A DNA stretch of 38,574 bases, taken from positions 1 through 38,574 of the forward strand of contig JAFGDY010000298.1 in the NCBI GenBank assembly GCA_016931895.1, read 5' to 3'. Source of the DNA: Anaerolineae bacterium. Lineage in GTDB: Bacteria > Chloroflexota > Anaerolineae > 4572-78 > J111. Below are positions 1 to 38,574 of the stretch, one piece after another. The notes beneath the pieces were generated by a model that was given only the letters and a program-made list of their open reading frames with translations, ran no database searches and was not told where the DNA came from. Position 1 is the stretch's first letter. Each line of letters opens with the position of its first letter. A program made the position numbers and the translations under genes.

Positions 1-63
1 GAAAAGAAGCCTGCCCTTAAGCTTACTCCTGAACAATTAGCTCTTTTCCCTGACTTCATTTAG
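1..63 (+). CDS. C-terminal tail of a gene entering from the left (partial)
   Basis: Frame 1 is open from the first base to a TAG at 61-63 and encodes 20 residues (ends LALFPDFI). The other two forward frames hit stops within 40 bases. It is followed by a hairpin that could end its transcript. The tail is too short to assign a family, and it may be chance. Confidence 0.3.
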   Translation, partial: EKKPALKLTPEQLALFPDFI

Positions 64-146
64 TTATCCCGAACTCAGGTTATTAAATAATTTTTACTCC
101 TATTTTACTCTACTTTGAGTGAGGCCATCGTATCATTTATAAATTA

Positions 147-167
147 ATCCCAAGTTAAATTTGGGAT
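147..167 (+). terminator. Possible intrinsic terminator of the upstream partial gene
   Basis: ATCCCAA (147-153) pairs with TTGGGAT (161-167) over a 7-base loop, and is followed by AGCCTTTT. The stem is short and the T-run modest, so this is a weak call. It lies just upstream of the promoter for the response regulator. Confidence 0.35.
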
Positions 168-181
168 AGCCTTTTGGGTGA

Positions 182-210
182 TTGGCGCGGCGACGACCTT
201 ATGTTATAAT
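182..210 (+). promoter_or_regulatory. Sigma-70-type promoter for the response regulator
   Basis: A perfect TATAAT at 205-210 is preceded, with 17-base spacing, by TTGGCG at 182-187 (4 of 6 matches to TTGACA). The start codon at 341 leaves a 5' leader of about 120 bases in which I saw no obvious riboswitch fold. Confidence 0.6.
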
Positions 211-340
211 ACCGGCACAGCGTTGGTCAAAGGTTTAGGGGAACTCCAGGTAAGGTATCTCTCAAAATAGTGCGGTTACAGAAGAGAAGATAGCCATTCT
301 TTAACAATAATCCTGGGGCTCCTGGAGAGGAAAAATTGTT

Positions 341-1063
341 ATGACTATGTCTTCAGCAACAGAAACCCCTCTACCACGAATCCTTGTTGTTGATGACGAC
401 GTAGAAGTGGCTAAATCTATTGAAGCAAGTTTGCGTCATCATTACAAAGTTTTTGTGGTTTATAGTGGGGTGGAAGCGCTGAAACAAGTTCGACGTCATC
501 CGCCAGACCTCATTGTGCTGGATGTGCTGATGCCAGATATGGATGGTTTTGAAACCTGTCGCCAATTGCGGCTTGACCCGACCCTGGCCAATATCCCCAT
601 TCTATTTTTAACGGCCCTGGGCCGGCCAGAAGATAGGGTGGCAGGCTTTCGGGCCGGGGCCGATGATTATTTAACCAAACCCTTCAACCTGGAAGAACTC
701 CAACTGCGCATCAAGGCCATCCTGCGCCGAGTCGCCCCGCCTGTTTCCCTGACCAGCGCCAACATTCAAATCCGCGATCTTGTGCTTAACCGGAACAGCT
801 ATCAGGTAACCACGGGCAAAAAACAGGCCAAACTAACCCCCATTGAATTTGATTTGCTCTACCATTTGATGATGCATCCCCAAGAAGTTTTTACCAGTGA
901 GCGTTTGTTGCAAGAGGTTTGGGACTATCCTTCGGAGAGCGGTAGCCCCGACCTGGTGCGCATGCACATTAAAAATTTGCGCCAGAAAATTGAAGCTGAT
1001 CCCGGCAACCCGGAATTTATTTTAACTATTCCTCGCCGGGGATATACCATTGCTTCAGAGTGA
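341..1063 (+). CDS. OmpR/PhoB-family response regulator
   Basis: This is a 240-residue DNA-binding response regulator. The N-terminal receiver (about residues 13-125) has the acidic pair D18/D19, the phosphoacceptor D61 in LDVLMPDMDG, T91 and K113. A winged-helix effector domain follows (about 145-238), with the RxH(I/L)xxLRxKIE pattern and the terminal RRGYT. All phosphotransfer residues are present, so it should be a functional phospho-switch. The start at 341 is supported by GGAGAGG ten bases upstream. It has its own promoter and is closed by a strong hairpin at 1094-1124, so it is monocistronic. No cognate kinase is adjacent. The soluble GAF kinase at 2170 is the nearest candidate. Confidence 0.92.
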   Translation: MTMSSATETPLPRILVVDDDVEVAKSIEASLRHHYKVFVVYSGVEALKQVRRHPPDLIVLDVLMPDMDGFETCRQLRLDPTLANIPILFLTALGRPEDRVAGFRAGADDYLTKPFNLEELQLRIKAILRRVAPPVSLTSANIQIRDLVLNRNSYQVTTGKKQAKLTPIEFDLLYHLMMHPQEVFTSERLLQEVWDYPSESGSPDLVRMHIKNLRQKIEADPGNPEFILTIPRRGYTIASE

Positions 1064-1093
1064 AAACTTTAGGTCAAAACGTGGCGGCTAAAT

Positions 1094-1124
1094 AAAATCC
1101 CGCCTGAGCTTTCGGCGGGATTTT
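1094..1124. terminator. Intrinsic terminator, probably bidirectional
   Basis: AAAATCCCGCC (1094-1104) is perfectly complementary to GGCGGGATTTT (1114-1124), with a 9-base loop. The A-run on the left and T-run on the right let it serve both the response regulator on + and the small gene on - that converges on it. Confidence 0.85.
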
Positions 1125-1153
1125 GTTATGTTATCTTTTTTGTGAAGGCCGGG

Positions 1154-1393
1154 TTAGCCGGCCATATCCAAGATTTTCTGTTGTTCAGTAACCGGCTCCA
1201 ACAACTCAACCTTATTACGCACAATCCGGGTCGGTCGGGTAGGGGCGTTAGACAGTGCTTTTTCCAATTGTTTGATTTCTGGATATAAATCATCTGTTGT
1301 TTGGGGCGACGCAGTTGACCAACGCTTCTGAGTGAGCCAGTCAATAACTTCGGTTAGCTTTTGGGTAATCGAATTTTGTGACTGCGTATTCAT
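1154..1393 (-). CDS. Small hypothetical protein (79 aa)
   Basis: The frame is open further upstream, but the start is placed at the internal ATG (protein begins MNTQSQNS) because AAGGAG lies 12 bases before it. The next in-frame ATG upstream abuts the ribosome site and is unusable. The product is hydrophilic, with an amphipathic N-terminal helix (TQKLTEVIDWLTQKRW) and a charged middle. No signal peptide or membrane segment is seen. I do not recognise the family. It converges on the terminator at 1094-1124. The start is well supported; reality as a gene is moderately supported. Confidence 0.5.
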   Translation of the reverse strand: MNTQSQNSITQKLTEVIDWLTQKRWSTASPQTTDDLYPEIKQLEKALSNAPTRPTRIVRNKVELLEPVTEQQKILDMAG

Positions 1394-1595
1394 CAGGAAT
1401 ATCATCTCCTTGTTAAACATACAATAACTTTTTTTGTTCCCTTCTTTCTTTGACAACGCCTGGCCGAGGACAACGGCTTCTGACGCCATAGTTTAGCAAT
1501 ATTCCCTTTCTTTATAGTACATGCCAGGGGCCTATTTTATCAACCCCAAAAAGTGGGCATTTGCCCTAACCAAATATATGTTACTGAAGGACTGA

Positions 1596-2160
<565 letters not shown>

Positions 2161-2169
2161 AGGGTAGTT

Positions 2170-4371
2170 ATGCCATCTGGCGGTAAAAATCCTCGTATTT
2201 TAATTATTGCTCCCACCGACGATGCCTCTTTGCGCGTTAGCCTGGAAAAACAATATGGCCTGGTGGTGCGTCATCAAACCAGCGGGCAGGCGGCCCTGGC
2301 CGTTCTGCAAACCACCCGGCTTGATTTGGTGGTGCTCAATGCCAATTTGGCCGACCCCCCGGCTTCAACGCTTTTGGCCCAATTGACCGCGCAAGAGGTT
2401 GATTTGCCAGTGGTATTGGTGGGAGCCAACGGGAAATCGTTTGGCCCGGATAGGGATTTTAATTATCCAAACATCATTGGCTGGCTCAATCAACCCTTTA
2501 CGCCCGCCGAATTGGCCTCCGTTATTCATTCTGCGCTGGCCAGCCCCCCCTCCACCAGTGATCTGGTTTTGGCCAAACGCGCCGAGTTGGTGGAGGCCAA
2601 CCAGCAGCTTACGCAGCGAGTTCAGGAGTTGGAAACCCTGTTTAAAATTGGCAAATCCGTCACCGCGCTGCTGGACCTGGAGGCCGTGCTCAGCCTGCTG
2701 GTCAAATCTGCGGTCAAGTTGGCCGGGGCCGATGAAGCTTATTTGCTCCTGGTTGATGAAACCAGCGGCGACCTGTACCTGCGGGCGCAGACCAATTTGG
2801 GAATTGAGGCCACGCAGGATTTCCGCATCCGGGTTAACGACTCCATTTCCGGCCAGGTGGTCAAAAACGGCGAACCGATTATCCTGGCCAGGGATAGCAA
2901 CAGCCTGAAGGTAAAAACCGGCTTAACCGTTTATTCTTTGGTGAATGTGCCGGTGAAAGTGGGGCCGGAGGTGATTGGCGTGCTGGGGGTTGATAATCGC
3001 CGCCAGACGCGGGCTTTCACCGGCGACGACCAGAAGCTTTTGTCCGCGCTGGCCGATTGGGCCGCCATTGCCATTCAAAACGCCAGGCTTTATGCCACCA
3101 CCAAAGAGTTCAGCCGCGATCTCAAACTTATCAATCACGTGAGCCGGTTGGTTTCCAGCACCCTGGATGTGGAACAAATTCCTCGCCTGCTCATCCAGCG
3201 CACCGCCGAGATTTTTGAGGCCGAGTGCGGCTCCCTGGCCCTGGTGTCGGAAGAAAAAGGCGGGGTGATTTTTCAGGCCGCTTACGACGGCGAGGGTCAC
3301 GAGATAAAAACCTTGCGCGACTTTTTGATGCCCTTTGGCGAAGGCATTATTGGCACGGTGGCCCAAACCGGCATCCCCCATCTTGTCAACAATGCCCAGC
3401 AAGACCCCGGCTGGTCTCCCGTGGCCGACCGCTTGACCGGCTTCACCACCAAAAAACTCATTGCCGTCCCCCTCATTGCCGAGGGCAAGATTTTGGGCGT
3501 GATGGAATTGCTCAACAAAAAGGAAGGCGATTTTGGCCAGCGGGATGTTGAACTGCTGCTGCTGGTGGCTGCCTCTGCCGCCATTGCCCTGAGAAACGCC
3601 CAGCAATATACGGCCTTAATGCAAAGCAATGCGGCGCTCCGGGAGGCCCAGGCCCGGCGTATTGCCGCCGAGCGGTGGGCCGTATTGGGTAAGGCGGCCG
3701 GCAACCTGGCCCATCGCATCAATAACACTACCGCTTTGGTGCCGATGACCACCCAATATCTGGCCGAGTTGTTGCAGCAAGTGGACATGTCCCCTGACCT
3801 GAGAAAAGAAGTTGACGAAAATTTGGGCCGCATTGAGCGCAACACCCTTTACACCGTTGACCTGGCCATGGCCCTGTTGCGCCGTTTTCGCCACCAACCG
3901 GCGGAGGCGCAAGAGGTTAACGAATTGGTGAAACGGGCGCTGGCCTCTATTGAAATCCCGGCCAATATCAAAGTAGTGTGCCACCTGGACCCCGACTTGC
4001 CGGCTGTAAATACCAGCGATTTATTGGTAGACATTTTTGTAGAGCTAATCACCAACGCTGTCCAGGCCATGACCCAAACCGTCAGCCTGCTCCGCATTGC
4101 TTCCTTTGCGGTGGGCAACTGCGTTTCTGTGCAGGTAACCGATAATGGGCCGGGCATTCCCAAAGATAAACTCGGCCAGATTTTTGATATGTTCTATACC
4201 ACCAATCCGCGCGGCCTGGGTTTTGGTTTGTGGTGGGTCAAAACCTTTTTAGAGCAGCAAGGCGGCGAAATTACGGTTGAGAGCCAGCCCAACCAGGGCA
4301 CAACCTTTACCGTAACGCTGCCTTGCAACCCCTTGCCGCACCCCCCGCCGTTGCGTTCCTGGACAGAATAG
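2170..4371 (+). CDS. Soluble sensor histidine kinase, pseudo-receiver + two GAF domains
   Basis: This is a 733-residue cytoplasmic kinase with no membrane segments. An N-terminal receiver-like fold (about 8-125) lacks the phosphorylation site: the expected Asp strand reads LVVLNANL and the last conserved Lys is missing. Two GAF sensor domains follow (about 152-307 and 318-480), then a dimerisation/phosphoacceptor helix with LAHRINN (H515) and a HATPase domain with the N box (ELITNAVQA, N629), the DNGPGIP G1 box and GLGFGLWWVK G2 box. The kinase core looks active; the receiver should act as a docking or sensing module only. The gene follows the rtcA remnant by nine bases and precedes a stand-alone receiver (4423), its likely partner. 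The ribosome site (AGGG) is weak. Confidence 0.9.
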   Translation: MPSGGKNPRILIIAPTDDASLRVSLEKQYGLVVRHQTSGQAALAVLQTTRLDLVVLNANLADPPASTLLAQLTAQEVDLPVVLVGANGKSFGPDRDFNYPNIIGWLNQPFTPAELASVIHSALASPPSTSDLVLAKRAELVEANQQLTQRVQELETLFKIGKSVTALLDLEAVLSLLVKSAVKLAGADEAYLLLVDETSGDLYLRAQTNLGIEATQDFRIRVNDSISGQVVKNGEPIILARDSNSLKVKTGLTVYSLVNVPVKVGPEVIGVLGVDNRRQTRAFTGDDQKLLSALADWAAIAIQNARLYATTKEFSRDLKLINHVSRLVSSTLDVEQIPRLLIQRTAEIFEAECGSLALVSEEKGGVIFQAAYDGEGHEIKTLRDFLMPFGEGIIGTVAQTGIPHLVNNAQQDPGWSPVADRLTGFTTKKLIAVPLIAEGKILGVMELLNKKEGDFGQRDVELLLLVAASAAIALRNAQQYTALMQSNAALREAQARRIAAERWAVLGKAAGNLAHRINNTTALVPMTTQYLAELLQQVDMSPDLRKEVDENLGRIERNTLYTVDLAMALLRRFRHQPAEAQEVNELVKRALASIEIPANIKVVCHLDPDLPAVNTSDLLVDIFVELITNAVQAMTQTVSLLRIASFAVGNCVSVQVTDNGPGIPKDKLGQIFDMFYTTNPRGLGFGLWWVKTFLEQQGGEITVESQPNQGTTFTVTLPCNPLPHPPPLRSWTE

Positions 4372-4422
4372 GGTAAGATGGCTGGGTAAGGTATTACTGG
4401 TTATAAAATTATTGGAGAACAC

Positions 4423-4920
4423 ATGATGCGCAAACGTATTTTAGTGGTTGATGATGTGCCCGATTGGCGGGCAATCTTACAAGACGTTTTAAAAAGCGAC
4501 TATGAGGTCAAAACTGTTGATAATTACCAGGCCGCTATGGACGTGATTCGTAAAAGAGAAGCGGAGCTGGTGATTGTTGACCTGCGCCTCAGCCCCACAG
4601 ACGAGAATGACCGCCAGGGGATGGAGTTGTTAAAACAATTGGCCGAACATCGCATTAACTCAATTGTGCTCACCGGCTACCCAGAACGCGCTTTGCAGGA
4701 AGAGGCTCAGGAGAAATATAAGGCTTTTGAATTTATTGACAAGAGTAAAGTGGCCGGAAACCTTAAACGTCTTCGGGAAGTGGTGCGCGAAGCTTTTAAG
4801 ATATTGGAGAAAGTACAGGAAAATCAGAATAACGCTATCCAGGCGGCTGCGGCTTTGCAGCCGGTAAAATTTACCCCGGACCTATCGCCCTGGCCCTTAC
4901 AGAAATACAGAAAAAAATAA
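4423..4920 (+). CDS. Receiver-domain response regulator without DNA-binding domain
   Basis: This 165-residue protein is a receiver domain (about 4-122) with D10/D11, phosphoacceptor D53 in VIVDLRL, T84 and K107 all in place. A 40-residue tail follows that is not a known output domain (Gln/Ala-rich, then proline-containing). A good GGAGA ribosome site lies four bases before the ATG. Its position 51 bases after the GAF kinase makes the pair a probable two-component phosphorelay; output would be through protein contact rather than DNA binding. The loop after D53 (LSPTDENDRQG) is longer than usual. Confidence 0.88.
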   Translation: MMRKRILVVDDVPDWRAILQDVLKSDYEVKTVDNYQAAMDVIRKREAELVIVDLRLSPTDENDRQGMELLKQLAEHRINSIVLTGYPERALQEEAQEKYKAFEFIDKSKVAGNLKRLREVVREAFKILEKVQENQNNAIQAAAALQPVKFTPDLSPWPLQKYRKK

Positions 4921-4949
4921 ATTGCCAATATGCCTGAAAGATTAAACCA

Positions 4950-5690
4950 ATGAGCCTGAACCTGAATATTGAAGGCATTGTTTTATTGCTTTTTTTTATT
5001 GCGCCCGGTTTTTTGTACATGCGCACTTATATGGCCTATCGCCCGCGCTACTATGCTGCCCCCAACGCTTTTGCCCAATTTGTGCTGGCCGTTATTGGCA
5101 GCGCCATTATCCATGCCACGTTGTTCACCGGCATTGCTTTGGGCTTATTGGGTTTCTGGGCCATTACCGGCAATATACTTTATCTCAACACTTATATTGA
5201 CCCAACTATTCCGCTTATCAACTATCCTTTGCCCATTTCAGCCCTGATCATCTTTTTTACTATTCTTTATCTGGCCTTTAGTTTGGTGCTGGCCCGCCGT
5301 TTTGCGGCCTTTTTGGGGTCTCGCACCGGGGCCAGCCGCCCGCGCTGGTGGAAAAGAATTATGGGCGAAGACCCGCCGGAACCTTTTCTGCTGTGGCACA
5401 CCATGCTCCAAATCGAGCCGCTCCAACTTGGTTTAATTCCACCCCACCTCAGGATTCAATTACGTAACGGCGAATACTTTGAAGGCGACCTCTACCAGAT
5501 GCGGCTGGTAGGCGATGAAGAAAACACCGTTGAATTGGCTTTGCGCCGCATCTCCCGCCGGCCCAGCCCGCCAAAGTACGAGGGCGAAGCCGATATGCAG
5601 CCCTCGGATTTGGACCCTTTGCCCGACCAGGTTATCCTGCTCAAATCTGCTGATATTCTGTGGCTGACCCGCAACGATATTCCGCGGTAA
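4950..5690 (+). CDS. DUF6338-like membrane protein
   Basis: This 246-residue protein has three hydrophobic segments (about residues 8-24, 40-70, 95-118) followed by a soluble C-terminal half of about 120 residues that ends in ILWLTRNDIPR. The PGFLYMR motif after the first helix, and a C-terminal domain that reads like a small beta-barrel, resemble the DUF6338 family, whose function is unknown. It is the last of the kinase/receiver series on this strand, 29 bases after the receiver gene, and may be co-transcribed with it. The family name is from memory of the motif pattern; function is not assigned. Confidence 0.6.
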   Translation: MSLNLNIEGIVLLLFFIAPGFLYMRTYMAYRPRYYAAPNAFAQFVLAVIGSAIIHATLFTGIALGLLGFWAITGNILYLNTYIDPTIPLINYPLPISALIIFFTILYLAFSLVLARRFAAFLGSRTGASRPRWWKRIMGEDPPEPFLLWHTMLQIEPLQLGLIPPHLRIQLRNGEYFEGDLYQMRLVGDEENTVELALRRISRRPSPPKYEGEADMQPSDLDPLPDQVILLKSADILWLTRNDIPR

Positions 5691-5770
5691 ATAGTATTCG
5701 CCTTGCGCATTTTGGGGTTTTACGTAGGCCATCCGCCAAAATGCATTATCCAAAAAGGAACACCTGACGC

Positions 5771-6706
5771 ATGTTTGAAGTTATCTTTCTTGGCACCTCC
5801 GCTTCAGCCCCGTCCATTCAGCGCGGGCTTTCGGCCAATATAGTGTTGTACCGGGAGCATCGTTTTTTGATTGACTGCGGCGAAGGCACTCAACGCCAAA
5901 TTTTGCGCAGCGGCCTGGGCTTCAAACGGCTCAATAAAATATTGCTCACCCACGGCCACCTGGACCACATTCTGGGCCTGGGAGGGCTGGCTTCCACCTT
6001 TAGCCGCTGGGAAGCCATTGATTCTATGGAAATCTATGGCGGTTCGGCCACCCTGGCCCGCGTTAAAGATTTGTTGCTCAAAGTGGTTCTGCGCGCCGAT
6101 AAATTATCCCTCAAACTCAAGTTCATTTCCCTTAAACCCGGCCTTATTTTTGAGGATGACGCCTTTCAATTAAGCGCCTTCCCGGTAACCCACCGGGGCG
6201 CGGATTGTTTTGGTTTTTTATTTCAAGAAAAAGTGCGCCACCCCTTTTTAAACGATAAAGCCGAAGCCCTGGGCGTGCCCGTTGGCCCGGAACGGCGGCA
6301 ATTGGTGGCCGGCAAAGCCGTTACCCTGGCCAACGGCCAGGTGATTCAGCCCGATGCGGTGCTGGGGCCGGCAGTGCCCGGGGCCAAGCTGGTTTTTGTA
6401 GGCGATACCGGGCGCACGGATGATTTGCTGGAAGTTGCCCAAAATGCCGATGCCCTGATCATTGAAGCCACCTATCTCAATGCAGAGGCAGAAATGGCCC
6501 ACCGTTTTGGCCACATCACCGCTACCCAGGCGGCGCAACTGGCCGGCCAGGCTAACGTGCAGCGGCTCTACTTAACCCATCTCTCCCGCCGCTACCGTGA
6601 CCAAGACGTAGAGGACGAAGCGCGCGCTATTTTTCCCAACACCACGGTGGCGCGGGATTTTGACCGGATAAAAGTAACGAGGGAGAAAAGTCACAGGTTT
6701 GAATGA
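5771..6706 (+). CDS. rnz: Ribonuclease Z (tRNA 3' endonuclease)
   Basis: This 311-residue metallo-beta-lactamase-fold nuclease removes 3' trailers from tRNA precursors. The zinc-binding signature THGHLDH gives H61, H63, D65 and H66. Further ligands are H140 (PVTHRGAD), D211 (VGDTGR) and H269 (THLSRRY). It has the exosite-region sequence after H140 and the Thr/Ser-rich N-terminus LGTSASAPS typical of the ElaC/RNase Z short form. AAGGAA lies about ten bases upstream of the ATG. It starts a housekeeping pair with rsmG, only 25 bases downstream. Length and motifs are complete. Confidence 0.95.
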
Positions 6707-6731
6707 ATTATAGGGATTGATATTTACCAAA

Positions 6732-7448
6732 ATGCAACAACTTCTTTATGATAACGCCCAGTCATTCAACCTTTTTCTCACCCATACCCAACTCAACGCT
6801 TTTACCCAATACAGCCGGGCACTCATTGCCTGGAATCAGAAAGTCAATCTCACCCGCATTGTCGCGCCGGAAGAAATTGCGGTGAAACATTTTCTCGACT
6901 CGCTCTCTGTTTGCCTGGTTTTGCCAAACTTACCCCCAGATCTTTCTATCATTGACGTGGGCGCGGGCGCGGGTTTTCCCGGCCTGCCCCTCAAAATTGC
7001 CCGGCCCGAGATACACTTGACGCTGCTGGAATCAACCGCCAAAAAAACCGCATTTCTCCAACATTTAGTTGATCTTCTGCAATTAAACAACGTAACCGTT
7101 TTGACCGCTCGCGCCGAAGAGGCCGGTCAGCAGGCCGCACACCGCGAGCAGTACGACGTGGCCGTAGCTCGGGCCGTGGCCGCGCTGCCTATGCTGGTCG
7201 AATACACCTTGCCTTTGGTCAAAGTGGGGGGGCGGGTGATTGTCCAAAAAGGCCGGCATCCCGCCGTTGAAGTCAGAACAGCGGTCCAGGCCCTGGGGAT
7301 TTTAGGCGGCCAGATGGGCCAGATTTTGCCCGTTGACGTGCCGGGGCTGGAGGCCGAACGCCACCTGGTGGTTATTCATAAACAAAAACCCACGCCAAAA
7401 CAATATCCGCGCCGGCCCGGTCTACCGGCCAAAAAGCCGATTACCTGA
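6732..7448 (+). CDS. rsmG: 16S rRNA (guanine527-N7)-methyltransferase
   Basis: RsmG methylates G527 of 16S rRNA using S-adenosylmethionine. The start at the ATG 6732 (MQQLLYDNAQ) matches the usual family N-terminus; a TTG at 6717 in the same frame is a less likely start. Seen are WNQKVNLTRI, EEIAVKHFLDSL and the SAM-binding loop IDVGAGAGFPGLPLKI (about residues 74-89), then the acidic LLES and the VAVARAVAALP catalytic-side motif. The product has 238 residues with a basic proline-rich tail. It ends five bases before the stop of the converging cdaA-like gene, leaving no room for a separate terminator. Confidence 0.95.
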   Translation: MQQLLYDNAQSFNLFLTHTQLNAFTQYSRALIAWNQKVNLTRIVAPEEIAVKHFLDSLSVCLVLPNLPPDLSIIDVGAGAGFPGLPLKIARPEIHLTLLESTAKKTAFLQHLVDLLQLNNVTVLTARAEEAGQQAAHREQYDVAVARAVAALPMLVEYTLPLVKVGGRVIVQKGRHPAVEVRTAVQALGILGGQMGQILPVDVPGLEAERHLVVIHKQKPTPKQYPRRPGLPAKKPIT

Positions 7449-7453
7449 ACCGG

Positions 7454-9574
7454 CTATCTTTCTTGCCAGGTATAAGCATTATTGGACATTGTGACCAGCA
7501 CTGCGGGCGGCATAAGCTGCGCCCGGATGCCATCGGGCGTGATAATACTGGGCACAAGTTCAACATTTTCGCCTGGCGTAAGGCCGTTGAGGTCCACCCA
7601 TACCCGGATCAAGATGGGGTCGTTCTCGATCTGCTGCAACGTAGGCAACGGCCCGCTGAGCAGCACGTCTACGGTGGGAGGCTTGAGGGTAGCCGTGATG
7701 CTCGCCGGCAGGCCGGGCAATTCCACCGGGCGGGCAACCAGCAGGTCCCCGGTGCGAGCCTTGATCTGGACGGTGACGTTTACGGCGCGCACTACACTGC
7801 CGTTGTTGGTATCCAAAGCCTGCACCCCGGCCGGCAAGTCAAGCGGAACCTGAGTTTCCAGGTTGCCAAAGGCCTGGCTGATGTTTATGGGCACGGTATC
7901 AATAAACCCGCCTATTTCCGCCAAACGTTCCGGCGGGCCTTGCAGGGCCACACTGGCCGGGCTAACGTTCAGGCCGCTTAACCAGTAGCCCAAGGGCGGC
8001 GGACCGCTGGGCACCACCCGAACCCCCACGTCGCGGGCGTTGGCGCGCTGCTGGATGGGAATATTGACCCGGACCTGGGCGGGTTCCAGGTTGATCCCGG
8101 TCATTTCACGGCCATCTTGGTCTAATGCCTGCAAGGGGCGGGTTTCTTGCAGCGACGCCCCCGCATTGGCCAAAGACACGGAAGTGCGAACCCGGCTGAC
8201 GGCTTCTACCAGCGGTTCCGGCCCGCTCACCTGAACTTGCGCCGGCACAGCGGCAGGTTGGCCCGTGATTCTGTAGGCCGGCGATAGGTTTTGTTGATCG
8301 GGCAAATCTATGGCCACAGGCAGGGTTTTGCTGATAACCGGCGCTATCTCCAGATCCAGGATGGGAGGGTCTACCGATAATACCCGCACCGAGGCAGCGC
8401 CGGAATTGACCTGAATAGGCGAATGTTGCAAGCCCGGCAAGGCCTCCTTTAAAGAGACAACCGCCTGAAAACTGGCGGGGCGAAGGGTCAAACCCACCTC
8501 GGCCGTGGCTTGCACTATGGCCGATACCGTAGCCGGCGGGGGGGTCATCAGGGCGCTGTTGACCGGCAAATCCACCACCCGCAGGGGGATATTATCCACC
8601 CTATACCGCCGCGCCGGATTGGTCTGCTCACTCACAAACGACCAGGCCGCCACCCCCAACAACAGAGAAATCAACATAAGGTTAAAGTATGGCCAAAGGC
8701 GGCGCAACAAGGATGGTTGGCCGGACTGTGGCCAGAGTTGAAGAATAAAATGACGCAGCGACAGGGAGGATGGTTGAGCAGTAAGAGGCGCATAAAAATT
8801 AAACACCTGTTCCCGCAGAGTGGTGCTTTTGAGGGGGCGCCACAAGCGGCCGTCACGCGCCACCGAAATCTCGCCTGTTTCTTCACTCACCACAATCACC
8901 AGGGCGTCGTAGTTTTCACAAAGGCCCACGGCGGCCCGGTGCCGCGTGCCCAGGCGGCGTTCGGCGGGGAGGGGGTTTTGGGTGAGCGGCAATACGCAGC
9001 CGGCGGCCGTTATCTGATCGCCGCGAATAATCACCGCGCCATCGTGTAGGGGTGTGCCGGGATAAAAGATGGATTGAAGTAACTCGCCGGTGGCCTGACC
9101 GTCAAAAGGGATGCCGGTTTCCACTATCTCCTGCAACGAGTCGTTGCCCTCTAAAACAATCAAGGCCCCGGTTTTACTTCTGGATAGGTTTTCAATCGCC
9201 GGCATTAACCTGGCCAAGATCGACTCTGTGGCCGTCTGCCGCACGGCCCGGCCAATGGCCGTATTGCGGCCCAAACGTTCCAATAAACGGCGTAGTTCCG
9301 GCTGAAAAATAATGGGCGTGCCTACCAATAGGGCAATCAGGGAAACCCGCACCAGCCAATCAAAGGCGGGCAGGGGCAAGACAATGGTGACAATGAGCAG
9401 GAGCGCGCCCAGGGCCAGCGTGCCGCGCAATAAAAAACCGGCCCGGCTTCGCTGGATCAAGTTGAGTAACACAAAAAAGGCCATGCTGACCAGCAGTAAA
9501 TCTAGCCCTTCCAGCCAGGTTAAATTTGACAACCGGAACATGGCATCGGCATATAAAGATTGTAAGGGCGTCAT
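7454..9574 (-). CDS. cdaA: Diadenylate cyclase fused to YbbR-domain regulator (CdaA-CdaR fusion)
   Basis: This 706-residue membrane protein makes c-di-AMP from two ATP. Residues 20-95 form three hydrophobic helices as in CdaA. The DAC domain (about 105-245) has both catalytic motifs, DGA (178-180, in LHDGAVII) and RHR (211-213, in GTRHRAA). A fourth membrane helix follows (about 295-312), and then roughly 390 residues of extracytoplasmic YbbR repeats with the recurrent VxVSGP, LQGP and LSGP turns. In Firmicutes, CdaA and its YbbR regulator CdaR are separate adjacent genes that bind each other; here they are one chain. The ATG at 9574 has only a poor ribosome site. The gene is divergent from the GH3-like gene at 9755. 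Confidence 0.93.
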   Translation of the reverse strand: MTPLQSLYADAMFRLSNLTWLEGLDLLLVSMAFFVLLNLIQRSRAGFLLRGTLALGALLLIVTIVLPLPAFDWLVRVSLIALLVGTPIIFQPELRRLLERLGRNTAIGRAVRQTATESILARLMPAIENLSRSKTGALIVLEGNDSLQEIVETGIPFDGQATGELLQSIFYPGTPLHDGAVIIRGDQITAAGCVLPLTQNPLPAERRLGTRHRAAVGLCENYDALVIVVSEETGEISVARDGRLWRPLKSTTLREQVFNFYAPLTAQPSSLSLRHFILQLWPQSGQPSLLRRLWPYFNLMLISLLLGVAAWSFVSEQTNPARRYRVDNIPLRVVDLPVNSALMTPPPATVSAIVQATAEVGLTLRPASFQAVVSLKEALPGLQHSPIQVNSGAASVRVLSVDPPILDLEIAPVISKTLPVAIDLPDQQNLSPAYRITGQPAAVPAQVQVSGPEPLVEAVSRVRTSVSLANAGASLQETRPLQALDQDGREMTGINLEPAQVRVNIPIQQRANARDVGVRVVPSGPPPLGYWLSGLNVSPASVALQGPPERLAEIGGFIDTVPINISQAFGNLETQVPLDLPAGVQALDTNNGSVVRAVNVTVQIKARTGDLLVARPVELPGLPASITATLKPPTVDVLLSGPLPTLQQIENDPILIRVWVDLNGLTPGENVELVPSIITPDGIRAQLMPPAVLVTMSNNAYTWQER

Positions 9575-9640
9575 GGGAGCCTACCGCAGTTTGACCACAG
9601 TTTAAAATCCGATTGGTTTTTTCTTTTCATGATAGGTCTT

Positions 9641-9680
9641 CTTTCCTCCCCCCTCATAAATCTTCCTCCCCCCTCATAAA
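9641..9680. repeat. Short tandem duplication (2 x 20 bp)
   Basis: CTTTCCTCCCCCCTCATAAA (9641-9660) is followed directly by TCTTCCTCCCCCCTCATAAA (9661-9680), differing at two positions. It lies in the 180-base divergent gap between the cyclase fusion and the GH3-like gene. There are only two units with no spacers, so it is not a CRISPR. Confidence 0.8.
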
Positions 9681-9754
9681 TCTGTTGAGACTTAATTATA
9701 CGCCAGCAACGGCTTAAACCTTCATCCCTGAGAATCTTTGGGAAAGGAAATTAA

Positions 9755-12700
9755 GTGTGTGTTGACGACACACCTAATCGGCGGTATACTTTATCCCAAA
9801 TCATTTTACGAAATCAGGGAATATTTTTGGTGCCCGGACTTGCCCTTAAACCACAATCTTATATCTTGGTCGTTGCCGTCTTGCTGCTGACTCTCTTTTT
9901 AACCTCTCCGACCGTAGCCCAGGAGACTGATAGCACCTTTGCTCCCGTTGTTGAAGAAATATTTCTGGCCTTAACCCCCACCGAGCGAGTCGGACAACTC
10001 TTTATGGTCTCCTTTAATGGCGCCGACGTAGGCCCTGATTCTGACCTGGCTGAACTGATTCAAACCTATCGCATTGGCGGCGTTGTGCTTTCCGCTCAAA
10101 ATAAAAATTTCACCAACAACCCGGATGCCCCCTTGCAAGTGTTGGCCCTGACCAATGCCTTGCAAACGCTGGCCCAAGAAGCGCCCCCCTCTTTGACCGA
10201 AAGCGGAATAATTACCCCTACTCTGGTCATCACCTCACCCCTTGCCACCACTGCCTCTCTTACCCCAACCTCTACCACCACGCCCACCGTTAAAACTTAC
10301 CCGCCCCTGCCTCTGTTCATTGCGGTTGGCCATGAAGGGAATGGCTTCCCCTATACTCAAATTCGGGGCGGCCTGACTGACATCCCAAATCAAATGGCTC
10401 TGGGGGCAACCTGGAGTCCAGAAAATGCTCGTTTAATCGGCCAGACCGTGGGCCAAGAGTTATCGCTATTGGGCGTTAATATGCTTTTTGGCCCCTCGTT
10501 AGACGTTCTGGACAATCCTCGCCCGGAACGGGGCGGGTCGTTGGGGACGCGCACGTTTGGGGGACATCCCTTTTGGGTGGGCAAAATGGGCCAGGCTTAT
10601 ATTAATGGGGTTCACGAGGGCAGCGCCAACCAGGTGCTCACCGTTGCCAAACATTTTCCCGGCTTTGGCAGCAGCGACCGGGAGATCAACCAGGGCGTAC
10701 CCACCATTTTAAAATCGTTGGATGATTTGCGTGAAACGGAATTACGCCCTTTTTTCCGGGTAACCCGTCTTGACCCGGAAAAACCGCAAGACATGGCTGG
10801 TTTAACGGATGGTTTGATGACGGCCCATGTCCGCTACCAGGGTTTGCGGGGCAATGTGCCCATCAGCCTGGATGCCAGAAACCTGCCCACTATTTTGGCT
10901 TTGAAAGAGTTTGTGCCCTGGCGTGAAGCCGGTGGCCTGATTGTCAGCGCGCCATTGGGCGCACCGGCTGCGCTGGAAGGGATTACTACCGGCGATAATT
11001 TTCCCGCGCGGCGTTTGGCCCAAGATGCCTTTTTGGCCGGCAGCGATATTTTGCTGCTGACCAATTTTTCCTTTGCCAATAAACCTGAAAACCAAATGGT
11101 CAATATCAAAAATGCCATTGGCTTTTTTCAAGAAAAATACGCCGGGGACCCTAATTTCCAGGCGGCGGTAGACAAAGCGGTCAAGCGCATCATCAAAGCC
11201 AAACTAAAACTGTACGGCCCAAACCTGTTAGAAACCAATCCGCAAAAACAGGTAGAAGATTTGGCCCTCTTAAATGAGCGGGCCATAGACCTTGATCAAA
11301 TTGTGCAAGCCGGCGTCACTCTGATTACGCCAATGACTCAAGCAGAGGTAGACCCTCTCCCAGACCCCCCCCAGCCTGGCGAGAGTATTCTCATTTTTAC
11401 CGACAACCGGCAGGCCCAGGATTGCCCCACTTGTCCTGAGTTTGACCTGGTTGGGACAACGGCTTTGCAGGAAATTATTTTGCAACTGTTTGGCCCGGAA
11501 GCCACCGGGCAAATACAGCCGGAACAAATCACCAGCCTTAGTTTTACCCAGTTAAAAGCAATGCTGGCCGAAGAAGCCCCGCTCGGTAGCACTGTCACCC
11601 AAGCCAGGATTGAAGCCGCCAATTGGATCATCTTTGTTATGCTTGATATCAATAGCGAAAAATATCCCCAATCTGATGCAGTTAGAGAACTCCTGCGTCA
11701 GCGCTACGATACCCTGCGCAACAAAAAGCTGGTGTTGTTTGCCTTTGACGCCCCTTATTTTTTAGACGAAACAGAGATCAGTCAATTGACCGCTTACTAC
11801 GGCTTTTACAGTAGAGGACGCGATTATCTGGAAGCCGCCGCCCGGCTGCTGTTTCAGCAATTTGAGCCGGTTGGCGCTTCGCCGGTGAGAATACCGGCCC
11901 TCGGCCCCCTTGATCTCAATCCCGACCCGACCCAGGTTATCCAATTGCAACCGGTGCAAACTATTGACAAAGACGGCAACATTAATCCCCTGGAAGAACA
12001 ACCCGAACCACGCACCTCTTTAGATTTGGCCGTGGGCGAGAGTATTCTGTTCCGCACCAGTGTGATTGTTGATAAAAATGGCCACCCGGTGCCCGATGGC
12101 ACGCCGGTAGATTTTTTTAGATTCTATCCATTGGAAGGGCTGTCGCTGGAACCGTTGAGAACCAGCACCGTGAGTGGCGTGGCCGAAATCACCATTGTCA
12201 AAGACCGGGACACGCCTTTGCAGGTAAGCGCCTCAAGCGACCTGGCCACTCAGGCCGTTCCTTTTGACATTGGCCCCGGCATTGTTAACACTCCCACGCC
12301 TACCATTACCCCTACCCCACCTCCTACAGAGACTTCTACCCCCACGTCTACTTTCACCATGACCCCTACCGTGGAAAATACGCCGACCATAACCCCCACG
12401 CCCGTCCCCACCCCCGCCCTGGTGCCACTTCCGCCGCCAAAACCTGTATCCTTTATTGACCTGTTTTATTCGCTGGTAGGCATGATCCTGATTGGAGGCA
12501 TTGCTTTTACCTTGGGTGGAGATCGTTTTTCGTTAGAGGAACGCATCCGCCCGACCCTGGTGGCCGTAGCCATTGGCCTGGTAGGTTACATTGGTTACAC
12601 CATTTTGGCTATGATGTATCCGGCTTCATCCCTGGCCGAACGGGGTGCGGCAGGTCACTGGGTAGCGCCGCTGATCAGCCTGGTGTTTGCTATTTTGGGG

Positions 12701-12907
12701 GTGGCGGCCTGGTTCTTGAAGCCGGGCCGGATTTTCTGGGTAAAAGATGTGGAACGTTTAAAAGCGTTTTGGAGGGAGAGCAGCTTAGGGGCTTATTTCG
12801 CTAATGGGGGTCTGCCGGCCCGTCTCCAATCCATTCTCCACAGTCAAGCCGGGCGTGAAAGTGAGAATGACGGCCAGGATCAGGAGGGCGGCAATGAGCG
12901 CCAGTAA
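9755..12907 (+). CDS. Membrane-anchored GH3-like protein lacking catalytic residues
   Basis: This is a 1050-residue surface protein. The GTG start at 9755 is backed by AAAGGA six bases upstream. A hydrophobic export segment (about 36-52) ends at TVAQ. The GH3/NagZ-like domain (about 65-500) shows VGQLFMVSF, GGVVLS and KHFPGFG (299-305). The NagZ Asp-x-His dyad site reads E-I-N, and the nucleophile loop reads VSAPLG, with Ala399 where Asp is expected. Hydrolysis of N-acetylglucosaminides is therefore unlikely. An Ig-like beta segment (about 760-840) is followed by a Thr/Pro linker (845-892), three membrane helices (about 899-987) and a charged cytoplasmic tail. The last 123 bases overlap the oppositely directed kinase gene. 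It probably has a binding or cell-wall-sensing role. Confidence 0.8.
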   Translation: MCVDDTPNRRYTLSQIILRNQGIFLVPGLALKPQSYILVVAVLLLTLFLTSPTVAQETDSTFAPVVEEIFLALTPTERVGQLFMVSFNGADVGPDSDLAELIQTYRIGGVVLSAQNKNFTNNPDAPLQVLALTNALQTLAQEAPPSLTESGIITPTLVITSPLATTASLTPTSTTTPTVKTYPPLPLFIAVGHEGNGFPYTQIRGGLTDIPNQMALGATWSPENARLIGQTVGQELSLLGVNMLFGPSLDVLDNPRPERGGSLGTRTFGGHPFWVGKMGQAYINGVHEGSANQVLTVAKHFPGFGSSDREINQGVPTILKSLDDLRETELRPFFRVTRLDPEKPQDMAGLTDGLMTAHVRYQGLRGNVPISLDARNLPTILALKEFVPWREAGGLIVSAPLGAPAALEGITTGDNFPARRLAQDAFLAGSDILLLTNFSFANKPENQMVNIKNAIGFFQEKYAGDPNFQAAVDKAVKRIIKAKLKLYGPNLLETNPQKQVEDLALLNERAIDLDQIVQAGVTLITPMTQAEVDPLPDPPQPGESILIFTDNRQAQDCPTCPEFDLVGTTALQEIILQLFGPEATGQIQPEQITSLSFTQLKAMLAEEAPLGSTVTQARIEAANWIIFVMLDINSEKYPQSDAVRELLRQRYDTLRNKKLVLFAFDAPYFLDETEISQLTAYYGFYSRGRDYLEAAARLLFQQFEPVGASPVRIPALGPLDLNPDPTQVIQLQPVQTIDKDGNINPLEEQPEPRTSLDLAVGESILFRTSVIVDKNGHPVPDGTPVDFFRFYPLEGLSLEPLRTSTVSGVAEITIVKDRDTPLQVSASSDLATQAVPFDIGPGIVNTPTPTITPTPPPTETSTPTSTFTMTPTVENTPTITPTPVPTPALVPLPPPKPVSFIDLFYSLVGMILIGGIAFTLGGDRFSLEERIRPTLVAVAIGLVGYIGYTILAMMYPASSLAERGAAGHWVAPLISLVFAILGVAAWFLKPGRIFWVKDVERLKAFWRESSLGAYFANGGLPARLQSILHSQAGRESENDGQDQEGGNERQ

Positions 12908-13831
12908 AACCCGGTTGCGCCAAAAAACAGCCCGCCAGCCATTAACTCGCTCTCCGTTCACCACAATCGGCGCGCCGGTGAGCAACTCTCGCCGAAATTG
13001 TTCAATGTTGGCCGGACGTTCTTCCGGGTGCAAGCCCATGGCGTGAAGCACGGCATGCTCTGTTTGCAGCGAAACATCAGGGTTAATAGTTCTGATGCTC
13101 AGAGGCGGTTGTTTTTTAGCCTGAATGTAGCGCGTTTTGGCATCGGGCGGTGGCTGGTTGGTGAGCAGGTGGTACAGGGTAGCGCCCAACGAATAAACAT
13201 CGGAGCGACCATCGGTATGGCCGGTGTCGCCCCCAATCTGTTCCAGGGGCGCATATTGGATGGTTACCCGGCCTTGCAAAACTGTCACCGTGCGATTATC
13301 GTCGGGCAGCAACAGTTTGACCAGGCCAAAGTCAACCAGTTTAATGGTGCCGTTAGGGGTAACTTTAATATTTGAAGGTTTTATATCCCGGTGGAGAACA
13401 GGAGGGTCTTGTTGATGCAGGTGCTCCAAAGCGTTGATCAACTGCTCGGTCCAGAGGAGCGCCTGCTTTTCAGGAATAAAGGCTTGACGATGTCTGGCGT
13501 TTTCAATGATTTCGCGTAAATCTTGGCCAGGCACAAAATCCATTACCAGGTATTCACGGCCATTAAAAAAGAAAAAATCCGACACTTTGGGCAGGTTAGG
13601 ATGGTCTAAACGGGCCAATACACTTGCTTCCCGGTGAAAGGCCGCTTGAATTTGCTCCTGGTGTTCTTTGGAGGCATTGGGGTCTAAATAAACTTCCTTA
13701 ATGGCGCACAGGCGACCTTCCAGGCGCAGATCTTCGGCCTGGTAAATGGCTCCCATTCCCCCCTGACCCACCAGGTCCAGAATGCGATACCGAGACCACA
13801 AAATAGTGCCGGAATTCAATATTCCTGACAT
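12785..13831 (-). CDS. Membrane-anchored Ser/Thr protein kinase
   Basis: This 348-residue Hanks-type kinase starts at ATG 13831 (MSGILNSG), with GGAGAAG upstream; an in-frame TTG 90 bases earlier is unlikely. The catalytic domain (about 14-285) has the glycine loop GQGGMG (22-27), the ATP-binding lysine in CAIKEV, the HRDIKPSN catalytic loop (148-155) and DFG (167-169). A single membrane helix near the C-terminus (LLALIAALLILAVILTF) is followed by a short tail. There are no PASTA repeats, so it lacks the usual muropeptide sensor. Its stop lies inside the GH3-like gene (tail-to-tail overlap of 123 bases). It is divergent from the FHA regulator gene, which suggests a phospho-threonine signalling pair. 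Confidence 0.92.
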   Translation of the reverse strand: MSGILNSGTILWSRYRILDLVGQGGMGAIYQAEDLRLEGRLCAIKEVYLDPNASKEHQEQIQAAFHREASVLARLDHPNLPKVSDFFFFNGREYLVMDFVPGQDLREIIENARHRQAFIPEKQALLWTEQLINALEHLHQQDPPVLHRDIKPSNIKVTPNGTIKLVDFGLVKLLLPDDNRTVTVLQGRVTIQYAPLEQIGGDTGHTDGRSDVYSLGATLYHLLTNQPPPDAKTRYIQAKKQPPLSIRTINPDVSLQTEHAVLHAMGLHPEERPANIEQFRRELLTGAPIVVNGERVNGWRAVFWRNRVLLALIAALLILAVILTFTPGLTVENGLETGRQTPISEISP

Positions 13832-13872
13832 TTTAACTTTTTCTTCTCCAACTTTTGGCGTGTTGATACTTA

Positions 13873-13892
13873 CGGCCGCCGTTGAACGGCCG
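13873..13892 (-). promoter_or_regulatory. GC-rich hairpin in the kinase 5' leader
   Basis: CGGCCG (13873-13878) can pair with CGGCCG (13887-13892) over an 8-base loop, 40-60 bases before the kinase ATG at 13831. It lies in the 177-base divergent gap with the FHA gene and could be an operator or leader hairpin. An AAGGAGG lies just upstream of it on the minus strand without a usable ATG. Confidence 0.3.
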
Positions 13893-14008
13893 CAACTATC
13901 CTCCTTTGAGGTAAGATACAAATTTACCCAATGATAGCTTAATCTAACAAACCTTTTCTGTCAAAAGCTTCAGGCCTAATTTATGAATTTATGCAGGAGG
14001 CAACCACA

Positions 14009-14656
14009 ATGATGTATCAAGAAGTCGCTATGTTATTGGTGCAGGAAGGAAATAGTCCCAAAACACAGTGGTTTTTAACCGAGCCGACCATGATTATTGG
14101 CCGCGACGCCACCAGCGACGTGCAAATTGACGACCGCCAGGTATCCCGGCGCCATGCCGAAATCAGCCGTACCCCCAAAGGTTATACTATCCGCGATTTA
14201 GGCAGCAAAAACGGCACCTTTCTCAACGGCGAAGCCATTTCCGCCGAGCCTCAATTTATCCGCACCGGCGACGAGTTAAGCATTGCCCTGTGCGCCAAAC
14301 TAACCTTTATTGAAGACGACGCCACCGCGCCGGCCGTGCCCCTGCAACGACGCGAAGCGGCCATTAAAATGGATTTTGCCGCCAAACGGGTGTGGATCAA
14401 CGGCCAGGAAGTTGCGCCGCCGCTGTCCGTAGCCCAGTACACCTTGTTAGAACTTTTATACCGGAACGCGGGCAACGTGGTTTCGCGGGACAAGGTGGTG
14501 GAAACCGTTTGGTCGGCGGATGAGGCGGAAGGCGTTTCAGAACAAGCCATTGACGCCCTGGCCCGCCGCCTGCGCGAGCGTATCGGCGAGATTGACCCGG
14601 ATAACAAGCTGTTTGAAACCGTGCGGGGATACGGGTTCCGGTTGAATTTATCGTAA
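14009..14656 (+). CDS. FHA-domain winged-helix transcriptional regulator
   Basis: This is a 215-residue fusion of a phospho-threonine-binding FHA domain with an OmpR-type winged-helix DNA-binding domain. The ATG at 14009 is eight bases after AGGAGG; an upstream in-frame ATG at 13991 precedes the ribosome site and is rejected. FHA residues are GR (31-32), SRRH (46-49) and the DLGSKNGTFLNG block with N68/G69. The winged helix spans about 125-213 and ends in the RGYGFRL wing. It has no receiver: regulation would come from binding a protein phosphorylated on Thr, for which the kinase encoded divergently at 12785-13831 is the natural source. Compare mycobacterial EmbR, which has the reverse domain order. 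Confidence 0.9.
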   Translation: MMYQEVAMLLVQEGNSPKTQWFLTEPTMIIGRDATSDVQIDDRQVSRRHAEISRTPKGYTIRDLGSKNGTFLNGEAISAEPQFIRTGDELSIALCAKLTFIEDDATAPAVPLQRREAAIKMDFAAKRVWINGQEVAPPLSVAQYTLLELLYRNAGNVVSRDKVVETVWSADEAEGVSEQAIDALARRLRERIGEIDPDNKLFETVRGYGFRLNLS

Positions 14657-14682
14657 GGGTCCAAACAGCTTGCGGCTGAATA

Positions 14683-15522
14683 TTAAGCGCCCGGCTCACT
14701 ACCCAACTTTACAGGGCCGCTCGCCGTCAAATGAACCCGGGTGAGGCCATTTTTTATCCACGCCGGCGCCCGCGCCTGGCCTTCCCGGGCCAAGACCAAC
14801 ATCATTCCAAAAATAACCAGGATATTGGTCAGCAAAAAGAAGATGAATTCCTCCAGGGGTAAACGGTTACCCAGAAAGATGTTGAGGGATTGGGCCGGGT
14901 TGATGGTCCAGGTGCCGGATTGAATGGCCAGGGCGTCGGCAAAGCTGAGGTAAAACAGCAAGGGCAACAGGGTTGCCGCCACCAGCCGCCGGTGTCGCCA
15001 GAGGATGTCGGCGCCAAAGGCTGTTTGCAGCATAATGGGCGGCAAAGCCCAGATCAACTGTAGGGCCAGGTATGTGCCCGGCGCCCAACCCCGGACCAGG
15101 ATAAGCCCCGCTATTACCCAAATTAAACCCAAAACCGCCGTTGAGATCCGGCGTAGTTGTTGGGCGTAAGGCAGGGGCCGGGGGTCAAACTTGAGCCGGC
15201 GGGCCAGGTACAACCACCACAACCCGGCCAGAAAAGTTTGCAACACAAAAAAAATGTATTCCTCAATTGGCACCCAGCCCAGGGTAACGCCGGTAACCAG
15301 AGTGGGGTTGTACCACCATACGGCCGTGGCCACCAGGTAGTTGTCCCAGGGGGTGGTATAAACAACGGCCACTACCACGTGCGCCAGCAGCACTATCCAG
15401 GCCGGATAACTTTGCCATTCATGGGGCAGTGTGATCCCCCGCTGCCTATCGCGCCAGGTTAAGCCACCAAGCACCGCCAGGGGAATAAGGAGAAACAGAG
15501 CCAGAAAAGTAAAATAGCTCAT
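14683..15522 (-). CDS. crtYcd: Lycopene cyclase, fused CrtYc/CrtYd type
   Basis: This 279-residue integral membrane protein is built of two related halves of the lycopene cyclase domain. The first half has YTTPWDNYLV (PWDN at 58-61), VWWY and PIEEYIFFVLQT (85-96). The second has GTWTIN and PLEEFIFFLLTN (222-233). These are the hallmark motifs of the heterodimeric CrtYc/CrtYd cyclases, here in one chain, as in some archaea and bacteria. It converts lycopene ends to beta rings. Six or seven hydrophobic helices are visible. It follows folE with a gap of two bases and so belongs to the folK-folE-crtYcd operon. Phytoene synthase and desaturase genes are not in this window. Confidence 0.92.
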   Translation of the reverse strand: MSYFTFLALFLLIPLAVLGGLTWRDRQRGITLPHEWQSYPAWIVLLAHVVVAVVYTTPWDNYLVATAVWWYNPTLVTGVTLGWVPIEEYIFFVLQTFLAGLWWLYLARRLKFDPRPLPYAQQLRRISTAVLGLIWVIAGLILVRGWAPGTYLALQLIWALPPIMLQTAFGADILWRHRRLVAATLLPLLFYLSFADALAIQSGTWTINPAQSLNIFLGNRLPLEEFIFFLLTNILVIFGMMLVLAREGQARAPAWIKNGLTRVHLTASGPVKLGSEPGA

Positions 15523-15524
15523 CC

Positions 15525-16181
15525 CTAATCATCAAACCGGCGACGACCAATATGCTCCATAAATTCGGACCGGGTTTTGGGATCGTTTTTGAAAAGACCC
15601 CGCACGGCGCTGGTAACCATACTGGCATTGGCTTTTTTCACGCCGCGCATCATGCTGCACATGTGGACCCCTTCGGCCACTACGGCCACGCCTTGCGGAT
15701 TGAGGATTTCATTGATAAAGTCCGCAATTTGCTCGGTCATGCGCTCTTGCACCTGCAAACGGCGGGCAAACATCTCCACGATGCGGGGGATTTTGCTCAA
15801 GCCAATCACCTTGCCGTTGGGAATGTAAGCCACATGCACTTTACCATAAAAAGGCAGCATGTGATGCTCGCACATACTATAATAGTCAATATCCTTAACT
15901 ATAACCATTTCACTGTAATCAACCGTAAACAGGGCCTCGTTGATCATCTTGACCGGATCGGTGTGGTAACCGGCCAATAACTCATCGTACATGCGGGCCA
16001 CCCGGTCCGGCGTGCGTTGCAACCCCTCGCGGTTGGGGTCCTCGCCCACATTGAGTAAAAGCGTGCGGACGGATTCTTCGATGGCCGCCTTTTTCTCGTC
16101 TTTTTCCTCTTTATGCGTCCCGTTAGGACTGAGTTGGAACAATTCCTCTAATCGTTCCACATCCATAATAAAGGTTTCCAT
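15525..16181 (-). CDS. folE: GTP cyclohydrolase I
   Basis: This enzyme opens GTP to 7,8-dihydroneopterin triphosphate, the first step of folate/tetrahydropterin synthesis. It has 218 residues, with the family blocks [16 protein letters not shown] (47-62), [22 protein letters not shown] (100-121), [20 protein letters not shown] and [11 protein letters not shown]. The zinc ligands C104, H107 and C175 are present. AGGAGAG precedes the ATG. The N-terminal about 35 residues are charged and variable, as is usual. It lies between folK (26-base gap) and crtYcd (2-base gap), so translation with both neighbours is probably coupled. Confidence 0.96.
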
Positions 16182-16207
16182 TTTTTTCTCTCCTTACATA
16201 AAATTTG

Positions 16208-16777
16208 TCAACTTAGGTTTTTTGGGTTCTCAAACGTGTTTAGGCCCAAACCCGGTTTGGGAACAAGTTGGGCCAATGCTTGCGATACAGCCGGGTGCAG
16301 GCGCATTTTTTGCTCATTGCGGTCAAAACGCCGGGCAATGTCGCGCAAAGTTTGGCCGGTTTCAGGATGCCGATAATCAGGCGCAATCTGAGCCAAGGGG
16401 ATGGCCACAAAAGGACGTTCTATAACTTCCGGGTCGGGAATATGCCGGTTATCCAGGTCAAAAATCTGGTCGTTAAAGAGCATGATGTCAATATCAATAG
16501 GGCGAGGGCCAAATTTATCCCCGTTGCGCACGCGACCCAACTTATCCTCAATCCGGCGGATGATCTTGTGTTTGAACGTTTCCGGCGGGTAATTGGTTTC
16601 AACCACAGTGGCCGCATTTAGAAAATTAGGTTGCTCAGCAACTCCCCAGGGCAAGGTTTCCCAAACCGGCGAAACAGCCACCAATTTGCCGGCCCGGGCC
16701 AGCATCTCGACCGCTTTTGCCAGATTTTCTTCCGGGTGAATGTTTGATCCCAACGAAAGAAAGGCCAGATTAGACAT
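16208..16777 (-). CDS. folK: 6-hydroxymethyl-7,8-dihydropterin pyrophosphokinase
   Basis: FolK transfers pyrophosphate from ATP to 6-hydroxymethyldihydropterin in folate synthesis. The ATG at 16777 (MSNLAFLSLGSN) follows AGGAGG by six bases; the frame extends 18 codons upstream but without support. Motifs are LSLGSNIHPEENL at the start, VWETLPWG, QPNFLNA and the magnesium-binding GPRPIDIDIMLF (90-101, D95 and D97). The protein has 189 residues, about 25 longer than usual, owing to a C-terminal tail that is not conserved in the family. It is the first gene of the folK-folE-crtYcd operon. No folP or folB is seen nearby. Confidence 0.94.
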   Translation of the reverse strand: MSNLAFLSLGSNIHPEENLAKAVEMLARAGKLVAVSPVWETLPWGVAEQPNFLNAATVVETNYPPETFKHKIIRRIEDKLGRVRNGDKFGPRPIDIDIMLFNDQIFDLDNRHIPDPEVIERPFVAIPLAQIAPDYRHPETGQTLRDIARRFDRNEQKMRLHPAVSQALAQLVPKPGLGLNTFENPKNLS

Positions 16778-16874
16778 TGTAACCTCCTTTCCTGATTCCC
16801 CCTGTGCCAAAGTTGGTTTTGGCACAGGCATAGCTTAATTTACCGCGTAATTCCTGACATCTTCTGTCAGAAAG

Positions 16875-17062
16875 GTAAATATTTTTGAAATATTGGAATG
16901 GTTCATAAAACACGAGAATTAATTTTACACTTTCGACGAACGACCATTGACGAACAAAAATGGCGGACATTCGGCTATTTTTGTTCGTCAATGGTCGTTT
17001 GTCGTTCGTCAGGTGAAAAAGTGTCAACAGAGTTATGAATCATCCCGAAATATTTTTCCGGT
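16875..17062. repeat. Long imperfect palindrome with perfect 23-bp core arms
   Basis: Core arms 16939-16961 and 16977-16999 are perfectly complementary (23 bases: AACGACCATTGACG then AACAAAAAT) over a 15-base loop. The symmetry continues outward imperfectly: GGAATGGTTCATAA near 16895 mirrors the complement of TTATGAATCATCC near 17034, and ACACTTT near 16928 mirrors AAAGTGT near 17019. A repeated GACGAAC unit sits inside the arms. The element fills the gap between photolyase and folK (16778-17096), which contains no gene. It resembles a miniature inverted-repeat element or a large transcription-ending hairpin for the photolyase gene, although there is no T-run. Confidence 0.8.
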
Positions 17063-17096
17063 TTGTCTTTATACGACGATGCTTCAAATTCATTTC

Positions 17097-18524
17097 TTAT
17101 CCGGCCGGAAATGTCTGACTATTTCTGGCCCCGGCATAAGCCGCCAAAACGCGCTCGCGCGCCCTGATATGGTTTACTAATGGAGCCGGGTAATTACGCC
17201 CAATCAGGCCCTTGGTTTTTTGCTGCATAGCCAGCGGCATTTGCCAGGGTGTATGAATATATTTTTCAGGCACGCCGGCCAGTTCCGGCACCCAACGGCG
17301 CACATAGTGGCCATGGGGGTCAAACTTTTGCCCCTGCAAAATGGGGTTAAAAACCCGAAAATAGGGTGCGGCATCGGTGCCGACGCCGGCAACCCACTGC
17401 CAGCCGCCGTTGTTGGCCGCCGGGTCGCCATCAATTAGCTGCTGCATAAACCAGCGTTCGCCCCAACGCCAATCAATGAGCAAATCCTTAACCAGAAACG
17501 AGGCCGCAATCATCCGGGCGCGGTTGTGCATCCAGCCGGTTTGCGCCAGTTGGCGCATAGCCGCGTCTACCACCGGGTAGCCGGTGCGACCCTCGCGCCA
17601 GGCGGCAAAATCGTTTTCATCATTCAACCAGGGTATCCGGTTGTACTGGGGCCGGAAACTTTGACCGCGCGCCTGGGGAAAATGATACAAAATTGACATG
17701 TAAAATTCTCGCCAGATCAGTTCATTGAGCCAGGTTTCGGCTCCTTTGCGCGCCTGGGCGTTGGGCGCAGTTTTGATAGCCTGACGCGCAGCAACCGCTG
17801 CTTGCCGCGCCGAGAGCATGCCCAGGCGCAAGTACGGCGAGAGTTGCGCCGTACCGGCCCTATCCAGCCGATTGCGTTGATTGGCGTAATCAAAAATCCG
17901 CTGCCGGGCAAAGTGGGCCAGCCGGCGTTGGGCTTCGGTTTCACCTGCCGGAAAAGGTGTTGGCCGCGAGAGGTCTGGTTGGGGGAGGATGTCTTCGCTG
18001 GCCAACGTTGCCAGCGTTGAGATCATCTCCGGCGCAGACAGCAAGTCTGGCGCTTGGGGCATGGGCAAGTTTTTCCAGGCCCGGCTAAAGGGCGTAAACA
18101 CCGTATAGGGGTGGCCGTTTGTTTTCAACACTATCGAGGGATGGTGAACCGTTAGCCCTCCGCTTACTTGTAGGGGTAAGGCCATAGCGATTTTTTCATC
18201 GCGGCGGCGGGCATAGGGCGAAAAATCGGCTTCGGCAAAGATTAAGTCGGCTTTGCTTTCGGCCAGCAGCCGGGTTAGCTCAGACTTTGGCTCGCCGTGC
18301 CGGATAATCAAGCGGCTGCCCCTGGCCTGCAAATCGGCGTCTAACCGGCGCAGACCTGCCCCTAAAAAAGCCAACCGTTTGCGGCCTGCATAAGGCGAGT
18401 TGAGCAATATCGGATCGAAAATGAACAGGGGGACGACCTGGGTGGCAGAGGCCAAAGCCTTGCTAAGCGTCTGGTTGTCGGACAAACGTAGATCGCGACG
18501 GATCCACCAAATGGCTGTGGTCAT
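17097..18524 (-). CDS. phrB: Deoxyribodipyrimidine photolyase (CPD class I type)
   Basis: This 475-residue light-driven DNA repair enzyme splits cyclobutane pyrimidine dimers. The N-terminal alpha/beta antenna domain (1-130) starts [13 protein letters not shown]. The C-terminal FAD domain has [63 protein letters not shown] and [24 protein letters not shown]. Electron-transfer tryptophans fall at the usual places in these blocks. AAGGAAG lies just upstream of the ATG. The nearest gene upstream is a transposase remnant, and a plausible TATAAT is at 18564-18569 on this strand. Distinction from (6-4) photolyase or cryptochrome rests on the bacterial PhrB-like FAD-domain sequence. Confidence 0.94.
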
Positions 18525-18563
18525 ATCTTCCTTATGAATTTGTTGTTTAGTATTTGTCTATAT

Positions 18564-18569
18564 ATTATA
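18564..18569 (-). promoter_or_regulatory. Putative -10 element for photolyase
   Basis: On the minus strand this reads TATAAT, 40 bases before the phrB start. No convincing -35 is present. The rest of 18525-18728 is AT-rich with no gene that I can support. Confidence 0.35.
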
Positions 18570-18728
18570 CATATATCATTAGGATAAGATTAATATTACC
18601 GGCAACTTTTTTGCAATATCTAGACAAATAGTGGCATTTGCGGCTGCCATCTTTTTTTGAGGCTTGTGTGCAAGGGGCTTGTGATGTGAACCAATCCAAC
18701 CAAGAGGTGAAACGATTAACATTAACTA

Positions 18729-19300
18729 TTATACCACAGAGACGCTGGCAGTGGTGGTCAACAAAAAATGGCTCACGGCCAAGGTGGTCAGTAACAACCA
18801 TTCCAGAACTTCGACACCCTTAAGCGGGTTCATTTCTCGAATGAGGATGGCATACAGGTTGACGGGTTTCAAATCAAGAGACAAACCGGGGCGTGGGCGG
18901 GGTGGTCGGAGCTTGACCGGTTTGTAGTAAACCTGACAGGTGACCATGCGAGCCGGACGCTCTTTCGCCGCTCTGACCTCAACCACGATTTTGCTCCGCA
19001 CCGGACTGGCGGTCAGGGTGGCCCGGACCTCTCTTTGTTTAGTGGCTACTTCACGACAATGATGGACACGCACTAACAACTCAATATGCTCTGGCCAAGG
19101 ATGAACAAAGTATTCATAGATGTCACTTTCCTGATCTGAAACCTGGATGATCTGAACTTGCGCCGGTATCCCTTGACTACTTTTCACGGTGGCATGATCC
19201 AGAGGACCTAAACCGGTGGTGGCTGGATAATGATGGAGATTGTATTCCGTCGTATTTTGCACTGACAGAATACCATCACGCGGGTATTTATCAGTTACAT
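18729..19300 (-). mobile_element. Decayed IS4/Tn5-type transposase fragment
   Basis: The open frame reads like the middle of an IS4-family (IS50/Tn5-like) transposase: LSVQNTTEYN, GLGPLDHA, VSDQESDIYEYF and, near its end, INLYAILIREMNPLKG-type sequence (here VNLYAILIREMNPLKG) followed by LEWLLLTT. Of the DDE triad, the first Asp is replaced (QNTT instead of QDTT), the second is kept (SDQESD), and the third region (YxxRWxIE) is absent because homology stops at about 18760. About 60 residues are also missing between LGPLDHA and VSDQ. It is therefore a dead fragment. Its left edge at about 19300 joins directly onto the 3' end of an SDR gene. Confidence 0.75.
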
Positions 19301-20029
19301 GTATTTGACTTTGAGAGCCAGCATCATCCAAACAGGCATGGTAACTTTTTTCTTTCGCCGGCAAATCATTTTTTCCAGAGTCAGGGCGACCTTTTTGGAA
19401 TCAAGCATCATAGCTTCCGGGGATTTTAAGGCGCTTTCTCCCTTGTTTTCTTGAAAAGAGGTTTTCATTGACCCCGGGAGAAAAAGACCAACCCCAATCC
19501 CGAACGGTTTCAACTCGCGTCGCAATCCTTCAGTAAAACCGGCTAAGGCAAATTTAGTGGCCGCATAAACACTGTTCTCAGCCAAAGCGATTTGGCTAAA
19601 CAAAGAGCCGATATTCAAGATATATCCTGAGTGGCTCTGCTTGATGAGCGGCAGCAGAGATTTAATACAGTAATACGCACCAAAGAAATTCACCTCAAAA
19701 TGCCTGCGCATCTCCTGGTTTGAAATTTCTTCCGATACCCGGTAGGTCCCAAACCCGGCATTATTGATCAGCACATCAACCCGCTCAAACTTCTCTTTAA
19801 TCATTGTCGCCATACGATCCACATCTTTCTCAGAAGAGATGTCGCCTTTGATAATCAACGGAGCGTTGCCGGTAAGAGCCTTTATCTCGTCTTGAACCTG
19901 CCGCAACGATGATTCAGCCCGCGCGATCAAAATGACATTGGCCTTCTTTTGGCTCAAGTGAATCGCTGTTTCTCGGCCAAGCCCTTTTGATGCGCCGGTG
20001 ATCACGATGGTTTTGTTTTTAATGTCCAT
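19295..20029 (-). CDS. Short-chain dehydrogenase, 3'-truncated by the IS fragment
   Basis: This NAD(P)-dependent SDR has TGASKGLG at its N-terminus, NNAG, the catalytic Ser in NIGSLFS and YAATK. The ATG at 20029 (MDIKNKTIV) follows GGGGA by eight bases. The frame ends LALKVKYM and stop, exactly where transposase-like sequence begins, so the last 20-40 residues of a normal member (a hydrophobic C-terminal helix in this subgroup) have been lost. The catalytic core is intact, so partial function is possible. It is the last gene of the flavodoxin-HXXEE-SDR series on this strand, 59 bases after the HXXEE gene. The substrate is unknown. Confidence 0.75.
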   Translation of the reverse strand: MDIKNKTIVITGASKGLGRETAIHLSQKKANVILIARAESSLRQVQDEIKALTGNAPLIIKGDISSEKDVDRMATMIKEKFERVDVLINNAGFGTYRVSEEISNQEMRRHFEVNFFGAYYCIKSLLPLIKQSHSGYILNIGSLFSQIALAENSVYAATKFALAGFTEGLRRELKPFGIGVGLFLPGSMKTSFQENKGESALKSPEAMMLDSKKVALTLEKMICRRKKKVTMPVWMMLALKVKYM

Positions 20030-20088
20030 AGCCAATTTCCCCAAATTGAGTTTGTGTTTACGCCAATCTGGTTTTATAGAGACGGTTT

Positions 20089-20634
20089 TTAGAATTTCTC
20101 CGCAACCCAGTTGCCAAGGTTGTAGATGGCCCGGATGGAGGGTGTCATTTCATTGCCGGCCTTCACGGTATGGTACAGCGGGATTACAATAAGCCCTGCC
20201 AAAACTACCACATACCACGGTGATACGTATCCCTCTTGCAGCGCCTTCACCACAATGTAACAGCCCAACGGAATGATAAACAATACCGCCGTAACAACTC
20301 CCGGGGCGTATTGCTTAAAATAGAAGGTCCAAAAAATGTGCTGAAGGGCATTCCCAACAGCCAGCGCAATCGCCGGAAGAAACACATAAGCGGCTACCGT
20401 CGGATTTCCGGGCAATGTGGCCACAGCACACCAGGCCAAACCTGCCGTACAGATGATGCCAATCCACACTCGAGCATTTCTCGTGGTGACTATGGGGGGG
20501 ACGCCGATGAAATTCCGCCGCTCAAATTCGGTAATGTTCCATTCTTCCAACTCGTGAATAACAAAGGCGAAATAAAACAACCACAACAACATCAAAAAAC
20601 TAAGCTGTTCAAATGCAATCAAGATAGGGTTCAT
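20089..20634 (-). CDS. HXXEE-domain membrane protein
   Basis: This 181-residue integral membrane protein has a first helix running into VIHELEEW, which gives the H27-x-x-E30-E31 signature of the HXXEE family, and a later GNALQHIFWTFYF helix with Asn and His. About five to six hydrophobic helices are seen. The ATG at 20634 uses an AGGAG that lies inside the last codons of the upstream flavodoxin gene, whose TAA is two bases away, so translation is coupled. The biochemical function of the family is unknown. The conserved His/Glu residues in the membrane suggest a di-metal or proton-transfer site, but that is inference. Confidence 0.82.
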   Translation of the reverse strand: MNPILIAFEQLSFLMLLWLFYFAFVIHELEEWNITEFERRNFIGVPPIVTTRNARVWIGIICTAGLAWCAVATLPGNPTVAAYVFLPAIALAVGNALQHIFWTFYFKQYAPGVVTAVLFIIPLGCYIVVKALQEGYVSPWYVVVLAGLIVIPLYHTVKAGNEMTPSIRAIYNLGNWVAEKF

Positions 20635-20636
20635 TT

Positions 20637-21320
20637 TTACGCTCCTCTTTCTAATAATTTTGATCCAATGATATTTGCCCAGGCGCAAATGGCCGTCCAA
20701 TCACGAAAATCGCCTGTGGTATTATCCGGGGAAACCATGTTATACATCATCCGATACATGAAGGACATTTTGCCGTAATCCAATGCTCCGGCGAACAAAC
20801 CCTTTCCAACCGGTATCACAGCCGGGATATCCCTTTGCACCTTTTCCAGCACATTGTCTATCTTTTGTAACTCTGCCGGCCGGTCGGTTACGGCCAGCGT
20901 CATACACGTGAGAAAGTAAGCAACGGGAAGTTGGCTCAGTAATTCCTGATTTGCGCTGACAAAGTCTACCGCTTCAGTCATCCATTCGCTCGAGTGAACC
21001 GGCGCGCCCACAATAACAGCGCGATAGGATGACAGGTCATCAACCCGGGTCACTTGCTTGACATCCGCAGCCATACCGCTTCCACAAAGCGTTTGGGCAA
21101 TAGCGGCGGCCACTTCACCGGTGGAACCGAATTGGCTGGCATACGTCACCAGCACTTTGCCCTGGTCACTCACCCCTTGGCCGCAACTCAATTCGCTGAA
21201 TGCGATGTGGGGTTCTCGTACCGCCAACACTCCTGCGCCACCACAGGTTGCCAGACCAAGTCCGGCCGCACCAATCCCGATCAGGAAACGTCGTCTATTT
21301 ACTCCTTTTTGTTGACTCAT
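20637..21320 (-). CDS. Exported flavodoxin-domain protein (HemG-like) with Tat signal
   Basis: This 227-residue protein starts MSQQKGVNRRRFLIGIGAAG, a twin-arginine signal, followed by LATC, so it may also be lipid-anchored at C26. The mature part is a flavodoxin fold similar to menaquinone-dependent protoporphyrinogen oxidase: the FMN phosphate loop TYASQFGSTGEVA, VGAPVHSSEW, and a C-terminal FRDWTAICAWA. The start at 21320 is chosen because GGAG lies nine bases upstream; the frame's first ATG overlaps that site. An exported flavodoxin is unusual, since HemG proteins are cytoplasmic-face enzymes. It is first of a coupled pair with the HXXEE gene. Confidence 0.8.
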   Translation of the reverse strand: MSQQKGVNRRRFLIGIGAAGLGLATCGGAGVLAVREPHIAFSELSCGQGVSDQGKVLVTYASQFGSTGEVAAAIAQTLCGSGMAADVKQVTRVDDLSSYRAVIVGAPVHSSEWMTEAVDFVSANQELLSQLPVAYFLTCMTLAVTDRPAELQKIDNVLEKVQRDIPAVIPVGKGLFAGALDYGKMSFMYRMMYNMVSPDNTTGDFRDWTAICAWANIIGSKLLERGA

Positions 21321-21499
21321 CAGATAAATCTCCATTCATTAAACCATTTACTCTATTTATGTTTAAGCTTGAATTTCAACTATGCTTCACGCTGTCTCAT
21401 TGGCCCAACAATCAAACGTGGTGTAGACCGCCGGTGTGAAGGTGAATAGATCTCGGAAGCATCCCATGCGTAAGATAACAGACATCACAAGTAATATCA

Positions 21500-21513
21500 T
21501 TAACCTGGGTTAA
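21500..21513. promoter_or_regulatory. Palindromic operator candidate
   Basis: TTAACC-TG-GGTTAA is a perfect 6-bp inverted repeat 180 bases upstream of the flavodoxin gene and just after the Crp-type gene stop. It is too tight to be a terminator (2-base loop) and has the size of a dimeric regulator site. The neighbouring Crp-family protein is the obvious candidate ligand, though its consensus is unknown. Confidence 0.35.
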
Positions 21514-21525
21514 TATTTTGGAAAT

Positions 21526-22125
21526 CTATTTGATTTTTTTGCGAATGCGGGATAAAGCGACGTCAGTGACGCCTAAAAAAGAGGCAATATGATATTGGGG
21601 AATCCGGTCAACCAGACCGGGAAATTCTTTGAGAAACCTTTGATAACGGATTTCCAGAGAATCAAGCAGCAACTCTTTTTCGCGCGCTTCTTTGACCAAA
21701 ACCAGATATTCGGCCATCTTGCGGCCAAGTCGTTCCCAGCAGGCATGTCGATCGTAAAACTCGTTCAATACGCGGTTAGGCAAAACAATTGTTTCAGTTT
21801 TTTCAAGAGCCTGAATGAAGAAGGGACAAGGCGCTTGCAGAATTAATGAATGGAAAGAACCGGCAAAGCCGTTCTCCATAGAAAAATGTTTGTTGAATTC
21901 TTTCCCATCTTCGGTGCAATAGAAAAATCTGACCAATCCTTTGTTGATGAAGTAAAAGTTGTTGACCACATCACCGGCTCTAACCAGATAGTCGTTTTTT
22001 TCAAAGATACGTTCAGAAAGATGTTGAACAAAATGTTCCCATTCACTTTCAGGAACAGACACAATCTGGTCAACAACACCTTTGAATTTTTCAAGCCCTT
22101 TTTGATCTTTCATACGATAGTGCAT
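21526..22125 (-). CDS. Crp/Fnr-family transcriptional regulator
   Basis: This 199-residue regulator has a cyclic-nucleotide-binding-type beta barrel (about 15-125; AGDVVNNFYFINKGLVRFFY) and a C-terminal helix-turn-helix (about 150-199; YHIASFLGVTDVALSRIRKKIK). It lacks the cysteines of Fnr and the canonical phosphate-binding-cassette arginine is not evident, as in many Bacteroidetes- and Chloroflexi-type Crp homologues whose ligand is unknown. It precedes the flavodoxin operon on the same strand, with 205 bases between them that contain a palindrome (21500-21513). It probably controls that operon. Confidence 0.85.
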   Translation of the reverse strand: MHYRMKDQKGLEKFKGVVDQIVSVPESEWEHFVQHLSERIFEKNDYLVRAGDVVNNFYFINKGLVRFFYCTEDGKEFNKHFSMENGFAGSFHSLILQAPCPFFIQALEKTETIVLPNRVLNEFYDRHACWERLGRKMAEYLVLVKEAREKELLLDSLEIRYQRFLKEFPGLVDRIPQYHIASFLGVTDVALSRIRKKIK

Positions 22126-22335
22126 AATCTGATTTGAACAATGGGAGCTTAATCATATGGTTGATTGGTAGATTGAACAAGCTAACGCCTCGGCTTCAAT
22201 CGCCCGCCCGAAACCAAACCATCAAGACCAACTCACCAAAAATATGGGACGGAATAGGGGTACACAAAGCAGTCAGAAGGGACCGGTACAGTTGCAGGCT
22301 ATCACTCATATTTCCCAATCCTGAACCTCAAAGAT

Positions 22336-22341
22336 TATAAT
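22336..22341 (+). promoter_or_regulatory. -10 element upstream of the radical SAM gene
   Basis: A perfect TATAAT lies 38 bases before the ATG at 22379. The -35 region is poor. The remaining gap back to 22126 holds no supportable gene. Confidence 0.4.
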
Positions 22342-22378
22342 ACCACCGCAACCTTTTTTACAAGAGGCCAAAAACATA

Positions 22379-23599
22379 ATGTGGCAATTTCGTTTGAGGG
22401 TTCCTCCAGGCTTTTTGGTTAAAGAATTTATTAACTATGCGTGGCATGATTGGCCTACGGTATCCCACGTTCTTAAGCTGCAATTGGCCCGAGAAACTTT
22501 TAACTGGCGGCATCCGTTTGGGGCAGATGGTTGGGGCGACACAGTGCAGCAGATCAGCCTGCGCCCGACCGATCTGTGCAATTTACGCTGTTGTACCTGC
22601 GGCCAGTGGGGCGAGAAGGGTTATCTGCGCGAACAACCGCTCAAAGATTTAAAGCAGCGCGAATTATCTCTTGAAATTTACAAAAAACTTGTGGACGAGG
22701 TCGTTGAGGCGGGCTGGTCGCCGATATGGTATATTTGGGGCGGCGAGCCAATGCTTTATCCCGACCTGTTTGACTTAATGCGCTATATCGCGGCTCGACA
22801 CATGCCTCTCACCATGGTCACCAATGGGGTCAATGTGGTCAAGCATATTGATGAGATTATAGAAACTTGCCAGGGATTGTGGCTGAGTATTGACGGCCCC
22901 ACCGCCAAAATTCATAACCAACAGCGGCCCGGCGTGTCGCCCAAAGATGACAATTTTAGCGACGTGATGGCCGCGCTCAAAACCATCAGCGCCGAAAAAA
23001 AACGGCAGGGCAGCCTTTATCCCTTTTTGGGGCCAATTACCACCATTAGCAAATACAACGTTAACCACCTGGCCGACATCTACCGGCTCGTTAGCCCCTA
23101 CGCCGATGTCCACACCATTTACCTGGCCTGGTGGATAGATGAACCTGCCGCCCGGGAACACACGGCAGACTTTGAGCGTCGTTTTGGCTTTGCGCCCCAT
23201 AGCCATTGGGGCTGGGTGGGCGACTGGAAAGATTTTGACCACAGCCTTATTTTTGACCAATTTGAAGAAATGTGGCGATTATCAAAAAAACACAATCGCT
23301 GCCCGGCCATTATGTTTCCCAACCTCATCTCGCCGGAGGCGGTGCGGCAATATTATCAAGACCACACGGCCACTTTTGGCTACAAACAGTGTTTCAATAT
23401 TTATTCAACCATAGAAGTGGACAGCAACGGCAACGTTAGCCTGTGCCGTGACTACCGGGATTACGTGATCGGCAATATCAAAACTGACCCGATTACCAAG
23501 ATTTGGCAAAGCGAGGCCGCTCGCCAATTCAGGCGTTCTATCAGCGAAGAAGGTTTAATGCCGGTCTGCCGTCGCTGCTGTGGGTTGATGGGATATTAG
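22379..23599 (+). CDS. Radical SAM/SPASM-domain enzyme
   Basis: This 406-residue protein has the [4Fe-4S]/SAM motif C67-x3-C71-x2-C74 in DLCNLRCCTCG, followed by IWGGEPMLYPD (SAM-binding GGE motif) and WLSIDGP. A C-terminal SPASM-like region (CFNIYSTIEVDSNGNVSLC, then CRRCC) should hold auxiliary Fe-S clusters. The YGKQCFxIYSTIEVxxxGxVxxCRD pattern is common in radical SAM proteins of lipid and polysaccharide clusters. The substrate is unknown. Its stop codon interlocks with that of the converging glycosyltransferase (TTAG at 23596-23599). It stands at the left edge of the lipid gene group and could act on the same product, or could simply be a neighbour. Confidence 0.85.
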   Translation: MWQFRLRVPPGFLVKEFINYAWHDWPTVSHVLKLQLARETFNWRHPFGADGWGDTVQQISLRPTDLCNLRCCTCGQWGEKGYLREQPLKDLKQRELSLEIYKKLVDEVVEAGWSPIWYIWGGEPMLYPDLFDLMRYIAARHMPLTMVTNGVNVVKHIDEIIETCQGLWLSIDGPTAKIHNQQRPGVSPKDDNFSDVMAALKTISAEKKRQGSLYPFLGPITTISKYNVNHLADIYRLVSPYADVHTIYLAWWIDEPAAREHTADFERRFGFAPHSHWGWVGDWKDFDHSLIFDQFEEMWRLSKKHNRCPAIMFPNLISPEAVRQYYQDHTATFGYKQCFNIYSTIEVDSNGNVSLCRDYRDYVIGNIKTDPITKIWQSEAARQFRRSISEEGLMPVCRRCCGLMGY

Positions 23600-24828
23600 G
23601 GAAGTGGCCGGCTGATTTCAACAACCTGGCCGGTCTTGACGTTGACCCGGTATTTAATGCCACGCCAATTCATGGTGAGCAGGTTTTGTTTTACGCTCAA
23701 GGCGGTTTTTAACAAAACCCAGCCGGTAATCAACACCGCCGCGGGCGTGGCTAACCACCAGCGGAGCAGCCGATATTTTTGGTCGGTGGGAGGTACGCTG
23801 GCCGGATTAACGTAGTTACTCAAACTGATCAGCCAACTCTGCAACATCATCAACAACCAAAAGCTCACACTGCCAATTACAGCCGGTAAATTTTGTTGAA
23901 CCAAACCATAAATAAGCACAAATGGCGAAGCAATGGCTAAAAAAATGTAGGGCCAAAACGCCATAATAAACAACCAATATAATCCATTAGCACAAATTTG
24001 CAGGTATTGGAATTGTCGCTCCAACCACTCCACCCCAACCTGAACCGATATGTCGCAGTAGCTCTTAACCGTGCAACTGGGCACATAGCGGCGTTGAATC
24101 CGGTAGCGGTGGAGGGCCTGCATCAAAACCATGTCGTCAACAATAGCGGTAGAGAGATATTCGTCCAGAGCATATTGTTTAATGATGGATTGGCGTAAGG
24201 CCATGCTACCGCCCCAGAGCGCATAAAACCGGTCGTCGGACCGGAAAATATCCAGCGCAGCAGCGACCATCCCGGCCAGGTAGTCACCCCATTGAAAATG
24301 GGCTTTAACAGGCACGCGGCGATACGAGCCGGTGACAGCGCCAATGTTTGGGTCTTGAAAAGGCGCAACCATTTCTTGCAGCCAGGTGGAGTGAGGGTTA
24401 ATATCGGCGTCGGCGAACAAAAAAATATCAGCGTTCACACCCTTCATCCCCTGCAAAATATTAAAAACTTTCTGGGCGCACTGCGTCGCCGGGCCGGCAA
24501 TGCAGAGTTGCACTTGCTCAAATTGCCGGGCTAAAGCGCGTAAAAAAGGCAGCGCCGGATCGCACTCGTCTTCAACCACAAAGATGAATCGCGCCGGGCC
24601 GCCGTAGTCCTGTTGGATAATTCGGTGCAAATTATCTTCAAAATAAGGGTCGGTATGGCCTTTGCACGGCGTAATAACCGCCACCGAAAATTGGCCGGTG
24701 GGGGGATAGGGGGGTGTCCAACGCTGCCGGATGAGATGTACTGTAACCAACCCAACGGCCAGGGTGGCGTAAAACAAAATAGCCGCATAAAATAACAGCA
24801 TAAACATCGCCTTTTGCCTTTGTCGCAT
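23596..24828 (-). CDS. Ceramide-glucosyltransferase-like glycosyltransferase (GT2/GT21)
   Basis: This 410-residue membrane glycosyltransferase has an N-terminal helix (8-30), a cytoplasmic catalytic domain (about 45-280) and three to four C-terminal helices (280-380). Ceramide-GT features in order are PCKGHTDPYFEDNL (D1 region), VEDECDP, the metal-binding FADADIN (139-144), WGGSMALR and the acidic IVDDM (230-233). The GT21 Q/R-x-x-R-W motif is degenerate, reading RQFQY (271-275). The tail MNWRGIKYRV is typical of this group and of HpnI. Glycosylation of a ceramide-like lipid is inferred from neighbours; hopanoid-type or other lipid acceptors remain possible. It is divergent from the N-acyltransferase gene at 24885. 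Confidence 0.78.
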   Translation of the reverse strand: MRQRQKAMFMLLFYAAILFYATLAVGLVTVHLIRQRWTPPYPPTGQFSVAVITPCKGHTDPYFEDNLHRIIQQDYGGPARFIFVVEDECDPALPFLRALARQFEQVQLCIAGPATQCAQKVFNILQGMKGVNADIFLFADADINPHSTWLQEMVAPFQDPNIGAVTGSYRRVPVKAHFQWGDYLAGMVAAALDIFRSDDRFYALWGGSMALRQSIIKQYALDEYLSTAIVDDMVLMQALHRYRIQRRYVPSCTVKSYCDISVQVGVEWLERQFQYLQICANGLYWLFIMAFWPYIFLAIASPFVLIYGLVQQNLPAVIGSVSFWLLMMLQSWLISLSNYVNPASVPPTDQKYRLLRWWLATPAAVLITGWVLLKTALSVKQNLLTMNWRGIKYRVNVKTGQVVEISRPLP

Positions 24829-24833
24829 TATCC

Positions 24834-24839
24834 TATAAT
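24834..24839 (+). promoter_or_regulatory. -10 element in the divergent gap, glycosyltransferase / acyltransferase
   Basis: TATAAT lies 45 bases before the acyltransferase ATG (24885) in a 56-base divergent gap. It probably starts the operon that runs to 30885. No clear -35. Confidence 0.45.
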
Positions 24840-24884
24840 ATTATGCATACCGTCAAATGGTGCTCAGGCTAAGGCAAGAGGCTT

Positions 24885-26015
24885 ATGCTTACTGTTGAAA
24901 AAGTTGATACCTTCTCCCCTAAACAGGTCAAACAATTTGTCAACCTGCCTTATCGTCTATATGCCCACCATCCCCACTGGGTGCCTCCCCTCCGCCATGA
25001 CGCCGCCTTATATCTGAACCGCCGGAAACATTTTTTTTATGACCACTCCGCAGCCGACTTTTTTATCGCCGCCCGGAATGGCCGAGCCGTGGGCCGCATT
25101 GCCGTGCTTGACCACCGTCTTTTTAACAACTATCATCAGACCCGCCAGGCCCAATTTTACCTGTTTGAATGTGAAGATGATCCAGAGGCCGCGACTGCCC
25201 TTTTTGAGCAAGCCTTTGTCTGGGCCAAAGCGCGGGGGTTGAACAAAATCATTGGCCCCAAAGGACTCGGCACGCTCGACCCGTTTGGGATTCTGATTGA
25301 GGGTTTTGAACATCGGCAGATGATGATAATGTCTACCTACAATTATCCTTACTACCAAAATCTGGTTGAAGCGGCCGGTTTTACCAACCAGATGCGCTTC
25401 TCTTCTTACTATCTTAACACCCAAGATTTTCGCGTGCCCAACTGGATTCACAACCTGGCCGAGCAAACCCGGCACAAGAGAGAACTTGAGATAAAAAGTA
25501 TCCGCACCGTGCGCGAAGGTTTGCCGCTGGCCCGGCAGATGGTTGAAATTTACAACCGGGCGATGGTCAACAATTGGGAGTATTACCCCCTACCCGAACG
25601 CGAAATCGCAGCCATTGTGGAATCGTTAAGATTTTTCAATAACCCCCGTTTCCTCAAATTCCTGGCGCATGGACAGGAGATGGCGGGAGCGTTGCTGGTA
25701 ATACCCGATTTGTCGGCCCCTTTACAACGCGCCAAAGGCCGGTTAAATCCCTGGAGCCTGGTTGATTTATATAAAACCATGCGCCGGCCCCAATCCCTTT
25801 TACTGGCCTGGTTTGGCATTTTGCCGCAATTTCGTTTACAAGGCGGTAATGCCCTGATAATAACCGAACTGGAAAAAACGATCCGCGCCAATCCAACCGT
25901 GCAGCACCTGGAATTGCATCAGGTGGCCGATAGCGCCCTCCAGGTGCGGCGAGATTTAGAAATGTTTGGGCTGAAACCCTACAAGGTGCATCAAGTTTTT
26001 GCGAAACAACTATAA
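24885..26015 (+). CDS. YghO-like GNAT-fold N-acyltransferase, ceramide-synthase candidate
   Basis: This 376-residue soluble protein resembles the YghO-type acyltransferase family: FVNLPYRLYAHHPHWVPPLRHD, then RKHFFYDHSAADFFIAARNGRAVGRIA, FFECEDDPEAA-type sequence, GLNKIIGPKG, LIEGFEHRQMMIM-type sequence and NYPYYQNLVEAAGF. Two GNAT-like halves are evident, the second holding the AWFGILPQFRLQGGNAL acyl-donor loop (the R-x-x-G-x-G/A-type turn). Members transfer acyl groups to amines. Bacterial ceramide synthesis is known to use an acyltransferase unrelated to eukaryotic CerS, and this protein is the only candidate N-acylating enzyme in the cluster. It begins a three-gene operon with the B12 radical SAM gene starting two bases after its stop. 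Confidence 0.75.
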   Translation: MLTVEKVDTFSPKQVKQFVNLPYRLYAHHPHWVPPLRHDAALYLNRRKHFFYDHSAADFFIAARNGRAVGRIAVLDHRLFNNYHQTRQAQFYLFECEDDPEAATALFEQAFVWAKARGLNKIIGPKGLGTLDPFGILIEGFEHRQMMIMSTYNYPYYQNLVEAAGFTNQMRFSSYYLNTQDFRVPNWIHNLAEQTRHKRELEIKSIRTVREGLPLARQMVEIYNRAMVNNWEYYPLPEREIAAIVESLRFFNNPRFLKFLAHGQEMAGALLVIPDLSAPLQRAKGRLNPWSLVDLYKTMRRPQSLLLAWFGILPQFRLQGGNALIITELEKTIRANPTVQHLELHQVADSALQVRRDLEMFGLKPYKVHQVFAKQL

Positions 26016-26016
26016 A

Positions 26017-27567
26017 ATGTCCAAATCTATCTACCTCATCAATCCCAGGGCAGATTTTCCCAGTTATTACAGCGCCGAAATTTATACTCATTTCGGCCTG
26101 AGTCCGGTCGCCTATACCGCCGATTTGGCCATAGCTACAGTAGCGGCGCTGGTGCCCGCCGATTTTGAAGTGACGCTATGTGACGAGCAGATTACGCCCG
26201 TCAATCTTAACCACCCCGCCGATTACGTGGGCTTGACCGGCAAAAGCAGCCAGGTAGGGCGTATGATCGAACTGGCCCAACACTTTCAGCAACGGGGCAA
26301 AACCGTCATCATTGGCGGCCCTTTTGCTTCGCTGTCGCCGGAGGTAGTAAGGCCTTACTGCGACATTCTGGTGCGCGGCGAAAGTGAAACCATCGCCCCC
26401 CAACTGTTTGCCAACTTGGAGGCCGGGCGCTGGCAAGCCGAATATATGGGGGCATGGTCTGACCTGCGACAGTCCCCCATCCCGCGCTGGGATTTGTACC
26501 CCAATCATAGCGCCCTGTCGGGCTGCGTGCAAACTTCGCGAGGCTGTCCCTTTGAATGTGAATTTTGCGATGTGATTCAATACGCCGGTCGCCGACAACG
26601 CCACAAACCCGTTGACCAAATTCTGGTCGAACTTGACTCTCTCTATCAACACGGTTATAGCCTGGTATTTATCGCCGACGATAACTTTACCGCCTCTCGC
26701 CGCCGCGCCAAAGAATTGCTCATAGCCTTGCGCAGTTGGAACAATCGCCAACCGGACGGGCGACTCACCTTCATTACCCAACTTTCCATTGACGCCGCGC
26801 ACGAAGACGAAATTCTGCAACTCTGCGCCGAAGCGGGCATCTACTACGTCCTTATCGGCATTGAAACGCCTAACGAGGACAGCCTGCGCGAAAGTAAAAA
26901 ACGTCAGAACTTGGGGATCAACCTGACCGGCCAAATCCAACGTTTTCTGGATTATGGCATTGGCGTGATGGGCGGTATGATGGTTGGCTTTGACGCCGAC
27001 GGCCCGGACATTTTTGAGCGGCAATATCAGTTTGCCATGAACACGCCGATTCCCATCTTTATGTTAGGCGCATTAACTGCTCCACCCTCAACGCCACTCT
27101 ATCAACGTCTGCGGCAAGACAATCGCATCGTGGCTGACATAGAATTTGGCGCAAACACGCCGTGGGAAACAAACATCATCCCTAAACAAATGTCACGCCA
27201 AACCCTGTTTGCCGGATTACGCTGGTTGGGCAACCGCCTGTATCACCCCACCACATTTGGACAACGGGTCAGGCAATTTTTAGACAGCTATCAACCCCCT
27301 CCGTTTAGTGACCGCCCGCACCGGAAACCAAATCAACAGCTTGCCCTGCAAATTATGAAAGTAACTCAAAACGTTACTCGCCTGGGGTCGGCTGAAGCGC
27401 AAATGTTTTTAAACACAGCCCCTGCTGCCATGAAACATCCTGTAGTGCAGGGTGTCTTTTTTAATATAATGGCCCAATACCACCAGATTCGATATATGTA
27501 CCAACAAGGCGGGTTTTGGGAGCCGCAATTGGCCGAACTCAACGCCCCGGATTTGTCAAGGTTTTAA
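26017..27567 (+). CDS. B12-binding radical SAM enzyme, DUF4070 (HpnP-like) type
   Basis: This 516-residue protein begins at ATG 26017, two bases after the preceding stop (a TTG at 25999 is possible). A cobalamin-binding-like domain (about 1-150) precedes the radical SAM domain with C177-x3-C181-x2-C184 (RGCPFECEFC), FIADDNF, IGIETPNEDSL and GGMMVGFD. The C-terminal part (LTAPPSTPLYQRL, about 345-510) matches the DUF4070 type seen in hopanoid C-2 methylase HpnP and archaeal GDGT ring synthases. That subgroup acts on unactivated carbons of lipids. In this operon, with a SPT-type fusion four bases downstream, chain methylation, cyclisation or C-C coupling of a sphingolipid-like molecule is a reasonable guess. 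Confidence 0.82.
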   Translation: MSKSIYLINPRADFPSYYSAEIYTHFGLSPVAYTADLAIATVAALVPADFEVTLCDEQITPVNLNHPADYVGLTGKSSQVGRMIELAQHFQQRGKTVIIGGPFASLSPEVVRPYCDILVRGESETIAPQLFANLEAGRWQAEYMGAWSDLRQSPIPRWDLYPNHSALSGCVQTSRGCPFECEFCDVIQYAGRRQRHKPVDQILVELDSLYQHGYSLVFIADDNFTASRRRAKELLIALRSWNNRQPDGRLTFITQLSIDAAHEDEILQLCAEAGIYYVLIGIETPNEDSLRESKKRQNLGINLTGQIQRFLDYGIGVMGGMMVGFDADGPDIFERQYQFAMNTPIPIFMLGALTAPPSTPLYQRLRQDNRIVADIEFGANTPWETNIIPKQMSRQTLFAGLRWLGNRLYHPTTFGQRVRQFLDSYQPPPFSDRPHRKPNQQLALQIMKVTQNVTRLGSAEAQMFLNTAPAAMKHPVVQGVFFNIMAQYHQIRYMYQQGGFWEPQLAELNAPDLSRF

Positions 27568-27570
27568 ACA

Positions 27571-30500
27571 ATGAATAACCCGCTTCAATCGCGCCAAACC
27601 AAAACCCTGGTTGACCTGTTGCAGCAGCGCGCCGCCGAACATCCCCACCAGCGCGCTTACACCTTTTTGCGCGACGGCGAAACTGACGCCGTTGCTTTAA
27701 CCTACGGCGAGTTAGATCAACGGGCCAGAGCTATTGCCGCCTGGCTGCAACAACAAAAAGTAACCGGGCAGCCGGTATTGCTGCTCTACCCGCCCGGCCT
27801 GGATTTTATTGCCGCCTTGTTTGGTTGTTTCTACGCCGGGGCCATGGCCGTGCCCGCCTACCCCCCGCAATTAAATCGTAATAGCGCCCGGTTGTCGGCA
27901 ATAATGAACAATGCTCAGGCCAAGTTATTTTTGACCAACACCGCCACCATACCCCAACTAGAACGCTGGGCTGGCCAGATACCTCTGCTCAAAACGATGG
28001 ACAGGCTCAACACCGACAACCGGTCTCCTGAATTAGCCGATACATGGTCTGCGCCGGAATTGAAGCCGGATACACTGGCTTTTTTGCAATACACCTCCGG
28101 CTCAACCGCCCTGCCCAAAGGGGTCATGGTGACGCATGCCAACATTATAAACAACCTCAAGCTGGTCATCCAGACCGCCGGTTTTGAACCCGAAAGCCAC
28201 CACGAAGGAGTCAGTTGGCTGCCGCCCTATCATGATTTGGGATTAATTGGCTTTATCTTTCTGGGGGTCTACACCGGGCGACCCTTCACCCTGATGTCGC
28301 CGGTGGCCTTTTTGCAAAAACCCCTGCGCTGGCTGCAAGCAATTTCGCGCACCCGGGCCACGTACAGCGCCGGGCCAAATTTTGCTTATGATCTGTGTGT
28401 GGAAAAAATTACCCCCGCCCAACGCGCCGCACTTGATCTCAGCAGTTGGGAGATTGCCATTGTCGGCGCCGACCCCATTCGTCATAAAACCCTGGCCCGG
28501 TTTGCGGCCACATTTGGACCTTGCGGTTTTCGCAAACAAGCTTTCTATCCCAGCTACGGCATGGCCGAAGCCACCCTGGTCATATCCGGCGGCTTGCAAG
28601 CAGCGTTGCCTGTAACCTGCACGGTGCAAACCGAAGCTCTAAAAAATAATCAGATTATCGTGACCCATGCAGAAGCGCCGGGCAATCAAACTTTAGTAGG
28701 TTGCGGGCGGCCTCTGGCAGAACAAAAAGTAATCATTGTTGACCCGCACACGTTGACCCCCTGCCCGCCGGATAAAGTTGGCGAAATCTGGGTATCCGGC
28801 CCTGGCGTAACTCAAGGTTACTGGCATCAACCAGAAGAAACCACACACACTTTTCGAGCCTATTTGTCCAATCGTGAAGGGCCGTTTTTACGCACCGGCG
28901 ATCTGGGTTTTTTGCAAGATGGTGAGCTATTCATTGCCGGTCGGCTGAAAGACCTGATTATCATTCGGGGCCAAAATTACCACCCGCAAGACCTGGAACT
29001 GACCGCGGCCGCCAGCCATCCGGCTTTACAGCCCACCGGCGGCGCCGCTTTTTCGGTAGATGCCGGCGACGAGGAAAAACTGGTGATAACGTTTGAACTG
29101 AAACGCCGCCAGCGCCAGGCCGATCCGGTTGAAGTGGCCGGGGCTATTCGCCGGGCCATTGCCGCCGAATACGGCCTGCACGTTGAAACGGTGGTACTGC
29201 TCAAACCGGGCGGCCTGCCCAAAACCGCCAGCGGCAAAACCCAACGGTATCTCTGCCGGGAAAAATTCTTGGCAGGAACATTGACTATCCTAAGTGTTGA
29301 TACTTTGAGCCAACCGCCAGCGTCCGCCAGTATGGCTAAAAACGGATTCGTCACTGCCGGTGAGCAAAATCAAACCTCCTTAGCCCAGGCTTTACGAACT
29401 GAAATCGCTCAAACGCTGGGATTATCCCCGGAGATGATTGACCCCCACCAGCCGATGAGCGCCTTAGGCATCGACTCTTTAAAAGCCATTACGCTGCAAA
29501 CCCTGTTGGAAACAAAATATGGCGTCACCCTGTCTCTGGAAACGTTCTTGGAATTGGCCGAATTGAGCATTGCCCAAATCGCGGCTCATCTCGAGGCGGG
29601 AACATTGCCGGTCCAAATCACATCCCCGCCGGAGATGGCTCCACTGAACACGGGTACAGAAATAAACCGCCAGGCAACAAAACAACCGGTCGGCAGTGTA
29701 TTTGACAAAGCGCGCGCGTTTGATCTTATGGATCAAGCCCGCCGGGCAAACCTGATGCCTTATTTCAGAGAATTGACTCAAAACGAAGGCCCCACTTGCA
29801 CTTTTGAAGGGCGGCGAGTGCTGATGTTTGGCTCTAACAACTACCTGGGTCTGACCGTAGACGAACGGGTGCGCCAAGCCGCCGCCAATGCCGCCCTGAC
29901 CGAAGGCCCCAGCCTGACCGGCTCCCGGCTGCTGAACGGCTCAACTCCCCAGCATCGCCTTTTTGAACAAAAACTGGCCGAGTTTTTGGGCCGTGAAGAT
30001 GCGTTGATTTTTACCACCGGCTACCAGGCCAACATCGGCCTGTTGTCGGCTTTGATGACCTCCGATACGACCCTGTTGGTTGATGAACGCTGTCATGCTT
30101 CCATTTACGACGGCGCGTTTGTAGGGCGTTGTAAAATTGTGCAGTTTCAGCACAACGATATGAACGACCTTGAACTCAAACTGCAAAATGTAGCCACTCG
30201 ATCGCCCACAATGGTTATGGCTGACGGCGTGTACTCAATGGAAGGGGATATTGCCAACTTACCCGCCATCAAAGGCCTATGCGACACCCACACCGTACCC
30301 TTAGCGGTTGACGACGCCCACGGCCTGGGTACGTTGGGCGCAACCGGCCGGGGTATTGAAGAACATTTTAACATGCCCGGCGCCGCCGATATTTTGACCG
30401 GCACCTTTTCCAAAAGCCTGGCCTCAATTGGGGGATGGGTGGCCGGAGAGGCCAAAATAATTGATTGGATTCGCTTTTATGGTCGCTCGATGATTTTTTC

Positions 30501-30885
30501 GGCGGCCATTGCCCCACCGTCTCTGGCCGCTGCCGAGACCGCCCTGGAGATTCTTTGCCGGGAACCCTGGCGGGTGAAAAAACTCAATGAAAATGCTGAT
30601 TATTGGCGGACGGGGTTAAATCAACTGGGGTTTGATACGGGTCAATCTAAAACGGCCATTGTGCCGGTGATCATTGGAGACGATTTGAAATGCGCTCAGT
30701 TAGGTCAGGCATTGCTGGAGGCGGGTGTTTATGTGAACGTAGCCGCCTATCCGGCTGTCCCTCGCCATTTGGCTCTGTTGAGAACAAGCGTTATGGCTAC
30801 CCACAGCCGCAGTCAGCTTGACCAGGGTTTGGCTATCTTTGACAGGGTCGGCAAAAAGTTGGGTGTAATTGAAAATACTGCTTGA
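27571..30885 (+). CDS. Fatty acyl-AMP ligase / ACP / serine palmitoyltransferase-type fusion
   Basis: This single chain of 1104 residues has three modules. (1) Acyl-AMP ligase (1-580): YTSGSTALPKG (174-184), VSWLPPYHDLGLIG, YPSYGMAEATL, RTGDLGF and GRLKDLIIIRG. (2) Carrier protein (about 600-675): LGIDSLKA with S636 as phosphopantetheine site. (3) PLP alpha-oxoamine synthase (about 710-1100): NNYLGL, TGSRLLNGST, the substrate-side DDAHGLG (914-920) and the Schiff-base lysine K948 in GTFSKSLASIGG. TFSKS is typical of serine palmitoyltransferase, whereas AONS and KBL usually have TLGKA. Predicted reaction: load a fatty acid on ACP, then condense it with serine (or another amino acid) to a 3-ketosphinganine. 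It lies three bases after the B12 radical SAM gene. Confidence 0.92.
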   Translation: MNNPLQSRQTKTLVDLLQQRAAEHPHQRAYTFLRDGETDAVALTYGELDQRARAIAAWLQQQKVTGQPVLLLYPPGLDFIAALFGCFYAGAMAVPAYPPQLNRNSARLSAIMNNAQAKLFLTNTATIPQLERWAGQIPLLKTMDRLNTDNRSPELADTWSAPELKPDTLAFLQYTSGSTALPKGVMVTHANIINNLKLVIQTAGFEPESHHEGVSWLPPYHDLGLIGFIFLGVYTGRPFTLMSPVAFLQKPLRWLQAISRTRATYSAGPNFAYDLCVEKITPAQRAALDLSSWEIAIVGADPIRHKTLARFAATFGPCGFRKQAFYPSYGMAEATLVISGGLQAALPVTCTVQTEALKNNQIIVTHAEAPGNQTLVGCGRPLAEQKVIIVDPHTLTPCPPDKVGEIWVSGPGVTQGYWHQPEETTHTFRAYLSNREGPFLRTGDLGFLQDGELFIAGRLKDLIIIRGQNYHPQDLELTAAASHPALQPTGGAAFSVDAGDEEKLVITFELKRRQRQADPVEVAGAIRRAIAAEYGLHVETVVLLKPGGLPKTASGKTQRYLCREKFLAGTLTILSVDTLSQPPASASMAKNGFVTAGEQNQTSLAQALRTEIAQTLGLSPEMIDPHQPMSALGIDSLKAITLQTLLETKYGVTLSLETFLELAELSIAQIAAHLEAGTLPVQITSPPEMAPLNTGTEINRQATKQPVGSVFDKARAFDLMDQARRANLMPYFRELTQNEGPTCTFEGRRVLMFGSNNYLGLTVDERVRQAAANAALTEGPSLTGSRLLNGSTPQHRLFEQKLAEFLGREDALIFTTGYQANIGLLSALMTSDTTLLVDERCHASIYDGAFVGRCKIVQFQHNDMNDLELKLQNVATRSPTMVMADGVYSMEGDIANLPAIKGLCDTHTVPLAVDDAHGLGTLGATGRGIEEHFNMPGAADILTGTFSKSLASIGGWVAGEAKIIDWIRFYGRSMIFSAAIAPPSLAAAETALEILCREPWRVKKLNENADYWRTGLNQLGFDTGQSKTAIVPVIIGDDLKCAQLGQALLEAGVYVNVAAYPAVPRHLALLRTSVMATHSRSQLDQGLAIFDRVGKKLGVIENTA

Positions 30886-30919
30886 ATGTCTTGCATTTAA
30901 GGATGTTTGAGTCTAAACG

Positions 30920-31774
30920 TTAAAGCGTTACTTTGGTCACCAACCAGTCGCGCCACCGGTCGGGTAACCGAGCAGCCAACGCCATCAATTTTGCATGCTT
31001 GCCAACCAAGTAACGTGTTTTAGGCCGTTTGGCCGTGAGGGCATGGGCCACAGCCCGGGCCACAATTTCGGGCGGGATCGCGGTCTGTTTTGTGTTAAGG
31101 GCAAACTGGCGAGTCTTTTCCATAGCCTCCTGATAAAGAGCGTAGGCTTGCTCAGGCCACTGGTTTGCCATTTGCTCTGTTTGCGCCAACGACTTATCCC
31201 AAATGGGCGTGGCAATGCCCACGGGTTCAATGATTGAGACGTGAATCTGCCAGGGACGCAATTCCAGCCGCAACGAGTCGGTGAGCGCCTCTAACGCAAA
31301 TTTTGAAGCGGCGTAAGGCCCCAAAAAGGGCGTGGCGATGCGCCCCCCCATTGAACCGATATTTACGATTCGGCCCTGTCCGCACCGTAAAAGCGGAAGA
31401 AAGGCCTGGGTCACAGCCACCTGGCCCAGCACGTTCGCCTCAAACTGCCGGCGTAATTCAGCCACCGAAACAAACTCAAGGGGACCGGCCACAGCAATGC
31501 CGGCATTGTTTACCAGGCCAACCAGATTCAACCGGGCGGTAGCTGCCCACACGGTTTCTGCGGCGGCCATAATTGTCTCATTTTTGGTGACATCCAAAAC
31601 CACAGGCGTCAAGCGGGCCGACGCCCGGTGTCGTAAAACATCGGCATCCTGTTGTTGGCGTATCCCGGCAAAAACTTGAAATCCCCATTGGTCAAGGTAA
31701 ATGGCGCACGCCCGGCCAATACCGCTGGATGCGCCGGTAACGACTACTGCGCTTTGTCTGGCCTGATGTGTCAT
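30920..31774 (-). CDS. Classical short-chain dehydrogenase/reductase
   Basis: This 284-residue SDR has TGASSGIG (13-20), VNNAGIA (N89/N90), S141 in NIGSMGG, and Y154/K158 in PYAASKFALEALTDSLRLEL. The Y-A-A-S-K and EPVGIATP patterns resemble 17beta-HSD and retinol-dehydrogenase-like oxidoreductases that act on hydrophobic alcohols and ketones. The start is ATG 31774, with no good ribosome site; the gene follows the radical SAM gene by 25 bases and is probably coupled to it. It converges with the FAAL-ACP-SPT gene (34-base gap). It could oxidise or reduce the long-chain base or acyl chain; the substrate is not knowable from sequence. Confidence 0.88.
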   Translation of the reverse strand: MTHQARQSAVVVTGASSGIGRACAIYLDQWGFQVFAGIRQQQDADVLRHRASARLTPVVLDVTKNETIMAAAETVWAATARLNLVGLVNNAGIAVAGPLEFVSVAELRRQFEANVLGQVAVTQAFLPLLRCGQGRIVNIGSMGGRIATPFLGPYAASKFALEALTDSLRLELRPWQIHVSIIEPVGIATPIWDKSLAQTEQMANQWPEQAYALYQEAMEKTRQFALNTKQTAIPPEIVARAVAHALTAKRPKTRYLVGKHAKLMALAARLPDRWRDWLVTKVTL

Positions 31775-31799
31775 CAATTATTTGCAATTTTGTGGTTAT

Positions 31800-33062
31800 T
31801 CAATCAACCGACATTACCACTGGCGCTACGGCTGCCGTTGTTTTATTGTCCTCAACCGTTTCCTGGGGCTGTCGCACCGCCGAGAGCAGTCCGCCAAACA
31901 GGCGATACTCATCCAGACGGCAGGAATTGACCAACTTACCCTCGTAAAGGGTCATATCAGGACAATTTTCACACATATCAACCTGCCCATCGGGCAAAAA
32001 ATCCGGACCCTGGATAATGGTGATACTTTGGATGCGCAAACTGTTCAAGAGGCGTCCGGGGCGGCGAATAATATCCGTTAGCCAATGGCGTGCAGTCTGG
32101 CGCACCGTTTTATCCCAGGGCGAAAGGAGGAAGGAAAGAGGGCTTATTTTGTTGCCCAGCATATAAGCCATGTACGTGCCTTTGAACAGGTGATGGCCAA
32201 TCTGGCCTATCTCCATAGCCTTTTTGCCAATAGAACCATACATTGCTTTCTTGGAGCCAATCATGCCGCCCAATAGCCATTTAAAGGAAGTGTGCCGGGC
32301 TGTGCCGCCCAGATAAGCTGCCGCCTCATATTGGGGAAAATTATCCTTGATAACCTGATAAATATCTATGGAAGAGGGCAATTTTTCTTCAAAATGTTCG
32401 CTGATGTAGCTGAGTTGCAAGGCGTCAACTTCCCGGTCACTCTGGTCGCGGGCCGCATACCCCCAATCGGCCGCAACGGTGCGGAACGTGATAAAAACCA
32501 GGCCGTCCACGCGGCCCATATTCGCCTGACCCCAACGCACTACTTCAGGCACTTCTGGCAGGGTAGAGGGGTAAACAGTAGAATTAAAAGTGAGGTGGAG
32601 ACCTCCTTCCGCCGCAATCATATCGGTGTAGTATTGGCGCAATTCGTTCAACTCGGCTTCGGTTTTGCCTGGCCAGTGGGGGCGATTTTGATAGCTGTCA
32701 ATATGAATCGTAAAACCGGCCAGACCGGCCTTTTTTAATTCCCGCAACCGTTCCGGCGTTAACGCTACCCCATTGGTTAAAAGAATAGGCTTGAGGCCGT
32801 TATTGCTGATGAAGGTTACTATCTCATCAATTTGCGGGTGCAGCAACGGCTCACCCCCGGCAATAGATACATTATCCGGGTTGCGCCATTTTTTAAAGAA
32901 AAGAATCTCCGCTTTAACCTCGTCTAATGGTTTGTGATCGGTCAAACGCTGGCGATAACACCCCTCGCAATGGATATTACAAATGTCGGTCACTTCCAGC
33001 CAGGCAATTGGATTATCATTTAAAGACCAGGGGAAACGGTAGAGATTGCGTTTATTGAGCAT
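31800..33062 (-). CDS. Radical SAM enzyme (second in the lipid cluster)
   Basis: This 420-residue protein starts at ATG 33062 (MLNKRNLYRFPWSLND), six bases after GGAGG; the longer open frame upstream lacks support. The SAM/cluster motif is DICNIHCEGC (CxxxCxxC), followed by SIAGGEPLLHP, LLTNGVAL and FTIHIDSYQNRPHWPG. The C-terminus carries CENCPDM and a later SCRLDEY, suggesting an auxiliary cluster rather than a complete SPASM domain. The middle (SKKAMYGSIGKKAMEIGQ) is not recognised. It is divergent from the KDSR-like gene and upstream of the SDR, so both strands of the cluster carry radical chemistry. No precursor peptide is nearby, which argues against a RiPP role. Confidence 0.85.
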   Translation of the reverse strand: MLNKRNLYRFPWSLNDNPIAWLEVTDICNIHCEGCYRQRLTDHKPLDEVKAEILFFKKWRNPDNVSIAGGEPLLHPQIDEIVTFISNNGLKPILLTNGVALTPERLRELKKAGLAGFTIHIDSYQNRPHWPGKTEAELNELRQYYTDMIAAEGGLHLTFNSTVYPSTLPEVPEVVRWGQANMGRVDGLVFITFRTVAADWGYAARDQSDREVDALQLSYISEHFEEKLPSSIDIYQVIKDNFPQYEAAAYLGGTARHTSFKWLLGGMIGSKKAMYGSIGKKAMEIGQIGHHLFKGTYMAYMLGNKISPLSFLLSPWDKTVRQTARHWLTDIIRRPGRLLNSLRIQSITIIQGPDFLPDGQVDMCENCPDMTLYEGKLVNSCRLDEYRLFGGLLSAVRQPQETVEDNKTTAAVAPVVMSVD

Positions 33063-33097
33063 TATTTTCCTCCAAAACACATAAGATGATGCAGGCA

Positions 33098-33157
33098 AGT
33101 ATAACACATTAACGGATGAATGAAACTTTTTGTCCTTCTTTTTGAAACCTCTATAAT
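33098..33157. promoter_or_regulatory. Divergent promoter region, radical SAM / KDSR-like genes
   Basis: On +, TATAAT at 33152-33157 has TTGTCC 16 bases upstream and serves the KDSR-like gene at 33197. On -, TATACT at 33103-33098 lies 36 bases before the radical SAM start. The two half-operons therefore share a 134-base control region. Confidence 0.5.
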
Positions 33158-33196
33158 ACATTTTATTTTTAGCAACCAGATGGCTTGAGGTAATTG

Positions 33197-34024
33197 ATGC
33201 GGTTCCAGCAGCAGCACGTTATCATCACCGGCGGGTCAAGTGGCATTGGCAAAGCCACCGCCAAACTGCTGGCCGCGCAGGGGGCGCACATTTCGCTCAT
33301 CGCCCGCACTCCAAGCAAATTGCAGGCAGCCCGGATGGAGATTGAAGCAGCGCGGGCCGAAGCGCGGCAGCGGGTGGAATCTATCACGGCCGATGTAACC
33401 AACTATAACCAAATGACGACAGCCATCGAAACCGTCATTGAGCAAGTTGGCCCACCCGATGCGTTGATCACCTGCGCGGGGATGGCGCACCCCGGTTATT
33501 TTGCTAAACTCCCCCTGGAAATTTTTGAACAGACCATGGCCGTTAACTACTTTGGCGCGCTTTACGCCATCAAGGCAGTTTTACCGGCCATGCTTAAACG
33601 TGGTCAGGGGCATCTGGTGTTGGTTTCTTCTGGAGCCGGTCTGGTGGGATTTTATGGCTATAGCCCGTACAGCCCGGCCAAGTTTGCCGTGCGCGGTTTG
33701 GCGGAAGCGCTACGGAGTGAACTGAAACCGAGGGGCATCGGAGTCTCCATTGTGTATCCCCCCGATACCGACACCCCCCAGTTGGCGGCTGAAAACAAAA
33801 CCAAACCCCCGGCCACTCAACGCATCACTGCCAGAGCCAAAATACTAACCGCCGACCAGGTAGCCGGGGCTATTGAGCATGGCTTGCATAAACGGACCTG
33901 GCTGATTACGCCCGGTTTGGAAATGAGTTTACTGGCTCGCCTGCACAGCCTGTTGCTACCCGGCCTTAATTGGTATGTTGACCGTCTGATTGCCCGTGTA
34001 GAACGAGAACATAAAGATTGCTAA
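33197..34024 (+). CDS. 3-ketodihydrosphingosine reductase-like SDR
   Basis: This 275-residue reductase has TGGSSGIG (11-18), TCAG (92-95, as in KDSR enzymes that have NCAG rather than NNAG), S145, Y158 and K162. The decisive feature is the C-terminal VYPPDTDTP (186-194), followed by ENKTKPPATQRI, a signature of eukaryotic KDSR/FVT1 and yeast Tsc10-type reductases that convert 3-ketodihydrosphingosine to dihydrosphingosine with NADPH. A hydrophobic C-terminal stretch (LLARLHSLLLPGLNW) may bind membranes. The ATG at 33197 follows GAGG by six bases; the frame's first codon, TTG, is not needed. It starts the KDSR-FAAL-KAS-ACP operon and would act directly on the product of the 27571-30885 fusion. 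Confidence 0.87.
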   Translation: MRFQQQHVIITGGSSGIGKATAKLLAAQGAHISLIARTPSKLQAARMEIEAARAEARQRVESITADVTNYNQMTTAIETVIEQVGPPDALITCAGMAHPGYFAKLPLEIFEQTMAVNYFGALYAIKAVLPAMLKRGQGHLVLVSSGAGLVGFYGYSPYSPAKFAVRGLAEALRSELKPRGIGVSIVYPPDTDTPQLAAENKTKPPATQRITARAKILTADQVAGAIEHGLHKRTWLITPGLEMSLLARLHSLLLPGLNWYVDRLIARVEREHKDC

Positions 34025-34075
34025 CCAAAAAACTGTTACTGTGCCCCTTATCATTGCCGGGCATAGAGAGATATA

Positions 34076-36139
34076 ATGAGCCATTCCTTTAAGCCACCAA
34101 CCCAAGGTGAAACCCTATTGAACCTGCTGCGCTGGCGGGCCAATCATCAATCCCACCAACGCGCCTATACCTTTTTGGTTGACGGCGAAATTGAGGCGGT
34201 CCATCTAACCTATGCCAACTTAGAGCGGCAGGCCCGGGCTATCGGCGCCTGGTTACAACAAAAAAACGCTGCGGGCCAGCCCATTCTTTTACTTTATTCG
34301 CCCGGTCTGGATTTTATTGCGGCCCTGTTTGCTTGTTTTTATGCCGGGGCCATTGCAGTGCCGGCCTATCCTCCCCCCCTTAATCGAAACAGCGCTCGTC
34401 TGGCGGCTATTATGGCCAACACCCAGGCCAAGATATTCCTGACCACAACCGCGATGCTCACCCAAATTCAACGCCAAATGGCAGAAATACCAGCCGTGAA
34501 AGATTTGTCGTGGCTAACCACCGATACCTGGCCGGTAGAAATGGCCGACACATGGGCTGAAGTGAACCCAAAAGCCGATACCTTAGCTTTGCTGCAATAT
34601 ACTTCGGGTTCTACCGCAACCCCCAAAGGCGTTATGGTTACGCACGGGAATATCATCCAAAATCTTGATCGGGTTGTCCAAACTGCCGGCTTTGAGCCTG
34701 ATCGCCACCGCGAAGGGGTCAGTTGGCTGCCACCCTATCACGACCTGGGGCTGATTGGTTTTGTCTTTTTGGGCATTTACTCCGGGCGGCCTTTCACCTT
34801 GATGTCACCGCTGGCCTTTATCCAAAAACCGCTGCGCTGGTTACAGGCTATCTCACGCCTGCGGGCCTCCTACAGCGCCGGGCCAAATTTTGCTTACAAT
34901 TTATGTGTTGATAAAATCACCCCTGAGCAGCGAGCCGAACTTGACCTGAGTTGTTGGAAAATTGCCATTGTCGGCGCCGACCCGATTTGCTGCGAAACGC
35001 TAGAACGCTTTGCCCATACGTTTGCCCCTTATGGGTTCCGCCAACAAGCTTTTTACCCCAGTTATGGCCTGGCCGAGGCCACGCTGGTCGTCTCCGGCGG
35101 TCTGCAATCGGCCTTGCCGGTCACCTGCACAGTACAGGCAGAGGCGTTAAAAAATCGCCGGGTCATTATCACTTCACCCAAAGAAACAGACAGTCAAACC
35201 CTGGTTGGCTGCGGCAGATCATTGGTTGGACAAAACGTGCTTATCGTTGATCCTCAAACTTTGCGCCCCTGCCCGCCGGATCAGATTGGCGAAATCTGGG
35301 TGGCCGGCCCCAGTGTAGCCCGGGGGTACTGGCGCCAACCGGAAGAAACCCAACACACGTTTCAAGCTCGCTTAGCCGGTGGAAACGGCCAATTTTTGCG
35401 CACCGGCGATTTGGGTTTTGTGCAAGAGGGCGAACTCTTTATCACCGGCCGGCTCAAAGATTTGATCATTATCAGGGGCTGCAACTACTATCCCCAAGAC
35501 ATTGAAAAAATCGTCAAAGCCAGTCACCCGGCTCTAGGCCCCCGGGGGGGCGCTGCTTTTTCAGTTGAAATTGATCATCAGGAACAGTTGGTGATTGTTT
35601 GGGAAGTGGAACGCCGACATCGTAGCGTTGATGTTAATAGCGTAGCCGAGGCCGTTCGGGGGGCGGTGGCCCAAACGTTTGAGCTAGAAACTTACGCCGT
35701 GGTATTGCTCAAACCCGGCCATTTACCCAAAACTACCAGCGGCAAAATCCAGCGCTATCAATGCCGAAAACAATTTCTGGAAAACACCCTGCCGGTGATT
35801 GGAATCAACATTCAACCTCAACAAAAAAATTTGCCGCAGGCAAAAACACTGACCGGGGATACGGTTGACCATCCGGGCCATCAACAACTTCAGCAACAAT
35901 TAGAAGAGCAAGTACGCACGCAACTGGCCGAATTTTTGAAAGTTCCACCCGACCAAATAGATTGGCAGCGGTCCATTCAAACCCTGGGACTGGGTTCGCT
36001 GCACGCCACGGCGGTCAAGTATCACCTTGAAGAAAATTTTGGCATCGCCTTGTCACCGGAGATGTTTTTTGAAGACATCACCCTTGGCCAATTCGTTTCT
36101 AAAATTGCCAGCCAAACTACATCCGAGCGAGGAAATTGA
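34076..36139 (+). CDS. Second fatty acyl-AMP ligase fused to ACP
   Basis: This 687-residue paralogue corresponds to the first two modules of the 27571 fusion. It shares long identical blocks with it (VSWLPPYHDLGLIGF, SAGPNFAY, IAIVGADPI, GRLKDLIIIRG) and lacks the PLP domain. The ligase spans 1-575. The carrier domain (about 605-680) has LGLGSLHA, with S641 for phosphopantetheine; the usual Asp before Ser is Gly, so holo-formation should be checked. It probably supplies a second acyl chain, either for N-acylation by the GNAT enzyme or for elongation by the ketosynthase next door. AGAGAG precedes the ATG by five bases, and its TGA overlaps the ketosynthase ATG (ATGA-type coupling). Confidence 0.92.
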   Translation: MSHSFKPPTQGETLLNLLRWRANHQSHQRAYTFLVDGEIEAVHLTYANLERQARAIGAWLQQKNAAGQPILLLYSPGLDFIAALFACFYAGAIAVPAYPPPLNRNSARLAAIMANTQAKIFLTTTAMLTQIQRQMAEIPAVKDLSWLTTDTWPVEMADTWAEVNPKADTLALLQYTSGSTATPKGVMVTHGNIIQNLDRVVQTAGFEPDRHREGVSWLPPYHDLGLIGFVFLGIYSGRPFTLMSPLAFIQKPLRWLQAISRLRASYSAGPNFAYNLCVDKITPEQRAELDLSCWKIAIVGADPICCETLERFAHTFAPYGFRQQAFYPSYGLAEATLVVSGGLQSALPVTCTVQAEALKNRRVIITSPKETDSQTLVGCGRSLVGQNVLIVDPQTLRPCPPDQIGEIWVAGPSVARGYWRQPEETQHTFQARLAGGNGQFLRTGDLGFVQEGELFITGRLKDLIIIRGCNYYPQDIEKIVKASHPALGPRGGAAFSVEIDHQEQLVIVWEVERRHRSVDVNSVAEAVRGAVAQTFELETYAVVLLKPGHLPKTTSGKIQRYQCRKQFLENTLPVIGINIQPQQKNLPQAKTLTGDTVDHPGHQQLQQQLEEQVRTQLAEFLKVPPDQIDWQRSIQTLGLGSLHATAVKYHLEENFGIALSPEMFFEDITLGQFVSKIASQTTSERGN

Positions 36140-37368
36140 TGACCCCAAGAAGGGTAGTGATCACCGGCGGCGGCATCGCCTCGCCGCTGGGTAATGATTT
36201 GGAAACATATTGGGCGCAACTGCTGGGGGGTCAATATGGTATTGCGCCCATCACCACCTTTGATACCTCGGCTTATGCCACCAGGTTGGCTGCCTGTCTT
36301 AACCCGATTCCGAGACCGGCCGGCCTGACTGAACTTGAACAAAAAATGAGTTCAAATTTGTCTATCCTCTCTGTATTTTGCGCGGAACAGGCGATTGCGC
36401 AGGCCAGGCTCGATTTTCCGGCAGAAGAAATTCAGCGCAGCGGGGTGATTGTTGGTTCGGGTTTTCTCAACCTTTATGATCTGGAAGATTATAACCGGAA
36501 TTTTTTTAGGGGTAAGCCCAGCCGGTCTCCCCTGACAATTCCGCTCAATATGGGCAATGCCCCCGCCAGCCGGATTGCCATGAAGTATGGGCTAAAGGGC
36601 ATTGTTAAAAGCGTGAGCACGGCCTGTTCGTCCGGTTTTACGGCAATAGCCGATAGCGTGCTGTTAATTCGAGAGGGGTATCAGGAGGTGATGATTGCCG
36701 GGGGCTGCGACCTGGTGTCGTCGCAGACGATACTCAATGCTTGGGAAGCAATGAGGGTGTTAACCAAAGAAAAAGAAATTCCGGCCCTGGCCTGCCGGCC
36801 GTTTGACCGGGACCGGCGAGGCATTGCCCTGGGTGACGGCGCAGCCTTTTTTGTGTTGGAAACGTATGAGCATGCCGCGCAAAGAGGGGCAACTATCCTG
36901 GCCGAGATTAAAGGTGTTTTCCAAAATTCAGACAGCCTTGACCTGGTTAAACCCGACTCCCAGGAAGAAAGTCGTTGTATTGAACAAACGTTGCAAAATG
37001 CCAACCTTGACCCCGCAGATATTGGCATGATCTTTGCCCATGCCACCGGCACGCGCCTGAACGACACCACCGAATACGAAAGTCTGCATGCCGTGTTTAA
37101 AGAAAGGCTAAAACACATCCCGGTCTGTGGCCTCAAAGCGATGATTGGGCATACTATGGGCGCGTCCGGCCCTATGGCTTTGGCTGCGGCGCTGGGCGCA
37201 CTGGAATCAGGATATTTCTATCCCATTCCCAATCTGGTTAACCTGGAAGAGGGCCTGGATTTGTGCATTACCACTACAGGCCAACAATTAATTTCGGTTG
37301 ATAATATTTTGCTTAACACCTTTGCTTTTGGGGGAATTAATGTGTGTTTGGTTATATCCAAAATATAA
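36139..37368 (+). CDS. FabF-like beta-ketoacyl-ACP synthase
   Basis: This 409-residue thiolase-fold ketosynthase has the catalytic triad C163 (STACSSG), H301 (AHATGTRLND) and H338 (IGHTMGASG). It condenses an acyl-ACP with malonyl-ACP. The ATG at 36139 overlaps the TGA of the FAAL-ACP gene by one base and is preceded by GAGGAA. The terminal NTFAFGGIN block is intact. Compared with housekeeping FabF it has a divergent N-terminal region (FDTSAYATRLAACL) and NNRNFFRG-type insert (here EDYNRNFFRG), as in ketosynthases of secondary lipid clusters. No ketoreductase, dehydratase or enoyl reductase lies nearby, so a single extension or use of housekeeping FAS partners is implied. Confidence 0.92.
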   Translation: MTPRRVVITGGGIASPLGNDLETYWAQLLGGQYGIAPITTFDTSAYATRLAACLNPIPRPAGLTELEQKMSSNLSILSVFCAEQAIAQARLDFPAEEIQRSGVIVGSGFLNLYDLEDYNRNFFRGKPSRSPLTIPLNMGNAPASRIAMKYGLKGIVKSVSTACSSGFTAIADSVLLIREGYQEVMIAGGCDLVSSQTILNAWEAMRVLTKEKEIPALACRPFDRDRRGIALGDGAAFFVLETYEHAAQRGATILAEIKGVFQNSDSLDLVKPDSQEESRCIEQTLQNANLDPADIGMIFAHATGTRLNDTTEYESLHAVFKERLKHIPVCGLKAMIGHTMGASGPMALAAALGALESGYFYPIPNLVNLEEGLDLCITTTGQQLISVDNILLNTFAFGGINVCLVISKI

Positions 37369-37381
37369 AGGGGACAAAGTG

Positions 37382-37636
37382 ATGACAGAACAAGAAATTC
37401 GCACTAAATTGGTGGAAATTTTTGAAGAAGAAGCCAAACTGGATCGGGATGAACTCTTACAGGGACAACCCCTGGCCAATCTCATTGACTCGTTGACTTT
37501 GCTGGAAATAGTGTGCCAAATTGAAGATACTTTTGAGTTAGAAATTGAGGACGAACAAATACCTGAACTAAAAACTTTTGCTGACGTGGTTGAAGGGATC
37601 ACTCGGCTAAAAGGGCCAGATGTACAATCAAACTAA
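37382..37636 (+). CDS. Stand-alone acyl carrier protein
   Basis: This 84-residue acidic protein (MTEQEIRTKLVEIFEEEAKL) has NLIDSLTLLEIV, with S37 as the phosphopantetheine attachment site, followed by helix III EIEDEQIPELKTFADVVEGI. The frame extends 28 codons upstream into the ketosynthase gene, but the ATG at 37382, preceded by an AGGGGAC-type ribosome site, is the sensible start. It differs clearly from the covalently attached ACP domains of the two ligases and presumably serves the ketosynthase 13 bases upstream. It is last in the operon. No clear terminator was found after it. Confidence 0.9.
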   Translation: MTEQEIRTKLVEIFEEEAKLDRDELLQGQPLANLIDSLTLLEIVCQIEDTFELEIEDEQIPELKTFADVVEGITRLKGPDVQSN

Positions 37637-37837
37637 ACAGTGCCCCAGTAATAGTAACGCCCGGCGGCATAGCTATTGATGGATAACAGAGATATCAAAG
37701 AAGACCTTTACTGGCGGTAGTAGCCGCAATCAATTCGTTGGGGTAAACTTGACCGCCAAACTCATCCTTGTCGTGCACCGTGGCGCTCATATGCAAGTGA
37801 CCCCGAAAAGCAAAGTATATCCTCCCGCCAAGAGCTA

Positions 37838-37924
37838 GCAAACATCCTCGACAAACTGCACCTGGCCAACCGTACCCAGGCCGCCCTCTATGCCCTGCGC
37901 GAGGGCCTGGCCGATTTGGAGTAG
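37838..37924 (+). pseudogene. C-terminal remnant of a NarL/LuxR-type response regulator
   Basis: The frame ending at TAG 37922-37924 reads [18 protein letters not shown] then [10 protein letters not shown], which is the conserved C-terminal helix end of NarL-type regulators ([22 protein letters not shown]). The receiver and most of the helix-turn-helix are missing. The whole stretch 37637-38054 has no intact gene. On the minus strand, 37698-37800 contains a second protein-like tail ([20 protein letters not shown]) that I cannot assign. The region looks like a graveyard of older genes. Confidence 0.6.
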
Positions 37925-38054
37925 GGAACTGGTCATTTTTGACCATCAATACCGCATTTTTGACCGCCGCCGTACCCGGGACGGTCATTTTTTCTCCTCA
38001 AAACCCTCATTTTCTCCCTTGTAACGCCGGCCTGAATTGTGATATGTTAGCAGC

Positions 38055-38438
38055 ATGACAGGTCAGGCTTCAATATTCATTATTGCTCCGCCGGGCCCCT
38101 GGCGCGAAAGCCTGCTGGTGCTGTTACAAGCCAGCAGCAACGTGGAGGTGGCCGGCCAGGCCGACGACGGCCCCGCCGCCCGGTTATGGCTCGCCGCCCA
38201 CGTTCCGGCTGCCGTGCTATTGGATGCCGACCTGCCCGGCGACGAAGCCTGGGAGGCGCTGCAATGCCTCAAACGCCAACAACCTTCCATTTATTGCCTG
38301 GTGCTGGCCCATGATTTTAACCAGGAACGCCAGGCGCAAGCGGGCGGCGCTGACCAGGTGCTTATGGCCGGCTTCTCGGCCGAGGCTCTGTTTGCGGCGT
38401 TAGAAAAGGTTAAAAAAACAATATGTGTACCCTCATGA
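38055..38438 (+). CDS. Atypical receiver-domain protein
   Basis: This 127-residue protein has a receiver fold like the N-terminal half of NarL regulators (IFIIAPPGPWRESLLVLLQ; VEVAGQADDG; AAVLLDADLPGDEAWEAL). The phosphoacceptor Asp is kept (LLDADLPG), but the acidic pair at the first strand is replaced by Pro (APPGP) and the switch Lys by Met (QVLMAGF), so normal phosphorylation is doubtful. It ends with no DNA-binding domain. Its TGA overlaps the ATG of the next gene (ATGA at 38435-38438). Just upstream is an orphan NarL C-terminal remnant (37838-37924), so a full regulator may once have stood here. Confidence 0.75.
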   Translation: MTGQASIFIIAPPGPWRESLLVLLQASSNVEVAGQADDGPAARLWLAAHVPAAVLLDADLPGDEAWEALQCLKRQQPSIYCLVLAHDFNQERQAQAGGADQVLMAGFSAEALFAALEKVKKTICVPS

Positions 38439-38574
38439 GGTTTCATTCCATGCGACTCCAACCGCTCTCGAATCGTAATTTTTATCATAATTACCTGTTT
38501 ATCTTCCTTGTTACCTTCATCTTTTACCTCTTTCTCCAACTGCAAATCGTCTTCCAGTTCTATTGGTCAACCTC
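38435..38574 (+). CDS. N-terminus of a membrane protein, probably a sensor kinase (partial)
   Basis: The frame opens at ATG 38435, overlapping the receiver stop by four bases, and stays open to the window end (46 residues). After a short basic start (MRFHSMRLQPLSNRN) comes a long hydrophobic helix (YLFIFLVTFIFYLFLQLQIV). Coupling to a receiver gene makes a membrane histidine kinase the likeliest identity, but no catalytic part is in the window. Confidence 0.6.
   Translation, partial: MRFHSMRLQPLSNRNFYHNYLFIFLVTFIFYLFLQLQIVFQFYWST

Follow-up and report, generated by a model that had tools for sequence, protein, structure and literature searches.

A predicted ceramide-type lipid gene cluster with a fused FAAL-ACP-SPT protein in an Anaerolineae bacterium

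Introduction

Anaerolineae abound in anoxic waters and sediments. That they make sphingolipids has so far been concluded solely from serine palmitoyltransferase (SPT) genes and from co-abundance. A locus in one Anaerolineae genome raises the question of whether a tightly packed set of acyl-loading, condensing, reducing, N-acylating and radical SAM genes forms a sphingolipid pathway. The original prediction, made from the letters of the DNA, took positions 23596-37636 for a complete sphingolipid-like pathway with built-in radical SAM chemistry, whose product may be a modified glycosylceramide or a membrane-spanning lipid. From gene content, the domain fusion, clade placement, conserved residues and the recurrence of subsets in relatives, the cluster probably encodes a ceramide-type lipid pathway, at a rough probability of 0.72.

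Gene content and recurrence of the locus

The window, that is, the whole stretch of 38,574 nucleotides analysed, corresponds to contig 298 in the genome of an uncultured bacterium, assembled as 320 contigs with a total of 6.06 Mb and 97% complete. Eleven intact genes lie between 22379 and 37636 (Table 1), separated by -17 to +56 bp and with a G+C content of 52.1%, against 51.9% in the remaining window. All genes named in the original prediction are intact open reading frames at the positions expected, with the expected domains. Two radical SAM enzymes are inside its range, whereas the SPASM enzyme is just outside.

Table 1. Genes of the cluster and domains of the fused protein.
Feature	Position	Strand	Basis
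rSAM1, radical SAM/SPASM; cluster membership uncertain	22379..23599	+	Pfam Radical_SAM + SPASM; CNLRCCTC
Membrane glycosyltransferase (GT), GT21/HpnI-like; candidate head-group glycosyltransferase	23596..24828	-	PF13506
N-acyltransferase (NAT), bCerS/YghO superfamily, sister clade	24885..26015	+	Homology, tree
B12-binding radical SAM + DUF4070; candidate acyl-chain C-methylase or similar	25999..27567	+	Pfam; CPFECEFC
FAAL-ACP-SPT fusion	27571..30885	+	1104 residues; Pfam/NCBIfam domains, structure matches, tree
Fusion domains	AMP-binding ~17-418; AMP C-terminal 461-574; ACP 606-674; SPT-clade oxoamine synthase ~712-1098 (residues)
Second short-chain dehydrogenase (SDRa)	30920..31777	-	DHRS9 and 17-beta-HSD1 nearest structures; YAASK catalytic motif
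rSAM2, radical SAM, distant tetraether synthase relative	31800..33161	-	Family conserved in Anaerolineae
3-ketosphinganine reductase, KDSR type (predicted)	33194..34024	+	TSC10 best structure; PPDTDTP...ENxxKP; SPT-adjacent homologues
Second FAAL-ACP protein	34076..36139	+	Pfam/NCBIfam domains; sister of fusion FAAL, 61%
FabF-type ketosynthase (KS)	36136..37368	+	Cys/His/His motifs intact
Free ACP, 84 aa	37382..37636	+	PP-binding 28 bits; DSL attachment serine

One plus-strand run leads from the NAT through the B12 radical SAM enzyme to the FAAL-ACP-oxoamine synthase fusion, and another from the KDSR-type SDR through the FAAL-ACP protein and the KS to the ACP. Between them lies the minus-strand pair of SDRa and rSAM2. 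The left edge is formed by the minus-strand GT gene and the plus-strand rSAM1 gene, which overlap tail to tail by 4 bp.

The complete eleven-gene set was found in this genome only, among compared genomes of which several have contigs that terminate within clusters. The GT and rSAM1 genes are without conservation, and the cluster is absent from G221, a relative in the same genus; these findings count against the ceramide reading. Subsets co-recur in relatives, so the gene set goes beyond chance adjacency. The expectation that the neighbours are conserved together therefore holds for subsets (in G200, G097 and G251) but not for the full set.

A locus made up of two or three unrelated gene groups, one for the sphingoid base, one for fatty acyl chains, and radical SAM and glycosyltransferase genes that belong to neither, would also account for the unconserved GT and rSAM1 genes and for rSAM2 homologues that mostly occupy other neighbourhoods. 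Such a patchwork is quite improbable, as the fused SPT is followed contiguously by KS (69%), ACP and FAAL-ACP in G200 (Anaerolineae bacterium HKST-UBA12, of the same family as the source genome), and in G251 a B12 radical SAM fusion stands beside a FAAL-ACP-oxoamine synthase gene and a NAT, with a second FAAL-ACP also present. In the window itself, the NAT gene overlaps the B12 radical SAM gene, which ends 3 bp before the fusion gene. The rSAM2 family, present in 16 of 150 Anaerolineae genomes, also co-occurs with SPT-like genes, which are found in 15 of these 16 and in 65 of the 134 others (p = 0.0004, uncorrected for kinship).

The fused FAAL-ACP-SPT protein

A fused SPT-type condensing enzyme had been predicted, and the 27571 protein is one by domain content and placement, with its own acyl loader attached. 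Its fatty acyl-AMP ligase (FAAL) part matches AMP-binding at 252 bits and FAAL models at up to 434 bits, its ACP domain carries LGIDSL with the attachment serine, and its third domain belongs to the class I/II PLP enzymes. Among solved structures, this PLP domain matches the Bacteroidota-type SPT of Sphingobacterium multivorum at 331 bits in a gap-free alignment across 389 residues, followed by Sphingomonas SPTs at 243-260, KBL at 231-237, cysteate transferase at 213 and AONS at no more than 175 bits. Cysteate transferase (sulfonolipid) was rejected as the condensing enzyme on the score of 213 against 331 bits. The serine- and PLP-binding residues of S. multivorum SPT are taken from PMC10196870, and all ten side-chain positions examined are identical in the window domain (N52, G80, S81, H138, S185, D210, H213, T241, S243 and K244). 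Met271 and Phe114, which make main-chain contacts, are Ile and Tyr here, as in several other SPTs. The domain has GSRLLNG, and L-x-R where KBL and BioF have R-x-R. Phylogeny had been named as the check on the SPT module, and in a small tree of 37 sequences, with ALAS and cysteate transferase compared by score only, the domain falls inside the SPT clade with support of 97/92 and with KBL and BioF outside. Two NCBIfam SPT cut-offs, which are annotation thresholds of narrow, lineage-specific models, were missed, with 412 bits against a threshold of 640 and 365 against one of 500, and the protein is for this reason termed an SPT-clade enzyme, not a certified SPT. Strong homology leads us to infer that this domain condenses acyl-ACP with L-serine.

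The synthase could instead use alanine or glycine and give a 1-deoxyceramide type or another aminoketone-derived lipid. SPT sites tolerate both amino acids (PMC10196870), 1-deoxyceramides were detected in Black Sea anoxic water (PMC11334938), and the use of serine, alanine or glycine is not separable by sequence. The full match of the serine-site residues to SPT and the placement in the SPT clade nevertheless make this substrate choice distinctly unlikely.

The fusion FAAL shares 32-36% identity with the ligases of Rahnella and P. veronii, against 46-62% with Chloroflexota FAALs; the FAAL tree was rooted on the proteobacterial ligases. This nearness to Chloroflexota FAALs suggests that the fusion may be an independent assembly of the loader and SPT trio. 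The single FAAL-ACP-SPT chain occurs in two genomes, this one and G200. A scan of genome contigs with both fused SPT domains, using narrow peptide patterns, returned only the G200 contig and one distant match, and the phylum-wide fusion search scored few candidates per genome, so that further fusions may exist. G251 has a similar FAAL-ACP fusion with an oxoamine synthase outside the SPT clade, which the fusion of G270 resembles most closely. Because such fusions exist, the architecture alone is no proof of sphingoid output.

The reductase and the second SDR

The 33194 protein had been predicted as a KDSR-type reductase with YPPDTDTP, and both the motif and the relatives agree. The best solved relative is TSC10, the fungal 3-ketodihydrosphingosine reductase, at 133 bits against 106 for the next; YPPDTDTP lies within the sequence, the catalytic Tyr-Lys pair is present as YSPAK, and the motif PPDTDTP...ENxxKP is kept in 7 of 8 homologues examined. 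The protein misses the NCBIfam KdsR cut-off at 109 of 400 bits, and SDRa scores higher at 161. Homologues at E ≤ 1e-40 were found in 31 further genomes when 249 Anaerolineae were searched. In 12 genomes of four families the homologue is near an SPT-like gene, at 17-239 bp in G012, G014, G048, G089, G164, G176, G189, G192, G210 and G220 and at 2.2-2.4 kb in G031 and G203. No other functional link in the analysis is as strong as this adjacency of SPT and reductase, which does not depend on the window, and the 33194 SDR is very probably the partner of the SPT-clade synthase. The predicted eukaryote-like reductase is no odd import, as PPDTDTP reductases adjoin stand-alone SPT-like genes across Anaerolineae.

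SDRa perhaps acts on an acyl chain. An identity as CerR was rejected for either SDR, both being classical SDRs rather than the extended epimerase type; CerR-like epimerases are present in G251 and in stand-alone SPT operons.

The N-acyltransferase and the second acyl module

Over its full length, the 24885 protein (N-ACYLTRANSFERASE) is homologous to YghO and to the SPT-adjacent gene on Rubrobacter and Streptomyces plasmids. It shares 25.5% identity with YghO of E. coli and 28.9% with the SPT-linked gene of Rubrobacter, with E values down to 6e-53, and has no Pfam match at E 1e-3. In the tree, placement in the canonical SPT-linked bCerS clade failed, and the protein belongs to a sister clade separated by a split of 100/100. 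The predicted YghO-like N-acyltransferase is thus upheld at the level of the superfamily, but not as a canonical bCerS. The NATs of this genome, G200 and G251, which belong to one family and are the three genomes of the order in which FAAL-ACP-oxoamine synthase fusions were found, form one subclade (100/100). The source genome has two further sister-clade NAT paralogues elsewhere, without sphingolipid genes nearby, which counts against the ceramide reading, and no canonical bCerS copy was seen in it. Outside the fusion-bearing genomes, the neighbourhoods of sister-clade NATs have no common partner that explains their function.

Two acyl-AMP ligase/ACP proteins, a ketosynthase and a free ACP had been predicted, and all are present with the expected domains. 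For the free ACP, the ATG at 37382 is preferred as the start over the TTG at 37298. Among 249 genomes, KS relatives at E ≤ 1e-100 were found only in this genome, G200 and G097. The G097 contig, which is without an oxoamine synthase and ends soon after, holds together glycosyltransferases, a sister-clade-like NAT (40%), FAAL-ACP, KS (56%) and ACP. In both G200 and G097 the KS is followed by an ACP similar to the free ACP of the window. The recurrence of FAAL-ACP, KS and ACP with the fused SPT in G200 and with a NAT in G097 suggests a second acyl-chain module, and on the simplest reading this module would supply the N-acyl chain.

The same ketosynthase could point away from a membrane lipid and to a secondary metabolite, in which chains are loaded by FAAL and extended by the KS before the oxoamine synthase sets free an amino-ketone or amino-alcohol. 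Models would be the PKS-linked sphinganine synthases and the prodigiosin-type clusters of ACP, oxoamine synthase and KS. Megasynthases of Chloroflexota, with open frames of 2907-3250 aa, contain FAAL domains of this type as well, the PKS and oxoamine synthase cluster SgaAB yields sphinganines (PMC12134224), a Thioclava plasmid cluster carries ACP, oxoamine synthase, AMP-binding and KS genes, and the distribution of the present cluster is patchy. A secondary metabolite is very doubtful all the same, given a cluster without a multidomain PKS or NRPS, with a KDSR-type reductase and a bCerS-superfamily N-acyltransferase, and with a KS that recurs beside a NAT in G097 where the contig has no oxoamine synthase.

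The radical SAM enzymes and the glycosyltransferase

B12 radical SAM enzymes are often carbon methylators. A G251 protein of 1610 residues contains, at its N-terminus, the nearest relative of the 25999 protein (62%), followed by FAAL, ACP and a luciferase-like monooxygenase, and this fusion points to action on ACP-bound acyl chains. The G251 partner belongs with a non-SPT fusion, which counts against the ceramide reading.

For rSAM2, a 13-sequence family profile finds tetraether synthase (Tes) best among solved structures, at 53 against 27 bits. Each of the 13 members also matches the Tes family model, but the match is confined to the core, and the window protein reaches 40 of 450 bits, far below the cut-off; an identity as Tes was rejected on these grounds. 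The neighbourhoods of rSAM2 homologues have no constant partner, apart from G127, where an SPT-like gene lies 2.3 kb away, and a single-sequence fold was uninformative (mean pLDDT 31). No rSAM1 relatives at E ≤ 1e-60 were found in 150 Anaerolineae. Of the predicted lipid tailoring by radical SAM enzymes, the tie of the B12 enzyme to acyl-ACP chemistry is supported. For the membrane-spanning lipid, the weak likeness of rSAM2 to Tes is the sole basis.

The GT passes the Pfam GT21 cut-off (PF13506, 53 bits against 21.7) and scores 83 bits with HpnI, whose cut-off is 310. GT21 ceramide glucosyltransferases have the signature D, D, D, (Q/R)xxRW; in the window enzyme DAD and VDD are present, and RQFQY stands at the expected RxxRW place. 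By family the enzyme is a candidate head-group glycosyltransferase; no relatives at E ≤ 1e-40 are conserved in 249 Anaerolineae.

Proposed pathway

In the ceramide-type pathway, the FAAL of the 27571 protein would turn a free fatty acid into acyl-AMP and load its own ACP domain, and the SPT-clade domain would convert the acyl-ACP and L-serine into 3-ketosphinganine; this acyl-ACP route would bypass the CoA pool. The 33194 reductase would then form sphinganine. The 34076 FAAL-ACP protein would load a second chain, the KS and free ACP would extend or handle it, and the NAT would attach it to the amine. More tentatively, the B12 radical SAM enzyme may alter a chain attached to ACP, with C-methylation as the simplest case, and rSAM2 may modify a chain further. 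More tentatively still, the GT21-like enzyme might add a sugar. The pathway had been called complete, which overstates the case, given a NAT of the sister clade and the unconserved GT and rSAM1.

The boldest form of the product would be a ceramide, perhaps glycosylated, whose chains undergo radical SAM chemistry on carrier proteins: the B12 enzyme would methylate carbon, and the Tes-related enzyme would join the chains or change them in another way, in the extreme case giving a membrane-spanning ceramide. This product is speculative and rather unlikely, and we know of no such radical-SAM-altered, up to membrane-spanning, ceramide with a known gene set.

The uniting of loader and SPT in one protein makes a compact test object, as the gene together with a phosphopantetheinyl transferase should allow E. 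coli to form 3-ketosphinganine out of free fatty acid and serine. Linkage of SPT and reductase offers a clean marker of ceramide genes in Anaerolineae. Candidates for unusual chain chemistry are the B12 radical SAM enzyme, through its tie to acyl-ACP, and the family related to Tes.

Comparison with known systems

Sphingolipids in Anaerolineae have already been predicted from SPT genes (PMC11334938; PMC12619533). No published report of a FAAL-ACP-SPT fusion was found within a partial coverage of the literature. Within the scope of the searches, the new elements are the single FAAL-ACP-SPT chain, its G251/G270 counterpart with another synthase, the class-wide SPT-KDSR linkage, the NAT-tied FAAL-ACP/KS/ACP module and the radical SAM links.

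In Caulobacter crescentus and E. coli BL21, the separate AasR, AcpR and SPT have been shown biochemically to be jointly required for 3-oxo-sphinganine from free fatty acid (PMC9386255). The predicted parallel, the same logic in another assembly, is borne out: a dedicated acyl-ACP ligase, an ACP and an SPT are common to both, but they are three proteins there and one chain here, and a KDSR-type SDR takes the place of CerR. Plasmids of Rahnella and P. veronii carry FAAL, a CerR-type epimerase, ACP, SPT and YghO as neighbours and so share the nearby NAT of the YghO/bCerS superfamily. The stand-alone Anaerolineae SPT operons have the same SPT clade and the same PPDTDTP reductase family beside it, whereas their SPT is separate (~400 aa) and some include CerR-like and canonical bCerS genes. 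The G251 and G270 fusions share the domain order, and G251 also the NAT, the B12 radical SAM enzyme and a second FAAL-ACP, but the oxoamine synthase is another one. SgaAB of Pseudomonas (PMC12134224) likewise pairs ketosynthase chemistry with an oxoamine synthase in a single cluster; its SgaA, however, is a PKS of the iterative type, in contrast to FAAL loading and a single FabF-type KS here. Tes (GDGT-MAS) shares the radical SAM core with the rSAM2 family, for which it is the best solved match, but the alignment covers this core only. Taken against these systems, the cluster arranges a known pathway in a new way and does not represent a new kind of pathway.

FAAL domains and fusions

The fatty acyl-AMP ligase (FAAL) domains of the FAAL-ACP-SPT fusion (27571-30885) and the second FAAL-ACP protein (34076-36139) are mutual closest relatives (61%), whereas the SPT domain of the fusion pairs with the relative G200. 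This discordance is a sign of FAAL duplication or conversion within the cluster. Similar fusions with an oxoamine synthase are present in the Chloroflexota genomes G270 and G251, the G270 fusion being nearest to that of G251. In the tree, the G251 oxoamine synthase lies outside the SPT clade and adjoins human SPTLC2 on long branches, and both fusions possibly have the architecture of the window fusion by separate origin. In a further protein of G251 (1610 residues), a B12 radical SAM enzyme is fused to FAAL and ACP and also to a luciferase-like monooxygenase; this protein is neighboured by an N-acyltransferase, glycosyltransferases, and an ABC/FtsX-type permease.

Genes left of the cluster

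The flavodoxin beside the cluster has an apparent twin-arginine signal. The RNA 3'-terminal phosphate cyclase gene is probably truncated.

Features of the window and comparison genomes
Feature	Location	Strand	Remark
RNA 3'-terminal phosphate cyclase fragment	1702-2160		profile matched at its end only
ORF, candidate transposase remnant	18729-19364	-	likeness judged by eye
HXXEE protein, flavodoxin, CRP-type regulator	20089-22125		directly left of cluster
FAAL-ACP-oxoamine synthase fusion	L141:8241-11570 (G270:C57)
FAAL-ACP-oxoamine synthase fusion	L054:2732-5995 (G251:C2)
1610-residue protein	L054:13629-18461 (G251:C2)

Putative ketone reductases

Anaerolineae operons with SPT-like and CerR-like genes occur in G203:C4 and G031:C19 (L159, L160) and in G002:C22 (L064), with a canonical bCerS gene in G203 and G002. 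A KDSR-type SDR lies near the operon in G203 and G031, and thus the two reductase types may coexist there.
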